From assembly GCA_014529675.2 (NCBI GenBank), contig CP076040.1, positions 2,747,894 through 2,811,893 of the forward strand: DNA of 64,000 bases. Direction: 5' to 3'. The DNA is from Opitutia bacterium ISCC 52. Lineage in GTDB: Bacteria > Verrucomicrobiota > Verrucomicrobiia > Opitutales > UBA2995. The position numbers and the translations under genes are program-made. The notes beneath the pieces are model-generated. The model saw nothing but the letters and a program-made list of their open reading frames with translations, had not been told where the DNA came from and did not search any database. Below are positions 1 through 64,000 of this stretch, piece by piece (within the stretch, counting starts at the first letter, position 1; every line of letters begins with the position of its first letter).

Positions 1-1
1 A

Positions 2-724
2 CAGATGATGCTGGAAATGGATATAGGTGTAACGCAGGTTCGCGAAAAGGTGGTGGAGCTGGGTTTGGAGAAGAACACATTGATTCTGTTCTTTTCTGAC
101 AATGGGGATGCGCCCAACACAGCGAGCGGCAGTCCGCTTCTTCGTGCTCACAAAGGGTCGGTTTACGAAGGAGGCCACAGAGTTCCGGCTATCGCCTGGT
201 GGCCCGGACGAATTGAAGCCGGCACACGCACAGACGCACAGGCTATCACCATTGATGTCATGCCGACGATACTGTCCATCGCCGGCATCGATACAGACAG
301 TGATCGCCCCATGGACGGAATCGATATTTCACCTGTTCTATTTGAACATGGGCCGCTACCGGACCGACCACTCTTCTGGTCCTACCTATCCAACGGTGGT
401 GCCCGTTCCGAGGCTATGCGCCATGGATCCTGGAAACTAGTTCTTCAACATCCCGGAGCGCCCGAAGGCACCTACCTCAATCAAGTAGCAGAACTCTACA
501 ACTTGGAGAAAGATCTTGGTGAAACGACGAATCTACTAAGCAGACAACCTAAACAAGCTGCTCGTATGCTTCAGCAACTATACGCTTGGTTGAAGGAAAC
601 AGAGGCAACTCAAACACCCCAAGAGGGTGACTGGGTTGAATCCGGCCTAACAGGTGCGGAAGCAAATGCGGCATTCAAGAAATTCCGCGATGAGACTCAA
701 GCATCCTACTCTACAAAGCCCTGA
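2..724 (+). CDS. Sulfatase, C-terminal part (cut by window start)
   Basis: The reading frame is open from the first bases of the window, so the gene begins upstream and its N-terminal half with the catalytic C-x-P-x-R motif is not visible. What is visible is the second half of a type I sulfatase of the alkaline-phosphatase superfamily: an FFSDNGD metal-site motif, then the usual HKGSVYEGGHRVP stretch and AWWPG, then a C-terminal ELYNLEKDLGETTNL segment typical of arylsulfatase A-like enzymes. It would hydrolyse sulfate esters on a sugar or polysaccharide, probably outside the cytoplasm like its relatives nearby. Its 3' end overlaps the convergent sulfatase gene by 14 bases. The family is clear; the substrate is unknown. 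Confidence 0.9.
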   Translation, partial: QMMLEMDIGVTQVREKVVELGLEKNTLILFFSDNGDAPNTASGSPLLRAHKGSVYEGGHRVPAIAWWPGRIEAGTRTDAQAITIDVMPTILSIAGIDTDSDRPMDGIDISPVLFEHGPLPDRPLFWSYLSNGGARSEAMRHGSWKLVLQHPGAPEGTYLNQVAELYNLEKDLGETTNLLSRQPKQAARMLQQLYAWLKETEATQTPQEGDWVESGLTGAEANAAFKKFRDETQASYSTKP

Positions 725-2723
725 CTCTTGCAGATCGAATTTGAACGTCTGCCCCACCATTAAAGAGTATTCGAATGGGACCTTCACTAGCCGAGCTTTC
801 TTCAACATAATCACTTACGTAGCGATTATTGATCCACAGTTGATGCCGTCCGTTGTGGACGCGAATGCGATAGCGGTTCCACTCACCATTTTGAAATTTG
901 GACCAGGAGGCTTCGTCCGATCCTGCAACCGGTGTTGATATGCCATCTCCAGAACCACCTCGGTAAGCGATGCGAAAGGCGTTGTCTGAAGACGTTCGTA
1001 CACCGGCTTCAAACTCGAAGTGTTCGTAATCATCCATCGTTGCCAGTTCAAAACTAGCAGCCCCTGACAAACGAATTTCTCCACGACGCTGACTGTATTC
1101 ACCGATCCCTGACGGCATGGTCCACGTATTGAGCTGCTCAAGCGAGTTCCACCGTTCACCATCTCGAAGCTCGACTAATTGAGATTTGAGCGAGGCCTTG
1201 ATCACAGCATGCGCTGGATCGTGAGCCAAATTCTTCCATTCAAAGGGATCGTTAACGTGGTGGTAAAGTTCCTCCTCACCCGTGGAGGCCAATGAATAAC
1301 GCCAATCCTTACTGCGCACTGAAAAGTGCGGATATAGCGAGCCTTCGTAAACCTGATGGAGCATGTGGTTTTTACCCGGAATCGTTGTGATCGCCACATC
1401 GGGCCCACTCCAAGAACCGTTTTCCGGATTCTTGAGAAAGGGCATCAAACTGTGTCCCTCTAATTCGTATCCGTTGCCGTATGCATTGGGATGAGCGTTG
1501 AGACTGAGCAACTCATTGAAAGTGGGATAGATATCAATCAAGGATACAGGACGATCACACTCCACCCCTTGCGCCATTCCCGGAACACCCGCGACCACCA
1601 AAGGAATACGCGTTCCCGGCTCCCACAGACTTCCTTTGTATAAAAAGTTTTTTTCACCCACATGAAACCCATGATCACTGGTGAAGAATACGATTGTGTT
1701 ATCACGATGCGGACTCGCTTCAATCGCGTCCAGAATCGTTCCGACCTGATCATCCACGAAGGACACACAGGCCATGTAAGCCTGCAGCCATTTTCGAAAC
1801 AGATCTTTATCTTCATGACGGAACAGCATCTTGTACCTGCGAAACCCATATAGTTCTTCATTCCCCAAGGCAGAGGAAACATCATCCAAATCATTTGGAT
1901 CCACCTTTGGTAGTTCGATCGAGTCTAATGGAAAACGATCAAAATAGTCGTCCGGCGCGTAAAGAGGCGTGTGCGTACGAATCAACCCAGTAAACAAAGC
2001 GAATGGTTTATCATGCTCACGACTTATAACTTCAGCCGACCATTGCGCACCTAGTTCGTCTGCCATGAGATCGCGATCATCCGGCCCGTTGTATTTGTAG
2101 GGTTTACCAAACAATCGCCACCCGATGTAACCAGGAATGTTTTTGGGCGGATCGGCTTCCCATACGGGTGTTTGGGAAAGCGGGCCAAACACATGTTCCC
2201 ACTGGTAATCCATATCTGAATCCGGACCTTCGTATAGATACATCTGTTGCGGATGCGCCAAACGAAAGTTGGTGGATTGCCCATCCCACGGCCAGGGACC
2301 GACATCACCATAGTGCCCAAATTCATCAAACAAGCCATTCTGACCACCATGATAAATCTTTCCCGTACCATAAACCGAGTATCCGCCGTCACGTAGGTTG
2401 TCGTGCAAAGATACCGATTCCTTGTAGATACCATTCTGTCTCCACTCCTCAAACCAATATAGACTCGTTGTTTGAGGATAGAGTCCAAATAACATGCTGG
2501 CTCGCGAGGGAGCACAAAGCGGATCGTTTGTATGGGCGTTGGTAAAGGCAACACCCTGAGCCTTCAGTCGATCGATATTCGGCGTTGGAACCAGAGGTTT
2601 CCCGTCCGGTTGCAACGGCATGTCGTTCAAATCATCAACGATGATGAAGACGACGTTGGGTTTCTCTGTCCCAAATGCTATGCTAGTACAAAGTGTTAAA
2701 AGAATCAGAAGAAATCTATACAT
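711..2723 (-). CDS. Secreted sulfatase, iduronate-2-sulfatase-like, with C-terminal beta-sandwich extension
   Basis: 670 residues. A signal peptide covers about residues 1-18. The core follows with the metal-binding DD at 30-31 and the formylglycine motif CAPSR at 70-74, where Cys70 should be oxidised to formylglycine. FFTSDHGFHVGEKN and the C-terminal ELYHHVNDPFEWKNLA segment match iduronate-2-sulfatase-like enzymes. The last roughly 130 residues are extra to a sulfatase and read like a beta-sandwich (DUF1080/LamG-like: EFEAGVRTSSDNAFRI, then WNRYRIRVHNGRHQLWING-like spacing). That suggests a glycan-binding or laminarinase-fold appendage. The gene is convergent with the truncated sulfatase before it. 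Substrate unknown. Confidence 0.92.
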   Translation of the reverse strand: MYRFLLILLTLCTSIAFGTEKPNVVFIIVDDLNDMPLQPDGKPLVPTPNIDRLKAQGVAFTNAHTNDPLCAPSRASMLFGLYPQTTSLYWFEEWRQNGIYKESVSLHDNLRDGGYSVYGTGKIYHGGQNGLFDEFGHYGDVGPWPWDGQSTNFRLAHPQQMYLYEGPDSDMDYQWEHVFGPLSQTPVWEADPPKNIPGYIGWRLFGKPYKYNGPDDRDLMADELGAQWSAEVISREHDKPFALFTGLIRTHTPLYAPDDYFDRFPLDSIELPKVDPNDLDDVSSALGNEELYGFRRYKMLFRHEDKDLFRKWLQAYMACVSFVDDQVGTILDAIEASPHRDNTIVFFTSDHGFHVGEKNFLYKGSLWEPGTRIPLVVAGVPGMAQGVECDRPVSLIDIYPTFNELLSLNAHPNAYGNGYELEGHSLMPFLKNPENGSWSGPDVAITTIPGKNHMLHQVYEGSLYPHFSVRSKDWRYSLASTGEEELYHHVNDPFEWKNLAHDPAHAVIKASLKSQLVELRDGERWNSLEQLNTWTMPSGIGEYSQRRGEIRLSGAASFELATMDDYEHFEFEAGVRTSSDNAFRIAYRGGSGDGISTPVAGSDEASWSKFQNGEWNRYRIRVHNGRHQLWINNRYVSDYVEESSASEGPIRILFNGGADVQIRSARVRAL

Positions 2724-2827
2724 ATTTGATCAATCAATAGTCCAAGAATGAAGGGTCTACTAAAACCCAGGCTTTGTAGCAGAAAGCAAACCAGATAGAA
2801 AAACTCTACCAACCATCAACCAGTCAA

Positions 2828-3499
2828 TTATTTCTTATTCTTTTGAATTCCACTCCAGTCGACCACCGCATTCACCCATTGATACTCAGGTTGATAAATG
2901 AGTGAGTGACCACGCCCAGTGCGAAGGACCTTCACTTTAGATTCGGTCAACTCTTTGGATTTTCTGAAGAAGTGCTTGGGGTTGATGTTGTTCTGGTCCG
3001 AGGAATCATGAACAGAAAGCACACGCCCCGTAACCACCATTTTGGGATCATCTTTGAGGCGGTAAAAGAAACCTGCTAATACAACGTAGTTTATATAAGG
3101 GTCCTTTTGCTTGTTCGAGATGTAGCAGGCCATGATTCCTCCCTTACTCGCACCCACGACAGTAATATTCGAGGAAGGAACTCCGGCCTTTTTTAATTGA
3201 TCTACATAAAACGAAACCAGCCCCGCATAACCACTTTCGGTAGTGCCCTTTCTGCGGATCTCGCTGATCACCCAGAAGCCTTTGCTTTCGAGCACATCAA
3301 CAATTTCCAAGTAGTCGTAAGTCCCTAGATCAGGATGGTGAGGACGGCCATCGGAACCTTCTACAATCGCACCATGCAAGTAGAACAAGTAGTGACGATC
3401 TGGATCAATCTCATCCGGAAGGGATTTGGTAATTTCAGCATTCAGCTGCAATCCGACAAAAAGGAAAATCGACGCAATTAAGGAGAAGAAGGGTTTCAT
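2828..3499 (-). CDS. Secreted alpha/beta-hydrolase fold protein
   Basis: 223 residues with a signal peptide at about 1-21. HYLFYLHGAIVEG looks like the oxyanion-hole strand of an alpha/beta hydrolase. VVGASKGG places the nucleophile serine at about residue 118 in a G-x-S-x-G elbow. VHDSSD and GRGHSL are good candidates for the catalytic Asp and His. The protein is close to the minimal size for the fold, so it is probably a small periplasmic esterase or dienelactone-hydrolase-like enzyme. It lies 104 bases upstream of the sulfatase start on the same strand, so it could be the first gene of a two-gene unit removing ester groups from a glycan, but no shared promoter can be proven from sequence. 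Confidence 0.8.
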   Translation of the reverse strand: MKPFFSLIASIFLFVGLQLNAEITKSLPDEIDPDRHYLFYLHGAIVEGSDGRPHHPDLGTYDYLEIVDVLESKGFWVISEIRRKGTTESGYAGLVSFYVDQLKKAGVPSSNITVVGASKGGIMACYISNKQKDPYINYVVLAGFFYRLKDDPKMVVTGRVLSVHDSSDQNNINPKHFFRKSKELTESKVKVLRTGRGHSLIYQPEYQWVNAVVDWSGIQKNKK

Positions 3500-3749
3500 A
3501 GTATAGATGTAAGGTAGATCATTGAAATACCACCAGTACCCTTGAATAGGTGAACCAGCCAGTATTGCCTGATTATGTAGACAGCCATTAAGCAGGAGGA
3601 AACCAGTCGAAGCAAGGGGACATTTTGTTCATTACTTCATTGCACCTAAACTGCCCAAGCAACTCACACTTTACGGAGAAAACGAAACGTCAGTTAAGGT
3701 CTCCCAATTGGAAAAGACTGCCATCGGTACACTACACTTAATATCGAAC

Positions 3750-4886
3750 CTATCTGCCTTGCCGCCTCAACGCTCCTTGAACTGCTGGTTCCTCAGTTAG
3801 TCGCGCGGTAATTTCATTTTTAGTTAATTGACCATCCTGATCGGTTTCCTTATCCCACTTATCAAAGTATTCGTTGACCAGTGAACCAGGATTACTGGCT
3901 TCTTTCCGAGTAATGATATCATCGCCATTCTTATCGAATCTGGAAAATATCTGCGGCACGATCTGAGGTCCCCAGGCACGCCCACCGGTTTGTCGCGCGG
4001 TCTTCCTTTGACCTTGCCCAGAAACTCGTTGCTGCCCCTGACCTTGCTGCCGTCCTTGGATGAAGTCGTAATCTTTTCGTGTAAGCTCATCATCTGGTGC
4101 TCGAGATGCTTTCCTCAAAAAATCGACGACAAAGAGCTGATGCTTCTTAGCCACTTCCGAAATAGTCATGACTCCATCTCCGTTTACGTCGAATAGCTTC
4201 CACAATTTTTCAGAATCATTGGATGGCGTGCGAATTTGTTTGGGTGAAAAAGGTTTTTCGGTTTTCGCGATCGCCCGAGCAATTTTGATCTGCGACTCGG
4301 TAATCGGCTTTGTCGGCGTTGGAACTCTTCCAGCTCCAGACCCCATCATCAGATTGTTGTTCTTTTCAAAAACGGTATGAGGCAGTCCTAAGGCATGCCC
4401 GAGTTCATGTGCGAGCACGGCCGGCGTTTGAATCCCTTTGGGGCCTTTCTTGGCATAAAAAACTATTCCCTGTTGTTGCGGGATGAATACACCCCCCATA
4501 CTTTTTTCATAGTCCTCCGCGATCACCGCATTGAAGCCCCCCTTGAGCAGATGCTTCTTAGGCACATTGGAAGCAAGGGCGTTTGCCAATCGTCCGCGCG
4601 GGTTTTTGATCGCTTGCGTGAAGGCTTTTGGTTTCGCCACTGTCACATCCACGATCGATTCAATCTCCCAAACGATTTTTGCCTGATCCCAGGTTTGGTT
4701 CACAATCGTAAATTGCTCCCGAATCTCCTCATCCGACATGGAGCAATTCAGCCGCTCATCAGCATCCGACTGCAGGCGCAGCACACGGATGGGTAAAGTT
4801 ATCGTATCCAAAGCAACTTGATCAACCGACCAAAGCATCGAGAAGCTAGTTAGAAAAAAGACCAACGGAGTTATGGGGTATTTCAT
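3750..4886 (-). CDS. Secreted matrixin-like zinc metalloprotease with EF-hand repeats
   Basis: 378 residues with a signal peptide at about 1-20. The metzincin zinc motif HELGHALGLPH is at residues 160-170 (ligands His160, His164, His170; catalytic Glu161), and a Met-turn candidate NNLMMGSG follows. The C-terminal half carries three Ca-binding EF-hand loops: DVNGDGVMTISE, DKNGDDIITRKE and DQDGQLTKNE. A low-complexity Gln/Arg-rich linker (QGRQQGQGQQRV) separates the loops. The combination resembles matrixin family M10 peptidases found in PVC bacteria. The gene stands alone on the minus strand. Likely role is degradation of extracellular protein with calcium-dependent stability; the target is unknown. 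Confidence 0.85.
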   Translation of the reverse strand: MKYPITPLVFFLTSFSMLWSVDQVALDTITLPIRVLRLQSDADERLNCSMSDEEIREQFTIVNQTWDQAKIVWEIESIVDVTVAKPKAFTQAIKNPRGRLANALASNVPKKHLLKGGFNAVIAEDYEKSMGGVFIPQQQGIVFYAKKGPKGIQTPAVLAHELGHALGLPHTVFEKNNNLMMGSGAGRVPTPTKPITESQIKIARAIAKTEKPFSPKQIRTPSNDSEKLWKLFDVNGDGVMTISEVAKKHQLFVVDFLRKASRAPDDELTRKDYDFIQGRQQGQGQQRVSGQGQRKTARQTGGRAWGPQIVPQIFSRFDKNGDDIITRKEASNPGSLVNEYFDKWDKETDQDGQLTKNEITARLTEEPAVQGALRRQGR

Positions 4887-5016
4887 TTCGGATATCGGAT
4901 TTCTCTCAAGTCAATATGTGGGGATAATACGAGGCAACTGAATAGATCTAAGCTTAATCTGCATCTTGAAGCCTCCGAGGTTTTTGATCGTGTAACAGAC
5001 CCTCATTTCCTAAGAT

Positions 5017-5829
5017 GTGTTTATGATTAAGGAAAAAGTGTCACTCTATCAACCCGACCAGGAAGGTCGCATTTTTCCAGTGGAGCCTGAGTTCTACAAT
5101 TTTGATGACCATCGCCGCCACCTCAAGGAACACTTGGCAGCCGCCTGTCGGTTCTTCCATAAATGCAGATTTGATTTTGGCTTTGCCGGACATTTAACAA
5201 TTCGTGATCCGGAGCGCCCGGAGCTTTATTGGACAAATCCCATGGCCGTTCCCTTCTCGAAAGTCTGTGTTTCGAACCTCATTCTGGTCGACCACTCAGG
5301 CAAAGTAATCGAAGGCGACTATGCGGTAAATCAGGCTGGCTTCGTCCTTCACGGAGCGGTTCATGAAGATCATCCCGAGATAATAGCCATGTGCCATGCA
5401 CACACAATTTACGGTACGGCTTGGGCTGCTACCAGACGCCACCTCGATCCTATTAGCCAGGACGCAGCTGCTTTTTACGAAGACCATGTAGTCATTACCG
5501 ACGAAGGTGGAAAGGTCGCCGTCGAAGCAAAAGCAGGTTACGAAGTTTCTGCAGCCTTCGGAAATAATAAGGCCGCCATTCATCAAAATCACGGACTCCT
5601 GACCGCCAGTCGTCACAGCATCGATTCAGCTGCCTTCTGGTTCTCGGCCCTCGAACGATGCTGCCAACAGCAACTGCTGATCGAGGCATCCGGTATAAGA
5701 CCCAAAATGGTCCCTCACGAAAAAGCACAATACTCGCACGAGCACATAGGCAGCGAGTATATCGGCTGGCTTCATTTTCAGACGATATTTGACGAGGTTT
5801 CAACAACCCAACCTGATCTATTCGACTAA
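5017..5829 (+). CDS. Class II aldolase/adducin family protein
   Basis: 270 residues from a GTG at 5017; an in-frame ATG two codons on (5023) is an equally good start. Class II aldolase/adducin proteins are zinc-dependent and cleave or epimerise sugar phosphates such as fuculose-1-phosphate or ribulose-5-phosphate. The expected metal ligands are visible: MCHAHTIYG (His-x-His) and AIHQNHGLLTA. FGFAGHLTIRDPE resembles the N-terminal substrate loop (usually GN-S). There is no signal peptide, so it is cytosolic. It is not in an obvious operon. Members of this family often have unknown substrates, and fuculose-phosphate aldolase activity should not be assumed. Confidence 0.85.
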   Translation: MFMIKEKVSLYQPDQEGRIFPVEPEFYNFDDHRRHLKEHLAAACRFFHKCRFDFGFAGHLTIRDPERPELYWTNPMAVPFSKVCVSNLILVDHSGKVIEGDYAVNQAGFVLHGAVHEDHPEIIAMCHAHTIYGTAWAATRRHLDPISQDAAAFYEDHVVITDEGGKVAVEAKAGYEVSAAFGNNKAAIHQNHGLLTASRHSIDSAAFWFSALERCCQQQLLIEASGIRPKMVPHEKAQYSHEHIGSEYIGWLHFQTIFDEVSTTQPDLFD

Positions 5830-5831
5830 GA

Positions 5832-5963
5832 TCATTCCTTTAGCTTATTGGATTTTTGCTTGCTTTTGTCTTCGTACATCGAACCAACCCAAAGCAACGC
5901 GATGCCAACAAAGAAAATCCCCAATCCAGCAAGAAAAATCCCAATGGGAATAAGATTTTCCAT
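5832..5963 (-). CDS. Small single-span membrane protein (43 aa)
   Basis: A 43-codon ORF reads ATG at 5963 to TGA at 5832-5834. It has a strong Shine-Dalgarno GGAGG six bases before the ATG, which is rare in this window and is the main argument that it is real. The protein is MENLIPIGIFLAG at the start, one hydrophobic helix (about residues 5-27), a tryptophan near its end, then a very basic hydrophilic tail (YEDKSKQKSNKLKE). It should sit in the inner membrane as a single span. It lies between the aldolase (tail-to-tail, 2-base gap) and the lipoprotein gene. I do not recognise a family. Confidence 0.6.
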   Translation of the reverse strand: MENLIPIGIFLAGLGIFFVGIALLWVGSMYEDKSKQKSNKLKE

Positions 5964-6135
5964 AGTTTACCTCCACACTAATATTTTTTCCTTTATCAAC
6001 AAAGAAGTGTACCGAAATTTTGTCACAAGTCGAATCTAGCATGCATTTTGCATTGGTTGGATACGCCTTGAGCGTTGGTATGCATCCCTCGCCTACGGGC
6101 GGATCCTCGTTAACCAACCTACAATACTTACAAAC

Positions 6136-6492
6136 ATGTATCAAAAGCTCTTATTTTACCTTTGTATCGCTTCATTGATTTCTGCTTGCGCAACTACTAG
6201 CTCAACTCCGGATCCGTTTGTTGGCGTCTGGGATTATGAGTTGCATTACTTACCACAAGGAGAGCCACTTGGTATCATGACCATCAGCAAAACAGCAAAT
6301 GGCTATTCCGTAACAATGAACGATAACATTCTCAAAGATGTGGCTTTTGAAGGCGATGCACTGGTAAGTGGTAACTTTACAGCAAGCGGATACTATGTGG
6401 ACGTAAAGGGAAGCTTTGAGGGTAACAACTTCGAAGGCATGATTGACGCCGAGGGCAACACCTTCCGCATGACAGCCCTCAAACAAGAGTAG
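6136..6492 (+). CDS. Small lipoprotein, hypothetical
   Basis: 118 residues. The N-terminus is a lipoprotein signal ending in the lipobox LISAC, so Cys18 should be lipidated. The mature part is a short beta-rich domain (FVGVWDYELHYLPQG, then alternating strands such as GYSVTMNDN and GSFEGNNFEGMIDAEGN). It resembles small lipocalin-like domains that begin with a G-x-W strand. It precedes a secreted sulfatase by 45 bases on the same strand and could be co-transcribed. No enzymatic motif is visible. Function unknown; a periplasmic or outer-membrane binding role is only a guess from the fold. Confidence 0.75.
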   Translation: MYQKLLFYLCIASLISACATTSSTPDPFVGVWDYELHYLPQGEPLGIMTISKTANGYSVTMNDNILKDVAFEGDALVSGNFTASGYYVDVKGSFEGNNFEGMIDAEGNTFRMTALKQE

Positions 6493-6537
6493 ACAAGTTT
6501 AGCCCCTTTGCTATATTTATCCAATACCCCGAAATAT

Positions 6538-8043
6538 ATGAACAAAAGACTTCTTCTTCCTATTCTCTTGTCGGCTCTTACTGCCTGTCTACTACCGGCA
6601 GCCAAGCAGCCTAACATTCTATTTATATTCGCAGACGATCAGAGCTCGCGAACGATTAGTAGTTATCCAGAATCCTACGAGTGGTCGCATACCCCCAACA
6701 TCGACCGCCTGGCGGAAACCGGCATTCGCTTTGAGCATGCTTACATGAGTTCGTGGTGCATGCCAGCCCGAGCCATGATGCTCACCGGATTGCAGCAGCA
6801 CGATATACCAAGCCTTCACATGGAAGGACCCTATCCCGGTGCGGCCTACGACCCCGACGAGATGCAGTTTTGGCCCAAGCATTTAAAAGAAAACGGCTAC
6901 ACGACCGGTCATGTTGGCAAATGGCACACAGCGAACGACACTGCCTATGGCCGCGCCTGGGACTACCAATATGCCTGGGTCCGGCCCGTCCCCACTCCAG
7001 GAAATTCACGCGAGTATTACGTAGACCAAACCATCATTGAGAACGGTAAAAAAATTGGTCCAGTCGATGCTTACGCGACCGACAACTATACCGATCGCGC
7101 CATTGAGTTCATCAAAGGTGACCATCGAGACGATGATAAACCCTGGTATCTATGGCTTTGCTATACCGCGGTTCATGGACCCTTTACTCCGGCTGATCGA
7201 CATTTGGAAGAATACGACGGTGTCGACATCCCAGAACCCGCCGACCTCTACCCACCACGTCCCGGAAAACCTGAATATTCCGGAACAACCAGCCGATACA
7301 AAGCCGACGATAAAGGAATCGCTCGTTTGTATTCAAACGGAAGATACGGCGAGTCTCTCTACGATGGAACTAGGCAATACCACCAGGCAGTCATTGGAAT
7401 CGATGAGAACGTAGGCCGTCTCATTCGCACCCTAAAATCCACCGGACAACTGGAGAACACCCTGGTCGTCTATACAGCCGATCAAGGATTTGCCTGGGGA
7501 CAACATGGCTTTCGCCACAAACTAGCTCCCTATGCCGCCAATATCCGTGTTCCCTTTATCGTATCGATGCCAGGAACGGTCACCGAGGGTGAAGTCTGCA
7601 CCTCACCTGTCGGAGGCATAGACCTCATTCCTACCTTCTACAAATTTGCTGGCATTGATCTGCCCTGGAACATGCACGGCCGTGATCTTACCCCACTATT
7701 TAGACGACCAAATCGAAAATGGGATCACCCACTATTCCTGACATACACAGCGCGTTCATATCGTCCAGATACTCATACTATTCAAAAGAAAGAGGAACTT
7801 CCTGGCCAGGTTCCCTGGTATGGATTTGTGATAAAAGATCGCCTCAAGTACATCCAAACGTTCATCGAAGGAGAAATCCCGGAACTCTACCATATCGACA
7901 ACGATCCGCACGAACTGCACAATCTGGCGCTGATGCCACAGTATCGTACTCAGGTCAAAAAACACCAGAAGCTGTTGGTTTCGGAACTTAAACGAACCAA
8001 TGCACAATTTGTAGATTCGCTACCTACGGTGAAAGGGTTTTAG
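6538..8043 (+). CDS. Secreted sulfatase, heparan N-sulfatase-like
   Basis: 501 residues from the ATG at 6538. A longer in-frame TTG at 6508 would place ten extra residues before the signal peptide, so the ATG is preferred. The signal peptide is about residues 1-22. Metal-binding ADD is at 32-34 and the formylglycine motif CMPAR at 74-78, with Cys74 as the modified residue. TADQGFAWGQHGF carries further metal and catalytic residues, and the C-terminus has ELYHIDNDPHELHNLA. CMPAR instead of CxPSR and the overall order recall sulfamidase/N-sulfoglucosamine sulfohydrolase-like members. Follows the small lipoprotein and is convergent with the next sulfatase. Substrate unknown. Confidence 0.92.
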   Translation: MNKRLLLPILLSALTACLLPAAKQPNILFIFADDQSSRTISSYPESYEWSHTPNIDRLAETGIRFEHAYMSSWCMPARAMMLTGLQQHDIPSLHMEGPYPGAAYDPDEMQFWPKHLKENGYTTGHVGKWHTANDTAYGRAWDYQYAWVRPVPTPGNSREYYVDQTIIENGKKIGPVDAYATDNYTDRAIEFIKGDHRDDDKPWYLWLCYTAVHGPFTPADRHLEEYDGVDIPEPADLYPPRPGKPEYSGTTSRYKADDKGIARLYSNGRYGESLYDGTRQYHQAVIGIDENVGRLIRTLKSTGQLENTLVVYTADQGFAWGQHGFRHKLAPYAANIRVPFIVSMPGTVTEGEVCTSPVGGIDLIPTFYKFAGIDLPWNMHGRDLTPLFRRPNRKWDHPLFLTYTARSYRPDTHTIQKKEELPGQVPWYGFVIKDRLKYIQTFIEGEIPELYHIDNDPHELHNLALMPQYRTQVKKHQKLLVSELKRTNAQFVDSLPTVKGF

Positions 8044-8069
8044 TTCATCAGGAGCAATTCCCAATCAAA

Positions 8070-9716
8070 CTAATCGTGCGGATGCGGCATCCAATCGGTA
8101 TAGATACCCTGAGCATTTCGCCCGGCCTCAATTTTGTCCCAAGGAATCACCCCCACTCGTTTTGCCCAAGTGTGGTATTTATCCAGTAACTCTTTGTGGA
8201 GCTCAGGTTGATCCGCCGATAGATCATTTAATTCCGTTCGGTCGACCTCCATGTCATAGAGCTCCCAACTCTCACGATCCCAGCGCTTAACCAGTTTCCA
8301 TTTACCATCACGGTAAGCACAGTTTCCTTCGTGCTCCCAGGCTAAGGGCGGGCGATCAGATATCTGAGAGTCAAAGGTCGTACGAAGACTACTTCCCTCC
8401 TGAGGCTGAATGGACAATCCATCCCTTTCCTTCGGCCATTCAGCACCACTCACATCTACAATTGTAGCCATGATGTCCATCAACTGGCCGGTCTGGTGCC
8501 GCAGCTCCCCACGACTTTCAAATCCTTTGGGCCAATGAGCGACCAATGGAGTCGCAATCCCTCCCTCGTGCACAAAATGTTTATACTCACGGAATGGAGT
8601 ATTTGAAAGGTTCGCCCAGGCCACGCCATAGCTTTGAAAATTGGTTTCATCTCCAGGCATTACTTGAGGATCATTCCCATGCTGCATCACTCTTCCATCG
8701 CGTGTATGCGCCCGACACGAAAGAGGTTTAGCCCTCCCCTCACCTGAAGGTTTTTCGTAAGGAAAGAACGTATCAAATATCTCCTCTGCACAGGCACCGT
8801 TGTCAGATAGAAACAGAATCAGGGTGTTCTCGAGTTCTCCCTGTTCTTCCAAGGCATCCAGCATTCTTCCAATCCCTTGATCCATAGAATCAACCTGAGC
8901 CGCATACACTTCCATCCGGCGCTCCTGCCACGCTTTATCCTTAGTATCTCCCCAATCCGGTTGAGTTGAATCTCTCTTGGTCAATTCAGTATCCGGTTTC
9001 ACGATACCTATGTCCTCCATGCGTTTTAAACGCTGCTCACGCAATACGTCCCAGCCTTCGCTGAACCGGCCTTTGTATTTTTCAATATCTTCCTTCTTTG
9101 CATGCAGAGGCCAATGCGGAGCCGTGTAAGCTGTATATAAAAAGAAAGGTTTATCCGAATCGTTTTCCTTGTGCTCACGGATAAATTGGCATGCATGATC
9201 CGAGACATCGTCCGTAAAGTAGTAGTCGCTGTCTTGAGGTGGATCGATATTTTTGCGATCTTGAGTCAATGTTGGCGGATCGTAGTAACTGGCAGCTCCA
9301 CCCGTAATTCCGTAAAAGCGATCAAAGCCACGTTCACAGGGCCAGTTGGATCCGTCACCGTGTTCCTCCAACAATTGCTTACAAACATGCCACTTGCCCG
9401 AAAGGTAGGTATTGTATCCACCTTGCTTCAACACCTCGGCAATAGTCACACACTGTTTAGATAGGTCACCCCGATAGCCATCGAGATCATCGTCAAAATG
9501 AGCCATGTGGCCGATGTCTACCTGATGGGGGTTCATTCCGGTCAGCAAACTGGCGCGAGTCGGGCAACAACGAGCCGTATTATAAAACTGTGTGTAGCGA
9601 AGCCCTTGTGCCGCTAATCGATCGAGGTTCGGGGTATCCATTTCGCCGCCATAACAGCCAATGTCAGAATAGCCCATATCATCGGCTAGAATGAGGATTA
9701 TGTTAGGTTTCTTCAT
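8070..9716 (-). CDS. Sulfatase without signal peptide (arylsulfatase A-like)
   Basis: 548 residues. The core begins at residue 3 (KPNIILILADDMGYSDIGCYGG), with no signal sequence and no in-frame upstream ATG near the start, so the enzyme appears cytosolic; the other complete sulfatases here are secreted. The formylglycine motif CCPTR is at residues 50-54 (Cys50). FLSDNGACAEE and HEGGIATPLVAHWP supply further active-site residues, and the C-terminus reads ELYDMEVDRTELNDL. It is the last gene of a leftward operon after an enolase-superfamily gene (19-base gap), an aminotransferase and an aldehyde dehydrogenase. A cytosolic sulfatase in a sugar-acid operon suggests that a small sulfated sugar or sugar acid is desulfated after uptake; that is inference. 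Confidence 0.9.
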   Translation of the reverse strand: MKKPNIILILADDMGYSDIGCYGGEMDTPNLDRLAAQGLRYTQFYNTARCCPTRASLLTGMNPHQVDIGHMAHFDDDLDGYRGDLSKQCVTIAEVLKQGGYNTYLSGKWHVCKQLLEEHGDGSNWPCERGFDRFYGITGGAASYYDPPTLTQDRKNIDPPQDSDYYFTDDVSDHACQFIREHKENDSDKPFFLYTAYTAPHWPLHAKKEDIEKYKGRFSEGWDVLREQRLKRMEDIGIVKPDTELTKRDSTQPDWGDTKDKAWQERRMEVYAAQVDSMDQGIGRMLDALEEQGELENTLILFLSDNGACAEEIFDTFFPYEKPSGEGRAKPLSCRAHTRDGRVMQHGNDPQVMPGDETNFQSYGVAWANLSNTPFREYKHFVHEGGIATPLVAHWPKGFESRGELRHQTGQLMDIMATIVDVSGAEWPKERDGLSIQPQEGSSLRTTFDSQISDRPPLAWEHEGNCAYRDGKWKLVKRWDRESWELYDMEVDRTELNDLSADQPELHKELLDKYHTWAKRVGVIPWDKIEAGRNAQGIYTDWMPHPHD

Positions 9717-9735
9717 GGTATAGATATATAACAGC

Positions 9736-10947
9736 CTACGACCGAGCGAGTAGACCGGTCTTGAGGTAATGAGATTTACGTTCCCATTTAATAGGAATCT
9801 TGCTTCCGCGCTGGAGCGCGTCTGTGTCGAACTCGATCCCCAGTCCTGGTCCAGAAGGAGGAGCCATCAACCCATCATCATCCAGGTTAAAAATCTCTTT
9901 GTTCTTCACATAAAACAGCCAGGGGTTCTCACCAAGCTCCTGAGCCGCAGCATCGTTGTAGTGAATTCCATCGGCACATTCCAACAGAAAGCCACTTCGA
10001 CTTGTAACCATAGTCTGGTAAATCCCCATGAAAGCGATGGCCGACAATGGACAGTGTGGAGCAACCGCTAATCCAGCTGATTCTGCGATGGCCGCAATTC
10101 GTTTCAAATTCGTCAGCCCACCTACATGGACCATATCAGGCTGAAAAATATCTACCCCCCGATTGGCCGCCAAGCGGAAGAAGTCCGGAGCCCCAAACAT
10201 GCGTTCCCCCGTGGCGATGGAAATACCTCCTGCTGCCTGACGGATAAACGGCAGCTCATGTTCGTAAGCAGGCTCTACTGGTTCTTCGACGAACAACGGA
10301 TTGTAGGGACGGATGGCATCGATAAATTTGCGAGCAGTTGCCGGCTTCAACCGACCATGACCATCGTAGGCGACTGAAACATTTGAAGGCAGTGATTCGT
10401 GCAGCGCCTTGGCAACCGTAGTGGCATGCTGAATACCACCATGCACATCAATCGGCCCCATCACGGGACATGCATTTAGCTTCAACGCGCAGACATTGCT
10501 TTCTTTGATTACGTTCAACGCCATCTCTACGGCGGTATCGGGATTCGGAACATCTCCACCCACCCAGCGATAGTAAGGCAGACCGTTCGGGTGAAGCAGC
10601 CCTCCAAATAATTGGTTAATCGGAACTCCCAAGTTCTTACCGAGGATATCCCATAGAGCCGTCTCGATTCCAGCTGCCATACTGCGTTGAACAGGGCTAT
10701 TACTGTAAAAATCGTGACTCAAAAAGTCCTGCACCACAGAAATCCGATTGGCATCTTTCCCGATAAAAAAGGACGCCATATCGCGGGCACAGGCCATCTG
10801 TGTTTCCACATGACTCTCCAAGGTTATATCGCCGTAGCTTTCTCCTTCATCCGTTATGACTCGAACCACGGCAAACCGCGGAGGAAGCGTAAAGGCTTCA
10901 ATGGCTTTGATGAGATTAGGCTTAAGCTTATCACTTGGAATACTCAT
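9736..10947 (-). CDS. Enolase-superfamily sugar-acid dehydratase or cycloisomerase-like protein
   Basis: 403 residues with the mandelate racemase/muconate lactonising enzyme layout: an N-terminal capping domain and a TIM barrel with KLNACP, VAYDGHGRL, FVEEPVEP, IATGERMFG, QPDMVHVGGLTN and APHCPLS. The Asp, Glu and Glu at successive strand ends are the Mg ligands. DGHGR and the late HCP His are like galactonate dehydratase-type members that abstract a proton next to a carboxylate. It is cytosolic. Third gene of the leftward operon, 51 bases after the aminotransferase and 19 before the cytosolic sulfatase. It probably dehydrates or isomerises an aldonate (galactonate, fuconate or similar). The exact substrate cannot be read from sequence. 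Confidence 0.85.
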   Translation of the reverse strand: MSIPSDKLKPNLIKAIEAFTLPPRFAVVRVITDEGESYGDITLESHVETQMACARDMASFFIGKDANRISVVQDFLSHDFYSNSPVQRSMAAGIETALWDILGKNLGVPINQLFGGLLHPNGLPYYRWVGGDVPNPDTAVEMALNVIKESNVCALKLNACPVMGPIDVHGGIQHATTVAKALHESLPSNVSVAYDGHGRLKPATARKFIDAIRPYNPLFVEEPVEPAYEHELPFIRQAAGGISIATGERMFGAPDFFRLAANRGVDIFQPDMVHVGGLTNLKRIAAIAESAGLAVAPHCPLSAIAFMGIYQTMVTSRSGFLLECADGIHYNDAAAQELGENPWLFYVKNKEIFNLDDDGLMAPPSGPGLGIEFDTDALQRGSKIPIKWERKSHYLKTGLLARS

Positions 10948-10998
10948 GAGACTTTGGGCTATAAGGTATGTCTAAATTTTTGGGCTGTTCGCCTTAAA

Positions 10999-12171
10999 TC
11001 ATGCTAATTGGCTAAAGAATCGTTCCATTCGATCGAGGCCTTTCACAATCTGTTCCATGCTCGTCGCATAACTGATCCGAACGTAATCGTCTGCTCCGAA
11101 AGCCAGTCCAGGAACCGCAGCTACATTTTCCTCCTCAAGCAGCCGCTCGCAGAATTCAGAAGACTTGAGTCCAGTACCGGAAATATTGGGGAAAAGATAG
11201 AATGCCCCCTGACTCTTATAACAGGTTATTCCCGCCATAGCAGTAAGCCTGTCGTGTGCATAGGCCCGTCGTTCGGCAAATGCTTTCATCCAGCCTTGCA
11301 GATGATCCATGGGTTCATTTAACGCGACTACCCCGCCCTTTTGCGCAAAGGAGGTGGGATTGCTCGTGCTGTGGCTTTGCAGAGCTGAGATTTTCTTAGC
11401 GATCGCCTCGGGCGCAGCAATAAAACCCAATCGCCAACCCGTCATACTCCACGCCTTGGCCAAGCCGTGAACAATGATCGTGTTCTCCTGGTGCTCCGGT
11501 GAAAAGGAAGCCACGCTCTTGTGGACTGCACCGTCATAAAGCAGGTGCTCGTAGATCTCATCGCTCATGATGAGGACATTTTTCTCCACGGAAATATCGC
11601 CAAGAGCTTTAATCTCATCAGGCGTATAAACGGCCCCGGTAGGATTGCTTGGAGAATTGAGAATAAACAATCGGGTTTTATCTGTGATAGCATCCCGCAA
11701 TTGATCGGGTGTAACTTTAAAGTCCGTCTCGTCACCCGCCTCAATGACCACCGGAGTAGCTCCAGCAATCTTCACAATCTCCGGATAGCTCAACCAGTAA
11801 GGAGCAGGCACGATCACTTCGTCCCCTTCCTCACACAACACCATCATTACGTTAAAGACAGAATGCTTACCGCCACAGTTCACCACGATCTGACTAGCCT
11901 TATAATCTAGATCATTTTCTCGTTTGAACTTGTCGGCAATCGCCTGCCGCAATTCGGGTATGCCGGCTGCTGCTGTGTACTTAGTAAACCCGTCATCAAG
12001 CGCCTGCTTGGCGGCTTCCTTAATAAAGTCGGGCGTATCGAAATCGGGCTGCCCAGTTCCAAAGCCAACGACATCAATGCCTTCGGCTTTCATTTCCTTG
12101 GCTTTGGCATCTATCGCCAGCGTGACGGAAGGAGCAATCGACTCAGAGCGTTGTGAAAAATGTGGTTTCAT
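10999..12171 (-). CDS. Aspartate-type aminotransferase (PLP, fold type I)
   Basis: 390 residues, usual length for class Ib aspartate aminotransferases. Recognisable: GTGQPDFDTPDFIKEAA and KYTAAAGIPELRQAIA at the N-terminus, LNSPSNPTGAVY with the conserved Asn (about 176), SDEIYEHL with the PLP-ring Asp (204), GLAKAWSMTGWRLGF with the Schiff-base lysine (239), and a late YVRIS with the substrate-carboxylate Arg. It is cytosolic. It lies between the aldehyde dehydrogenase (21-base gap) and the enolase-like gene, in the same direction. It could be a general aspartate transaminase. In this operon it may instead transaminate a pathway 2-oxo acid, such as sulfopyruvate to cysteate; that is inference only. 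Confidence 0.92.
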   Translation of the reverse strand: MKPHFSQRSESIAPSVTLAIDAKAKEMKAEGIDVVGFGTGQPDFDTPDFIKEAAKQALDDGFTKYTAAAGIPELRQAIADKFKRENDLDYKASQIVVNCGGKHSVFNVMMVLCEEGDEVIVPAPYWLSYPEIVKIAGATPVVIEAGDETDFKVTPDQLRDAITDKTRLFILNSPSNPTGAVYTPDEIKALGDISVEKNVLIMSDEIYEHLLYDGAVHKSVASFSPEHQENTIIVHGLAKAWSMTGWRLGFIAAPEAIAKKISALQSHSTSNPTSFAQKGGVVALNEPMDHLQGWMKAFAERRAYAHDRLTAMAGITCYKSQGAFYLFPNISGTGLKSSEFCERLLEEENVAAVPGLAFGADDYVRISYATSMEQIVKGLDRMERFFSQLA

Positions 12172-12192
12172 AATTATTATTCTATTTAGTAA

Positions 12193-13617
12193 CTAAATAC
12201 CTCCAAAAGAAACGTGTTTGGTTTCCAGATAAGCTTCAACACCTTCTGATCCTAATTCGCGACCCCAACCACTTTGCTTAAATCCTCCAAAAGGACAATT
12301 GCTGGTTGCGGGAACCGATTCATTGATACCGATGGTTCCGGCTTCAAGCTGCTCGGCCAATCTCATGCTTCGATTCAAGTCATTGGTGAAAGCATAGGCG
12401 GCCAGACCATATTCCGTGTCGTTTGCCTTCTTGATCACTTCCTCTTCCGTATCGAAAGACAATACCGGTGCAACGGGTGCAAAAATTTCCTCTGACATAC
12501 AGCGCGCTTCGACAGGAATATCAGACAGGACTGCGGGCGTCATAAACACCCCTTGGCCATCGACCACCTCGCCACCACAAAGCAGCTGGGCTCCTTTCTC
12601 AACCGCATCCTGGATAAACTCCAACGCTCCTGACCTGCCTGCCTCATCGATCAAGGGTCCGATTTCCACGCCTTCCTCTAAACCGTAACCGACCTTTAAG
12701 GATTTTGTGCCAGCAACAAATTTTTCGACGAAGGCATCAAAAATCGATCGTTGGACGTAAATGCGATTGGATCCGATGCAAGATTGGCCGGTGTTGCGAA
12801 ACTTTGTGATCAAGGCTCCTTCAACCGCTTTGTCCAGATCGGCATCCTCAAACACGATCAAAGGCGCATTGCCTCCCAGCTCTAATGACAACTTAGTACA
12901 TGTGGTGGAAGCACCTTGGATCAGCTTTTTACCCACCTCAGTAGAGCCTGTGAAAGAGATTTTTCGACAAAGTGGATTCTCCAACATTTCACCGGCAATC
13001 TCAGACGCCTTCCCGGCTACTAACTGAAAAACACCTTTAGGAAATCCAGCCGCTTCGATGCACTCTGCTAATTTAACTGCGCAGATGGGCGTAACAGAGG
13101 CAGGTTTCAAAATCACAGGACAACCCACCGCAAGCGCCGCAGCTACCTTGCGAAGGGATAGCACCAGAGGAAAATTCCAGGGCGCAATGGCACCGACTAC
13201 GCCTATTGGTTGTTTGAGTATCATGTGTCTTCTCCCAGGAGCCTGGTGAGGCACGTTCCTCCCATAGCTTCTTCTAGCTTCTTCAGCAAACCAGCGGATA
13301 TGGTCGATCGCCATACCAACCTCGCCTTTACTCTGCGGGAGCGGCTTGCCGTTCTCCAGAGTGATATCATGGGCGATCTCATCCGCTCGACGACTCAGCT
13401 CTTCCGCCAATTTCAGAAGGAGATCTCCGCGCGACATTCCTGTGGTCGCAGCCCATTCCAATCGGACGGCTTCCGCGTCTTCTATTGCTTTGCGGACTCC
13501 AGCACGATCGACCGTGGATACCTCGGCAATCACAGTTCCGTTTCCTTTGTCACGGACGGTCAGCTTTTCATCACTCTCGATCCATTCTCCGTTTAAAAAC
13601 AAGCCGTAAGTATCCAT
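12193..13617 (-). CDS. NAD(P)-dependent semialdehyde dehydrogenase, succinate-semialdehyde dehydrogenase-like
   Basis: 474 residues from the ATG at 13617. The frame is open to a TTG 36 bases upstream, but the ATG gives the expected N-terminus MDTYGLFLNGEW. It is an aldehyde dehydrogenase of the GabD type: APWNFPLVL and ILKPAS in the cofactor fold, FTGSTEVGK, LSLELGGNAP with the general-base Glu246, and NTGQSCIGSNR with the nucleophile Cys280. It is cytosolic. It heads a leftward operon with aminotransferase, enolase-like and sulfatase genes, back-to-back with the transaldolase gene. In sulfoglycolytic bacteria, sulfolactaldehyde dehydrogenases are commonly annotated as succinate-semialdehyde dehydrogenases, so this is a candidate for that step. 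Plain semialdehyde oxidation is equally possible. Confidence 0.9.
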   Translation of the reverse strand: MDTYGLFLNGEWIESDEKLTVRDKGNGTVIAEVSTVDRAGVRKAIEDAEAVRLEWAATTGMSRGDLLLKLAEELSRRADEIAHDITLENGKPLPQSKGEVGMAIDHIRWFAEEARRSYGRNVPHQAPGRRHMILKQPIGVVGAIAPWNFPLVLSLRKVAAALAVGCPVILKPASVTPICAVKLAECIEAAGFPKGVFQLVAGKASEIAGEMLENPLCRKISFTGSTEVGKKLIQGASTTCTKLSLELGGNAPLIVFEDADLDKAVEGALITKFRNTGQSCIGSNRIYVQRSIFDAFVEKFVAGTKSLKVGYGLEEGVEIGPLIDEAGRSGALEFIQDAVEKGAQLLCGGEVVDGQGVFMTPAVLSDIPVEARCMSEEIFAPVAPVLSFDTEEEVIKKANDTEYGLAAYAFTNDLNRSMRLAEQLEAGTIGINESVPATSNCPFGGFKQSGWGRELGSEGVEAYLETKHVSFGGI

Positions 13618-13744
13618 AGTTTTTCTTTTTTGTCGTAACTCCGCTAAAGCCAATTCAACTTTAATTCTTCGTGCAAGTTAACTCTAAGATAATTGAGCTG
13701 CTCAAATCCTCCAAGACGAGCGAATCAATCATTCCCCATCCATT
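13618..13744. promoter_or_regulatory. Divergent intergenic region between the two catabolic operons
   Basis: These 127 bases separate the leftward dehydrogenase operon from the rightward transaldolase operon, so both promoters and any shared operator must lie here or in the 5' coding ends. I see an AT-rich stretch and no convincing long inverted repeat. No regulator gene is adjacent. Confidence 0.45.
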
Positions 13745-14407
13745 ATGAAATTATTTCTTGATAGCGCCATAACAGAGGAAATCGCCCACGCACTTGAAGC
13801 GTGGGACATGGACGGACTCACAACCAACCCGAGGCATGTAATGGTTTCCGGAAAACCGTTTCGAACCGTCATCGCTGAAATCGCCGAAATAGTGAAAGGC
13901 ACAGACAAGCCGGTGAGCGTGGAAGTGAACCCACACTTTACCGATTGCAAGGACATCGTTGAGCAAGGGCGTGAGCTTGCAGCACTCTCTCCGAATTTCG
14001 TCATCAAGGTCGGTGCGTGCGAAGGTGGGTTCACCGCCATTCGGGAACTTGCCAATGACGGAATTCGAACCAATGCCACTCTAATCATGTCCGTGGCACA
14101 AGCCTGGCATGCTGCCCGAGCAGGAGCAGCGTTCATCAGTCCATTCATAGGCTGGAAGGACCAGTTCGGCGATTCACCCGATACCTTTATTGCGGACGTT
14201 AGGACGATGCTTGATAAATTCGGTTACGAATCAGAAATCATTGCCGCCGCTGTCCGCAATGCGAAGCAGATTGGAGATGTGGCGATCGCCGGAGCCCATT
14301 GCGTCACCGCCGGATTAAGCGTTTACCAGGAAAGCTTCAGCAATCCCTATACGACTTTTGGCGAGGGTGTTTTTCAAAACGCCTGGGATCAGACACCTGA
14401 AACTTGA
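13745..14407 (+). CDS. Transaldolase / fructose-6-phosphate aldolase family protein, sulfofructose-transaldolase candidate
   Basis: 220 residues, the length of the short FSA/TalC-type transaldolases. The Schiff-base lysine is Lys88 in NFVIKVGA and the catalytic Asp is Asp6 in FLDSA; NATLIMSVAQAWHAARAGA and ISPFIG follow the family pattern. Two active-site motifs differ from ordinary members: TTNPRH at 26-31 (usually TTNPS) and FIGWKDQFGD at 134-143 (usually FVGR-DD). From memory, the sulfofructose transaldolases of Firmicutes also have an R-H and W-K variant, but I cannot check this here. It is cytosolic and the first gene of the rightward operon, 36 bases before the isomerase-like gene. It would cleave a six-carbon ketose, possibly 6-deoxy-6-sulfofructose, to a three-carbon unit. 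Confidence 0.85.
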   Translation: MKLFLDSAITEEIAHALEAWDMDGLTTNPRHVMVSGKPFRTVIAEIAEIVKGTDKPVSVEVNPHFTDCKDIVEQGRELAALSPNFVIKVGACEGGFTAIRELANDGIRTNATLIMSVAQAWHAARAGAAFISPFIGWKDQFGDSPDTFIADVRTMLDKFGYESEIIAAAVRNAKQIGDVAIAGAHCVTAGLSVYQESFSNPYTTFGEGVFQNAWDQTPET

Positions 14408-14443
14408 ATCCATCATCTGAATACCTGCATAGACATCTCTACC

Positions 14444-15811
14444 ATGAGCGCTCACACACCAGATAGCCCGATCAAGCTGGGTCTTCTCTTTTTGGGACGC
14501 AAACGCCCGGGATTCGATATGGAATGGGGTGCCGCTATGGAGCTGAAGGTTCGTGAAGCGGTCAATCAATCGGCCTTTGAAGTTTTTGAGCCTTCCGAGA
14601 AAGCAGTAGATGACGCATCTCTGAGAAAAGTAGTCGGCGAGTGTAAGGAAGCAGGTGTTCAAGCACTCGTTCTATTACAAACCACAATGGCTGACGGCCG
14701 CATGGCTCCAACCCTGGCACAGATCTGGCCAGATCCACCCATATTTTGGGCAACCCCAGAGAACCAGAATGGAGACATGATCAGCTCCTGTTCTTTGGTA
14801 GGAGCGCATGTTTGGGCCACCTCGCTCAGGCAAATGGGCCGCTCGTTCGAAATTTTAAAAGGAGACCCCGAGGTTGAAGAGACACTGGAAAAGTTGGACA
14901 CCTCGGTTCGAATTACCGGGATCATCCATAAACTTCGTCATACTCGAGTCGGTGTAATCGGCGGACAAGCTCCGGGTTTTCTTTCAATGACGACCGATCC
15001 TTTCGTCATGCATCGCAGTCTGGGAGTCCAACTACAAACCTACAGTTTGATTGAATTCGAAAATGTAGTGAAGGAGATTCCTGAAGAAGCAGTCAATGCG
15101 GACGTCGAAAAAGCGAAGGCACTGGGGCTTGAATACAAGGACGCCTCGGAAGATGACCTGCCCATGGCCTCCCGTCTTTACTTGGCTATGTGTCATTTCA
15201 TTGAGACGGAAAACCTGGACGCACTGGGCGTACGTTGCTGGCCCGAAATGCCCAACACATTTGGTCAATGGCCCTATCTGGGAATGGCACGTTTGGCTGA
15301 TGAAGGATTTGCCATTGCCTGTGAGGGCGATGCCGATGGAGCGATCGGAGCTCTCATAGGAGAAATGTTTGGTATGGGTCGCTGCTATCTTTCGGACTGG
15401 CTTGAGCACGATGAAGAAACGATCACTCTCTGGCACGTCGGTGCTGCACCCCCTTCACTTTGCCCCCCCACCGGCGAACCGGGTGCAGCAAAACTCGCCA
15501 AGCACTTTAACATTCAAAAACCCACGGTGCTGGAAGGTGAAATCAAAGCTGATAGGCCTCTTACCCTATTTCGTCTTTGGAGATACGAAGGCGAGTATCA
15601 CCTAAGCTCCTGTGATGCGATAAGCGAGAAACCTCGTCGTAAGCTGATGATGAGTAATGGCCAGGCACGCCTGCTCAATCGAAACCCCAATGAGTGGTTC
15701 GAAGACATGTGTTATGCAGGCATGCCCCATCACCTGAATGTATTTTTTGGAAATCACTCCGCCAAATTGAAACGTTTCGCCCGAGTGGCTGGCATTCATT
15801 GGCACGACTGA
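14444..15811 (+). CDS. L-fucose/L-arabinose isomerase-like protein, aldose-ketose isomerase candidate
   Basis: 455 residues, cytosolic. The N-terminal half has Rossmann-like segments (IKLGLLFLGRKRPGF, GVQALVLLQTTMADGR, TRVGVIGGQAPGF) and the C-terminal half is beta-rich, as in L-fucose/L-arabinose isomerases. NLDALGVRCWPEMPNTFG and FAIACEGDADGA match the stretch that supplies the metal-binding Glu and Asp of these enzymes. It follows the transaldolase gene by 36 bases and precedes the threonine-synthase-like gene by 43, so the three are almost certainly co-transcribed. An aldose-ketose isomerase upstream of a transaldolase is exactly what a sulfoquinovose to sulfofructose route needs. It could also isomerise another sugar. 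Family call is moderate. Confidence 0.75.
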   Translation: MSAHTPDSPIKLGLLFLGRKRPGFDMEWGAAMELKVREAVNQSAFEVFEPSEKAVDDASLRKVVGECKEAGVQALVLLQTTMADGRMAPTLAQIWPDPPIFWATPENQNGDMISSCSLVGAHVWATSLRQMGRSFEILKGDPEVEETLEKLDTSVRITGIIHKLRHTRVGVIGGQAPGFLSMTTDPFVMHRSLGVQLQTYSLIEFENVVKEIPEEAVNADVEKAKALGLEYKDASEDDLPMASRLYLAMCHFIETENLDALGVRCWPEMPNTFGQWPYLGMARLADEGFAIACEGDADGAIGALIGEMFGMGRCYLSDWLEHDEETITLWHVGAAPPSLCPPTGEPGAAKLAKHFNIQKPTVLEGEIKADRPLTLFRLWRYEGEYHLSSCDAISEKPRRKLMMSNGQARLLNRNPNEWFEDMCYAGMPHHLNVFFGNHSAKLKRFARVAGIHWHD

Positions 15812-15854
15812 AACCATCTACAAGGATAACACTTAGACTCAAAAGCTCCCCTAC

Positions 15855-17111
15855 ATGCCCACCAACGATAATCTTACCACCGAACACCCTACCTTCGTCT
15901 CGCACCTCGAATGTGGAATGGAAGGCGATCACTATGAGGCCGACACCATTCACGGCCTTTCCAAAGCCGGAAAACCGCTTCTCGTAAAATACGATCTGAA
16001 TGGTATTCAGAATGCGGTTACGAAGGAGGACCTCGCTACACGACCAGCAGACCTCTGGCGTTACCGTGAGTTTCTACCTGTGCGCAAGAAGGAGAATATT
16101 GTCAGCCTGGGCGAAATCCACACTCCCATAATCCCCATCCAAAAGTTGGCGACCGGAAGCGGTGAACTGTTGGTTAAAGACGAAGGACGATTACCAACAG
16201 GTTCCTTCAAAGCGCGTGGCCTCTGCATGGCAGTTTCCATGGCCAAAGAATTTGGCCTCAAAAAAGTAGCCATGCCTACCAACGGTAACGCCGGGGCCGC
16301 TCTTGCCGCCTATGGAAGTCGGGCTGGCATGGACTACTATATTTTCTGCCCTGACGATACACCGACGGTAAACGTTCGTGAGATCGCCGTCCAGGGAGCC
16401 AAAGTATGGAGTGTAAATGGCCTCATTAACGACTGTGGGCGCATAGTAGGTGAAGGCAAAGAAGCCATGGGCTGGTTTGACTTTTCAACGCTCAAGGAAC
16501 CTTACCGGATTGAAGGGAAGAAAACCATGGGGCTAGAACTCGCAGACCAGTTAGGCTGGAAAGTCCCGGATGTCATTTTTTATCCAACCGGAGGAGGCAC
16601 GGGTCTCATCGGCATGTGGAAAGCCTTCAATGAACTTAAAGAGATTGGCTGGCTGAAAGGAAAGCTGCCACGCATGGTAGCGGTGCAAGCAACGGGTTGT
16701 GCCCCCATTGTCAAAGCGTATGAAGATGGGACTGAACATGCAGAGCTCTGGCAAGACGCACACACAGTCGCTGCAGGCATACGTGTGCCCGTCGCCGTAG
16801 GCGATTTCCTGATACTGCGAGCTGTTCGAGAAAGCGGAGGTTTTGCCATCGCAGTCGATGACGAATCAATATCCGCAGGTTTGGAAGAGGTCTCCAAAGA
16901 AGAAGGACTCCTCCTTTGTCCAGAAGGAGCTGCGACCTATGCAGCCTACAAACAATCCATTGAAAAAGGACTCATTTCTCCCGATGACTCAGCGGTACTA
17001 TTCAACTGTGCTACAGGACTAAAATACGAAATGCCTCCCGCAGAAGCCACCCTCGATTGTAATCAACCCATTGACTACCAAGCTCTAGATAATAATACTG
17101 CTCAAACGTAA
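15855..17111 (+). CDS. Threonine-synthase-like PLP enzyme (fold type II)
   Basis: 418 residues. The PLP lysine is Lys119 in TGSFKARGL. MPTNGNAGAALAAYG, YRIEGKKTMGLELADQLGW and FYPTGGGTGLIGMWKAF are textbook threonine-synthase motifs of the plant/archaeal type. The N-terminal zinc-ribbon-like part is degenerate: one Cys remains (FVSHLECGMEGDHY) where relatives often have four. It sits inside a sugar operon, 43 bases after the isomerase-like gene and 11 before the exporter, rather than with homoserine genes. Threonine synthase is the default call. Cysteate synthase and other sulfur-related PLP enzymes share this fold, so the context makes a sulfonate-related role worth testing. Cytosolic. Confidence 0.85.
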   Translation: MPTNDNLTTEHPTFVSHLECGMEGDHYEADTIHGLSKAGKPLLVKYDLNGIQNAVTKEDLATRPADLWRYREFLPVRKKENIVSLGEIHTPIIPIQKLATGSGELLVKDEGRLPTGSFKARGLCMAVSMAKEFGLKKVAMPTNGNAGAALAAYGSRAGMDYYIFCPDDTPTVNVREIAVQGAKVWSVNGLINDCGRIVGEGKEAMGWFDFSTLKEPYRIEGKKTMGLELADQLGWKVPDVIFYPTGGGTGLIGMWKAFNELKEIGWLKGKLPRMVAVQATGCAPIVKAYEDGTEHAELWQDAHTVAAGIRVPVAVGDFLILRAVRESGGFAIAVDDESISAGLEEVSKEEGLLLCPEGAATYAAYKQSIEKGLISPDDSAVLFNCATGLKYEMPPAEATLDCNQPIDYQALDNNTAQT

Positions 17112-17122
17112 CCATCTATGCC

Positions 17123-18373
17123 ATGAGCAACGAGTCCAACCGCCCATTCAACATCTTTCTCGACCCGGAGGAGATTCAATCTCTGGATAGCATGGAAGGA
17201 GTACCGGCCTACGACCCAGCGGCAGTAGAGGCTCTACCAGGAGAGCAGTTTCTATCCACGCATTGGCAACGATCACTGCATCGAAGCTTGCATTGGGTCG
17301 GCACTATGGCACCTGGAGTCGTGCTGGTCATGATGCTCGCGGTAGCAGGTAGTTTTCTCGCGAATTGGATTGGCAAACAAGCTTTGGGTTTTGAAAGAAG
17401 TCCATTGAGCCCAGTGCTACTAGCCGTCGTCCTAGGCCTTATCATTAGAAACCTGGCTGGTCTTCCCAAAGCCTACGAAAAAGGGCTCCGACTTTGCTTG
17501 CGCTTCATCCTGAGATTCGGGGTCGCTCTGCTAGGTCTGAAATTAAGTATTTCGGCAGTCGGAAAAATTGGACTGAATGCTCTCCCCATCGTCGTTGTCT
17601 GTATTCTGGTGGCCATTGTTGCAGTGTCGTGGTTGAGCAAGCTGGTAAACGTTCCATCGAGACTGGGAAACCTGATCGCAGTTGGAACCAGTATTTGTGG
17701 TGTATCTGCAGTGATAGCGGCGGGAACTGCGACCCGGGCCGACGAAGATGAGATCAGTTACTCAGTAGCCGTTATAACCCTCTTTGGTGTGACAGCGTTA
17801 TTTACCTACCCTTTTCTTGCCCATTGGTTGTTTAACGGTAATCCCGAACAAATTGGCCTCTTTCTTGGAACCGCCATTCATGATACTTCACAAGTTGCCG
17901 GCGTGGCTCTGATGTATCAGCTCTACTACGATTCACCCGTAACGCTTGAGATTGCCGCCACCACAAAACTGGTACGCAATCTATTCATGGGACTGGTTAT
18001 TCCAATCATGGCATTAGTCCATTATAAACGACAAGCCGTTGTCTCAACTGCAAAAGTACCGATCCCCTGGCTTAAGTGGAGCCAGTGGATTCCAACCTTT
18101 CTCATCGGTTTCATAGCCCTGGCAGCATTCCGGTCGATTGGTGACCTGGGCTCGAAACCATTTGGGCTTCTTCATCCAGAAACCTGAACTGCCTTTATTG
18201 ATATCAGCAGCACGACTTCCATATTCCTCCTCTCAACCGCCATTGCGGCAGTAGGTCTCGGCACGAACGTATCCAAACTGAAGGTACTTGGATGGAGACC
18301 TTTGAGCATTGGTTTTTCAGCCGCAATATTAGTCGGCTTAGTTAGCTACGCCCTTGTTATACTTCTTTACTAA
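17123..18373 (+). pseudogene. YeiH/UPF0324-type putative sulfate exporter, interrupted by an in-frame TGA
   Basis: A polytopic membrane protein of the YeiH (UPF0324) family, often annotated as putative sulfate exporter. A soluble N-terminal extension of about 60 residues precedes the helices. GLIIRNLAG, GVALLGLKLS and GTSICGVSAVIAAG are family hallmarks. The frame stops at TGA 18185-18187 after HPET and continues in the same frame for 61 codons to TAA 18371-18373. The continuation includes AAVGLGTNVSKLKVLGWRP, which is the normal YeiH C-terminus. One change, for example TGG to TGA, explains the break. The 354-residue product would lack the last two helices. It could be a pseudogene, readthrough or a sequencing error. 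It is the fourth gene of the transaldolase operon, 11 bases after the threonine-synthase-like gene. Confidence 0.85.
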
Positions 18374-18499
18374 AGGAACATAACATTCCCTGCAGAGTCT
18401 TTAGCGATATCCCTTTCGCTTGACGAGGACCCTATTTGAAGACTTATATCGTCGTGGAGATAACCCTACAGCACCTACCCACAAACACCTGTAAGCGTT

Positions 18500-19783
18500 A
18501 TGAATAGACGCGTTTTTCTAAAATCCTCATTTGCGACTCTGGCGCTCCCTGCCCTGGAGTCCGTTTCATCTGCTTTACCTGCAGCTAACGCTAAAACAAC
18601 GGCTTCCACCGGAGCGCCCATGCGCATGGTGTGTGTGGGCAACTCATTTGGCATGTATCCGAAGAAATTCTTTCCGAAAGAAACCGGTAAGAACTACCAG
18701 ATGACCCACCTGCTTTCTCCACTGGAAAAGCACCGGAAAGACTTAACGGTATTCTCACACCTCGATCACGATATCAAAGGCGGGCACTTCTCGGTTCACT
18801 CATTCCTGAGTGGCGTCAAAATGGGAGATGCGAAGGGTATGCCTGAAGGCAATATCAGCATCGATCAACGAGCGGCTGAATACGTTGGGGCCGAAACTCG
18901 CTTCCCCTCTCTGACCATTGGCTCCGAAGACGGACTTCATGGAGGATGCCACATGTGCTGGACACGCACTGGCGTTCGCGTGCCACCGATTACGGGCCCA
19001 CGAGAACTATTTCGAAAATTGTTTATCAACGAAGGTGCTCATGCACAGGAGCAGGCCGCTGACACTTTCGACCTTCGGGGTTCAATCCTCGATGCCATTG
19101 GAGAAGAGGCAAAAAGCCTGGAACACCGCCTGAGTGGCCAGGATCGAGAGAAACTCGATGAATATTTCACATCCGTTCGTGATGTGGAGACCAACCTGGA
19201 ACTCGACAAGCGCTGGTCGAAAGTCCCCAAACCCGATGCTCCGTTTTCAATTCCTGAAGACCGTAGCCTCGTGGAAGACATCCCAGTGCTTTACGATTTA
19301 ATTGCCATTGCCCTCAAAACGGACTCCACACGTGTCGCTTCCTTCGAAATGGCCGGCACGGGTTTTGACACCTCTTTCTTCGGCTACATTTCAGGATATC
19401 ACTTCCTGTCGCATCACGGCCAAAAGCCGGACAAGATTGAAAAACTGATAGAGATCGAGTATTACCAGATGCAACAACTGGCGCGCTTTTTCGACACGCT
19501 TAAATCGATTAAAGAGCCCGACTCGAATGGAAGCCTGTTTGATAATAGCATGATCCTTTTTGGAAGTGGCATGGGTAATGCCAATTCCCATGTAAACGTA
19601 GACCTCCCTATCATGCTGGCCGGCGGCGGATTCAAGCTGGGAGAACACAAGAGCTATCCGAAAGAAAGAAGCAAACGGGTTCCATTGTGCAACCTCTACC
19701 TGTCCATGCTGCAACGCTTTGGAGTTAAAACGGATTTCTTTGGCACAAGCACCGGAACCATTCCGGATCTGGAAGTCGCATGA
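18500..19783 (+). CDS. DUF1552 secreted protein
   Basis: 427 residues. A Tat-like signal is present (NRRVFLKSS, then a mild hydrophobic stretch to about residue 30). DUF1552 proteins of Planctomycetes, Verrucomicrobia and myxobacteria resemble the alkaline-phosphatase/DUF1501 fold; their biochemical role is unknown. Here FSHLDHDIKGGHFSVHSFLSG, CWTRTGVRVPP, LDEYFTSVRDVE and ILFGSGMGNANSHVNVDLP are the characteristic blocks, several rich in His and Asp. It overlaps the following c-heme protein gene by four bases (ATGA), indicating translational coupling, and the same pair recurs at 25.6-29.4 kb. The two proteins probably act together in the periplasm. Confidence 0.88.
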   Translation: MNRRVFLKSSFATLALPALESVSSALPAANAKTTASTGAPMRMVCVGNSFGMYPKKFFPKETGKNYQMTHLLSPLEKHRKDLTVFSHLDHDIKGGHFSVHSFLSGVKMGDAKGMPEGNISIDQRAAEYVGAETRFPSLTIGSEDGLHGGCHMCWTRTGVRVPPITGPRELFRKLFINEGAHAQEQAADTFDLRGSILDAIGEEAKSLEHRLSGQDREKLDEYFTSVRDVETNLELDKRWSKVPKPDAPFSIPEDRSLVEDIPVLYDLIAIALKTDSTRVASFEMAGTGFDTSFFGYISGYHFLSHHGQKPDKIEKLIEIEYYQMQQLARFFDTLKSIKEPDSNGSLFDNSMILFGSGMGNANSHVNVDLPIMLAGGGFKLGEHKSYPKERSKRVPLCNLYLSMLQRFGVKTDFFGTSTGTIPDLEVA

Positions 19784-22269
19784 ACTTGAGAGTTGGTTTA
19801 CTACTAGGCTGCCTGATCGGCAGTTTCTTACCGCTTGCTGAAGGTCGTGAAGACGAGCCGAAGCTGGATGCAGCTTCCTTCAATGCTCACATCCAACCCT
19901 TCCTGAAAGAATACTGCATCCAATGCCATGGACCGGATAAGCAAAAAGGAGACCGACGTTTTGACTCGTTGGCGTATCCGATAGCTGACGACAATGCCCT
20001 CATAGATTTCCAGGACATTCTGGATCTGATGAATCTGGGTGACATGCCACCGGAAGAAGAGGCACAACCGAGCGCAGACGACAGAAAAGCCATTATTAAT
20101 TGGCTCTCTGAGGCCGTGAAAGATGCGTTCGAATCCAAATCGTTTACGGGAGGTGAAACCGTCCTGCGTCGCCTCAACCACAGGGAGTACCTCAATACCA
20201 TAACCGATCTATTCCAGATGGATATGAGTATGTTCGATCCCACGGAAGCTTTCCCGGGAGAACGACTCGTCGAACATCAAGACAATGTGGGCGACACCCT
20301 CGTCACCTCCGGGTATTTATTAAATCGATACATTGAGGCGGCTGATAAAATTGTAGAAAAAGCATTCCCTTTCCAAGAGAAACCCGAACCCCAGTCCTGG
20401 GTCTTCAATAAAGACTTTGAACAACAGTCCGAATTAAACAAGCGCCACATGACTGCTCACGGTCAGCGCTATTTAAATATCTACGAAGCTCCCAATACAG
20501 TTCGGCGCTTTGGAGCTTATGCACCTCTATACGACTTTATTGAAGGGGTTCCAGAAGGCGGCGTTTACAGAATCAGGATACAGGCAGAAGCCGTAAACCG
20601 CTTTCACAACTTCGACCGCAAGAAAGTCATCAATGATCCGGAGGAGCCCATGATGCTCCAGGTAATTCCTTCACATCAGCGCTTCGGCAGTCTTCACCTC
20701 CCTCAACCCTTTGCGCCAGACCTGGGAACATTCGCACTCTCGGACGATGGGCCTGCCTGGTATGAAACGGACGCCTGGCTCGATAAGGGATTCGCACCAC
20801 GGTTTATCTATTTGAATGGATCGATGAATATCCGACCTGCATTCCGTGAGGTAACCGGTCTGATCAAAAAGAACCCTCCGCCCGGAGTTCCCCCTGAAGA
20901 GCTGGAAGAGGATTACATGGCAGTTGCGGTTAAGCATGGTGGCATTCCCCACATAAGAATCCATGAAGTCCAGGTGGAAGGACCGTTCTACCCTGAATGG
21001 CCCACCAAGACCTGGAAGACCATTATTGGGAAGCGCGCGTTCAATAAGAAATATACCTGCCATATAATCCAGGAATTTGCCACACGTGCATACAGACGCC
21101 CAGCTCGAAAAGATGAAGTCAATCGCTTGATACGAGTGGTGGATGCCCGACTCTCAAAAGGACACGCTCCCTTTGAAGCAATGAAGGATGGATTAAAAGC
21201 TGTTCTATGTTCACCCGCCTTTCTTTACCTGGAAGAGGAAACTCAATCTAGAAAAGCTGACCAAATCTCGAATTACGGTTTAGCTTCCAGACTCTCCTAC
21301 TTCCTATGGGGATCCATGCCGGACGAGGAGCTACTCAACTTAGCTCGTCGAAAACGTATCAACCGTCCCTCCGTTCTGCGTGAGCAAATGGATCGCATGT
21401 TGGCCGATTCACGCTCAGACCGATTTATTACAGGGTTTCTCGATAGTTGGTTGACCTTGCGCAGTCTAGGCGATGCCCCACCCGACAGAGGGAAGTTTGA
21501 GTTCTACTATACGGAGAACCTGGAAGATGCTATGCGCAAGGAAACCGAGCTCTATACAAGGCACATGCTGGAGGAGAACTTGAGCCTCACCCACTTCCTC
21601 GACTCCAACTTCACCTTCGCCAACGAAGCATTGGCCACCATTTACGACTGGGATGACATTGAGGGTGACGAGTTCCGAAAAGTCGAAGTTAGTGATCCTA
21701 AACGAGGAGGATTGCTGGGGCAGGCTAGCATACTAACCGTCACCGCGAACGGAGTAGATACTTCACCTGTCCTTCGTGGAGTTTGGCTATTGGAAAATCT
21801 ACTCGGCACACCTCCCTCTCCACCACCTCCTGATGTAGAACCCTTGGATCCAGATGTTCGCGGAGCGACTTCCATTCGAGAGCAATTGAGTAAGCATCGT
21901 GAAACGGCCACCTGCTATGATTGTCACCGTAAGATTGATCCACTGGGATTCGCACTGGAAAATTTTGATGCCGTAGGACAATGGCGCGACCAATATGAAG
22001 ACAAGCTGGAAATTGATTCATCGGGAGAACTCCCAAGTGGTGAATCTTTTAATAATATCGTAGAATTCAAAAACGCGATATTAGGCAAACAGGAGTTATT
22101 CAGTCGGGCACTCACCAATAAAATGCTGTCCTATGCACTGGGTCGACGATTGGAAATTACGGATCGTCCAGAAGTAGATCGTATCCTCGATACCTTAGCG
22201 GAAGAGGGAAACGGATTCAGGGACCTTGTTTATCTAGTGATCACGAGTGAAGCGTTTGGGAGCCCTTGA
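19780..22269 (+). CDS. c-type cytochrome domain protein with DUF1587-DUF1595-DUF1592-DUF1588-DUF1585
   Basis: 829 residues with a signal peptide at about 1-22. The planctomycete-type cytochrome domain has CIQCH at 46-50, a covalent heme site. VLRRLNHREYLNTITDLF marks DUF1587. RRPARKDEVNRLI, LASRLSYFLWGSMPDEEL and RGGLLGQASILTVTANGVDTSPVLRG mark DUF1595, DUF1592 and DUF1588. CYDCHRKIDPLGFALENFD near the C-terminus is a second CxxCH and begins the DUF1588/1585 junction. It is therefore probably a periplasmic redox protein. Its start overlaps the DUF1552 stop by four bases. The function of this pair is not established; PVC genomes with many sulfatases and glycan genes often encode several copies. 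Confidence 0.9.
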   Translation: MNLRVGLLLGCLIGSFLPLAEGREDEPKLDAASFNAHIQPFLKEYCIQCHGPDKQKGDRRFDSLAYPIADDNALIDFQDILDLMNLGDMPPEEEAQPSADDRKAIINWLSEAVKDAFESKSFTGGETVLRRLNHREYLNTITDLFQMDMSMFDPTEAFPGERLVEHQDNVGDTLVTSGYLLNRYIEAADKIVEKAFPFQEKPEPQSWVFNKDFEQQSELNKRHMTAHGQRYLNIYEAPNTVRRFGAYAPLYDFIEGVPEGGVYRIRIQAEAVNRFHNFDRKKVINDPEEPMMLQVIPSHQRFGSLHLPQPFAPDLGTFALSDDGPAWYETDAWLDKGFAPRFIYLNGSMNIRPAFREVTGLIKKNPPPGVPPEELEEDYMAVAVKHGGIPHIRIHEVQVEGPFYPEWPTKTWKTIIGKRAFNKKYTCHIIQEFATRAYRRPARKDEVNRLIRVVDARLSKGHAPFEAMKDGLKAVLCSPAFLYLEEETQSRKADQISNYGLASRLSYFLWGSMPDEELLNLARRKRINRPSVLREQMDRMLADSRSDRFITGFLDSWLTLRSLGDAPPDRGKFEFYYTENLEDAMRKETELYTRHMLEENLSLTHFLDSNFTFANEALATIYDWDDIEGDEFRKVEVSDPKRGGLLGQASILTVTANGVDTSPVLRGVWLLENLLGTPPSPPPPDVEPLDPDVRGATSIREQLSKHRETATCYDCHRKIDPLGFALENFDAVGQWRDQYEDKLEIDSSGELPSGESFNNIVEFKNAILGKQELFSRALTNKMLSYALGRRLEITDRPEVDRILDTLAEEGNGFRDLVYLVITSEAFGSP

Positions 22270-22305
22270 TGGAATAAAGTGACGCTGGCCTCACTGTAGT
22301 TGTAT

Positions 22306-22454
22306 TTTTCAGGAACCGCAAAAAGCACAGAAGGCACAAAATGTCGCTACCGCTGGTTCATGTTCGAACCAAGAATTATAATTTCAGGAAGAAATCTATA
22401 GATATCAGATCAACGTGATTTTAACTACTTTTGTGGATTTTGTGGTTTCATAAC
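22306..22454. repeat. Interspersed inverted repeat, family AACCACAA-AAGCAC (copy 1)
   Basis: The left arm (AGGAACCGCAAAAAGCACAG onward, to about 22341) and the right arm (TTTTGTGG...TGTGGTTTCA, 22428-22450) are imperfect reverse complements around a unique centre of about 85 bases. A second, shorter copy with better-matched arms lies at 47405-47481. No ORF is associated. Confidence 0.7.
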
Positions 22455-22546
22455 CATTTTGCATCAAACACAGGCAAGATGCCAAATCCTTATACACAAC
22501 TATCTGGCTTTTATAGACACGTTAAATTTTAAGTGCCGAAATTCTA

Positions 22547-22619
22547 TGTAGGATGGGAGTTTGCTCCCGAGTTAGCTGTTTTTGGGTTAGTTGAATCGGG
22601 AGCAAGCTCCCATCCTACA
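22547..22619. repeat. REP-like hairpin, GTAGGA...GCTCCCGA family (copy A)
   Basis: The left arm starts TGTAGGATGGGAG and reads on through TTGCTCCCGA. The right arm TCGGGAGCAAGCTCCC followed by ATCCTACA is its reverse complement, with 23 of 24 positions matching across a loop of about 25 bases. Each arm also contains a small internal stem. The layout is that of bacterial REP/BIME elements. A close relative sits at 40307-40379. Confidence 0.8.
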
Positions 22620-22636
22620 ATTTATAAGTTTCTGCA

Positions 22637-22709
22637 CTGTAGGAGCGGGTTTATCCCGCGATTATTGGGTAGCTGTCCGAGCAATCGGGGCGTAAAGCCC
22701 CTCCTACAG
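22637..22709. repeat. REP-like hairpin, GTAGGAGCGGG family (copy B)
   Basis: The outer arms CTGTAGGAG and CTCCTACAG pair. Each arm carries its own stem: GCGGG-TTTAT-CCCGC on the left and GGGGC-GTAAA-GCCCC on the right. Same general design as the neighbouring hairpin but with different inner bases, so the two are probably diverged members of one family. Confidence 0.8.
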
Positions 22710-22777
22710 CTGAGGCAAAACAACAATAAAAAGTTATGTATAAGGCTCAGCAAGATGCCTGTGCTACTTCAATTAAA

Positions 22778-23318
22778 CTACCCATGCTGCTCCACAATCT
22801 CCGAATAAAGCTCACTGAACATCAACCATTGATCATTCTTCAAGTTGGGGTCATTGGATCGCGCGATATTCAAGCTGATCTGAAGTTTTTTTAAGAGCCG
22901 TGTCGAAACGACTTTTTGTGCACCCATACTCAGCCATCACTAACTTCCTAAGCGGTCCAGTGAAATACGGCTCCACCCGAATGTATTCATAGATACTTTG
23001 AACCAAAGGATCCAGCTCGGAGACTGGAACATGATTGTTTGGGTAGTGCTCCTCACACAGATACTCCATATCCATTATCACCGCGTCGCCACCTGGAATT
23101 TTGCCGTAAAAGAACTCATCTGGAAATGTGTTTGGAATCTCATTCTTCCAGGTCCACACAGCAATGATCTTCGGACTCCAACCTCCCTCTTTGGGCTTTT
23201 CCTCCGACAGATCTACATTGTCCCAGAGAGAAGGATGGGGAGAACCTTTGCTTCCAAAAATTGAAACGATCTTGTTTTCGAATACAAATTCACAGGCTTC
23301 TTCGAAGGTTTTGATCAT
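22778..23318 (-). pseudogene. AlkZ-related (YcaQ-like) winged-helix protein, frameshifted at an A7 run
   Basis: The frame from the ATG at 23318 (MIKTFEEACEFVFENK) runs to a TGA at 22851 and gives 155 residues. It contains FGSKGSPHPSLWDNVD, AVWTWKNEIPN, EFFYGKIPGGDAV and KSRFDTALKK, which I recognise as the AlkZ-related family seen in PVC bacteria. The last residues after ALKK are not family-like. One base downstream in phase the same strand encodes LQISLNIARSNDPNLKN through SELYSEIVEQHG and stops at TAG 22778-22780. That is the expected C-terminus. Removing one base from the homopolymer at 22886-22892 gives a clean ORF of 179 residues. So this is a frameshift mutation, transcriptional slippage on A7, or a sequencing error. 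Function is unproven; the AlkZ link suggests DNA binding. Confidence 0.75.
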
Positions 23319-23434
23319 AGAAGATGAAGTTGAACTGATTGCGAGTCTGAGATCAAGCAAGTGCCTATAAGGGATTGATATCTAAGAGTTACTCCGTCAG
23401 ATTCCTTCACTGATTTCGCCGGAACTGTTTATCT

Positions 23435-24769
23435 ATGAAAAAGCTAATTCTCATTCTCTTGCTGCTTGCCCTGAACAGCTTATTTTCCGCTACAGAGCGC
23501 CCGAACATCATCCTGATGATGGCAGATGATCTGGGTTATGAAACCGTCAGTGCGAATGGAGGGGCTCCCTACAAGACACCTGTCCTAGACAAACTGGCCG
23601 CCGAGGGACTTCGATTTACTAATTGTGTTGCCCAGCCTCTCTGCACACCCACACGTGTGAAAGTAATGACCGGACGCTATAGTTTTCGCAATTATGTAGG
23701 CTTTGGTATTTTGGATCCTCGAGAAACTACCTTTGGAAACTTAATGCGCGACGCGGGTTATGCGACCTGCATCACGGGCAAGTGGCAGCTCGGACGTGAT
23801 CGTAAGTTAATCGATGGTTTTGGCTTTGATGAATACTGTCTCTGGTGGTTGGAAAACAAATCAGCTCGCTACAACAACGTGGGTGAGCTCATCCAAAACG
23901 GAGAAGTGCTTCCGGGTGGAAATGGCGAATATGGACCGGATGTGGTGAGTAATTTTATGCTCGATTTTATCACCCGCCACAAAGACGAGCCGTTCTTCTG
24001 CTACTACCCGATGATTCTAACTCATAATCCCTTTGAGCTGACACCCGATTCTCCCCCGGGCATGACCATGGAGTCACCCGAACTCGACCGCATGGCGGGC
24101 ATGGTAGCTTATACCGATAAAATTATGGGTCGCGTCGTAGATCACCTGGAAACGTTAGGAATTCGCGACAACACGGTCATTTTGTTTATTGGGGATAACG
24201 GAACGAATAAACAAATACTTGGAGGCCGTGTGGGTAAACAAGACTGGCCCGGTGCAAAGGGAAGCAACTTTGTAGAAATGGGAATGCGAGTCCCACTGAT
24301 AGTGAGTTATCCGGCAGGTGGGGTCAGTGGAGCCGTTTATAATGATCCCGTTGATTTGTCCGACTTTCTTCCAACCTTCACAGAACTAGGACAAGCCAAA
24401 CTCCCCAAAACGCTTCAACTCGATGGTCATAGTTTCGCTGGACGCTTAACCGGCGATAAAAATTACACTCCTCATCCGTGGGCCTATGTGGGCTACTACG
24501 GCAAGAAACGCGGGAATATGTCGCACTTTGCGAGAGACATCCGATTTAAGCTGTATGAAGGAGGATACTTCTACGATTTTGTACAAGATCCCCAGCACGC
24601 TTATCCGATTGACCTCAAGTCAGCTGGAAATAAAGCCAAAGCCTCTTATAAGAAATTGAGTGCTGTTTTGGAAGATCTGAAGAGTCAAATTCCAGCTGGA
24701 GATGAATTTGCCGGAAACGCAACCACCGTAATCGCAACCAAGCCGGGTATGCAAAACGTCAAACGCTAA
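23435..24769 (+). CDS. Secreted sulfatase (arylsulfatase A-like, short)
   Basis: 444 residues with a signal peptide at about 1-19. The metal DD is at 31-32 and the formylglycine motif CTPTR at 70-74 (Cys70). LFIGDNGTNKQILGG and GSNFVEMGMRVPLIVSYPAGG complete the site. It is shorter than most relatives here because the C-terminal subdomain is reduced, and the usual ELYDL-DP-E motif is replaced by KLYEGGYFYDFVQDPQ. No adjacent gene is clearly co-transcribed: upstream is the frameshifted AlkZ-like gene in the opposite direction and downstream is a convergent PL14-like gene. Periplasmic or extracellular; substrate unknown. Confidence 0.9.
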   Translation: MKKLILILLLLALNSLFSATERPNIILMMADDLGYETVSANGGAPYKTPVLDKLAAEGLRFTNCVAQPLCTPTRVKVMTGRYSFRNYVGFGILDPRETTFGNLMRDAGYATCITGKWQLGRDRKLIDGFGFDEYCLWWLENKSARYNNVGELIQNGEVLPGGNGEYGPDVVSNFMLDFITRHKDEPFFCYYPMILTHNPFELTPDSPPGMTMESPELDRMAGMVAYTDKIMGRVVDHLETLGIRDNTVILFIGDNGTNKQILGGRVGKQDWPGAKGSNFVEMGMRVPLIVSYPAGGVSGAVYNDPVDLSDFLPTFTELGQAKLPKTLQLDGHSFAGRLTGDKNYTPHPWAYVGYYGKKRGNMSHFARDIRFKLYEGGYFYDFVQDPQHAYPIDLKSAGNKAKASYKKLSAVLEDLKSQIPAGDEFAGNATTVIATKPGMQNVKR

Positions 24770-24822
24770 TTCGGGAGCGAAGCGACTCAATAGCAGGATT
24801 CATTTTAACAGGAACGGTTTTC

Positions 24823-25644
24823 TTATTCTCCAAGCTTAGACCGAACCCGCTTTCCCCGATAAACAGCAATATTATCAAAGTAGGCATGCACGTCCGTATA
24901 ATTGCCTTGGGAATCACGGGGCGCCCAATGAGGCTCATGACCGCCATGGAAGGTACTGAAGAGAAAGGTACTTATTAAAGACGCTTCTCCATCGTCGGCT
25001 CGAAACTGCACATCATCATGCTGAATAACGGATTTTCCATCTATATAAACATGGGCGAAGCCTTCGTCCTCAGTAGGATCCTCATTTAATTTAACGTGTA
25101 ACGAAATGGCATAGTATCGATCCTTCTCAAAATTGAAATCCGGAGCGTAAACACTGACCCCATATTGTCTGTCCTTATTCTGACAATACACGTAGGATTT
25201 GACTGTCCCTTCTTCCTTAAAAGTCACTCGTGCACTCCAACCTTCCGGTTCCATGGTCTTGCCACCTGTTATCGGCACATCAGGTCCCAAACCATGGAGC
25301 TTGCCACCTTTCACGAACTGAAAGTCAGCATCAAACTTCACGTCGTAATTCAGTGTATATTCCAACCCTCTCTCGCCCATCCTATACCTGGCAGTCACAC
25401 GCTTGCTTCCTCGTTCGTACCCTGCATAGGTCGTTTTCAAAGCTCGACTATGGTGGACTCCTTGATTCTCAACGACCTCCAACTGATCCTTGCTGATAAG
25501 AAGCTCATAAAGACCATTTTCCTGGGGAACTTCAAATGTCTCCCGGAATACAGGATCTCCTATTTCATTTCCTGTAGCCGCAGTTCCAACAATCAAACAA
25601 GCAATGATCCAACAACTAATCCATCTCATGCCACGAATAACCAT
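24823..25644 (-). CDS. Secreted polysaccharide-lyase family 14-like protein
   Basis: 273 residues; the first ATG is 25644 and a second at 25629 also gives a good signal peptide (about 1-25). The mature domain has the jelly-roll pattern of PL14 alginate/glucuronan lyases: YTLNYDVKFDADFQFVKGGKL, GPDVPITGG, GWSARVTFKEEG, KDRYYAISLHVKLN, AHVYIDGKS, FLFSTFHGGH followed by HWAPRD, and YFDNIAVYRG. Its start overlaps the stop of the DUF1592-type gene by one base, so it belongs to the leftward DUF1552 - DUF1592 - PL14-like operon. That links the c-heme pair to polysaccharide breakdown. Enzymatic activity is inferred from fold only. Confidence 0.75.
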   Translation of the reverse strand: MVIRGMRWISCWIIACLIVGTAATGNEIGDPVFRETFEVPQENGLYELLISKDQLEVVENQGVHHSRALKTTYAGYERGSKRVTARYRMGERGLEYTLNYDVKFDADFQFVKGGKLHGLGPDVPITGGKTMEPEGWSARVTFKEEGTVKSYVYCQNKDRQYGVSVYAPDFNFEKDRYYAISLHVKLNEDPTEDEGFAHVYIDGKSVIQHDDVQFRADDGEASLISTFLFSTFHGGHEPHWAPRDSQGNYTDVHAYFDNIAVYRGKRVRSKLGE

Positions 25645-28115
25645 CAGTTCTTTGAAAAGGATTCACTTAGCACGACGGCTTCTACCAAATCCCTAAGCCC
25701 ACCTTGTTCTTCCTTGAGAGTTGTTAGCATACGATCGAGAACGGGCCGGTCGCCAAGATCCAATTTTCGACCCAATGCGTAGGTTAGCAACTTCTCAGCG
25801 AGACCGCGGGTAAACTCATCTTCCCGTTCAATCATCAAGGCTCTGAATTCAGAAACGGTATCGAAGGAACTGCCATCCGGAAGCATACCTGAAGCATCGA
25901 TTTCTAATTGTTTCTCATAGTGTGAACGCCAGGCTCCTACCGCATCATAATTTTCCAAGGCAAAGCCAAGCGGGTCGATCTTACGATGACACTCCGCACA
26001 GGTCGCAACTTCACGGTGTTTGGCAAGTTCTTCGCGAATGGTCCTGGCGCCTCGGATGTCTGATTCGATAGCCGGCACATCCGGTGGCGGCGGTGGTGGA
26101 GAATAGCCCAACAACTTCTCCAATACATAGATACCACGAACAACGGGTGAGGTATCCACTCCATTGGCTGAAGCTACGAGAAAGAGCCCCTGACCCAGCA
26201 AACCACCTCGGGAAGTCCCCTTTAAGGATGTCCGGCGCAATTCATGACCTTCGATCCCTTCAATGCCATAATGTAATCCAAGCTCCCGATTAAGATACGA
26301 ATAATCTGCGGAAAGAAATTCCTTTGGGCGAAGGTTCTCATCCAACACGTTACGGAAAAACATTTCCGTTTCTCCAATCATGGCGGCTTCAATATTGTCC
26401 CGGTGATACACTCGGAAATCTTCCGAGACCGGCATCTCCCCAATATTGTCCAAATCTAACCAGCGTCCTATAAAATCGGATACAAAACGATCAGACTTAT
26501 CATCCTTCAGCATTCGACGTGTCTGTCGCAGCAATGCTTTCGGATTACTCAAGCGTCCTGATCTCGCCTGAGCAAGCAGCTCCTCATCCGGAGCCGAAGA
26601 CCAAAGAAAGTAAGACAATCGTGAAGCCAGGGCATACTCATCCAATTCCCCTTCTCCCTCGGAAAGATAAATAAATCTGGGAGAACAAAGAATGGTTTGA
26701 AATCCTAACTGCAATGCCTCCAACGGTTTCAGTCCGTCATTCAACTTCGCCAACACCATCGACTCGATCGGCAATATCTCGTTGCCGTCCAAGGGTCGTC
26801 GAAAGGCGGTTTCGGCAAATACCCGCAGTCGATGAACAATTGAGTTACTGTTCAATTCATTGGCTTTAAAATCACCGTACAAAACCTTATGCCCCTTTCG
26901 CGGCCATTCTTCAATATGCGGTCCCTCCACTTGTATTTCCCAAATGCGTAACTTGGGACCGCGATATACCTTCAACAAACCATGAGATTTTTCATTCCCC
27001 CCAGGCATGCCCGCGAAGGGTTTCACCTCTGGGTGTTCACTGGCGTTTTGAGTAATAATTCTGACTAAACGTTTTGTGGCTAATGTGCCATTACGGAATC
27101 GGACCTCCGGCTCGAAACCTTCTTCCAAATACACATCCCACTCAAGCCACTCAGGCTCTGCACTCGTCAATTCCACGCGAGCCAACGAACGCTCTTCCGT
27201 AATACTACCAGTACTTTCTACACTTCCTTCCCGGTCGACAGCCATAAGCTCCAACACCAAGGGGTCGCCATTGCGAAAATCATCCAAAGCATCGCCATAG
27301 GGATGAAAGCGATCTACCGCAGCCGCCTTCACCCGAACGGTGTATAGACCACTATGAGCTACACCCCCTCTTGTCAGGGGCTCAAATCCAATGTGACCGC
27401 CCCGATAGTGGCGACCGTACAAATCCGTATAGGGCACCTCTGGAATAAATCGAAACCGGTCTACCTGAAACAACTTTGGCAAATCGGAATTTTCTTTTCC
27501 CTGAAAATAGAAAGGCGACGATTGCGCCCATTGTTTGGTCTTTGGACGCTTACCGAATTGAGTCGCTCGACGGATCGCTTCTTCAGCAGCCACGAAGTAT
27601 TTATCCAACAACATACCCGAAGTCACCAGCTCAGCTCCATTGTTATCGAAACCATCGACGACTACCTCAGCTGGAAAATCTGCTGCAGGATTCCAGGCTG
27701 TCACATTAAGCCCCAATAAATCACCTATGGTTTGCTGATACTCCCAGGCGTTGAGCCTTCTTAAAACACTGTGGCCTCCGGCGTCATCCAGTTTGGCCAA
27801 CTCGGTGGCCACGAACTCAGTGGTCGACGCGATCATAGAGGCCCGATCATCCTCCGAGGGTTGCGGTTCTTCCTCAGGCGGCATGTCCTCCAAATTCAGC
27901 ATATCGAGGATTTCCTGCCAGCGCTCCAACTCATCCAGGCCGGAAACAGAAACCGATAAATCATCAAACCGTCTGTCGCCTTTTTGCTTTTTCGGCCCAT
28001 GGCAGGAAATGCAGTGTTCCTCGAGAAACTCGATCCGCTCATAGCCCAATAAGGAACTCCCCGAAAAAGCGCCTACCAGAAGTACACAAAAAACAAAATG
28101 TCGAAAAGCCCTCAT
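25644..28115 (-). CDS. c-type cytochrome domain protein with DUF1587-DUF1595-DUF1592-DUF1588-DUF1585 (second copy)
   Basis: 823 residues with a signal peptide at about 1-24. The heme site CISCH is at 35-39 and a second CxxCH appears as CAECHRKIDPLGFALENYD. Domain blocks match the protein at 19.8-22.3 kb (VLRRLNAWEYQQTIGDLLG, FRRPLDGNEI, LASRLSYFLWSSAPDEEL, RGGLLGQGLFLVASANGVDTSPVVRG). It differs by lacking the roughly ten-residue acidic spacer before the first heme and by a longer carbohydrate-domain-like middle. Four bases follow the DUF1552 stop and the end overlaps the PL14-like gene by one base, so the three genes are one operon. Probably a periplasmic redox protein of unknown partner. 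Confidence 0.9.
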   Translation of the reverse strand: MRAFRHFVFCVLLVGAFSGSSLLGYERIEFLEEHCISCHGPKKQKGDRRFDDLSVSVSGLDELERWQEILDMLNLEDMPPEEEPQPSEDDRASMIASTTEFVATELAKLDDAGGHSVLRRLNAWEYQQTIGDLLGLNVTAWNPAADFPAEVVVDGFDNNGAELVTSGMLLDKYFVAAEEAIRRATQFGKRPKTKQWAQSSPFYFQGKENSDLPKLFQVDRFRFIPEVPYTDLYGRHYRGGHIGFEPLTRGGVAHSGLYTVRVKAAAVDRFHPYGDALDDFRNGDPLVLELMAVDREGSVESTGSITEERSLARVELTSAEPEWLEWDVYLEEGFEPEVRFRNGTLATKRLVRIITQNASEHPEVKPFAGMPGGNEKSHGLLKVYRGPKLRIWEIQVEGPHIEEWPRKGHKVLYGDFKANELNSNSIVHRLRVFAETAFRRPLDGNEILPIESMVLAKLNDGLKPLEALQLGFQTILCSPRFIYLSEGEGELDEYALASRLSYFLWSSAPDEELLAQARSGRLSNPKALLRQTRRMLKDDKSDRFVSDFIGRWLDLDNIGEMPVSEDFRVYHRDNIEAAMIGETEMFFRNVLDENLRPKEFLSADYSYLNRELGLHYGIEGIEGHELRRTSLKGTSRGGLLGQGLFLVASANGVDTSPVVRGIYVLEKLLGYSPPPPPPDVPAIESDIRGARTIREELAKHREVATCAECHRKIDPLGFALENYDAVGAWRSHYEKQLEIDASGMLPDGSSFDTVSEFRALMIEREDEFTRGLAEKLLTYALGRKLDLGDRPVLDRMLTTLKEEQGGLRDLVEAVVLSESFSKN

Positions 28116-28119
28116 CGAA

Positions 28120-29379
28120 TCAAACGAGTTTCATGGGCGAAAAGGTTCCAGTGCTTCGACCGAAACGCTCGATCTCCAAGCCAAACCACTGTAGGGAAGA
28201 AAGCCAAAGATTGCATAACGGGATACGCTTCCCCTTCTCCTCCGGACATACCAGGTGCCCTTGATGCTGGATGCCTCCTCCAGCCAGAATTAATGGAATG
28301 TCTTTGTTACTGTGCGTATGGGCATTTCCCATACCGCTCCCAAGAACCACCAAGGTCTCGTCAAACAGCTGCGCCTCCTTAAGTTGATTAAGGAGGTAAC
28401 CGAACTGCTCCATCAAATAGGCTTCCACGATTTGTAATTCCGCCAGGCGCTCCTCTCCTTTTCCATGATGCGAAAGGCCGTGATAACTACTCACCTCCAG
28501 TTCACTGGTTTGGAAACCCATGGGAATTTCCATAGTAGCCACGCGGGTCGAGTCCGTCTGAAGTGCCAGGACCAAAAGATCGTACATGAGCGGCAATTCC
28601 TCAATATGCATCCGTGCTTCATCGAGCACCGGATCAATGGGTGATTTCGGCTTGGGCCGATCGAGCCATTCCTTGGACATCTGCAGCCGTTGTTCCACGT
28701 CACGCACCGAAGTCAAATATTGGTCGAGTTTGTCACGATCCTGTGCGTTCAATTTTCGAGACATGCTGTGAGCGGATTCACGCAGGGCATCCAGTACACT
28801 TGAACGATGGGTCAGTCGACTGCGCTCTTTGGCAAGACTCGCTTTGCTAGAATCCACGAACAGGGCTTCAAAAAGACGGGCAGGATTATTGACCGGAGGA
28901 ATGTTTACCCCTGAACGGGTCCAACACATATCGGTTCCCCCACCTAGCCCAGCCGTAATGGATGGATAACGGGCTGCACTTCCCACAAACTCGGCGGCAG
29001 CCTGGTCGATGGTCATATTCTTCTCAGCAAAGCCAGACGCCTCACTCTTTTTCACCCCACTCAAAAAGCCGTGCACCGCTTTGTGTCCTCCATTCAAATC
29101 ATGATCCAGGTGAGAAAACACGGTGAAATCTCTTCGATGCTCATCAATAGCACCCAGTGTCAAACTCGTCTCATAATCCAAGCCAGCTGTCTTAGGAAAA
29201 AAACCGCCTGGCCAAAAACCCAAATGACTGCCCACGCACAACATCTTGCGAGGTTGCTTATTCAATGATGCAGACAAACTCCCCGTGTTCAGACTTTCGA
29301 ACGCAGGAAGCGCCAAAGCAAAACCAAGACCACGAAGAAAATGCCGACGACTTAGGGTAGATGTGTCAATATGTTTCAT
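28120..29379 (-). CDS. DUF1552 secreted protein (second copy)
   Basis: 419 residues beginning MKHIDTSTLSRRHFLRG, a good twin-arginine signal (RR at 11-12) with a hydrophobic stretch to about residue 35. It shares the block order of the DUF1552 protein at 18.5 kb: VFSHLDHDLNGGHKAVHGFLSG, CWTRSGVNIPP, LDQYLTSVRDVE, VLGSGMGNAHTHSNKDIP. The Tat signal here is better formed than in the other copy. First gene of the leftward operon with the c-heme protein (4-base gap). Export in folded form by Tat suggests a metal cofactor, which fits the His/Asp-rich blocks; this is inference. Confidence 0.9.
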   Translation of the reverse strand: MKHIDTSTLSRRHFLRGLGFALALPAFESLNTGSLSASLNKQPRKMLCVGSHLGFWPGGFFPKTAGLDYETSLTLGAIDEHRRDFTVFSHLDHDLNGGHKAVHGFLSGVKKSEASGFAEKNMTIDQAAAEFVGSAARYPSITAGLGGGTDMCWTRSGVNIPPVNNPARLFEALFVDSSKASLAKERSRLTHRSSVLDALRESAHSMSRKLNAQDRDKLDQYLTSVRDVEQRLQMSKEWLDRPKPKSPIDPVLDEARMHIEELPLMYDLLVLALQTDSTRVATMEIPMGFQTSELEVSSYHGLSHHGKGEERLAELQIVEAYLMEQFGYLLNQLKEAQLFDETLVVLGSGMGNAHTHSNKDIPLILAGGGIQHQGHLVCPEEKGKRIPLCNLWLSSLQWFGLEIERFGRSTGTFSPMKLV

Positions 29380-29498
29380 AGGGTAATTCTCAACTATCCC
29401 ATGAAATGCAGGTAGAAACCAACTTTAAAATGGTCCCTCGGTAAGAGTAATAGTTCAGAAAGACTGGAATTAAGGATGCGCTCCAAAATGAGGTCTAA

Positions 29499-29971
29499 TC
29501 AGTCATCTTTCTTAATCCTCTGACTCAGGACCTGAACCAGTTCAGGTCTATCCTGTGCAATATTATGCTGTTCTCCCGGATCCGTGTGGTGGTCATAGAG
29601 TTCATATTACAAAAGCTCGCCCGATTCAATTCCAGTGGTCCAAAGAGTAAAACGATATCGATTCGTCCTCATGGTCTTGGCCCAGGGACCCTTTTTATAG
29701 GGGTTATCTAAATACTTCCAGGGACGATGATAGCCAAAAGCTTCTTTCTGCCCTTCCGCCTCTGAATCGTTCAACACATCAACCAAACTGTGTCTTTCCA
29801 GTCTGGGTTCCCAGTGATCATATACACCTTCCCTTTGCTCATCCCGGTGATGACGATTTTGTTTTTAACCCGAAAGGATTCAGCACTCAAAGAACCGGCG
29901 ATCCACAAAAGGGCTAAACAGGCCAACAGAGAGGGTTTCGGTCCGAAACGAAAAAATGAGACCATGTTCAT
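29499..29971 (-). pseudogene. Remnant of a secreted sulfatase (C-terminal end), with in-frame TAA and frameshift
   Basis: The minus strand encodes KTMRTNRYRFTLWTTG, then a TAA at 29607-29609, then YELYDHHTDPGEQHNIAQD and an ordinary TGA at 29499-29501. That is the C-terminus of an iduronate-2-sulfatase-like protein. Upstream in a different phase, a 66-codon ORF starting at 29971 encodes a signal peptide (FGPKPSLLACLALLWIAG then SLSA) and about 35 residues I cannot place. The formylglycine motif and the core are missing, so most of the gene is deleted. It lies between the DUF1552 operon and the DUF3500 gene. The deletion, shift and stop together make function very unlikely. Confidence 0.75.
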
Positions 29972-30155
29972 ACGAATAAGGGTTAAATGAAGGGCTTGCC
30001 TTGTTTATAGAACAAACTCTGTCAGATATTGTTTCACTTGGCAATCAAGAGGTCATTTCGCATACTATTCTGAAACCAAACGGGATATCTAGTCGTTACA
30101 CTTAGTAACCGTCGTAATTTTACTGACGTCATCATTTCCTCCAAACCCTGAATTC

Positions 30156-31172
30156 ATGAAGAAAAAAGCTGCCCCAGAATTTTGCGGTCTCTGTACTCCA
30201 TTGTCACGCCGTTCGTTTTTAAAAAAATCAACCATCTCGGCGGCTGGTTCTCTGCTTCCCATAGGAGCCATCACGACTCAGCTGCAGGGAGCCGAAAATC
30301 CCCTACCCCAGTCGGAAACCTTAGTTAAGACACTCTACGATACCCTCTCAAGTAAACAGCGCAAAGCCATGTGCTTTCCTTATGCTCACAAACTTCAGCA
30401 CGAAGTGGAGAATAATTGGTTCATTGTTAAAAAGAGCCGCGTTGGGGACGACTTTACCAAAGACCAGCAGGCTATGATCAAAGAGATCTTCATGAAGATG
30501 CATAGCGAGGAATACGCTAAAGATGTCTTTAAGCAGGTAGAGGATGACGCCGGTCGACAAGGATTTGGTGAAACTTCGGTTGCTATTTTCGGCGAGCCAA
30601 ATACCGGGAAATTTGAATTTGTATTAACCGGTCGTCATACGACTCGTCGTTGCGATGGTGACTCGGAAGCTGGGACAGCCTTCGGTGGCCCCATCTTTTA
30701 TGGACATGCCGCCCAATCCTTTAACGAGAAACCACACCATCCAGGAAATGCGTATTGGTTTCAGGCTAAACGCGTGAATGACGTTTACCAGATGATGGAT
30801 GGCAAACAACGTAAACAGGCACTCAACGATTTCTCACGCAACGAACGCGGAAAGAAGACCGTGCAGCTCACCGGCAAGACAGAAGGACTGGATGGAATAC
30901 GTATGGCTGATCTTACTTTCGATCAAAAAACCGAGATGAGGAAGGTCCTCGACGACATGCTCGCGCCTTTCCGCAAAGAAGATCGTGAAGAGTCACTCAA
31001 ACTCATTGAGAAAAGTGGCTTCGCTCACCTGCACTTAAGTTTCTACAAAGACGAAGATATCGGCCAGGACGGCGTGTGGGATACTTTCCAAATCGAAGGC
31101 CCCAATATGATCTGGCTCTTCCGAGGTGATCCACATGTCCATACGTGGATGCATATTAAAGACCACGTGTAA
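30156..31172 (+). CDS. DUF3500 secreted protein
   Basis: 338 residues with a twin-arginine signal: SRRSFLKK at residues 17-24, then SAAGSLLPIGA. Recognised as DUF3500 by the layout KQRKAMCFPYAHKLQHEVENN, FVLTGRHTTRRCDGD, FGGPIFYGHAAQSFNEKPHHPGN, HLSFYKDEDIGQDG and NMIWLFRGDPHVHTW. The family is found in PVC bacteria and Bacteroidetes; its members are exported and of unknown activity. The His-rich conserved blocks suggest a metal site. It stands alone between a dead sulfatase and a convergent intact sulfatase. An extended reading past the usual domain is not seen, so length is normal. Confidence 0.85.
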   Translation: MKKKAAPEFCGLCTPLSRRSFLKKSTISAAGSLLPIGAITTQLQGAENPLPQSETLVKTLYDTLSSKQRKAMCFPYAHKLQHEVENNWFIVKKSRVGDDFTKDQQAMIKEIFMKMHSEEYAKDVFKQVEDDAGRQGFGETSVAIFGEPNTGKFEFVLTGRHTTRRCDGDSEAGTAFGGPIFYGHAAQSFNEKPHHPGNAYWFQAKRVNDVYQMMDGKQRKQALNDFSRNERGKKTVQLTGKTEGLDGIRMADLTFDQKTEMRKVLDDMLAPFRKEDREESLKLIEKSGFAHLHLSFYKDEDIGQDGVWDTFQIEGPNMIWLFRGDPHVHTWMHIKDHV

Positions 31173-31272
31173 GTATAAAGTAGCCGCAGTCGAATAGACC
31201 GTGGATTATGGGAATTGATAAGTGATCATTCTAAACGGCGCCCTCGGCGAGGTCGCCCCTACCCTTTGTCAG

Positions 31273-32703
31273 CTAAGGTTGCCTTACCAAACGGCCCAGA
31301 TATTCATACTCATCAAAAGCATCGGCACCGCCGATCATTCTTGGATCATCATATCTCTTCAGTTCTGAAAATAATTTCTCCTTCAACCGCTTCAACGTAT
31401 CCGCGTATTCGGTACGGTCAGCAACATTGTGCAATTGACCAGGATCCAGGCGAAGATCATAAAGCTCATCAGCAGGACGAAGCCCCATGGACAATTGCCA
31501 GTATATCTTCATATCCGGATCGTCTTTGTGATCTGCCAGGTAGCTCTTGGTCGGGCTGGCATCGATATCCATAAAGCTTTTCCCATGATAACTTCCTTCC
31601 GGATGCCCTGCCGGCCATCGTTCTGGCTTGAAGTTGTGGATATATAGAAAGTCATCCGTGCGAATAGCCCGCATAGGCGTGCCCCCTGGATGATCTTTTT
31701 GAGCCAGGGTATGTCTTTCTTTTCCCGTAAGGACAAACTCCCGATCTCCAGAAACGCGACCCTCGGCATTCGAGCGCAAGATAGGAAGTAATGAACGCCC
31801 GGTCGTGCCAGGGAGAATATCGATTCCCGTTGCCTCAAGGAAGGTAGGAGCCAGGTCAGTGGTGCTTACAAAATCTGTCACAACCCGATTCTTGGGTACC
31901 TGGGCATGCCACTTGATAGCTAGAGGCACACGCGCTCCGTAATCGTACAGGTTCGATTTACCACGCGGGAAGGGAAATCCGTGATCCCCGGTCATCACTA
32001 CGATGGTATTGTCAGACAATCCCTTGGTCTCGAGCAGCGCCAAGGCCTCTCCTACTTGGCGATCGAAACGTTGTACCTCCCAATAATAATCTAAAATATC
32101 GGTACGAATGATATCCGACTCCGGGTAAAAGGGAGGCAGCTCGACATCTTCCAATTTCATGCCTGAGCGAAGACCCGATTCCCAGATATAAGACCGATGC
32201 GGATCCGAAGCTCCAAACCAGAAACAGAAGGGCTGATCTTTGGGACGTTCTTTCAGGAAAGTATCCAGGCTCTCAAACTTTTTACCTGCTACTTCTTTTC
32301 CACCATCTGACCCAGGGCCGAAGGCTTTGCGATAAGAACCCACAAAGTAGCCCTCGTCCTTCAACGCCTGCACATAGCTTTGAAATCCCTCCGGATAATG
32401 GCTCCACAAATTGCCACCCGACTTCAATCGCCAATGGTATTGCCCTGTCAGTATTGCATTCCGAGACGGAGTGCAGGAAGGAGATGAGATATAGGCGTTG
32501 GTAAACAACACCCCGTTGGCAGCAATACTATCAAAGGTCGGTGTTTTGACAACGGCATCTCCGTAAGAGCTGGAATGGGGCCAACCCCAATCATCGGCGA
32601 TCGCAAAAAAGATATTTGGCCGTTCGTTTTCATGCTGCGCCCCAAAGAGAGACGTGAAGCTAAACGCAAAGAGAAGAAGACAAGAGAGTTTAATTCGATT
32701 CAT
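31273..32703 (-). CDS. Secreted sulfatase (heparan-sulfatase/N-sulfoglucosamine-like)
   Basis: 476 residues with a signal peptide at about 1-22. Metal-site ADD is at 36-38 and the formylglycine motif CTPSR at 77-81 (Cys77). VMTGDHGFPFPRGKSNLYDYGARVPLAIKW is in three typical blocks (the DHG and the K/R that positions the sulfate), and the C-terminus reads ELYDLRLDPGQLHNVA. This arrangement, with WGWPHSSSYGD near the N-terminus, is the sulfamidase-like subgroup. It is convergent with DUF3500 and divergent from nothing close; the TonB operon ends 86 bases upstream on the same strand. Periplasmic or extracellular; substrate unknown. Confidence 0.92.
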   Translation of the reverse strand: MNRIKLSCLLLFAFSFTSLFGAQHENERPNIFFAIADDWGWPHSSSYGDAVVKTPTFDSIAANGVLFTNAYISSPSCTPSRNAILTGQYHWRLKSGGNLWSHYPEGFQSYVQALKDEGYFVGSYRKAFGPGSDGGKEVAGKKFESLDTFLKERPKDQPFCFWFGASDPHRSYIWESGLRSGMKLEDVELPPFYPESDIIRTDILDYYWEVQRFDRQVGEALALLETKGLSDNTIVVMTGDHGFPFPRGKSNLYDYGARVPLAIKWHAQVPKNRVVTDFVSTTDLAPTFLEATGIDILPGTTGRSLLPILRSNAEGRVSGDREFVLTGKERHTLAQKDHPGGTPMRAIRTDDFLYIHNFKPERWPAGHPEGSYHGKSFMDIDASPTKSYLADHKDDPDMKIYWQLSMGLRPADELYDLRLDPGQLHNVADRTEYADTLKRLKEKLFSELKRYDDPRMIGGADAFDEYEYLGRLVRQP

Positions 32704-32789
32704 AGCTGGGTGATTTGTTACCTGAGTATTAATCAGTCTTCTCCACGGGGATCAACTATGGATCTCCATAGAGCAAAATCGAATGGTGC

Positions 32790-33656
32790 CTAATCTATCC
32801 TGAAAGGCACATTAACCGCCTCGCCCTTCCCACTTGGAGGACGTTGAAAACTGCCTAGACGCTGAACCGTTTGAACGGCCAGGCTATCTAATCTTGGTAA
32901 GCCCGAAGATCGGACCACTTTGACAGAAGAAATCGAACCGCCTGCTGAGATAAAAAAGGTTACGGTAACTTCCTTTCCTCCCAGGCCCTTGGTATCAATC
33001 TGCTTCCACAACTTGTCCAGGCTTGCGGCCAACATGGCACGCCAAGCTTTCATGATATCAGTATCCTTCGCGGTCGCAGTAGTCAGCACATCCAATTCTG
33101 GCACACTGCCCACGGCATCGCGGATTTTCTTCTCAAATTCTGAAGTATCAATGGTCGGTCGAGGTTTCGGTGTAGCTTTCTGGATTTCTTTCAGGTCAGG
33201 TGCCTCGATTTTGCCATGCTCTTTTTCGTAATCATCGAAAGAGATGATTTTGGGCTTAGGCTTTGGTTTAGGCTCTGGCTTTGGTTCTATCTTTGGCTCT
33301 TCAACCGGCACCGGCGGAGGAGGAGTTTCCTTAATGACTGGCTGAGGTTTGGGTGGTGGAGGGGTTTCCTGAACCGGCTCGGGCTCGGGCTCGGGCGGTG
33401 GAGGCTCCGGAAGCTCGATGGGCTCTGGTTCGGGAATATCCACAGAAAGTTCCGGGAGTGGCTCCAAGCTGATCTCCTCCGTCATCTGTGTCGATGGCGG
33501 GAGCGCAACCATTTCAAAGATATGTGGCTTCTCTTCCTTGGCAAACAGACTGGAAAAGATCACACCCAAGACCAGGAAAAGAAGCATAAACATATGCAAC
33601 AGACCTGAGAACAGGGCTGCCTTCTTGGTGGTTGGGTCGAATGTCGATCGGGTCAT
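32790..33656 (-). CDS. TonB-family energy transducer (TonB/TolA-like)
   Basis: 288 residues. One N-terminal membrane helix (about 15-37), then a long Pro/Glu/Lys-rich periplasmic spacer (IPEPEPIELPEPPPP, KIEPKPEPKPKPKPK), then a C-terminal domain with KLWKQIDTKGLGG, VTVTFFISAGGSISSVKVV and LDSLAVQTVQRLG, which is the TonB/TolA fold. It follows exbB-like and exbD-like genes in one tight operon (gaps of 2 and 4 bases). The complex would use the proton-motive force to drive outer-membrane transport or envelope integrity. No receptor or Pal gene is adjacent, so TonB versus Tol cannot be decided. Confidence 0.85.
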   Translation of the reverse strand: MTRSTFDPTTKKAALFSGLLHMFMLLFLVLGVIFSSLFAKEEKPHIFEMVALPPSTQMTEEISLEPLPELSVDIPEPEPIELPEPPPPEPEPEPVQETPPPPKPQPVIKETPPPPVPVEEPKIEPKPEPKPKPKPKIISFDDYEKEHGKIEAPDLKEIQKATPKPRPTIDTSEFEKKIRDAVGSVPELDVLTTATAKDTDIMKAWRAMLAASLDKLWKQIDTKGLGGKEVTVTFFISAGGSISSVKVVRSSGLPRLDSLAVQTVQRLGSFQRPPSGKGEAVNVPFRID

Positions 33657-33660
33657 CGTT

Positions 33661-34077
33661 TTACTTCACACGTGTATCTAAACTGATCTTCGTAAGGTTA
33701 CTTTGTTTCACTAAATCCATCACTTCGATGATTTTTTGGTATTGGAGGCTAAAATCGCCACGCAAATGAACCACCGGAGGATCGTTTTGCTGGGCCATCA
33801 ACTTGATACGATTTTCCAATTCTTCGAAAGTCACCTGTTCCTGGCTCCAGTAATAAATGCCGTCCTTATCAATCGAGATGGTTTGAAATTTCGACTCTGG
33901 AGCAGCAGGCGTCCTTGTGGCGGACTCAATTGGTAGATCTACTTGAATGGACTGCTCGAGCAGCGGCGTGGTGATCATGAAAATAATCAACAACGCGAAA
34001 GCCATATCGATCATCGGAGTCACATTGATCTCCGACAATGCGGTCATGCGCTCACGCTTATGAAAACTTCGTGCCAT
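33661..34077 (-). CDS. ExbD/TolR family biopolymer transport protein
   Basis: 138 residues. A short cytosolic N-terminus (MARSFHKRERMTALSEINVTPMIDM) leads into one helix, and the conserved proton-carrying Asp lies in TPMIDMAFALLIIFM. The periplasmic remainder is a small alpha/beta domain. This is the middle gene of the exbB - exbD - tonB operon, with gaps of two bases to the ExbB-like gene and four to the TonB-like gene. It acts with the ExbB-like pentamer as the proton-driven motor. The length is normal for the family. Confidence 0.92.
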   Translation of the reverse strand: MARSFHKRERMTALSEINVTPMIDMAFALLIIFMITTPLLEQSIQVDLPIESATRTPAAPESKFQTISIDKDGIYYWSQEQVTFEELENRIKLMAQQNDPPVVHLRGDFSLQYQKIIEVMDLVKQSNLTKISLDTRVK

Positions 34078-34079
34078 AA

Positions 34080-34775
34080 TCAGTAGCTCCGTGAAGCGGC
34101 GTCTTCCAATTCAATTCGATCGGCGACGGTACTGGCAAAATTTTCAATTTCAATGACTCGCTTCTTGGTGAGCGAGAGCAGGAAATTGTAACCGAATACA
34201 GAGGGAATCGCCACAAGCAACCCGGCTACGGTAGTGAGTAAGGCTCCGGAAACTCCAGGTGCCAAACTTGCAATACTGGCGCTGGCCCCAAGGCCAATCG
34301 CACCAAATGCGTCCATCACCCCCCAAACGGTTCCGAGTAGTCCCATGAAGGGAGCCCCCGTCACGATAGAGGCGAGCAACACCATTTTGCGCTCATAATT
34401 CAGGCTCTGGTTGGCCACCGCTCGCTGAAGCGCGTTCTCGGCGTGGGAGACTGCATTCTTCTTATCGGACTCAAGCTCGACGGCTCGAAAGTAGGACTGC
34501 GTCGCAGCCTTGACCAATGCGGAATAGGGAATCGATTCGTTGAAGGCCTTTTTCTGAGCCAATTGCAACAAGGACGGTGCCTGGTTGATGGTCGCCTCGA
34601 AGCGTTGGTTTAGCTTGAAGAGCTGGTTTAGCTCCATGGCCTTACCGATCATGACCGTCCAGGCGAGGGCACTGAAGACCCCGAGAGCGAGGATGATCAA
34701 GCGCCCAGCCACGTTGGACTGGAAAAAATAAGTTAGGAGGCCTGAATCGTTGGATTGGGCAAGGATTAGAAACAT
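34080..34775 (-). CDS. ExbB/TolQ family proton channel protein
   Basis: 231 residues with three membrane helices: about 22-42 (AGRLIILALGVFSALAW), about 140-160 (VLLASIVTGAPFMGLLGTVWG) and about 175-195. GLLGTVWGVMDAFGAIG and the Ala/Thr-rich GALLTTVAGLLVAIPSVFGYN are the channel-lining motifs of ExbB/TolQ. First gene of the operon and divergent from the PfkB kinase gene, with 187 bases between. Forms the stator ring of the proton-driven motor with the ExbD-like protein. Confidence 0.92.
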   Translation of the reverse strand: MFLILAQSNDSGLLTYFFQSNVAGRLIILALGVFSALAWTVMIGKAMELNQLFKLNQRFEATINQAPSLLQLAQKKAFNESIPYSALVKAATQSYFRAVELESDKKNAVSHAENALQRAVANQSLNYERKMVLLASIVTGAPFMGLLGTVWGVMDAFGAIGLGASASIASLAPGVSGALLTTVAGLLVAIPSVFGYNFLLSLTKKRVIEIENFASTVADRIELEDAASRSY

Positions 34776-34962
34776 AGTCAGTTGGGAGGACTATTTTTTG
34801 AATAATAGGATCAACTATCTTTTTACCTATTATGCGCGGGCTTCAAAGGTAAAATGCGACCGAAGGTAGTTTTTTCTTTATCGTTTGCTCGCCGACGACC
34901 ATTATTTTCCGTTTTATGGTACAACGACATCAGAACAGAACTTACGAATAATAGCCATTCAT
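34776..34962. promoter_or_regulatory. Divergent promoter region, exbB operon and pfkB-tmk-holB operon
   Basis: 187 bases between two outward-facing operons. It contains an AT-rich core (TTTTTTGAATAATAGG and CTTTTTACCTATTATG) where one or both promoters are likely. No operator or attenuator structure is obvious. Confidence 0.4.
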
Positions 34963-36081
34963 ATGGATCACAAAGCTCTAACGTTAGAACAGCTTAGCAA
35001 ACACGGATCAGAAATTAAGCACAAAAATGCCCTGGTCGGTTTTGACGGATTCGTCGACCGCATCACCTCGGTGGTAGATAAACGCTATGGCCAGGGAGAC
35101 CAATTTGAGCGCATGGAAACGATTGAAGATTTCGGCAATCGCATCCTCGCTGCTGCCGGACAAAGCGGAAATGTCGAACTCTTCATCAATTATGAGAAAT
35201 TGGGTGGCAATGGCCCAATCATGGCCAACGCGCTTTTGAATGGAGGAGCAAATACCCGCTATATCGGTGCTTTAGGTGAACAGGCCATACGTCCTGTCTT
35301 TTCAGAATTCGCACAAAAAACCGATGCCGTAACCGTAGCCGATCCCGGAATTACCCATGCACTCGAATTTTCTGATGGGAAAATCATGCTGGGAACCATG
35401 ACCTCTCTGGACGACATCACCTACGACGCCATCCTGAAGAACATCAGTGAAGGAGACTTCTTCGATCTGCTTTCAAGACAGGATCTAATCTCTATGGTCA
35501 ACTGGACGATGATTCCGAATATGACAGAGCTGTTCAGCGATCTGCTGGACCATGTCATTCCCAATCTCCCCCCCCGTGACACCAAACACTATTTCTTCGA
35601 TCTGGCGGATCCGGAAAAACGTCCGGAAGCTGAAATCGAAACGGCCCTACGTACGATTGCCCGCTTCCAAAATTACGGTGATGTGACTCTGGGATTAAAT
35701 TTGGCGGAAGGAAATCAGGTTTACGGCATTCTCGGTCAATCCGAGATCGAAGCCGATCCCGATGGCTTGAAGTCGATGGCCAGCTATATTCGTAAAGAGC
35801 TGAATTTAGGCTGTGTTGTTATTCACCCGAAAGAATCTGCAGCCTGCGCAACCAAAGAAGATACTTGCTGGATTGCTGGCCCTTATGTGGAAAAACCAAA
35901 AATTACGACCGGAGCCGGAGACCATTTCAACGCAGGATTCTCAACCGCTCAGCTACTTGGCTTCCCACCGCTTGCCTGCCTGACTGTAGGTGTGAGTTTT
36001 AGTGGGCATTACGTCCGCACCGGAGAAAGCCCCAGCCTGACCAAGGTTCAGACCTTTATCCAAAACTGGAAAGACGATTAA
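34963..36081 (+). CDS. PfkB-family carbohydrate/nucleoside kinase
   Basis: 372 residues from the ATG at 34963. A longer in-frame TTG at 34885 adds 26 residues that do not look like a PfkB start, so it was rejected. ALVGFDGFVDRI is the N-terminal strand-turn, NYEKLGGNGPIMANAL the glycine motif, and KITTGAGDHFNAGF holds the anion hole and catalytic Asp of ribokinase/PfkB enzymes. It is cytosolic and phosphorylates a sugar or nucleoside with ATP. The first of three overlapping or adjacent genes with tmk and holB; its stop overlaps the tmk start by one base. Substrate not evident. Confidence 0.88.
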   Translation: MDHKALTLEQLSKHGSEIKHKNALVGFDGFVDRITSVVDKRYGQGDQFERMETIEDFGNRILAAAGQSGNVELFINYEKLGGNGPIMANALLNGGANTRYIGALGEQAIRPVFSEFAQKTDAVTVADPGITHALEFSDGKIMLGTMTSLDDITYDAILKNISEGDFFDLLSRQDLISMVNWTMIPNMTELFSDLLDHVIPNLPPRDTKHYFFDLADPEKRPEAEIETALRTIARFQNYGDVTLGLNLAEGNQVYGILGQSEIEADPDGLKSMASYIRKELNLGCVVIHPKESAACATKEDTCWIAGPYVEKPKITTGAGDHFNAGFSTAQLLGFPPLACLTVGVSFSGHYVRTGESPSLTKVQTFIQNWKDD

Positions 36082-36722
36082 TGGCAGCCCCGGAACACGG
36101 ATTGTTCATTACATTTGAAGGCTCCGAGGGCACCGGGAAAACAACCCAGATTCAGCGGCTGACCTCCAAATTGGAGAGTAACAATCGCAAGGTAGTCATC
36201 AGTCGAGAGCCGGGAGGAACGCCGCTTGGTGAAGATATTCGGCACCTGCTCAAACATGCGGAAAGCGGCCAGAACATGGTGCCGCGCGCTGAACTGTTAC
36301 TCTTTGCTGCCAGCCGCGCTCAACATGTCGATGAACTCATCAGACCAAAGCTGGAGCAGGGGCAAGTCGTCATATGCGATCGTTTCTTAGACTCCACTGC
36401 GGTTTACCAAGGTATCGCACGAGCTATTGACGGGGACACCGTTGAAGCCATCAACAAGATTGCGATCGCCTCTACCCTACCCGATATCACGGTATTGATC
36501 GACTTGGACCCGGAGGAAGGATTTCGTCGCATTCAGTCGCGCAACACAGAGCCGCCCGACCGAATGGAGCAGGAGCATATGGATTTCTACAAAGCAGTGC
36601 GCCAAGGTTACCTCGACCTGGCAGCCCGAAACACGGATCGATTCCTCGTTATCGACGGACAACAATCGATCGACGAAGTCGAACTAGCAATTTGGAATGG
36701 CATTAAAGAACGCGTTAACTGA
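36081..36722 (+). CDS. tmk: Thymidylate kinase
   Basis: 213 residues, usual length. FITFEGSEGTGKTTQIQRL carries the P-loop (residues 14-21), VISREPGGTPLGEDIR has the DRX/P-type dTMP loop, and VICDRFLDSTAVYQG is the conserved DR-x2-D-S motif. Converts dTMP to dTDP in the cytoplasm. Start overlaps the kinase stop by one base, and its 3' end overlaps the holB start by 26 bases, a common bacterial tmk-holB arrangement that supports both calls. Confidence 0.95.
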   Translation: MAAPEHGLFITFEGSEGTGKTTQIQRLTSKLESNNRKVVISREPGGTPLGEDIRHLLKHAESGQNMVPRAELLLFAASRAQHVDELIRPKLEQGQVVICDRFLDSTAVYQGIARAIDGDTVEAINKIAIASTLPDITVLIDLDPEEGFRRIQSRNTEPPDRMEQEHMDFYKAVRQGYLDLAARNTDRFLVIDGQQSIDEVELAIWNGIKERVN

Positions 36723-37680
36723 GCCCCTTCGTTCCTCGAATCCCGCGGAAGTACTGGAACGCTCTTTAGAAAAAGGTCGACTCCCCCATGCCATGCTTCT
36801 GCACGGAGATCACTATCCGTTACTGGAAGAGCTGGCACTGGGATTGGCGTCTGTTCTCCTTGATATCAATGCCGATGCACAAAGCGGTCCCGAGCGTTTT
36901 GATAAAGTTGAAAAACATCCCGACTTCTTTCCGCTTCGTCCTTCCAAAAAAGCCCGGTCTATTCGCGCGGAAGATACCCGTGAAATCATTCGGCAAGTTC
37001 AACAATCGCCTCACCAGGCTGAGCGCAAGGTAGTGGTGGTTTATGAAGCGGATCGACTCGGAGCGTCTTCTCAATCAGCGAGCGCCAATATCATTTTAAA
37101 AACCTTAGAGGAGCCACCGCTTGATACGACCATCGTCCTGATTTCGACTCGCCCCTACTCGCTTCTCGATACGATCCGCAGTCGCTGTTTCAATTTTCGC
37201 GTCCCCGCCCCCTTCGAACCCACCTCCGCAGCTTCGTGGAAACAGTGGCTCGACGACTACTCCCATTTTCTTAACAGACTTACCGACTTGAAATCCGATA
37301 AGGAAAAAATCACGGCCAGCTTCATGATGATCTACGGACTCATCGCTCGCTTTAGTGCCATCCTCACGGAGTTGGTTGCGGAAAACTGGAAGACTGAGCG
37401 AGAGAAACTTCCTGAGGACATGTCCGACGAAGAAAAGGACGCCACCAAAGAAGGGTCCGCAAAAGGCATCCGTGCCAAGCTGCTCAAAGAGATCGAGCAT
37501 CAAACACGCGAAACCGCGGCTCCCTATCTCAAAGGTGAAAAAGAAGGAGATATCACTCTTAAGTTTACGGATAGCGTTCAGCAATTCGAACAAGTCATCG
37601 GTCTCCTGAATGTAAACCTCAAAGAAGAAACTGCCTTGGAAGATTATTTTCTCTCCTGCATGCGGATTTGGACGAGGTAG
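36697..37680 (+). CDS. holB: DNA polymerase III subunit delta-prime
   Basis: 327 residues. RLPHAMLLHGDHYPLLEELALGL stands where the P-loop would be, but it lacks the Walker A Lys, as delta-prime subunits often do. VVVYEADRLGASSQSASANIILKTLEEPP is the sensor region shared with clamp-loader AAA+ proteins, and SRCFNFRVP follows. The C-terminal part is charged and less conserved. The gene starts inside tmk (26-base overlap). It is part of the clamp loader with gamma/tau and delta. An expanded Glu/Lys-rich insert near residues 245-275 is specific to this lineage. Confidence 0.88.
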   Translation: MALKNALTEPLRSSNPAEVLERSLEKGRLPHAMLLHGDHYPLLEELALGLASVLLDINADAQSGPERFDKVEKHPDFFPLRPSKKARSIRAEDTREIIRQVQQSPHQAERKVVVVYEADRLGASSQSASANIILKTLEEPPLDTTIVLISTRPYSLLDTIRSRCFNFRVPAPFEPTSAASWKQWLDDYSHFLNRLTDLKSDKEKITASFMMIYGLIARFSAILTELVAENWKTEREKLPEDMSDEEKDATKEGSAKGIRAKLLKEIEHQTRETAAPYLKGEKEGDITLKFTDSVQQFEQVIGLLNVNLKEETALEDYFLSCMRIWTR

Positions 37681-37802
37681 GCCACCTTGAGGCAGGAAAA
37701 GAATGGGTGTCCCCACTTCGCCTAAGCTTCGCAGGGCACGCAGGTGTCAGCGTTCAGGTTGAAACCAAAATGCTAATCTTCCTCGTTCTGATTTAACACC
37801 CC

Positions 37803-38345
37803 ATGCACCCAAAAGTCATCTCTGTCAGCTCCAGCGGATCTCATACGTACAGCAAACAGACGAAACTTTCGATTCATCTGCTTCATGGATTGGGAGTTAA
37901 AGGGGACGCCCATTGCGGCGAAACGGTCAAGCATCGTTCACGTGTAGCGGCCGACCCTACTCAGCCGAATCTCAGGCAAGTTCACCTCATTCACAATGAG
38001 TTGTTGAAAGAGCTAAAAAGCAAAGGCTTTGATTTAAACCCAGGCGATCTGGGCGAAAACATTCTTCCCCAGGACATCGACCTGCTGGCCCTTCCCAGAG
38101 ATACCCTCCTGAAGTTGGGGAACGAAACAGGCATCCAGGTAAAAGGTCTCCACAATCCTTGTCATCAAATCGAAGATTTTCGGAACGGACTCTTAGCCGA
38201 AGTAGTAAAAGACATGGGTGATGGAGAAACAGAAAAGAAAGTAGGGATCATGGGCATTGTACTCAAGAGCGGCACCGTGCAGGCAGGCGATGAGATTCAA
38301 ATCGAGCTACCACAAAAGCCGCACCATAAGCTCGAACGAGTTTAA
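37803..38345 (+). CDS. MOSC domain protein
   Basis: 180 residues. GVKGDAHCGETVKHRSR, QVHLIHNELLKEL and NPGDLGENILPQDIDL match the molybdenum cofactor sulfurase C-terminal (MOSC) domain. The conserved Cys proposed to carry the sulfur is in GLHNPCHQIEDF. Stand-alone MOSC proteins are thought to handle sulfur on molybdenum cofactor or related acceptors, including detoxification reactions. It lies 122 bases after holB and is convergent with the purine locus, which includes a molybdenum-dependent dehydrogenase. That proximity is suggestive but not a proven link. Confidence 0.85.
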   Translation: MHPKVISVSSSGSHTYSKQTKLSIHLLHGLGVKGDAHCGETVKHRSRVAADPTQPNLRQVHLIHNELLKELKSKGFDLNPGDLGENILPQDIDLLALPRDTLLKLGNETGIQVKGLHNPCHQIEDFRNGLLAEVVKDMGDGETEKKVGIMGIVLKSGTVQAGDEIQIELPQKPHHKLERV

Positions 38346-38361
38346 TCAGTATTTGCAACAA

Positions 38362-38440
38362 CCACTGATAAGACCGAATCTGTGTCAGCTCTCTCGGCGA
38401 TGGAGTCCTATCCTCGCGTTAGGAATTCTACTATCAGTGG
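38362..38440. terminator. Inverted repeat between convergent genes
   Basis: CCACTGATA (38362-38370) and TATCAGTGG (38432-38440) are exact reverse complements across a 61-base spacer that contains TGTGTCAG, with ACTGACAC just outside to the right. There is no clear U-run, so a bidirectional terminator is possible but not certain. Confidence 0.4.
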
Positions 38441-38466
38441 ATAAAACTGACACCTCTGCAAATTCC

Positions 38467-39027
38467 TTACTCAATCAGCCATGCAGGTTGAGATGCAATC
38501 GTGATGGAGGCAACAATCACGATCACGCACATTGCAATAACCAACCCCATATGGACCCGTGGGTTAGCAGACAGTGCTCCCATTACAGATATCGCAAGGA
38601 TAACGACTTGCCCAATTCGAGCTGGATGACCAAGCGGTAACTCCAATACCAGAAAGGAGGTAATAATAATTACCAGGGTCAACCCAGCCAACCCCAAGTA
38701 GAAACGAACACGAACAGAATAGTAATATGCCTGCCAATCGTTTATTTCATTAGGATTCTCCGGAATCAGGACGCAAGAACAGTAATACCAAAGACCTGGA
38801 ATGAGCAGAACCAACAGAAATATCGAAAGCGACCAATTCACCTCCTTAAGACCCCAAAAATTCCAAAAGCTACCCGCAACCGCCAAGAGCGTAAGGAATG
38901 TATGTAGCGCATGAACCCAGTAACGGCGTTCCGGATGTAAGGCCGGACCTAATCCTCCGATTAGACGCATGGCAGTTCCCGTAAACAGGAGACCGAACCC
39001 TATCACAAGGTAGTCAAACAAGGTCAT
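38467..39027 (-). CDS. Integral membrane protein, hypothetical (purine-locus tail)
   Basis: 186 residues with about five hydrophobic spans (near 5-23, 43-60, 65-83, 113-133 and 146-180). No catalytic motif is recognised. WHxxHT-like features are weak: ERRYWVHALHTFLTLLAV has two His that could bind a metal or heme but this is a guess. It is 25 bases downstream of the PuuD-type gene on the same strand and probably co-transcribed, so it may belong to urate oxidation or electron transfer. I do not recognise the family. Confidence 0.6.
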   Translation of the reverse strand: MTLFDYLVIGFGLLFTGTAMRLIGGLGPALHPERRYWVHALHTFLTLLAVAGSFWNFWGLKEVNWSLSIFLLVLLIPGLWYYCSCVLIPENPNEINDWQAYYYSVRVRFYLGLAGLTLVIIITSFLVLELPLGHPARIGQVVILAISVMGALSANPRVHMGLVIAMCVIVIVASITIASQPAWLIE

Positions 39028-39052
39028 AGCAAGTGAAATGATTTGAGTTTCA

Positions 39053-40279
39053 TCACTGACTCAGCGATTGTATATAGGCAACCAATTGATCCAATTGCTC
39101 CTCTTGTATGACCGTTGCATAAGGAGGCATCGCAGGAGCAAAGCCTTTCACGACTTTGACCGGCGAGTTCGTAATGGACTCTCGTATATAGGCCTCATCT
39201 GCAATCAACTTACTACCATCGGAAAATTCGCGCTCACGTCCGATCAATCCAACCAGACTGGGAGCAATGGTCGTTGGCTGTGGCTGATGACAAGCTGTGC
39301 AACCCATGGCATTGAAAAACTGTTTTCCAGCTTCGGCTTCGGCGCTCAGTTGAACGACTTCGGTAGATTCACCAAACATCGGCGGTACATTCATCAGTCC
39401 GTAAACGGCCACCGAACCTCCAATAAAAGTAGCATAGATAATTTCTTTCCAGCGCGCAATCGTGCGGTAGCTGTTCATCATGTACTTGATGATGATCAGG
39501 CAAACAATCACCACGGCAGCGATGGCAATATTGCGATCGCTGCCATAAGTGGATGGGAAGTGAGCACTCAGCATCAAAAAGATGACAGGAAAAGTGATGT
39601 AATGATTATGCCAGGAACGGATCTTGGCTTGTTTACCGGCCTTTAAGTCGTGGGGTTTCCCAGCACGGAGAGCCGCCATCATCTTATCCTGATTGACCAT
39701 GATGTGGAAACGCACATTGGCACTCATCCAGGTTCCCATAATAGCTCCCATCTGGAGATATACAGCTCGTCCATTGAACACGGTTTCCAGCCAGGAGGCA
39801 TACAAAAGAATACCGCCAAAGGTTATCAGTAATCCCAACCAGGCTTGGTCACCAATCGGACTTCTCCATAATAGGTCATAAATGAACCAGCCAAGAATCA
39901 ACGAACTCAGGCTAATCACCAACCCCATGTAGGCCGGCAAGTCCGTTTTAGAGGGATCGAGCAGCAAGGTTCCGCCACGTGTGTAGAAAACGGATACGAG
40001 CAATATAAACCCACTGATCCAGGTTGTATAGGACTGCCATTTGAAAATGTGTAGCCGCGACGGCATCTCATCCGGATCAATGACCCGCTTCTGAAGGAAA
40101 AATATACCACCGCCATGTAGCATATTCATGTAACCGAGTGATTCATCATTCTCCTTCTCTTCCAGGAGGTTGATTTCCATCCAGGTAAACAGAAGGGAAT
40201 TTCCGATCCACATGATGGCTGCGACAATGTGGATGAAACGAAAAACGATATTAAAAAATTCTATCAGGCCGGCTTCCAT
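39053..40279 (-). CDS. puuD: PuuD-type membrane urate hydroxylase with C-terminal cytochrome c
   Basis: 408 residues. An integral-membrane region of eight or more helices covers about 1-300 (FRFIHIVAAIMWIGNSLLF, WFIYDLLWRSPIGDQAW, MMNSYRTIARWKEI), matching the PuuD/DUF989 type urate hydroxylase. The C-terminal roughly 90 residues are a periplasmic cytochrome c with CTACHQ as heme site and MPPYATVIQ as the likely axial Met region. Known PuuD proteins oxidise urate to 5-hydroxyisourate with electrons passed to cytochrome c. It sits with guanine deaminase and xanthine dehydrogenase genes, which supports the call. Confidence 0.88.
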   Translation of the reverse strand: MEAGLIEFFNIVFRFIHIVAAIMWIGNSLLFTWMEINLLEEKENDESLGYMNMLHGGGIFFLQKRVIDPDEMPSRLHIFKWQSYTTWISGFILLVSVFYTRGGTLLLDPSKTDLPAYMGLVISLSSLILGWFIYDLLWRSPIGDQAWLGLLITFGGILLYASWLETVFNGRAVYLQMGAIMGTWMSANVRFHIMVNQDKMMAALRAGKPHDLKAGKQAKIRSWHNHYITFPVIFLMLSAHFPSTYGSDRNIAIAAVVIVCLIIIKYMMNSYRTIARWKEIIYATFIGGSVAVYGLMNVPPMFGESTEVVQLSAEAEAGKQFFNAMGCTACHQPQPTTIAPSLVGLIGREREFSDGSKLIADEAYIRESITNSPVKVVKGFAPAMPPYATVIQEEQLDQLVAYIQSLSQ

Positions 40280-40306
40280 AGGTGGTTAGAGAGTGAGAGT
40301 GCAGCG

Positions 40307-40379
40307 TGTAGGAGTGGAGCTTGCTCCCGATTCGATTTGCTCGTGAACGTTCAATTCGGAAGCAAGCTCCCTTCCTACA
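40307..40379. repeat. REP-like hairpin, GTAGGA...GCTCCCGA family (copy C)
   Basis: Left arm TGTAGGAGTGGAGCTTGCTC plus CCGATT, right arm AATTCGGAAGCAAGCTCCCT then TCCTACA; nearly complementary. It lies in the 116-base gap between the xdhB-like gene and the puuD-type gene, inside what looks like one purine operon, where it could influence mRNA stability. Related to the copies near 22.6 kb. Confidence 0.8.
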
Positions 40380-40395
40380 TTTGAATGGCAAATCA

Positions 40396-42681
40396 TTAAA
40401 CAGTCGCAGGTTTCTTGGGTTTCACTCGGTCTGCATCATACAAGGAAAGTAGTACCTGCTCGGGTGTCATCGGAGAAATAATTTCATTCAGTTCCTGAGG
40501 ACGAAACGCATCGATGGCGCGTTGAATGGCGTAAAAGGCGCCGATGCCATACATAAAAGGAGGTTCACCCACTGCCTTACTGCCAAGTGGTCCACCCGGA
40601 TTGTCAGCATTTTCCAAGAACTTCACTTCCATGTCATCGGGCAGGAAGTCGCCATCCGGTGCCTTGTAAGTAGAAAGTGCGTGGGATAGTAAACGCCCGT
40701 CATCCCCATAGGCCAGCTCCTCCAGAGTTACCCAGCCGATTCCCTGGGCCATTCCTCCTTCTACTTGCCCCAAGTCGACCGAACGAATAATTCCGCGACC
40801 CAGATCATGTACCACTTTGGCTGAATCGATGGTATAGGTGCCACGCAAGCAATCGACCGTCGTTTCAATTAGACATGTTCCGTAGGTGTAGTAATGAAAG
40901 GGATGGTTATTCTCCTTGGTAAAATCGTAGTGAAGCCCGGGAGGGGAGTAAAAGCCGTGAGCCATCAATTGCACGCGGGCAAAGTAGGTTTTGAGGACCA
41001 GTTGATTCCAATCCAGGTCAGTCGCCTCGCCTGAACAATGCACCACGCCGTCTTGAATGGTGATCTCTTCCGGATTCGCTTCCAGCTCTTGTGCGGCAAT
41101 CTCCTCTAGCCCGACTAAAAGCTCCTCACAGGCATTGATAGTTGCGTTGCCATTAAGATCCGAAGTGGCACTGGCTGCACTGGGCGAAATGTTTGCGATA
41201 CGTGAAGTATTCGTACTATTACAACGGATACGCTCGTGAGGCACACCCAAGGTTCTAGATACAATCGCAATCATGTTGGAGCTAATCCCCTGCCCCATTT
41301 CGATACCACCTGTGGTCACACTGACCGAACCGTCAGTGTAAATATGAACCAAACTACTTCCTTGATTTAGAAAGGTTTTCGTAAAACTGATTCCGAAACA
41401 CACCGGCATCATGGCGTAGCCTTTTTTGCTACCCTGGTGACTCTGATTGTGAGCTTCCGCCCTGGCCTTTACGCCGGCAAAGTCGAATGCCTCTTCAGCT
41501 TCGTCCCAGGTACGCTGCATGCGACAAGCACTCACCGTTTGTCCATAGTGAAACTGATATCCATCTTCGAAGAGATTCTTCTTCTGTATCGATTCAGGTG
41601 CTACACCCATTACGGTCGCCGCTTTATAAATGGCAGCCTCTAAAGGAAACATCCCCTGTGGTCCGCCGAACCCACGGTAGGCAGTGTGAGGTGTAATATG
41701 CGTCCGGCAAGCAGCAGCCAGGATTTTAACATTGGGAATGTCGTAACAATTGGTGGAATGCAAAACCGTCCGTTCGAGTACAGGGGGTGAAAGATCCACA
41801 TAGGCACCAGAGTTTTGAAAATGCGCTACATCGAAGGCCAGTATCTTTCCCTCTTTGTTGAGACCGATCTTGAAGTCCTGTTTATAAGGATGCCGTTTAC
41901 CGGTCATCTTCATATCCTCAACCCGATTGAGAACAATCTGCACAGGAGTCTGCAATGAAACCGCGGCCACCGAGGCCATACAGGCCCAATGAGTCGCCTG
42001 ATCTTCTTTGCCACCGAAACCACCGCCCAGGCGTTTCACATCAATCTCCACCTTGTGCATCGGTATACCTAAGACCTGCGCGATCCATTTCTGGGCAGCC
42101 GAAGGGCTTTGGGTGGATGAAAACACTTTTACCTGCCCATCTTCAACGGGCACCGCACGTGCCCGATTTGTCTCAAGATAGAGGTGATCCTGCCCTGCAA
42201 GATCAACTTTTCCCTCAATGACAAATTCACATTGGTCCCAGACAGATTCAACATCACCCTTTTCAAAGGTGCGTGGGGGCATAAGCACATCTCCAGCTTC
42301 GTAAGCTTCCCTGGGACACACGGTAACAGGTAAGGGATCCATTTCGACTTTACACGCCTTCACGGCTTTCCGCGCGTTTTCGACCGAATCGGCAACGACT
42401 AAAGCAATTGGTTGCCCTTGGTACATCACTTCATCATGAGCAAACAAAGGTTCGTCTGCGACGACTGCACCAATAATCCTTGTAGCAGGAAGATCATCAT
42501 AAGTGATGATGGTACGAACACCTTCCATCGTTTCAGCTTCCGAAATATCGAGGCTCTGAATCTTTCCATGAGCAATGGGAGACCCGAAAGGAACCCCATG
42601 AAGCATACCAGCTGGCGGAGGGACATCGTCGGTGTATTGTGACCTGCCGGTTACATGTAGTTCGCTATCACAATGCCGCAT
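40396..42681 (-). CDS. xdhB: Xanthine dehydrogenase, molybdopterin-binding subunit
   Basis: 761 residues. VTGRSQYTDDVPPPAGMLHG and AHGKIQSLDISEAE open the molybdenum-hydroxylase fold. GGGFGGKEDQ and AYRGFGGPQG are pterin-binding motifs, and GSKAVGEPPFMYG near the C-terminus carries the active-site Glu. Its ribosome-binding site GGAGGTGATCT precedes the ATG, unusually strong for this window, and it overlaps the upstream gene by 14 bases. With the FAD/Fe-S subunit and XdhC it would oxidise hypoxanthine and xanthine to urate. Cytosolic. Confidence 0.93.
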   Translation of the reverse strand: MRHCDSELHVTGRSQYTDDVPPPAGMLHGVPFGSPIAHGKIQSLDISEAETMEGVRTIITYDDLPATRIIGAVVADEPLFAHDEVMYQGQPIALVVADSVENARKAVKACKVEMDPLPVTVCPREAYEAGDVLMPPRTFEKGDVESVWDQCEFVIEGKVDLAGQDHLYLETNRARAVPVEDGQVKVFSSTQSPSAAQKWIAQVLGIPMHKVEIDVKRLGGGFGGKEDQATHWACMASVAAVSLQTPVQIVLNRVEDMKMTGKRHPYKQDFKIGLNKEGKILAFDVAHFQNSGAYVDLSPPVLERTVLHSTNCYDIPNVKILAAACRTHITPHTAYRGFGGPQGMFPLEAAIYKAATVMGVAPESIQKKNLFEDGYQFHYGQTVSACRMQRTWDEAEEAFDFAGVKARAEAHNQSHQGSKKGYAMMPVCFGISFTKTFLNQGSSLVHIYTDGSVSVTTGGIEMGQGISSNMIAIVSRTLGVPHERIRCNSTNTSRIANISPSAASATSDLNGNATINACEELLVGLEEIAAQELEANPEEITIQDGVVHCSGEATDLDWNQLVLKTYFARVQLMAHGFYSPPGLHYDFTKENNHPFHYYTYGTCLIETTVDCLRGTYTIDSAKVVHDLGRGIIRSVDLGQVEGGMAQGIGWVTLEELAYGDDGRLLSHALSTYKAPDGDFLPDDMEVKFLENADNPGGPLGSKAVGEPPFMYGIGAFYAIQRAIDAFRPQELNEIISPMTPEQVLLSLYDADRVKPKKPATV

Positions 42682-44107
42682 AGATCACCTCCTCGCTAAT
42701 GACTTCAGGAAAACATTTCAGGAAATGCGCCAGCAGCAATTGCCGGGCAAGTAGGCGTTTATAACCTGCCGATCCACGCACATCGCTGATTGGATCAAAT
42801 TCTGATTGCGCGAGTTCTACCACAGCATGCATGAGATCAGGAGTCACCTCCTTGCCAACAAGAGCGGCACTAGCTTCTTTTAAATAAAGAGGAATTGCAG
42901 CTACACCACCCAAAGCCAAATGCCCTTCCAGAATCCTATTCTCTTCCACTTCAAATCGAGCCGCCGAATTAACCGTAGCGATATCGAGTATCGCACGTTT
43001 GGATACCTTTTCCCAATTAACGCGGGTGTTCGCAGTGGGCTTTGAAAAGGATATACTCTCAATGACTTCGTCTTCTGTCTTGGCCAGTTGTTTATAGCCC
43101 TGGAAAAATTCTTTGAGTGCCAAGCTCCGAGCAGCGTCTCCTTCTCCCAACTGCAACTCAGAATCGAGAGCGAGCAGCAGACAGGTCATATCGGCGATCG
43201 GCGAGGCATTGCAGATATTTCCTCCCAGAGTTGCACGAGTACGAATCGGCCAGCTGGCAATTAGCTCATTGTAGGCCTGGATCTCGGGAATGGCTTTTTG
43301 AATAAGCGGATCATCACCGAATGTCTGAAAGGTCATGCGAGCATCCACGATGAGCCGATCGTTGGATTCGGTTGCGGCCGGTATCTCGTTTCCAAGATTC
43401 AGCAAAGCCAGTTCCTGGTCAGGAATGTCTTCCCCACGTTGCACATAAAGATCGGTTCCCCCACCGATTATCAAAGGTCGTTCAGTTGAAGTAGCTGATT
43501 CGGATTCGAAAGCCTGCAAAGCTGCGAGTCGTTTAGGTATGTCTATAAAATAATCGGGCAAGGCTTTAATCTCACACAGCTGAGCAACACGATCGCGGTC
43601 GTCCAGCTTAGAGGATAAAGATTCAGCCACATTACTACCTGCTTCTTTGATAGATCGGTATCCGGTGCATCGACACAGATTTCCAGACATGGCCGACTTG
43701 GCTCCTTCCAAATCCACACTACGGGACTCGTCCATCAACCAGGCAGTCATTGCCACGACAAAACCTGGAGTGCAGTAGCCACATTGCGTACCTCCTGTAT
43801 CAACCATTGCGGCCTGAACCGGTGAGAGAGATTTCATGTTGAGCCCCTCAATAGTAACCAGGTGTTTCCCTTCCAGCTCACCCACCGGGATTAGGCAAGA
43901 AGTCATGGGCGTGTAAGCAACGCCATCCCCCTGCAATGAACCAAGGATGATGGCACAAGCTCCACAGTCACCTTCTTTACAACCCTCCTTGGTTCCCGTC
44001 AGACGCTTCGTATCTCGTAAAAAGTCCAAGGCTAAACGGCCGGGCGACTCCCAGGCATTCACCTCCTGATCGTTCAGGATAAATCGGATGGATTTCTTCA
44101 AATTCAT
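42668..44107 (-). CDS. xdhA: Xanthine dehydrogenase, [2Fe-2S]/FAD subunit
   Basis: 479 residues. The first iron-sulfur cluster is bound by CKEGDCGAC (Cys43, 48, 51), and the second by TQCGYCTPG and NLCRCTGYR. The FAD domain follows with IIGGGTDLYVQRGE and ATLGGNICNASPIADM. Together these equal the small fused subunit of bacterial XdhAB. It overlaps the molybdopterin gene by 14 bases and the XdhC gene by four. Transfers electrons from the molybdenum site to FAD and NAD. Confidence 0.95.
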   Translation of the reverse strand: MNLKKSIRFILNDQEVNAWESPGRLALDFLRDTKRLTGTKEGCKEGDCGACAIILGSLQGDGVAYTPMTSCLIPVGELEGKHLVTIEGLNMKSLSPVQAAMVDTGGTQCGYCTPGFVVAMTAWLMDESRSVDLEGAKSAMSGNLCRCTGYRSIKEAGSNVAESLSSKLDDRDRVAQLCEIKALPDYFIDIPKRLAALQAFESESATSTERPLIIGGGTDLYVQRGEDIPDQELALLNLGNEIPAATESNDRLIVDARMTFQTFGDDPLIQKAIPEIQAYNELIASWPIRTRATLGGNICNASPIADMTCLLLALDSELQLGEGDAARSLALKEFFQGYKQLAKTEDEVIESISFSKPTANTRVNWEKVSKRAILDIATVNSAARFEVEENRILEGHLALGGVAAIPLYLKEASAALVGKEVTPDLMHAVVELAQSEFDPISDVRGSAGYKRLLARQLLLAHFLKCFPEVISEEVIYAAL

Positions 44108-45066
44108 TTATCGCTTGATGGGTTGGTCAGTTGAAGAATTTGTGCAGCCACGCTCACACCGATTTCCTCGGGTGTATCGCTATTGACCGGGAGGCCCACA
44201 GGAGCAGTCAATCGATCCCAATCCGAAGCTCTGAAGCCACGTGCGTACAACTTTTCTTTGATTTTTTTTAATTTGGAAGGACTTCCCATAACACCTATAA
44301 AAGGTAACGCTTCAAGCAGGAGACTTGCCAATGTATCCAAGTCATCTGGATAAGAGGGTGTCATCACGACTGCAAAGGTCAATATTGCATACTCGAGGTC
44401 CTTGGCCGCTTCCGCGTAAGGTTTATTCAAAACTTGAACACGCTTAGGCAGATTCTCTGTGCTTGGAAGTCCGATACGGGGTTCCACAACTGTAACCTGA
44501 AACCCTAACAGGTCCATTTGTCGAGCAAGCGCAGCCCCACAGTGACCACAGCCAACGATTAATACCCGCCGACGATTGAGCAACCCAATCGCAGCCTCCC
44601 AATCCTCCCCAAGCACTCGAAGGCTACAAGAAGGATCTTCTGTCGACTCACTCTCAAGTGATATACCGGCAGGAGAAATAGTTAATCGCCCGGCGTTTCC
44701 TTGGCGCAGACAGCTACAAACTTCATAGAGCACGCGTCGATGGTCCGGATTGAGAACCAAAGTCACCACCGTTTGTGAACCGCCACATATAAGTCCCGAT
44801 TCCACATGATCCTTTGATTGCCGATGCACCAACGTCTTCAACTGAGGTTCGAATGAGCCACTTTCTAGAGCTCCCTTAGCTTCATCCAAAAGTCGGGACT
44901 CCATAACTCCTCCTCCAATGGTCCCTAGCACTTCACCGGCTTCAGTGCGGAGTATCATTGCTCTGGCCGTTCCGGGTGTTCCCTTCTTGTGCTCTACAAC
45001 AATCGCAACGAATACCTTGGAAAAACAATCCAACTCATAAACGACCTTGTTCCAAAATCCTAGCAT
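44104..45066 (-). CDS. xdhC: XdhC-family molybdenum cofactor insertion factor
   Basis: 320 residues with the XdhC N-terminal domain (VVEHKKGTPGTARAMILR, GTIGGGVMESRLLDEA, SGLICGGSQTVV) and a Rossmann-like C-terminal half (RVLIVGCGHCGAALARQMDLLGF, VVEPRIGLP). XdhC proteins bind molybdopterin, help its sulfuration and insert it into xanthine dehydrogenase. The overlaps with xdhA (four bases) and with the guanine deaminase gene (seven bases) argue for one transcript. Confidence 0.93.
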   Translation of the reverse strand: MLGFWNKVVYELDCFSKVFVAIVVEHKKGTPGTARAMILRTEAGEVLGTIGGGVMESRLLDEAKGALESGSFEPQLKTLVHRQSKDHVESGLICGGSQTVVTLVLNPDHRRVLYEVCSCLRQGNAGRLTISPAGISLESESTEDPSCSLRVLGEDWEAAIGLLNRRRVLIVGCGHCGAALARQMDLLGFQVTVVEPRIGLPSTENLPKRVQVLNKPYAEAAKDLEYAILTFAVVMTPSYPDDLDTLASLLLEALPFIGVMGSPSKLKKIKEKLYARGFRASDWDRLTAPVGLPVNSDTPEEIGVSVAAQILQLTNPSSDK

Positions 45067-46382
45067 TCGAAGACCGATTCTCCCTCAATAACGGTCTTCC
45101 TGACAAGACCATCGTAAATATCCCGATTGCTTTCATGAGGAGAAATGACTGCGGACAAGACCGCATCGGCATTCCCAGCCCTGAGTTGCTCTTCCGAAGC
45201 TTCCACAGAAATGAAATCCAGGTCCTTCCCCACACCAAAGGAGCCCTTGCCTTCACCCGAGCCGAGCACATTGGCTCCCATTTGAGTACTGCGATACAAA
45301 GCCCGGGAAAAAGTAGCCGCTTTATTTCCGAAGGCTGCATTCTGACGAACAAAGGAGCCCATCACATCCAACATCGAGAGAAAGGGTCCTCCGCCAATGT
45401 CGGAAGCCAAGGCCCAACGAACGCCTTCCTGATCAGCCCGTTGAAAATCAAATAGCCCAGATCCCAATCCTCGTTCTTCCAACGGACCGTTCGAGGTCGG
45501 GCAACTCGCTACTACCGTATCCGTTTCAGCCATGAGTTTCCATTCACCATCCGATAGGTGGATACAATGACCCAATACCGTTTTGGGACCGAGAAAACCC
45601 GTGCGCTCATACACTTGGATATAGGAATCGATATCTTCAAAGCCCGGTATCTCTTTATAAATAGAAAACACCCAATCGATCTCCTGTTGGGTCTCACACA
45701 TATGCGTTTGGGCAAACCCATCAATGCCATCGGCAGCGAAACTGGCAGCAGCGATCACATCCGGTCCAGTCGTTGGGGCAAATCGTGGACTGGCCACATG
45801 CCTCTGGCCAAACGTTTTCGAGGCCCAGCTGTTTAACTCCATGGCCTCACGATCCGATTGTGTGAGTGCTTCCGGCGAATTCATCGTCATCAACACATTG
45901 CCGATCTTGAAATACTCCGGAGCATGTCGCATTGCTGACTCCAAAGCCGTTTGGTGAATTGAACTGTAACACAATCCGCCGATCGTACCGGTGGACAGAA
46001 TTCGTTTCCAAAAGAAGGCCGCTTTTTCTTCTGCAAAGTCAGGATCAGCAAACGCAGCTTCCTTCGGGAAGGTATATTTCTCCAGCCATTCGAGGAGTGA
46101 CGCTTTGGGCATATCCCGAACTTCATCCTGCACCCAATGAAAATGCATATCGAAAAAAGGAGGCATTAGAAGACCGACCTCACCTTCGATCTGGCGCGGC
46201 TCCAATCCATGCTTCGTAATTAATGTCTCTGCGTCCCCCAGCTCAATAATCTTCCAGGAGCCCGATTGCTTCTCTGAAAGCAGTAATCCATCAGGTAAAT
46301 AATCACACCGATCGTCCGAGAGAGGATTCAACCACGCTCCACGAATAGCTCTAATCTCTGAGGAGCTGGATAAATTGGGCAT
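45060..46382 (-). CDS. guaD: Guanine deaminase (amidohydrolase family)
   Basis: 440 residues. PPFFDMHFHWVQDEVRD has the first metal-binding His-x-His of the amidohydrolase TIM barrel; QTHMCETQQEIDWVF, VLGHCIHLSDGEW and ALASDIGGGPFLSM bring the later His and the catalytic Asp. Guanine deaminases have this order and length. It is the first gene of the leftward purine operon and would turn guanine into xanthine for the xanthine dehydrogenase encoded just downstream. Other amidohydrolases such as hydroxydechloroatrazine deaminase look similar; context favours guanine. Confidence 0.9.
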   Translation of the reverse strand: MPNLSSSSEIRAIRGAWLNPLSDDRCDYLPDGLLLSEKQSGSWKIIELGDAETLITKHGLEPRQIEGEVGLLMPPFFDMHFHWVQDEVRDMPKASLLEWLEKYTFPKEAAFADPDFAEEKAAFFWKRILSTGTIGGLCYSSIHQTALESAMRHAPEYFKIGNVLMTMNSPEALTQSDREAMELNSWASKTFGQRHVASPRFAPTTGPDVIAAASFAADGIDGFAQTHMCETQQEIDWVFSIYKEIPGFEDIDSYIQVYERTGFLGPKTVLGHCIHLSDGEWKLMAETDTVVASCPTSNGPLEERGLGSGLFDFQRADQEGVRWALASDIGGGPFLSMLDVMGSFVRQNAAFGNKAATFSRALYRSTQMGANVLGSGEGKGSFGVGKDLDFISVEASEEQLRAGNADAVLSAVISPHESNRDIYDGLVRKTVIEGESVFEC

Positions 46383-46435
46383 AATTTAGTTCGAGCAGAT
46401 GAGTCGGTGAATTCAAGTCAATAAGTGGAAAACTC

Positions 46436-46540
46436 AACCGCAGATGGACTCAGATTAACGCAGATAATTAAAACAACCCGAAATGAACCGCGTACTTGCG
46501 CGCAAAGATCTGAGTTCATTTGCGTCCATCTGCGGTTAAT
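46436..46540. repeat. Interspersed inverted repeat, ACCGCAGATGGAC family
   Basis: Left arm ACCGCAGATGGACTCAGATT and right arm CATTTGCGTCCATCTGCGGT are imperfect reverse complements over about 30 bases with a central stretch of about 35. ACCGCAGATGGAC-type repeats are seen in Verrucomicrobia and Planctomycetes genomes. It fills most of the gap between the guanine deaminase and esterase genes. Directly after it a run of CCTTCAACCTTCCGCC-like tandem motifs leads into the esterase stop codon. Confidence 0.7.
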
Positions 46541-46596
46541 AAAAGTCAGAGAGGGAAGAAGATCAGGAGAGTCCTTCAACCTTCCGCCTTTAGCCT

Positions 46597-47370
46597 TCAA
46601 CCCTTAACCTTTTGAATCACCCACTCCACAAAACGGTCTCGGTGTTCGAAGTGTGGGTTATGACCGGAATCATCCCAGGTCTCGATGGTTACATTCGGAA
46701 AATGATAACGAATATCGGTATGGTCGTCCTCAGTCACGTATTTCGATAAACCTCCGATCAAGAAGTGCGCCGGGCCCTCATAGGTATCCATTAGGTCGAT
46801 TGCGTTTTTGGCAAGCACCCCCAAGTGAGCTTCGATAATCGGCAAATTGATCATCCACTTGAATTGGCCAGCCTCATCGCGAACGATGTTGGAAATCAGA
46901 AACTGGCGAAAGGCCCAATCGTCTATGTAGGTGGCGATCAAGGCATCCGCATCATTGCGCGTTTCCAAGCGACTGAGGTCGAGAGCATTCATGGCCGCAA
47001 ATTCGGTTTCATGGTAGGGAGGATAATCCTTGGGAGCCGTATCTACGACAAACAGACGATCGACGCGTTCAGGATAACGACAGGCAAATAACATGGCAAC
47101 TTTTCCGCCCATACTATGACTAACAAGCGTCGCCGTATCCAAACCCATATGATCCATCAACTCCTGTAGATCCTGAACCATATCATCAAAAGTAATGGTC
47201 GTGGTATGGAAGGACTCGCCGTGATTCCGCGCATCGACTGTGATCATCCGAAAATGTTCCGACAGAAACCGAGCCGCCCCTCGCCAGTTGCGCGAAGAAC
47301 CCAGCAGACCATGCAAGCAGATCATGGCGGGTGCATCCGCTTCGCCTGCCTCGTTGTAGTGGAGGATCAT
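46597..47370 (-). CDS. Alpha/beta-hydrolase, YbfF-like esterase
   Basis: 257 residues. MICLHGLLGSSRNWR is the oxyanion-hole strand, VTVDARNHGES-like MITVDARNHGES follows, and LVSHSMGGKVAML gives the nucleophile Ser in S-x-S-M-G. FVVDTAPKDYPP and the late WDDSGHNPHFEH hold the catalytic Asp and His of the triad. No signal peptide, so cytosolic. Its stop codon lies within a CCTTCAACCC-type tandem stretch. The gene is divergent from mutS across a repeat-rich gap. Acts on a small ester of unknown identity. Confidence 0.85.
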   Translation of the reverse strand: MILHYNEAGEADAPAMICLHGLLGSSRNWRGAARFLSEHFRMITVDARNHGESFHTTTITFDDMVQDLQELMDHMGLDTATLVSHSMGGKVAMLFACRYPERVDRLFVVDTAPKDYPPYHETEFAAMNALDLSRLETRNDADALIATYIDDWAFRQFLISNIVRDEAGQFKWMINLPIIEAHLGVLAKNAIDLMDTYEGPAHFLIGGLSKYVTEDDHTDIRYHFPNVTIETWDDSGHNPHFEHRDRFVEWVIQKVKG

Positions 47371-47377
47371 TTTTAAA

Positions 47378-47617
47378 GTAGAACAGGCATCCTGCCTGTT
47401 TTCATTTCAGGAACCACAAGAAGCACAAGAAGGACAAAAACTGAACCTCTTTTGTGCCTTTTGCGCTTTTTGTGGTTTCACAACCTTCTAGATGTAAGCC
47501 TGCTATCCACTCCCGAACTGGCTTCAAGATCCTAATCTTTGTGGAAAGAACACTGGCACCGCAGAGAGATTATGTGTCAGATTGGTGACACAAAAACAGG
47601 CAAGATGCCTGTTCCAC
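47378..47617. repeat. Composite repeat unit: palindromes flanking an AACCACAA inverted repeat
   Basis: Outer elements AACAGGCATCCTGCCTGTT (47382-47400) and AACAGGCAAGATGCCTGTT (47595-47613) are each palindromes and are also near-inverted copies of one another, with GTAGA and TCCAC flanks. Between them is the AACCACAAGAAGCACAAG arm (47411 onward) and TTTTGTGCC...TGTGGTTTCA (47450-47480). The unit fills the gap upstream of mutS and may include its promoter. No gene inside. Confidence 0.7.
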
Positions 47618-47681
47618 TCTTCTTTTGCCAAATCGCCCTTGCAATTTACCAGTGCTCGCTTGGGATTACTTGTTTTCCCGA

Positions 47682-50264
47682 ATGGCTACCAAGAAGTCTA
47701 AAAGTCTGACCCCGATGATGCAGCAGTACTGGGAGGTGCGAAACCAGCTTCCCAAGAATACACTGCTGCTCTTTCGTCTGGGTGACTTCTACGAACTATT
47801 TAATCAGGATGCAGAAGTCGGAGCCAAGTTGCTGGGCATTACACTGACCAAACGACACGACTACCCAATGGCAGGAATTCCCTTTCATGCAGCGGACGGC
47901 TACATTGGAAAGGTGCTAAAGGCGGGTATGAAGGTCGCGATCTGCGATCAGGTTGAGACTCCACAAACCGGGAAATTGGTGAAGCGCGCTCTCACCCGGA
48001 TCATCACTCCAGGAACCACCCTCAACGAGAACCAGCTGACGGAGAAGGAAAACCACTTTATACTGGCCGTATACTGGGACAAAGCGGGTGTCCATGCTTC
48101 CTGGATGGATTTGACGACGGGTGAGTTTCGGGTCGCAACGGAGAAGAGTTTCGACCGGGTAATGCCGATCCTCACCTCGATCAATCCACGCGAGATTGTC
48201 TTACCCGAGGATGGATTGGATGACCTGAAAGCTAAAGCCGAACCCCACTCTCCCGCTGAACAGTTTGTCATCTTCTGTCGCGAATATGCCTGGTCAGAAA
48301 TCCCTGGCTATCATTTCGATGCCGTTTCAGGAGCCAAGACCGTTATGGACGCACTGGAGGTCTTGAACCTGGAAGGCTTTGGTCTTAGCAAAGAGCATGA
48401 GGCGATTGGAACAGCCGGAGCACTTGTTTACTACGTGGCCGAAAGCCTCTGTGAAGAGCCTAAAAACCTGAGCACCATCCAACTGTATCGTTCGGATGAG
48501 GCACTACTACTCGATCCCTCCACCTTGCGCAATCTCGAGATCTTTCAATCCGCACGCGGCAGCCGTGAAGGATCGCTGATTGAGTCCATGGATCGAACGG
48601 CAACTGCAGCTGGCGCTCGCAAACTGGAAGATTACTTGGCCTCTCCCTCACTTGAGCTTAAAGAGCTTCAACGGCGGCAGAATTGTGTGGGAGAATTTCT
48701 CGAGTCGCCGGGACTGATGGCCGAGTTCGCCGAAACCCTCCGTCTCACCCGCGACATCAAACGCATCCTCTCTCGACTGCAAAACCGTATCCGCAATCCA
48801 AGAGAAATCGGTGGCATTCGTGACACGCTGAATGCGTTACCGGCATTAAAAGCTATCCTGTTGCAATTCGACGGAGAAAACATTCAAGAGCTGGTCGATC
48901 GTCTGGGCGACTTCTCCAATCTACAGGGTCTACTCGACCGCGCAATCGATGAGGAGCTACCCAGCAAAATCGAAGATGGCGGCTACATCAAAGATGGCTA
49001 CGACGATGAGCTGGACAAAATGCGTGACCTCATGCGCAACAACAAGACCTGGATTAGTGATCTGGAAGCACGGGAAAAAGAAGCAACCGGGATCAAGAAT
49101 CTGAAAATCAAATACAACAACGCATTTGGTTATTTTATCGAAGTCTCCAAATCGAATCTCTCCCTCGTACCCGAGCATTACATACGCAAGTCAACTCTCG
49201 TAAATGCCGAGCGTTATGTGACCGAAGAGCTGAAAGAAAAAGAAAAAGAAATCCTACATGCCGAGGAAACCAGCAGCTCTCACGAGGAATCACTCTTCCG
49301 CGACCTGGTACAGAAAGTTTTAGACGAAGCCAACGAACTCAATCATGCGGCGGACACCTTATCTGAAGCCGACCTCTTCGTCGGCTGGGCACAGCTTTCT
49401 CGTGAGTGGGATTATTGCAAACCCGAGTTGAGTGAGTCCGACGACATGGAAATCATAGAGGGCCGTCACCCAGTCGTGGAGCAAACGATGCGGGAGGAGG
49501 CCCTGGGACTAGCCGGCACCTATGCCTTTGTGCCCAACGACACCACATTGAGCTCTTCTGAGCAGCAAATCATGCTCATCACCGGTCCTAACATGGCCGG
49601 TAAGTCGACCTACATTCGACAAGTATCTTTGATTACTCTGATGGCCCAAGTTGGTTGTTGGGTTCCAGCCAAGAGCTGCAAACTCGGATTGGTTGATCGG
49701 ATCTTTTCTCGCGTGGGAGCCAGCGACGAACTAGCTCGAGGCAATTCCACCTTCATGGTGGAGATGAACGAGACCGCCAACATCCTCAACAACGCGACCG
49801 ACAAAAGCCTTATCATCCTCGATGAGATTGGGCGCGGCACAAGCACCTACGACGGATTGAGCATCGCCTGGTCGGTTGTAGAACATCTGCATGAAGATTC
49901 CGAGAAAGGCCCTAAGACTCTTTTTGCCACTCACTACCACGAATTAACCAAACTTGATGAGAGCCTGGCTCGGCTCTCCAACTACAGCGTCGCCGTCAAG
50001 GAATGGAACGATGACATCATCTTTGTCCGTCAGGTCATCCCGGGTGCCGCTGACCGCAGTTATGGAATTCATGTGGCGAGACTGGCAGGTCTACCTGGAT
50101 CCGTGATTGATCGCGCGAAGACCATCCTGGATCATTTGGAAAACGACCAAACCGTCGAGGACGAGGTCACAGAGTCAGCCAAACAGGTGAGTAAAGAGAA
50201 GGCCTCTAAGAAGACTCTGCCTGAATCCAAAAAGCCAGATACGGATCAATTGGAGTTTTTCTAA
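47682..50264 (+). CDS. mutS: DNA mismatch repair protein MutS
   Basis: 860 residues from ATG 47682; an upstream in-frame TTG (47625) was rejected because the protein family begins close to MTPMMQQYW. RLGDFYELFNQDA is the mismatch-binding N-terminal domain with the Phe-x-Glu. Walker A GPNMAGKS is at about 635-642 and Walker B LIILDEIGRGTSTYDG at about 710. Recognises mispaired bases and, with ATP, recruits MutL. Full length for a bacterial MutS. Its neighbours are unrelated genes, and no mutL is present. Confidence 0.97.
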   Translation: MATKKSKSLTPMMQQYWEVRNQLPKNTLLLFRLGDFYELFNQDAEVGAKLLGITLTKRHDYPMAGIPFHAADGYIGKVLKAGMKVAICDQVETPQTGKLVKRALTRIITPGTTLNENQLTEKENHFILAVYWDKAGVHASWMDLTTGEFRVATEKSFDRVMPILTSINPREIVLPEDGLDDLKAKAEPHSPAEQFVIFCREYAWSEIPGYHFDAVSGAKTVMDALEVLNLEGFGLSKEHEAIGTAGALVYYVAESLCEEPKNLSTIQLYRSDEALLLDPSTLRNLEIFQSARGSREGSLIESMDRTATAAGARKLEDYLASPSLELKELQRRQNCVGEFLESPGLMAEFAETLRLTRDIKRILSRLQNRIRNPREIGGIRDTLNALPALKAILLQFDGENIQELVDRLGDFSNLQGLLDRAIDEELPSKIEDGGYIKDGYDDELDKMRDLMRNNKTWISDLEAREKEATGIKNLKIKYNNAFGYFIEVSKSNLSLVPEHYIRKSTLVNAERYVTEELKEKEKEILHAEETSSSHEESLFRDLVQKVLDEANELNHAADTLSEADLFVGWAQLSREWDYCKPELSESDDMEIIEGRHPVVEQTMREEALGLAGTYAFVPNDTTLSSSEQQIMLITGPNMAGKSTYIRQVSLITLMAQVGCWVPAKSCKLGLVDRIFSRVGASDELARGNSTFMVEMNETANILNNATDKSLIILDEIGRGTSTYDGLSIAWSVVEHLHEDSEKGPKTLFATHYHELTKLDESLARLSNYSVAVKEWNDDIIFVRQVIPGAADRSYGIHVARLAGLPGSVIDRAKTILDHLENDQTVEDEVTESAKQVSKEKASKKTLPESKKPDTDQLEFF

Positions 50265-50507
50265 TAATACATCCGGTAAATCGAAATCAGGTGATTGAAA
50301 AATCGGAAGCGATACCTAAACTTAATTTTGTCACTGATAATGGGTGGGGCGGTTGTTGTCCGCTTCGCTGTCGCCTATCGGCTTCAGTACGCCGCAAACC
50401 GCCGTTTCTACATCGGCTCGCTCGGCGATCGAGCCCTACCCATAAAAAGAGCTTCGAGAGCTTTTGACTAAATTACCCTACTTTGTTTTGTATCAAAGAA
50501 CTTCATC
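50265..50507. other. Intergenic region containing a palindromic repeat
   Basis: This gap holds a repeat island at 50341-50443: TGGGTGGGGC and, at the other end, GCCCTACCCA, with ACGCCGCAAACCGCC and CGGCTCGCTCGGCGATCGAG between. Similar GGCGCCCTCGGCGAGG and CGCCCCTACCC pieces occur at about 31238-31265. There is no ORF. Confidence 0.5.
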
Positions 50508-52070
50508 ATGAAAAAGCTACCCCTATTGTGCTTCCTTTTCTCAAGTATTGTCGTTATCGCTCAGGGCGTTTCAGAAATCGACATCGCGTCATTTAAAGCA
50601 AAAGACTACATCCGCTACAGTGACTTTGGCGCCAAAGGCGATGGAACGACGAACGATAGTGATGCGATTGCCGCAACTCACAATCTAGCCAATCAGCAAA
50701 ACCTTCCAGTTAAAGCCGATGGGGATGCCACTTACTACATCGGCGGAAAGAATCGCACAGCAACCATCCGAACCGATACGGACTTTGGGTCAGCCGCATT
50801 CATCATCGATGACAGGAAAGTCGAGGACCGTACAGCCTTTGTTTTCCTGGTCGATTCCGAGCTTAAGCCCTTCAAGCCGCAAGGGATAACCACCCTTTAG
50901 AAGAATCAGAAGACCATTGACCTATCCCTACCCCAAGCTTGCCTGATTACAGTTAGCAACTCCGAACGTAAACACTACATCCGCTATGGACGAAACCAAA
51001 ACAATGGATCTTCCCAAACCGACGTGTTTCTTGTTTCCAAGAAAGGCGTCGTCGATCCCAATACGCCCATAATCTGGGACTTTGAACAGATCACAGATAT
51101 CTTGGCGTTGCCGATGGATGAGAAGACCTTAACCATCAAGGGAGGCCATTTCACGACCATCGCCAATCAGGCCGAATCAAAGTATAACTATTATAAACGC
51201 GGATTTGGAATCACACGCTCTAATGTAAACCTGGAAGGACTCGAGCATCACATCACTGGCGAAGGTGACCATGGAGCCCCCTATGGCGGATTCATCTCGG
51301 TCAGCGACTGCGCCAACATTACCGTAAAAGACACCCTCCTGACCGGACATAAAACGTATGGAACGATCGGTCGAGCCAATCTTCCTGTTTCCATGGGCAC
51401 CTATGATATCTCACTTGGACGGGCACTCAATGTATCGTTTATCAATTGCAAGCAAACCAACGACATCACGGACACTCGCTATTGGGGTATCATGGGCTCC
51501 AACTATTGCAAAAACCTGCTCCTGGATAATTGCACTTTTTCACGCTTCGATGCTCATAAGGGAGTCGCCAACGCTACCATCAAAAACTCCACCCTAGGTC
51601 ACATGGGAATCAACGCCATCGGCACCGGAACCTTCACCGTGGAGAATACCACCATTTACAGCCGTCGATTCTTTAACCTTCGCTCCGACTACGGAAGCAC
51701 TTGGCAGGGAGACCTGATCATCCGAGATTGTGTCTTTGTTCCCACTTTCGACCGCGGCAGCAATATCTCTCTTGTAACAGGATCCTATTCCGGGCAACAC
51801 GATTTCGGCTACACCTGCTACATGCCGGAACACATCACCATCGAAAACCTGCACATCGATGATTCCGCTTATCCGGAGGACTATGAAGGCCCAGCCCTCT
51901 TCGCCAATTTCAACTCACAGATGACCGACGATTCTTACGTTGAACAATTTCCTTATGTGAAAACAAAAGAAGTCGTCCTCAACAACGTCACCACAGCCAG
52001 TGGCAAAGGACTTCGAGTGAGCGACAACGCATTCATGTTCAAGGGTGTGAAGATGAGCATTACCAAATAG
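50508..52070 (+). pseudogene. Secreted pectate-lyase-superfamily/GH28-like beta-helix protein, interrupted by in-frame TAG
   Basis: A signal peptide (about 1-19) and a YSDFGAKGDGTTNDSDAIAA motif place this in the right-handed beta-helix pectate lyase/polygalacturonase group. The frame meets TAG at 50898-50900 after GITTL and then runs on in the same frame to 52070, through the long ladder of helix repeats (VNLEGLEHHITGEGDHG, NCTFSRFDAH, STLGHMGINAIG). Without the stop it would be a 520-residue protein. The stop could be a single substitution. Both halves look well conserved, so if it is a true mutation it is recent. It could be glycan-degrading; no close family assignment. Confidence 0.75.
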
Positions 52071-52115
52071 GTACACTTTAACGGATTCAACGGAGCGAGA
52101 CGCTTCGGGGCTTGA

Positions 52116-52172
52116 TGAATCGCAAGAGTAAGAACGAAGCAAGCTTCGAGGAATGAACCCGGTTGCGATTCA
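52116..52172. repeat. Nested palindrome
   Basis: TGAATCGCAA (52116-52125) pairs exactly with TTGCGATTCA (52163-52172), and inside lies CGAAGC-AA-GCTTCG (52135-52148). It looks like a folded transcript or recombination-site-like structure downstream of the beta-helix gene. Function unknown. Confidence 0.55.
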
Positions 52173-52178
52173 ATTTCA

Positions 52179-52213
52179 AAACCCCAGTCATTTTTGGCTG
52201 GGGTTTATTTTTG
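52179..52213 (+). terminator. Rho-independent terminator of the beta-helix gene
   Basis: AAACCCCAG and CTGGGGTTT form a nine-pair stem with a TCATTTTTGG loop, followed by ATTTTTG. It ends about 140 bases after the 52070 stop codon. A clear bacterial terminator. Confidence 0.85.
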
Positions 52214-52300
52214 AAGAATCCCTTCCACCTATCGAAGACAATTGGTTGTGAAAGACTCGACGAGCTGTAAAATGCGATGCAAGATGCTAGTTTTCAGATC

Positions 52301-53983
52301 ATGGTAAAACAAAGAATATTCCATTTATTTCTAACTGGATGGGTAGTGCTGATCCTATCACACTTAGCTGCAAAGCCCAGCTTTCAGACTGATCTAAGCC
52401 TTCAGCCAAATAAGAATCCCGCTGCACCATTAGCTGGGATTCTAAGCTTCGAAGCTTCTGGACCCGTAAATACAACGATTACCGGAACTTCTGGAAACCA
52501 TCAATTTGTAATCCATTACGGCCCGGAAAAGAATCCACAAAAGGGTCTTCCAGTGGTGGGAATGTATGCAGACCGAGAATATAGGATAAAAGTCCAGATC
52601 TCAGATACAACTGGAACGACTTCTTACACAAAACCAATGCTTCTGAAAACACCGCCCCTTCCCGATCGCCCAGAACTCATGCCGCGGATCGTCACCGAAA
52701 TTAAGGACGGGAAAGCCATGGCTGATGGCTATACTTTATTTAATCCAAGACGTCGCGTACCCCTGGCAGTGGCTGACGCTATCTCAGATGAATCTCGTTT
52801 CAATATGGAGTTTGGTATGTTGGCCGTCGTGGATGCTCAGGGAGAAGTTATTTGGTACTACCATGCTGATTCACGGATCACCGACTATCGCCCAATCGCC
52901 AATGGGAACATCATGTTCATAACGTCAGATAACCGACTGATCGAGATCGACGCCTTGGGAAATACAGTCGCAAGCTGGGTAGCTTCTCAACGTCCTGATG
53001 GACCGGATACAACCGGCGCGATCCCGGTGGACGTACTTACCTTCCATCATTCGTTCCAAGAGTATCCCAATGGAGATCTGCTCGTCTTGAGTACTGAGAT
53101 CCGTATTTTGCCTGGATATTTCACAAGTGAAACGAAGAAAAACGCTGCTCGAGGATCCGTGCAGGTTGTGGGCGATGTAGTGATACGTATGAACCGTCAG
53201 GGAGAGATCCTTTGGAAATGGAAAGCCTTTGATCATTTGGATCCTTACCAAATTGGTTACCTCACCTTCTCAAATTATTGGGTACGTAGAGGATTCCCCA
53301 ATACAGCAGATTGGAGCCACGCCAACGCCGTCAGGATCGTAGATAATGGCGATGCGTTTCTGGTAAACTTTCGCCTGATTTCAGGGATCGCGAAAATCGA
53401 TGCCGCATCACAGGAAATTGAGTGGCTCGTCATTACAGATCCAGAGGACATGAAAAAGGATCTACAGGATAAGACCTTCGAATTAAAAGGTGGAGGCGAA
53501 TGGTTCTGGATGCCGCATGCACCGTGGATAACAGAAGAAGGAAATCTGCTTATTTTTAACAACGACAATTTTGGCGCCCGCCCTTTCACTCCTTCTCTGC
53601 CACCCAGTGCCATCCGTAGCAGGGCAGAAGAATATGAAATGGATGAGGAAAACCGGACTTTGAAAAAGGTCTGGCAATCGCGCTTTCCCAGAGAACGTCC
53701 TATGCGCAGCTGGGCTATGGGTAGCGTGCAACCACTCGAGAATGAAAACGTGTTGGTTGGCTATGGATCTCTGCTTGTAGATGAGGATATCGAAAAGATC
53801 ACCTGGGTGGAGCGCCTCCAGCACCCTGCATGGACGCAGATCAGGGAATACACGAAGACGGATCCTGCATCTCTGGTCTGGAGCTTAACTTTGCTACCTC
53901 TGACAGAGCACACCAAAATTGGTTGGACTATTTATGGGGGACTACGTGTACCCAACTGGCCACCAACCGGTTATTCGGAATAA
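52301..53983 (+). CDS. Arylsulfotransferase (ASST)-like protein
   Basis: 560 residues from ATG 52301, which gives a signal peptide with a basic start (MVKQRIFHLFLTGW). An ATG at 52277 in the same frame is possible but adds an unlikely extension. The N-terminal beta-sandwich (about 30-120) and a beta-propeller with repeated GxxxW motifs follow the AssT plan. The propeller carries VLTFHHSFQEYPNGDLLVLS (His249/250) and ADWSHANAVRIVDNGDAFLV (His340), the pair expected at the active site where a histidine is transiently sulfated. It transfers sulfate from an aryl ester to another phenol. It is the only sulfate-transferring enzyme among many hydrolases. Confidence 0.85.
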   Translation: MVKQRIFHLFLTGWVVLILSHLAAKPSFQTDLSLQPNKNPAAPLAGILSFEASGPVNTTITGTSGNHQFVIHYGPEKNPQKGLPVVGMYADREYRIKVQISDTTGTTSYTKPMLLKTPPLPDRPELMPRIVTEIKDGKAMADGYTLFNPRRRVPLAVADAISDESRFNMEFGMLAVVDAQGEVIWYYHADSRITDYRPIANGNIMFITSDNRLIEIDALGNTVASWVASQRPDGPDTTGAIPVDVLTFHHSFQEYPNGDLLVLSTEIRILPGYFTSETKKNAARGSVQVVGDVVIRMNRQGEILWKWKAFDHLDPYQIGYLTFSNYWVRRGFPNTADWSHANAVRIVDNGDAFLVNFRLISGIAKIDAASQEIEWLVITDPEDMKKDLQDKTFELKGGGEWFWMPHAPWITEEGNLLIFNNDNFGARPFTPSLPPSAIRSRAEEYEMDEENRTLKKVWQSRFPRERPMRSWAMGSVQPLENENVLVGYGSLLVDEDIEKITWVERLQHPAWTQIREYTKTDPASLVWSLTLLPLTEHTKIGWTIYGGLRVPNWPPTGYSE

Positions 53984-53984
53984 T

Positions 53985-54533
53985 TTATTGAGCTTCCGCT
54001 TTAAGCCCCTCAAAGACGCACTTAGCTTGCGGAAGATGGATTTCCAAATGTAAGGCCATCATGCAATGCCAGCCGTGGGCATTGAGCATACCAAAAATGG
54101 GGTGCCGATAACGTGGGGTTCCTCGAAGTGACTTCAGCTTTTTCGTATTGCGGAGGTACTGTTGGACAGATTGGCAAAAGGCAGTCATTTGTTCCTGCCC
54201 TGGATTATCGGACGGCATTACGTCTTTTTTGGTATCCTTCACAGGAAGATCTTTTGGGATGTTGTGGAAGGCGAGGCTCTCGACAATCGTCTCCATCATA
54301 GTGTTCACGATCACATTATGTTCCAGGATCATAAAAAAAGACCAATCACGCATATATTCATCCACCCCTCTCATATGGGGAACCCGGAACGCCTCTCTTC
54401 CTAAGACAGAACTGATTTCATTCCCCAACAGTTGGTATTCTTCAAATGCCCGGGTGATTTGATAGCGGGCTCTGTTTCGACTGGTTAAGAAAAACCGAAT
54501 TCGTATGAGCAACTTAATAGAGAGCCTAAGCAT
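53985..54533 (-). CDS. DinB-like/DUF1569 protein
   Basis: 182 residues. It is helical, with EYMRDWSFFMILEHNVIVNTMM and MLNAHGWHCMMALHLEIHLPQ spaced like the metal-binding histidines of the DinB/YfiT four-helix bundle. DinB superfamily proteins are small metal-dependent thiol transferases or proteins of unknown role. It lies tail-to-tail with the arylsulfotransferase (one-base gap) and 4 bases downstream of the carbonic anhydrase gene. Probably co-transcribed with it. Confidence 0.75.
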   Translation of the reverse strand: MLRLSIKLLIRIRFFLTSRNRARYQITRAFEEYQLLGNEISSVLGREAFRVPHMRGVDEYMRDWSFFMILEHNVIVNTMMETIVESLAFHNIPKDLPVKDTKKDVMPSDNPGQEQMTAFCQSVQQYLRNTKKLKSLRGTPRYRHPIFGMLNAHGWHCMMALHLEIHLPQAKCVFEGLKAEAQ

Positions 54534-54537
54534 TCAT

Positions 54538-55125
54538 TTAATCGAGAAATTGAACCAGTCCCGTTTGAAGATCATACTTGGACCCCAAAACCTCGATGGC
54601 CCCTTCCTCTAAACGCTGAGCCAGAATTTCTGATTTGCGCTTAAGATCTTCAATCGATTGATGAACGTTAGCCTCGACTGCCTGCTCCAGAGTGGGTGTC
54701 GAATCCGTTTTCGGCATGGAGTCAATGGCGCGAGAAATAGGAGCCACGACCTTGGACAATGAGGGCGAAAGGCCAACGGCTCCAGCTAATGCCGCGTTGA
54801 CGGCTCCACAATGGGAATGCCCCATAACAACTATCAATTGGGCACCCAATTGCTCGACGGCAAATTCCAGACTTCCGACTTGCGTGTCCTCGGCTACGTT
54901 ACCCGCCACACGGACAACGAATAAGTCTCCCAAGCCTTGATCGAAAATCAACTCTGACGGCACCCTGGAATCCGCACAGCACAAGATGGCGGCAAATGGA
55001 TTTTGTCCTAAGGCGACTTCGGCCAGTCGAGCACTATCGCTCAGATCCAAGGCTTGCCGAGCTCCAGATACAAAACGCTGATTCCCTTCTTTTAAACGTT
55101 GGAGCGCCTCTACTGGTGTAATCAT
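54538..55125 (-). CDS. Beta-class carbonic anhydrase
   Basis: 195 residues from ATG 55125 (MITPVEALQRLKEGNQRF). A longer ORF reaches ATG 55278 but the extra 51 residues are not family-like and would overlap the divergent gene. CADSRV at 50-55 has the zinc Cys and the Asp-Arg dyad, and GHSHCGAV supplies zinc His103 and Cys106. Converts CO2 and bicarbonate. Short for the family but complete. Divergent from the FG-GAP protein gene. Confidence 0.92.
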   Translation of the reverse strand: MITPVEALQRLKEGNQRFVSGARQALDLSDSARLAEVALGQNPFAAILCCADSRVPSELIFDQGLGDLFVVRVAGNVAEDTQVGSLEFAVEQLGAQLIVVMGHSHCGAVNAALAGAVGLSPSLSKVVAPISRAIDSMPKTDSTPTLEQAVEANVHQSIEDLKRKSEILAQRLEEGAIEVLGSKYDLQTGLVQFLD

Positions 55126-55263
55126 GAGCCAAATATGCTTAGAGAATTTGAAACCCTGCAAGCTCGGATTGGTCACAAAAAGGACTTTTTCGCAATTTGT
55201 TCTAGCCGTGAACCATTTGATTCCTAGGATCCAGACCCCAAACGCTATTTCCATATCCCTATT

Positions 55264-56436
55264 ATGAAGTTTCCACATTTGCTCGCCTTATTATTCATAT
55301 GTGCCTCACCACTCGGTGCAGCTCTTAGTTGGCAGAAATCCTCAGCTGATCTTGGTGAACAAACCCGCGGCATCGATGTTGCGGATCTTGATGGCGATGG
55401 CCAACTTGACCTTGTTTCGACCGGAGTAAATCGGGTCTTTGTCGTGCGCAATCCCCTCAATAACAAGCAAGCAGAAGTCATAGCGGATGTTGTAGATGGC
55501 AAGTTGTTATATGGAGCATCTGGAGATATGGACGGAGACGGAGATCTCGATTTTGTCGTCGCCCGAGAAACATCCCCCTGGATTGATTACCGCGAGAAAC
55601 GGGCTCGCCGCGAAAAAGTGAAGAAACCTAAAAAGAATGTCCCCGACTTCTCAGTCGCCTGGATAGAAAACACCGGAACGATCAATCCAAAGCGCACAGA
55701 GTTTAATCTGATTGAAAAGGATATGCACGGCTGCCATGGGCTGGAATTAGTCGATATCAATGGGGATGGAAATCTCGATGTGGTAGGAAACAGTATCAAA
55801 GGCGACTGGAAAGATAGCGTCGCCTGGTTTGACAACTTTGCGGGAAAATTTGTGAGGCATACCATCGTTCAGAGTAATGCCCCTGTCCGTCCTCACTATA
55901 TGGATGCAGGAGACATAAACGGTGACGGAAAACCTGATATCGTAGTCGGACACTCAGGCGGGAACTCATTAGCCTGGTATCAAAATCCACCGACCATGAG
56001 TGGCATCTGGAAATTGAACACCATCACTGAGTTAAACGGTGCGACCAATGCCATGATTGCCGACTTCGATGGAGATAACCGTCCTGATGTAATGGCTAGT
56101 GCTGGACATGGCAAAGGCGTCTTCTGGTTCAAGGGTCCACGCTGGCAACAGACGACCGTAGATGCAGATTTACCCGACTGCCATACATTAGCCATTGGAG
56201 ACTTTGACCTGGATGGAGATATGGATGCGGCCTCGGCCTCATTCAGCGCAAAACAGGTTCATTGGTATGAGAACAATGGCAGTGGTCTTTTCACCACCCA
56301 CGATATCGATGTAGGCTCAGGACAGGAAGCCTATGACCTGAAGGCCGTTGATTTAAATAAGGATGGTCGATTGGATCTCATTCTTGCAGGACGCAATACC
56401 AATAATGCCGTTTGGTATATCAACCAAGGGGGTTGA
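55264..56436 (+). CDS. Secreted FG-GAP/VCBS-repeat protein
   Basis: 390 residues with a signal peptide at about 1-19. About seven repeats contain calcium-binding-like DxDxDG loops: DLDGDGQLDLV, DMDGDGDLDFV, DINGDGNLDVV, DINGDGKPDIV, DFDGDNRPDVM, DFDLDGDMDAA and DLNKDGRLDLI. They should form a beta-propeller. PVC genomes have many of these secreted repeat proteins, thought to bind proteins or polysaccharide. No catalytic domain is fused, so it may act as a binding or surface protein. Confidence 0.85.
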   Translation: MKFPHLLALLFICASPLGAALSWQKSSADLGEQTRGIDVADLDGDGQLDLVSTGVNRVFVVRNPLNNKQAEVIADVVDGKLLYGASGDMDGDGDLDFVVARETSPWIDYREKRARREKVKKPKKNVPDFSVAWIENTGTINPKRTEFNLIEKDMHGCHGLELVDINGDGNLDVVGNSIKGDWKDSVAWFDNFAGKFVRHTIVQSNAPVRPHYMDAGDINGDGKPDIVVGHSGGNSLAWYQNPPTMSGIWKLNTITELNGATNAMIADFDGDNRPDVMASAGHGKGVFWFKGPRWQQTTVDADLPDCHTLAIGDFDLDGDMDAASASFSAKQVHWYENNGSGLFTTHDIDVGSGQEAYDLKAVDLNKDGRLDLILAGRNTNNAVWYINQGG

Positions 56437-56763
56437 TCAAACGATGGAGTTGGCAGACTCTTTACGCTGCTTGAGCTCTCGTTCAATCTCGGAAACGCGC
56501 TCTTCGTTTAAGGGATAAAAACACATAATCCCTAGAGGTATCAGGCCGACAAAAGCCGGTATGAGGCTCATGAATCATACCAATACGTTTTTAACCTCAT
56601 CGGTTGGAACCATGTCTTGAACATAACCTGCCCTTGATAAAAACCACCCAGCAACAGCGACTCCAAAGGCCCATCCGAATTCCTGAGACATGGTGGCTGC
56701 CGAGAATACCAGGCACCAAATATCGCCAACCCCATTCCGGCAAAGTTGAAAGTCGGACGCCAA
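56437..56763 (-). pseudogene. GPH-family sugar transporter remnant, C-terminal part, with in-frame TGA
   Basis: The minus strand encodes CLVFSAATMSQEFGWAFG and AVAGWFLSRAGYVQDM, then TGA at 56575-56577, then MSLIPAFVGLIPLG, CFYPLNEERVSEIEREL and a TGA at 56437-56439. These segments are the last membrane helices and cytosolic tail of a GPH (glycoside-pentoside-hexuronide) cation symporter. Everything before the VFSAA helix is missing, and the residues 56720-56763 are no longer transporter-like. Two faults (deletion plus stop) make it dead. A minus-strand terminator lies right at the truncated edge. The stop could have been TGG. Confidence 0.7.
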
Positions 56764-56789
56764 AGTGTCGTAGGCGAGGGCCTGAGTAC

Positions 56790-56824
56790 AAAAAAATGCC
56801 GGTTAGTCCCCTAACTAACCGGCA
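56790..56824 (-). terminator. Rho-independent terminator on the minus strand
   Basis: TGCCGGTTAG and CTAACCGGCA pair exactly as a ten-pair stem with a CCCCTAAC-like loop, followed on the minus strand by seven U residues. It should end a leftward transcript, yet the sequence upstream of it (to the right) has no minus-strand gene. It marks a deletion boundary at the transporter remnant or the end of an RNA. Confidence 0.75.
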
Positions 56825-57228
56825 ATTGAATCTAAGTATCAGGTGATACTAGATACCCCTAAATTTTTTGTCAGGTGCTTTTGCTTGGATTAGGGTCTGA
56901 GACAGGTGCCTTTTCCAATCCTGAAATCTGGTTCGTTTTAAAAAACAAGGATGGTGAGAAATCAATCGCATAAACTTTAATTCGAATACACTACCAGATT
57001 TTTTTAGAAAATATCTGAGAATTCTTCCCAAAAAAGTAAGAATTTTATCCAAAAACAGTTCAAATGGCCTGATGAATCCATAAAACCGGAGAATAATTAC
57101 CCTAATTTGCATGTAATACCCAATGTCGCTATTTGTTCACACAACATGTAAAATGTTAGCAAGATGTCGGGCCTTGCGAGATAACCGCAATCTCCTGACA
57201 CTCATTTGCAAAGCCTCAATCTAGCAAA
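56825..57228. other. Gene-free AT-rich gap
   Basis: About 400 bases with no supported gene. It is AT-rich with low-complexity runs (AAATTTTTTG, CAAAAACAG). The short ORFs on either strand lack a start signal and family likeness. The right end abuts the regulator remnant, whose start codon is missing. Confidence 0.5.
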
Positions 57229-57726
57229 GTGGCCCTCGGTTTCAAAACGCGCCTGGAAGAAAACCAACGCATCTTAAGTGCCATTTCCAATTACAACCGT
57301 TTCCACGAAAACTGGACGGCGTTTGTGGATGATCAGGCGATATCACAAAGGAACCCGGCTTGGTAATTAAAACTCAACTGGGATGGAATCATTAACTGCC
57401 ATTCCACGCCTGAACTCATTCAAGGTTGTGTAGAAAGCTCGATTCCGATCGTGGACCTTTCAGATGGACCTATCTTCAACCCAAACGTCCCAAAAATTCG
57501 TCCCGACAACCGCTCCATTGCTCACTCTGGGGCCGAGTATTTTGTAGAAAAAGGGTATCGGCACTTTGCTTTCTGCGGCTTTCCCTTGGAAACCTGCTAT
57601 CAAGAAAGAGAACATGGGTTTAAGGATGGGCTTGATAGGTTCAGACGCCGGTTTACAAGCAGCAACCAGCATCCCCAACACACACGCCCAGGCAAAATAG
57701 ACTATCCTCTTCAAATCAGACATTAA
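57229..57726 (+). pseudogene. AraC/XylR-type sugar regulator remnant (ligand-binding domain)
   Basis: The frame beginning at about 57229 reads VALGFKTRLEENQRIL, then NENWTAFVDD-like HENWTAFVDD, a TAA at 57364-57366, then LNWDGIINCHSTPELIQG, PIVDLSDGPIFNPNVPKI and GYRHFAFCGFP. These are the blocks of the periplasmic-binding-protein-like domain of XylR/AraC family sugar regulators. It lacks a start codon, and the DNA-binding C-terminal part is absent. After about 57650 the sequence turns into something else. It lies between a dead transporter and an intact sugar isomerase, so the lost locus was probably one sugar uptake and control unit. Confidence 0.7.
57640..57723 (-). pseudogene. 5' fragment of a lipoprotein gene
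   Basis: On the minus strand from ATG 57723, MSDLKRIVYFAWACVLG and MLVAACKPASEP form a lipoprotein signal with the lipobox LVAAC, after which the sequence becomes the antisense of the regulator remnant. So the start of a lipoprotein gene was joined to the regulator by a recombination or deletion. Coordinates of the junction are approximate. Confidence 0.5.
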
Positions 57727-57860
57727 ACTTCAGGGAGTGTGGAGGCGTTCCGAAGCAAATCAATATGGATTTAGAGAATCCTGTCATGACCTTCTATTCT
57801 ACTTGAGAGGCGACTTCATTTGCGCTTGGTTAGTCACTCACCCCACTACCCCAAATCCTG

Positions 57861-58952
57861 ATGTTAGATTTTTCTCGCCGAATGGACCGTCGCACTGCCG
57901 TTGCCAAGCTGGCATCGACCGCTACTTTCCTCGGACTTGCACCTTCTCTACCTGCACTCAGCCACGCGGCGAGTCGTGGCAAACGTTTGGGGATCGTGAT
58001 TCACTCCTATGCCTTCCGTGGATCCAGAAATCAAAAGAGCAAGAAATACCCTCCCTTCAAAGACGCCGCAGAACTACTTGAGCACGTTAGCAGCTACGGA
58101 GCCGGCGGTGTTCAAACCAGAACCAGTGGCTGGTATAAATCGCTGACACGCCAGATTCGCAATACCTGCGACAAACTCGGACTGTTTATTGAAGGGACTG
58201 TCTCTGCCCCTCGAACCGAAAATGATCTGGATCGATTCGAGAACGAAATTGCCATGGCGAAGGAAGCTGGCGTGAAGGTCTTCCGCACAGCCATGGGAGG
58301 ACGCCGTTACGAGGACTTCCATACCCGCCACGAATGGCTCGAGCTAAAAGACAGGTCCTGGAAACGCATTCGCTTGGCCGAGCCCATTGTAAAGAAACAC
58401 AAAGTTCAACTGGCGGTGGAAAACCACAAAGACTGGGAAGCAGATGATTTGATCGAGTTTATGGAAGGCATCGGCAGCGAGTTTCTGGGAGTGACGATTG
58501 ATACGGGCAATTCCATATCCCTCCTCGAGCATCCAGACGAAACCGTAAGACGCCTTGCCAAGTACGCTGCCACTACCCACATCAAAGACATGGGCGTTCA
58601 GGAGTATGAAGACGGTTTCCTTCTTTCCGAGGTACCCGTTGGGCAAGGGTTTCTTAGTATGGACTCCATTTTCGACACGCTTGAAAAGCATAATCCAAAG
58701 ATTCAATTCTGCCTGGAGATGATCACTCGCAACCCCCTCAAAGTCCCCTGCAAAACCAAAGGCTATTGGGAAAGCTTCGAAAGCCAGAATGCCACAAAAC
58801 TGGCGAACGCCCTCAAGTGGATCCGATCCAACTCGCAGGACAAGCTCCCCAGCGTGGAAGGCAAGACTCTTGACGAGAAGATCGAGTACGAGGAGCAGAA
58901 TAATAAGCTGTCTGTGATGTACGCGGAGAAGGCATTGGGGCTAAAGGGCTAG
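57861..58952 (+). CDS. Secreted sugar phosphate isomerase/epimerase-like TIM-barrel protein
   Basis: 363 residues. ATG 57861 gives MLDFSRRMDRRTAVAKLAST, a Tat-like signal with two arginine pairs; ATG 57882 is a possible alternative. The body is the xylose-isomerase-like TIM barrel: GIVIHSYAFRG, GVKVFRTAMGG, LAVENHKDWEADDLIEF, GVTIDTGNSISLLEHP, TTHIKDMGV and CLEMITRNPLKVP, with the metal-binding Glu, Asp, His and Glu at strand ends. Exported members with this fold are widespread in PVC bacteria. It lies 49 bases before a sulfatase gene in the same direction, so the two are probably expressed together. Confidence 0.83.
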   Translation: MLDFSRRMDRRTAVAKLASTATFLGLAPSLPALSHAASRGKRLGIVIHSYAFRGSRNQKSKKYPPFKDAAELLEHVSSYGAGGVQTRTSGWYKSLTRQIRNTCDKLGLFIEGTVSAPRTENDLDRFENEIAMAKEAGVKVFRTAMGGRRYEDFHTRHEWLELKDRSWKRIRLAEPIVKKHKVQLAVENHKDWEADDLIEFMEGIGSEFLGVTIDTGNSISLLEHPDETVRRLAKYAATTHIKDMGVQEYEDGFLLSEVPVGQGFLSMDSIFDTLEKHNPKIQFCLEMITRNPLKVPCKTKGYWESFESQNATKLANALKWIRSNSQDKLPSVEGKTLDEKIEYEEQNNKLSVMYAEKALGLKG

Positions 58953-59001
58953 ACTGCGGGATTGAATAAGTTTAGCCCTCGGTCTAATTCCTTCATCCAT
59001 A

Positions 59002-60561
59002 ATGAAAAGAATAACTACCCTTTCTTTTACCCTAATTGTATTTTCCTTACTCGGCTCAGGATTAAACGCCAAGCAACCCAACATCCTCATGATCCTCGTC
59101 GACGACATGGGATGGTCGGATATCGGTTGTTATGGCGGTGAGGTTGAGACGCCTCATTTGGACAAGCTTGCCGAGAATGGCCTGCGCTTTACGCAGTTTC
59201 ATAATACATCCAAGTGCTTCCCTTCGCGTTCCATATTAATGACCGGTGTATATGCTCAACAAAACGGAACGCATCGGAAATTTGGGCCCTTCCTAAATTC
59301 GGTAACGATTGGAGAGGTTCTGCAAACAGCCGGCTACCGCACCTTATGGGTAGGTAAGCATCATAGCACGGAGAATGCCTTCGACCGTGGATTCGATCAC
59401 TATTACGGATTACTGGATGGGGCCTCAAACCATTGGAACCCCGGCAATCAGCGGAAAGGCGAACCACGCCCCGGCAACAAATCAGAAAGCAAACCCTGGC
59501 GTGTCTATGCCTTCGACGATAAGGTGATGAAGCCCTACACTCCACCCAATGAGGATTATTACTCCACCGATGCCTACACGGATTGGGCTCTCGGATTCAT
59601 GGAACGCTACCGTCAGGAAGAGAAACCCTACTTTATGTATCTCTCCTACCAGGCTCCGCACGATCCGCTTCACGCCTGGCCGGAAGATATTGCCAAATAC
59701 GCCGACCACTACCGGGTGGGCTATGAAGCCATTGCGAAAGCTCGCTATGAGAAACAATTGAGGCTGGGACTCATCGACGAAACATTTCCCCGGTCTGAAC
59801 CAACGCATGTGCCCTGGGCCGAGGTCGATGCGGAAGAAAAAGAGAAAGAAATCAAACGCATGGCCATCTATGCCGCGATGATTGACCGGGTTGATCAAAG
59901 CATCGGTCGCATTCTGGAAAAAATTGAAGCCATGGGAGAGACGGACAACACCCTGATCCTCTTTGCTTCCGATAATGGTTCCTCAGGCGAAGACGCTGAA
60001 CGGAATGCACAAATTCAATCCGGCCCACTCGGTGGTTTCGGTTACTGGGCTTCGCTTGGCAAAGATTGGGCCAATGTATCTAACACACCCTATCGACTCT
60101 TTAAAAACAACAGCCATGAAGGGGGCATTTGCACGCCGCTCGTTGCTCATTGGCCAGCAGGCATTAAAAACCCCGGTCGTATAAGCACTTTCCGTGGTCA
60201 CCTCATCGACATCATGGCAACTCTCGTCGATGTCAGTGGAGCGACGTATCCAAAAACTTTCGACGGAAATAATATCGTTCCAATGCAGGGCGTTTCACTG
60301 AACCCCGTCTTCCAAGAAAGAAAAGAAGTCCGAGAAGAACCCCTCTTTTGGAAATGGTCCAAAGGTTGGGCGGTCACTGATGGCCCGTGGAAGCTTGTCT
60401 CCTCCGATGCCAGTAAAACCATCGAGCTTTTCGATACCTATGAAGACCGCACGGAGACCACCAACCTGGCCGCAAAAAATCCAGAGGTCGTTAAACGACT
60501 ACTCAAAATGCATGCTGATTGGTTGGCTCGCTGTGAAGAAGACGCGAAATTGAACCTCTAA
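59002..60561 (+). CDS. Secreted sulfatase (arylsulfatase A-like)
   Basis: 519 residues with a signal peptide at about 1-23. Metal DD is at 34-35 and the formylglycine motif CFPSR at 72-76 (Cys72). LFASDNGSSGEDAER and HEGGICTPLVAHWPAG are the usual blocks, and ELFDTYEDRTETTNLA ends the protein. It is most like the cytosolic sulfatase at 8.1-9.7 kb (shared DDMG-SDIGCYGGE and PLVAHWP), yet it has a signal peptide. It probably shares a transcript with the preceding sugar isomerase-like gene. Substrate unknown. Confidence 0.92.
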   Translation: MKRITTLSFTLIVFSLLGSGLNAKQPNILMILVDDMGWSDIGCYGGEVETPHLDKLAENGLRFTQFHNTSKCFPSRSILMTGVYAQQNGTHRKFGPFLNSVTIGEVLQTAGYRTLWVGKHHSTENAFDRGFDHYYGLLDGASNHWNPGNQRKGEPRPGNKSESKPWRVYAFDDKVMKPYTPPNEDYYSTDAYTDWALGFMERYRQEEKPYFMYLSYQAPHDPLHAWPEDIAKYADHYRVGYEAIAKARYEKQLRLGLIDETFPRSEPTHVPWAEVDAEEKEKEIKRMAIYAAMIDRVDQSIGRILEKIEAMGETDNTLILFASDNGSSGEDAERNAQIQSGPLGGFGYWASLGKDWANVSNTPYRLFKNNSHEGGICTPLVAHWPAGIKNPGRISTFRGHLIDIMATLVDVSGATYPKTFDGNNIVPMQGVSLNPVFQERKEVREEPLFWKWSKGWAVTDGPWKLVSSDASKTIELFDTYEDRTETTNLAAKNPEVVKRLLKMHADWLARCEEDAKLNL

Positions 60562-60633
60562 GGGAACCCACGAAGCTTTGACTTTGTCAGCAAGCCCTAG
60601 TAACACTCGTTTCCATATAGAACTAAGCTCATT

Positions 60634-61422
60634 ATGAAAGTAACCGTATCTACGAACACCATCATCACTTTTTCAACGCTTACTGCAGCACTTGCCTTTC
60701 AAGGCTGTGGAGGCTCTAGCGAATCCAGTAGTTCAAGTAGCGCGCCATCCAGTTCCCAAGTCGAGCAAGTCGCCACTTCATCAGAACCCACGGTGGCAAA
60801 CATGAAAAGCGCCATTGTGGATGCCATCTAGACCATTTCCACCGATACGGTCGCTGAGATCACTAATCTCGCTAAGAACCAGGAGGTAATCGAAATTCCA
60901 GATTCGTTTGAAAAGGTGCAAAGTGCACTCGAATCAGCAGGCCAATCGGTTCTATTTAAAGGTTTCTCTTCGTCATTGAACGATTCAGCTGTCAGTGCCC
61001 TTGGCGATTATAAAAGTGTTTTGAAAGACAAGATCGGCGCTTTGGACATTCCCGCCGTTGAATCGATTATGACAGGGGGAGACGATTCTCTGACACGTTA
61101 CGTAGAATCTGCGGCCGGATCACAGCTCAAGAATAGTTTAATCCCCTTTGTTAAAAGTGCAGTCAAGGATGCAGGCGCCCAAGAATGGATCAACAAGATC
61201 AAAGGCGCGCTTCCAGAAGACACCGGTGGATTGTTAGGCCAGGTTTCAGCCATGACCGGCGTTAAGTTGCCCACGAATTTCGATGTGGAAGGTTATGTGA
61301 CTGACGAGCTGATGCCTAAGTTCTTCGGCGTCATGGCCACCCAAGAGAAACTGTTCCGGCAAGATCCCAAAGGACGTTCCACTGACCTATTCAAGAAAGT
61401 CATGGAAGCGACGGCGCAGTAG
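60634..61422 (+). pseudogene. DUF4197 lipoprotein, interrupted by in-frame TAG
   Basis: A lipoprotein signal (FSTLTAALAFQGCGG, lipobox LAFQGC, Cys24) and a Ser-rich linker lead into a DUF4197-like domain. The frame hits TAG 60829-60831 after MKSAIVDAI, then continues in the same frame to TAG 61420-61422 through LESAGQSVLFKGFSSSLN, VESIMTGGDDSLTRYVESAAGSQ in two blocks, and YVTDELMPKFFGVM and KLFRQDPKGRSTDLFKKV. These are DUF4197 hallmarks. The stop could be CAG to TAG. Everything downstream looks intact, so the lesion is either recent, read through, or an error. Confidence 0.75.
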
Positions 61423-61469
61423 GCGTTATCAACCTGATCCTTTATGGTTTCGAATATTCTCAGAGAAAA

Positions 61470-61488
61470 CACAGGCAAGATGCCTGTG
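61470..61488. repeat. Palindrome CACAGGCAAGATGCCTGTG
   Basis: A perfect 8-bp-stem palindrome with AGA-type loop, between convergent genes. Copies or halves of this element also occur at 22470, 22750, 47382 and 47595. It abuts the methyltransferase stop codon (TAG), so it could also help terminate transcription. Confidence 0.75.
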
Positions 61489-62274
61489 CTACTCTTTCTT
61501 AGCTACCAGCTGGAAACAGAGCGGTATCTTTAATTCAGCCGCAGCCAACTCGGGCCAGTTGTTGCTGATATCGTGCTCGAACTCTTCCACCTGAGTAATC
61601 GTCATTCCTTGATCAATGATGGTTTGAAGAATCGTGGAAAAAGTATGCACAAACCAGTAAGCGGGTGGTGAGTCGTAGAATTTGCCAGAATAGTAATCTA
61701 ATCCTCCTGTATCCCGGTAGGGCTCGGATTTAAAGTAATCGCAGGTTAGTCGAGGCGCTTCGACCGAGGCCTTCAAATCCAACATTTCCTGAAAGGGATG
61801 CTGCTCGTAGACAAACAGATGCCCGCCCGGCTTGAGCAATTCTGCAACCTTGCAAAAAAAGGGAGTCAGATCCTGAAACCAACCGACCGCACCTACCGAG
61901 ACATAAACAATATCAAATTGCTCTCGGAATTCGGACCCAATATCAGCTACGTCGCATGCATGTAATTCACAGGCAATCCCACTCTTCTCAGCCAACTCCT
62001 TCCCCTGCTGAATAAAGGTGTCCGAAATATCAAAGCCAACACCCCTCGCGGCACCCAACTTCACCAGAGACATCACTTCCCGGCCATTATTGCAACAGAG
62101 CTGAGCGATATGTTTACCTTCAATTCCCAGATGGTTAAAGGTCGCTAATTCGTATTCATCCAAGCACGACAATCCAAGGGTCTTTAATTCATATAAGACT
62201 TTCTCGAATACGGCTTCCCTGTGATAGGGTTCACTTGCATTCCAAGCGAGGCGGTTGGCGTCATGATAATTCAT
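61489..62274 (-). CDS. SAM-dependent methyltransferase (class I)
   Basis: 261 residues. IAQLCCNNGREVMSLVKLGA is the SAM-binding motif I, GVGFDISDTFIQQGKEL motif II, and FDIVYVSVGAVGWFQDL the post-II strand. It is a class I fold enzyme of the type often labelled methyltransferase domain 25. No substrate clue. Its stop codon lies at the edge of a palindromic repeat. Its start is 18 bases downstream of the sulfatase stop on the same strand, so both may share a transcript. Confidence 0.88.
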   Translation of the reverse strand: MNYHDANRLAWNASEPYHREAVFEKVLYELKTLGLSCLDEYELATFNHLGIEGKHIAQLCCNNGREVMSLVKLGAARGVGFDISDTFIQQGKELAEKSGIACELHACDVADIGSEFREQFDIVYVSVGAVGWFQDLTPFFCKVAELLKPGGHLFVYEQHPFQEMLDLKASVEAPRLTCDYFKSEPYRDTGGLDYYSGKFYDSPPAYWFVHTFSTILQTIIDQGMTITQVEEFEHDISNNWPELAAAELKIPLCFQLVAKKE

Positions 62275-62292
62275 TACGCCTTCGAAAATCGA

Positions 62293-63846
62293 TCAATGTG
62301 CGTTTCGATTGATAGGTTCATCAACCACATGGGATGAAGGAAAATCAGAAGCATTCCAACCACTCCGACGACTATACCGCTTGTCCGCCTTGAATGCACC
62401 CGGCTGGTTCAACGGAATAGCCATGCCTCCGGCATCATCCATCATTGCGTAGAGCTGATCCTCCATTTCACGGACAATTTCCTTATGCTCTGGACTATTG
62501 ATCAGGTTGTTGGTTTCACCGGGATCTTCCTGTAAGTCGAACAACTCGTCCGTATCCCAAAGTCCATAGTAGGTGATATACTTGTAGCGATCCCCTCGCA
62601 GGCAAAATACAGTCGGCGATTGGGGAAACGCTTTTTCCCAATAGTAAACGTAGAGAAAGTAGTCGCGCCACTTGATCTCCTTCTTCTGTCCAAGAGCGAT
62701 AAAACTTTTGCCATCCATGTGCGCCGGTGTTTCCAGACCCATCGCATCCATGATCGTTGGGCCAATGTCGATATTCGCAACGACGTCTTCCACGACGGAT
62801 CCACCTTTAAATAAATCCGGGCATTGCATGAGCATAGGCACTCGAATGGATGTTTCATAGGCCACTCGCTTATCGATGAGCCCGTGCTCACCAAACATGA
62901 ATCCGTTGTCCCCCATATAAACTACGAGAGTATCATCATAGATCCCCATGTCCTTGAGCTGATCCATGATCCGAACGACCCCCTCATCCACCGCCCGAAA
63001 GGCTTCGCAGTAGCGTTTGTAGTAAAGCTCCACGTCGAGCTCACTGTGATATGGAAAGTCAATGCCATGCCAGCTGTTACGCTGATCGCGCAACCAGCGA
63101 GGCGTCTTCTCAGCTAGCTCGCGTGAAAGATTGCCACTATCAGGCACTTCCCAGGGTTCGTCTGTGTAGGAACCTTCGTGCCTATCAGCCGGGGTGAAGT
63201 TAGCATGCACCGCCTTGTGAGACAGGTAGAGGAAAAATGGTTTATCCTCAGAGTCCTGCTCCTTCAGCCAATCGATCGCATAGTCATTCAACTCGTCAGT
63301 GATATATCCCTTTTGCTTCACTCGCTCACCGTTTATATTGAGCGTGTAATCAGGACTCGGAGGCAAGTAGTGACCTTGGCCTTTAAAGCTGATCCAGTGG
63401 TCGAACCCTGGACGCGGTTCATCGTTTCCACCGCCCATGTGCCATTTCCCCATGTAAGCGGTGTTGTAACCAGCCTTTTGCAAATACTGAGAAAAATAAA
63501 CAATGTTACTTGGTGCGTCTCGGTTGTTATCAATCACCCGGTGCTTGTGGGTATATAAACCTGTCAGAATGGACGCACGACTAGGAGAACAAAGCGAGGT
63601 CGTCACGAAGGCGTTCTTCAAGTGGACGCCGTTCTCAGCCATGGAATCGAGTCCTGGAGTTTTCAGGAACGGATGTCCCATAAAGCCCATGGCATCATAA
63701 CGGTGATCATCGGTAAGGATGAAAATCACATTGCGAGGTTTTTCCCCACGTTGTTTTTCAATCTCAATACTGGTAGGAAATACGGTTCCAAAAACATAGG
63801 CGGGCAAGAAAGCCAGCACCAACAACAGGGTTAAACGACGGATCAT
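62293..63846 (-). CDS. Secreted sulfatase (arylsulfatase, N-acetylglucosamine-6-sulfatase-like)
   Basis: 517 residues with a signal peptide at about 1-20. Metal DDH appears at 46-48 and the formylglycine motif CSPSR at 86-90 (Cys86). VVYMGDNGFMFGEHGLIDKR and VAYETSIRVPMLMQCPD follow, with a C-terminal ELFDLQEDPGETNNL. The DDHRYDAMGF opening is typical of glucosamine-6-sulfatase-like members. It is upstream of the methyltransferase gene with an 18-base gap. The 154 bases to the window end contain its promoter region and no gene. Confidence 0.92.
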   Translation of the reverse strand: MIRRLTLLLVLAFLPAYVFGTVFPTSIEIEKQRGEKPRNVIFILTDDHRYDAMGFMGHPFLKTPGLDSMAENGVHLKNAFVTTSLCSPSRASILTGLYTHKHRVIDNNRDAPSNIVYFSQYLQKAGYNTAYMGKWHMGGGNDEPRPGFDHWISFKGQGHYLPPSPDYTLNINGERVKQKGYITDELNDYAIDWLKEQDSEDKPFFLYLSHKAVHANFTPADRHEGSYTDEPWEVPDSGNLSRELAEKTPRWLRDQRNSWHGIDFPYHSELDVELYYKRYCEAFRAVDEGVVRIMDQLKDMGIYDDTLVVYMGDNGFMFGEHGLIDKRVAYETSIRVPMLMQCPDLFKGGSVVEDVVANIDIGPTIMDAMGLETPAHMDGKSFIALGQKKEIKWRDYFLYVYYWEKAFPQSPTVFCLRGDRYKYITYYGLWDTDELFDLQEDPGETNNLINSPEHKEIVREMEDQLYAMMDDAGGMAIPLNQPGAFKADKRYSRRSGWNASDFPSSHVVDEPINRNAH

Positions 63847-64000
63847 AGTGATTCTAATGGGTTGGAAGAAGTAGTGTGTTCTATATATTAGTTCTAAATT
63901 ACGATTGTTAAAACGCGATCTAAGCCAAAACTCTAGATAAAAATCTTACAGTCCCCACGGTTTTGGCGTAATATCGTCTACGAAGATTTCAGAATTACCC

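Follow-up and report, generated by a model that had tools for sequence, protein, structure and literature searches.

Does the gene cluster at positions 8070-18187 of the analyzed stretch of the Opitutia bacterium ISCC 52 genome (64,000 nucleotides, hereafter the window) encode the catabolism of a sulfonated sugar, and does such a pathway end with a C3 sulfonate or with the release of sulfite? In an initial annotation, the families and the gene order in two divergent operons had been taken to indicate a sulfosugar pathway similar to sulfo-TAL. The present analysis leans, by a limited margin, towards a transaldolase-type sulfoquinovose catabolic cluster extended to desulfonation within one cell. 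The gene families, the membership of the transaldolase in the 6-deoxy-6-sulfofructose transaldolases (SF-TAL) and the conserved neighbourhood are shown by the sequence; every substrate, above all that of the PLP step, is inferred.

Organization and integrity of the locus

All eight ORFs were confirmed with the positions and strands given below, with family matches far beyond chance, and the described gene order held.

8070..9716, minus strand: S1-type sulfatase, no role assigned (PF00884; last gene of the ALDH operon)
9736..10947, minus strand: enolase-superfamily, galactonate-dehydratase-like enzyme, no role assigned (PF13378 and PF02746)
10999..12171, minus strand: class I/II aminotransferase, proposed sulfopyruvate/cysteate aminotransferase (PF00155; 21 bp behind the ALDH gene)
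12193..13617, minus strand: proposed sulfolactaldehyde dehydrogenase, an SSADH-type ALDH (SSADH matches; SF-TAL neighbourhood in relatives)
13618..13744, no strand: divergent intergenic region, presumed to be a shared regulatory region on the basis of the gene order
13745..14407, plus strand: SF-TAL (PDB match to BmSF-TAL, tree, kept residues)
14444..15811, plus strand: putative sulfoquinovose isomerase with an AraA/FucI fold, distantly SftI-like (SftI model, predicted fold, context)
15855..17111, plus strand: threonine-synthase-like PLP enzyme, proposed cysteate sulfo-lyase (paralogue of ThrC, neighbourhood, exclusion with SuyAB)
17123..18187, plus strand: YeiH-type proposed sulfite exporter, cut by an in-frame TGA (PF03601)

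The minus operon runs from the ALDH gene through the aminotransferase and enolase-superfamily genes to the sulfatase gene with gaps of 19-51 bp, the plus operon from the transaldolase through the isomerase and the PLP enzyme to YeiH with gaps of 11-43 bp. Nearby, just beyond the two-operon cluster, are genes for a further sulfatase (6508-8043) and a class II aldolase (5017-5829). For the ALDH the ATG start gives position 13617, the alternative TTG would give 13653. A ROK-family gene, located near the isomerase in several relatives, was not found in the first 30 kb of the window. Compared with the sister species (L003), the eight cluster genes showed dN/dS values of 0.012-0.042 and dS values of 0.40-1.38 (sulfatase: 398 codons only).

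The sulfatase and the enolase-like enzyme had been suggested to mark a new variant. No role could be shown for either; their presence in the ALDH operon is confined to two species, that of the window and its sister. By eye, the sulfatase has no obvious signal peptide. The enolase-like enzyme reached 271 bits on the galactonate dehydratase model (cut-off 311) and 228 bits against PDB 3rr1. Likewise, among 20 loci the aminotransferase was found in the cluster only in the window and L003.

Enzymes of the proposed transaldolase-type route

The strongest evidence for a sulfosugar substrate comes from the transaldolase. Its PDB matches to BmSF-TAL scored 243-245 bits, the next family 136. In the tree, from which the second copies of two aldolases (L077 and L078, of L009 and L010) had been dropped beforehand, it clusters with the solved BmSF-TAL (100/99), apart from the sampled fructose-6-phosphate aldolases. 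For the aldolase, the outcome named beforehand as refuting, a placement with the latter, did not occur. The residues D6, R30, E61, K89, N111, S133 and W138 are kept, its triad among them; W138 and R30 are present in 10 of 10 rows of the BmSF-TAL clade versus none of 13 other rows. Membership in the SF-TAL clade, with the sulfonate-orienting residues, is thereby shown at the sequence level; the substrate itself is inferred.

The isomerase matched the SftI model NF048012 with 156.6 bits, below the cut-off of 700. The only other NCBIfam match was a weak one to AraA, and no FucI model was matched in this search. The AlphaFold model (pLDDT 86.4) was most similar to arabinose isomerases in the PDB (TM about 0.8, 15-18% identity). 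The earlier assignment to the fucose/arabinose type was partly confirmed: the fold is AraA/FucI, while model and fold both speak against a true fucose isomerase. The assignment as a sulfoquinovose isomerase is inferred. The SftI score was dropped as proof of the substrate, since three other homologues of the phylum score higher (263-271 bits). A plasmid collection was rejected as a source of SftI references (matches of only 22-26%).

The ALDH scored 530 bits on the SSADH model (cut-off 646), and its best PDB matches are SSADHs (463 bits). Its orthologues adjoin SF-TAL in two relatives, L013 (79.5%) and L094 (81%); here too the substrate is inferred.

A pathway for a non-sulfonated sugar, combining an arabinose/fucose-type isomerase with a fructose-6-phosphate aldolase, would fit the isomerase fold and the isomerase relatives in L045-L050, which have no sulfonate markers nearby. 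It is contradicted by the aldolase tree, by W138/R30 and by the neighbours in related clusters, and is considered very unlikely. These clusters contain genes for GH188 sulfoquinovosidase (in the same-genus relative L004 inside the cluster) as well as sulfolactate-dehydrogenase-like, SuyAB-like and sulfite-dehydrogenase-like (SorA-like) genes. The proposal of a sulfosugar pathway is supported by the same observations.

The threonine-synthase-like enzyme and the proposed fate of sulfite

The novel part of the locus is the PLP enzyme. It scored 656 bits (cut-off 303) on NF006050, the "threonine synthase" model of the PRK08197 family, and 159 on the ThrC equivalog TIGR00260, under the cut-off of 167.1. 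A separate ThrC is encoded elsewhere in the genome (TIGR00260 254.7 bits, Thr_synth_N domain), adjoining an aspartokinase-type gene (AA_kinase and ACT). A function as the housekeeping ThrC was ruled out on these grounds. In the PLP tree, which was midpoint-rooted, this ThrC gave no match at the threshold and so could not serve as outgroup. The AlphaFold model (pLDDT 43) was not used as evidence. It is proposed that the enzyme is a cysteate sulfo-lyase, forming pyruvate, sulfite and ammonia from cysteate; this activity is inferred from context only.

The context is conserved. The isomerase was identified (E ≤ 1e-60) in 6 of 273 genomes of the order, and the PLP enzyme (≥85% identity) in only the same six, adjacent to the isomerase in all of them. 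SF-TAL (≥85%) was present in five of these and in one further genome (G339); G289 has the isomerase and the PLP enzyme, but only a transaldolase of the canonical type. In 34 scanned stretches, the PLP enzyme was found in 19, SuyAB-like genes in four, both in none and neither in 11. SuyAB-like, Ldh_2 (ComC-like) and SerA-type genes stand in place of the PLP gene in L009, L011, L012 and L044. A SerA-type gene lies immediately 3′ of the PLP gene in six loci (L004, L007, L010, L013, L043 and L094) and immediately before it in Chlorohelix (L101).

Further PLP kin (51-72%) were detected outside the order. In Azospirillum they adjoin SsuA-type transporters (matches below cut-off) and 2-hydroxyacid dehydrogenases; the Ldh_2 protein there scored 364 on the malate/lactate/ureidoglycolate model, over its cut-off of 336, but only 197 on the sulfolactate model. 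In Aliarcobacter the PLP gene is located behind ssuD and sulfonate ABC genes, and in Chlorohelix it occurs with isomerase, PFK and sulfite reductase genes. A Gfo/Idh protein of Chlorohelix was considered as a GH188 enzyme, without support. In G271 and G091, a YeiH-like gene, the PLP gene and a dicarboxylate symporter gene are adjacent.

Alternatively, an ordinary sulfo-TAL pathway could end at excreted sulfolactate, with the PLP enzyme being a second threonine synthase and chance neighbour and YeiH serving general sulfite stress. For this speak the presence of all three sulfo-TAL enzymes (SF-TAL, isomerase, ALDH), the passed "threonine synthase" model and the PLP enzymes of 48-57% in the order: eight of ten opened loci (of 14) lacked sulfonate markers, and purine-type genes occur close to five (names by eye; two checked). 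Against it stand the constant pairing with the isomerase, the usual SerA-type neighbour, the absence where SuyAB-like genes are present and the ThrC already in the genome. This alternative is regarded as unlikely.

The same applies to a beta-replacement, either by a cysteate-synthase-type reaction running in reverse or in the assimilation of sulfur into cysteine. It would fit the cysteate synthase match (TIGR03844, 67.5 bits), the cysteine transport and cysteine synthase genes near the Aliarcobacter PLP gene, and the sulfite reductase and nearby siroheme genes in Chlorohelix. However, the TIGR03844 match is far under its cut-off of 324.9, and the conserved loop is GGGTG. Such a loop is eliminase-like in PLP enzymes. 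In addition, exporter and sulfite dehydrogenase genes indicate free sulfite, which argues against beta-replacement.

The YeiH assignment was correct as to family (PF03601, 186.9 bits, over the cut-off; positions 4-262 of 304; TIGR00698 127.7, under the cut-off of 232.6), but a premature in-frame TGA cuts the reading frame of 416 codons after codon 354, at a site that codes for Trp in the sister species. The gene as it stands does not encode a full-length PF03601 protein. Beyond the TGA the frame is open and conserved for 61 further codons (dN/dS 0.044). A genome-wide reading of TGA as Trp was rejected, as TGA ends 17 of the 42 window ORFs (yeiH among them). YeiH gives Salmonella sulfite resistance, according to a published abstract. 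A SorA-like sulfite dehydrogenase is encoded elsewhere in the genome (position 2061179, 79% match); no other sulfosugar gene was seen around it by eye.

Proposed pathway and missing steps

In the favoured reading, the isomerase (14444-15811) would convert sulfoquinovose to 6-deoxy-6-sulfofructose, from which the transaldolase (13745-14407) would transfer the non-sulfonated C3 unit onto glyceraldehyde-3-phosphate; the products would be fructose-6-phosphate and sulfolactaldehyde. Oxidation of the latter by the ALDH (12193-13617) would form sulfolactate, which is the sulfonate counterpart of 3-phosphoglycerate. Sulfopyruvate would then arise through a dehydrogenase, SerA-type and SlcC-like in relatives and unidentified in this genome, and the aminotransferase (10999-12171) may convert it to cysteate. 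The PLP enzyme (15855-17111) would then eliminate sulfite, leaving pyruvate and ammonia, and the sulfite may leave via YeiH and/or be oxidized by the SorA-like dehydrogenase. Cysteate as an intermediate, already suggested by the initial annotation, is the most economical reading and remains inferred.

Several supply and intermediate steps were not found. The suggested genome-wide search for a GH31 sulfoquinovosidase gave no PF01055 match (control search positive in 6 of 14 genomes), and no GH188/SqgA orthologue was detected in the genome (best SqgA-like query 60.5 bits). There is no sulfosugar importer among the cluster genes, and blastp, limited to the 64 kb window, gave no SuyAB match. No clear sulfolactate dehydrogenase was identified in the genome (SerA-like best 39%, Ldh_2 matches 31-32%). 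Two candidates were rejected: an Ldh_2 and 2-hydroxyacid dehydrogenase pair (4015434-4017330), which adjoins UxaC and a PfkB kinase, and an Ldh_2 at 1043719 without a related neighbour (by eye). The names SlcC, ComC, SuyAB and SorA are based on family, architecture and gene neighbourhood, since all curated model matches are below cut-off (PGDH 336/454, L-sulfolactate dehydrogenase 281/500, SorA 235/600; SuyB-like proteins match only the galactarate dehydratase model, 156-159, cut-off 731).

The enolase-like enzyme might cover the missing SerA-type step, either by sulfogalactonate/sulfogluconate dehydration in an Entner-Doudoroff side branch or by direct sulfite elimination from sulfolactate. 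The window and L003 are the two PLP loci in which YeiH lies close behind the PLP gene and the enolase gene is present, and no SerA-type remnant was found in either; furthermore, SfcF is assigned the same Pfam pair. Against the side branch, a sugar dehydrogenase, a lactonase and a KDSG aldolase are all missing from the cluster genes, and to our knowledge direct sulfite elimination has not been described in the enolase superfamily. This explanation appears improbable.

A decaying pathway in this lineage is also thought unlikely. The interrupted yeiH, the lack of a SerA-type gene, which is shrunk to a remnant in L006, and the absence of detectable GH31 and GH188 genes would agree with decay; the low dN/dS values of all eight genes and of the codons behind the TGA do not.

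A bolder extension of the favoured reading, for and against which we see similar weight, is that some of the PRK08197-branch "threonine synthases" form a so far undescribed class of cysteate sulfo-lyases replacing ComC and SuyAB. With it, individual Verrucomicrobiota cells could take sulfoquinovose all the way to pyruvate and sulfite by the transaldolase-type route, and Chloroflexota, Alphaproteobacteria and Campylobacterota would have reused this module. A number of proteins now annotated as "threonine synthase" would then become candidate C-S lyases. In the titles and abstracts of the open-access literature searched, no threonine-synthase-like enzyme was tied to sulfolactate or cysteate breakdown.

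Comparison with known systems

Sulfoquinovose, an abundant sulfosugar of plants and algae, is produced at about 10 billion tons a year (published abstracts). Sulfo-TAL has been characterized mostly in Firmicutes (PMC12890257) and releases sulfolactate, DHPS or derivatives (PMC11659671, PMC11968277), which are taken on by other bacteria. Verrucomicrobiota are mentioned merely as a gut phylum in PMC11968277, and the predicted calf-gut pathway of PMC12426017 does not link sulfoglycolysis to them. If the proposal is true, Verrucomicrobiota that keep the C3 sulfonate and split off sulfite would add a previously unrecognized participant to the sulfur cycle.

The locus resembles the sulfo-TAL (sulfo-SFT) systems of Priestia/Bacillus and Eubacterium rectale in its isomerase, its SF transaldolase with W138 and its SSADH-type dehydrogenase. 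It differs in its occurrence in Verrucomicrobiota, the proposed desulfonation genes in the cluster, the isomerase remote from SftI and the lack of mutarotase, DUF4867 and GH31 genes among the cluster genes. With the SlcC/ComC-SuyAB sulfolactate biomineralization of Chromohalobacter and Paracoccus, whose end product is sulfite (PMC12421959), relatives of the locus have the SerA-type (SlcC-like) dehydrogenase in common, whereas the isomerase-PLP loci lack the Ldh_2/ComC-like and SuyAB-like genes. SfcF of the sulfofucose ED pathway, for which sulfogalactonate dehydratase activity has been demonstrated in vitro, has the Pfam pair PF13378-PF02746 in common with the enolase-like gene; the remaining ED pathway is not seen among the cluster genes.

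The L-cysteate sulfo-lyase CuyA catalyzes the reaction proposed here for the PLP enzyme, the elimination of sulfite from cysteate. CuyA is PLP-dependent and belongs to the D-cysteine desulfhydrase family, whereas the PLP enzyme of the locus belongs to the threonine-synthase branch. By score it is a member of the PRK08197/NF006050 family, from which it is set apart by its sulfonate catabolism context and by the separate ThrC.

Divergent operons and their enzymes

The window corresponds to bases 2747894-2811893 of a single-contig genome of 4.8 Mb. Its two divergent operons lie 91 or 127 bp apart, depending on the choice of the aldehyde dehydrogenase (ALDH) start, and comprise the following genes:

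8070-9716, minus strand, S1 sulfatase
9736-10947, minus strand, enolase-superfamily protein
10999-12171, minus strand, aminotransferase
12193-13617, minus strand, ALDH
13745-14407, plus strand, transaldolase (SF-TAL)
14444-15811, plus strand, isomerase
15855-17111, plus strand, threonine-synthase-like PLP enzyme
17123-18370, plus strand, yeiH frame including the part past its TGA (8603-9850 in L003, the sister species)

The family assignments of the initial annotation held for all eight proteins, and its reading as a sulfosugar (sulfo-TAL-like) locus was supported by the sequence. Sulfo-TAL-type sulfosugar catabolism, inferred from sequence alone, is well supported here. Completion to sulfite via cysteate by the PLP enzyme, including the desulfonating activity itself, is also inferred and is considered probable. 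The nearest named relatives of the locus are Opitutales, Opitutaceae or Opitutia (isomerase identity 76-94%).

The dN/dS values of the seven cluster genes other than yeiH were 0.012-0.042, which argues for a locus under selection. For yeiH the value was 0.037 for the whole gene and 0.044 for the 61 codons past the window's stop, with the frame still conserved. The window gene ends at a TGA that is TGG in L003, and the L003 gene is itself interrupted in frame by a TGA, in place of another Trp codon. Within the window TGA serves as a regular stop (17 of 42 ORFs end with it). The yeiH TGAs could be fresh mutations, assembly errors or read-through, none of which is favoured.

The best solved relatives of the window aldolase were three BmSF-TAL sequences (243-245 bits; next family 136 bits). 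According to the initial annotation, trees grouping the aldolase with ordinary F6P aldolases and the isomerase with true fucose isomerases would have refuted the sulfosugar reading. A 23-row tree instead placed the window aldolase, eight further Opitutales copies and BmSF-TAL in one clade (100/99) with a long stem. The rows outside this clade were six plasmid-borne F6P-aldolase-like sequences, the aldolases of L009, L010 and L044 (36-39%) and four canonical transaldolases. For SF-TAL, the triad D6, E61 and K89, the sugar-orienting N111 and S133 and a WAR motif orienting the sulfonate were described, with W138R as the mark of an F6P-aldolase-like enzyme (PMC11659671). W138 is retained in all 10 rows of the SF-TAL clade, and the other 13 rows have R138. 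By our own observation, R30 is likewise retained in 10 of 10 clade rows, with T or S at this position in the other 13.

The window isomerase scored 156.6 with the model of the sulfoquinovose isomerase SftI (cut-off 700); three further homologues within the phylum score higher (263-271), as does the Chlorohelix copy (343). FucI models gave no match to it. By its predicted structure (pLDDT 86.4) the protein is closest to arabinose isomerases (TM about 0.8, 15-18% identity), followed by D-arabinose/fucose isomerases. The fucose/arabinose isomerase type proposed initially thus held for the fold family, and the substrate is supported by context alone.

Gene linkage and accessory genes in related genomes

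Isomerase relatives were compared at 21 loci (window, L003-L013, L043-L050 and L094). The PLP enzyme adjoins the isomerase in all eight relatives with an isomerase identity of at least 68% (L003-L007, L013, L043, L094). In L010 (isomerase 59%) a PLP enzyme of 54% identity is the third gene on, and L044, which also comes from the window's order, has SuyAB-like (sulfolactate desulfonation) genes in its place (isomerase 51%). At E 1e-60, the isomerase was found in 6 and the PLP enzyme in 20 of 273 genomes of the order; the six PLP copies of 85-100% identity come from the same six isomerase genomes. SF-TAL (at least 85%) is present in five of the six; G339 has it too, beginning 500 bases from a contig end. 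In a second set of 10 genomes, partly overlapping the assemblies among the 273, seven contained SF-TAL of 85-98%, two had aldolases of 38-40%, and G289 had a canonical transaldolase alone. The order genomes are not independent in these counts because of shared descent.

No importer was found among the window cluster genes; relatives carry ABC sugar-type, SSS and TRAP importers. Neither a GH31 nor a GH188 enzyme (sulfoquinovosidase families) was found in the window genome. In L004, from the same assembly as G409 and of the window's genus, the best solved relatives of a Gfo/Idh protein are 8zn9, 8qc3 and 8qc2 (196-207 bits; next 65), and 8QC2 is a GH188 sulfoquinovosidase structure (PMC11465081). 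The R-x3-L-x-K spacing of the GH188 sulfonate residues R166, L170 and K172 was seen by eye in the alignment with 8zn9. G601 has a 78% copy of this GH188-like protein near SF-TAL.

A SerA-type 2-hydroxyacid dehydrogenase gene directly follows the PLP gene in L004, L007, L010, L013, L043 and L094, is reduced to a remnant in L006 and precedes the PLP gene in the Chlorohelix plasmid L101 (39%); L005 was not judgeable. No SerA-type gene was found at the locus in the window or L003, and no convincing sulfolactate dehydrogenase in the window genome. SorA/SorT-like sulfite dehydrogenases are present in L006, L007 and L013, with one of 32% in L010 and a SorA-like copy of 79% elsewhere in the window genome. 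The names SlcC, ComC, SorA and SuyAB are our own, given from family and context; curated model scores were all below cut-off.

The enolase and sulfatase genes lie behind ALDH and aminotransferase in the same orientation only in the window and L003. The enolase-like protein has its Pfam pair in common with SfcF, a sulfogalactonate dehydratase shown in vitro (PMC12421959), so a role as sulfo-aldonate dehydratase is possible. A fragment after YeiH in L044 matches the window sulfatase at 45%, which is weak since sulfatases are so common here. Further window features are:

5017-5829, class II aldolase/adducin protein (42% relative in the Azospirillum B510 region L098)
2-724, 714-2723, 6508-8043 and 23435-24769, sulfatase-like ORFs (by eye and clustering; 6508-8043 scanned)
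31276-32703, 59002-60561 and 62296-63846, sulfatase-like ORFs (by eye and clustering)
18500-22269 and 25647-29379, DUF1501-like and PSCyt-like gene pairs (by eye and clustering)
40399-46382, ORF row that looks, by eye only, like a purine cluster of the molybdenum xanthine-dehydrogenase type

The PLP enzyme beyond the Opitutales locus

The nine Opitutales PLP copies form one clade (100/100) in a 29-row tree rooted at its midpoint, and Opitutales and Alphaproteobacterial copies unite at 100/99. The window genome has a separate true threonine synthase (ThrC), above the cut-off and with a Thr_synth_N domain, whose gene adjoins one for an amino-acid kinase that carries ACT domains and was taken to be an aspartokinase.

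The nearest plasmid copies are those of Azospirillum (71-72%); five of the ten records were examined. Four of these five plasmids (L099, L102, L123, L124) share a conserved row of genes for SsuA-type binding proteins, an ABC ATPase, the PLP enzyme, an Ldh_2 dehydrogenase and a 2-hydroxyacid dehydrogenase, which perhaps serves the use of sulfolactate or cysteate. In L098, the remaining one, SsuA-type proteins and a 2-hydroxyacid dehydrogenase are encoded 6 kb off, with no adjoining Ldh_2. The SsuA matches were below cut-off, and the best model for Ldh_2 was malate/lactate/ureidoglycolate. In Aliarcobacter cibarius the PLP gene comes after ssuD and genes of a sulfonate ABC transporter. The Chlorohelix plasmid (L101, 8415-24264) carries genes for isomerase, PPi-PFK, SSADH, a PGDH-like protein, the PLP enzyme and sulfite reductase, along with siroheme genes. 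Tentatively, this set resembles a sulfosugar pathway of the kinase type in which a phototroph also reduces the sulfite. In genomes G271 and G091, YeiH-like, PLP and dicarboxylate/glutamate-type symporter genes stand in a row (L105, 6664-10187; L106, 6506-10020), conceivably a minimal cassette for cysteate uptake and desulfonation; no sulfosugar marker was found in either locus.

No sulfonate-type neighbour was found at the Sphingomonas and Microvirga copies. From the 14 order genomes with PLP copies of 348-450 bits, 10 loci were examined and eight had no sulfonate marker. Five of these eight were judged by eye to lie near purine-type genes; a domain check of two showed AIR-synthase or amidotransferase domains. 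Wrong-frame ORFs in GC-rich loci may hide neighbours. The PLP family is regarded as mixed, since sulfonate-type neighbours stand beside some copies and none, or purine-type genes, beside others.

Putative routes of sulfite release

Among 34 scanned stretches, the PLP gene was identified in 19, SuyAB-like genes in 4, both in none and neither in 11. Of the 19, L093, L095 and L096 are repeats of L004, L003 and L005; of the 11, L008 covers just 3.6 kb, and L090-L092 and L097 are without isomerase. The PLP gene is absent from all four SuyAB-like loci (L009, L011, L012, L044). This replacement of one gene set by the other at the same metabolic position is the main reason for giving the desulfonating step to the PLP enzyme. 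Sulfolactate is implausible as its substrate because it has no amine. Cysteate is a plausible substrate, and the window operon holds an aminotransferase. The aminotransferase would supply cysteate, from which the PLP enzyme would then release sulfite.

SuyAB-like clusters with isomerase, ALDH, SerA-type and Ldh_2 genes span Planctomycetota, Acidobacteria and the window's order. In L011 a PFK gene adjoins the isomerase, and the cluster of L009 includes a class II aldolase.

All four loci encode a protein of 92-93 aa (SAF domain in L009) and a galactarate/altronate-dehydratase-type protein of 387-389 aa, together with Ldh_2 (ComC-like) and SerA-type genes. This gene set fits the SuyAB/ComC/SlcC set described previously (PMC12421959).
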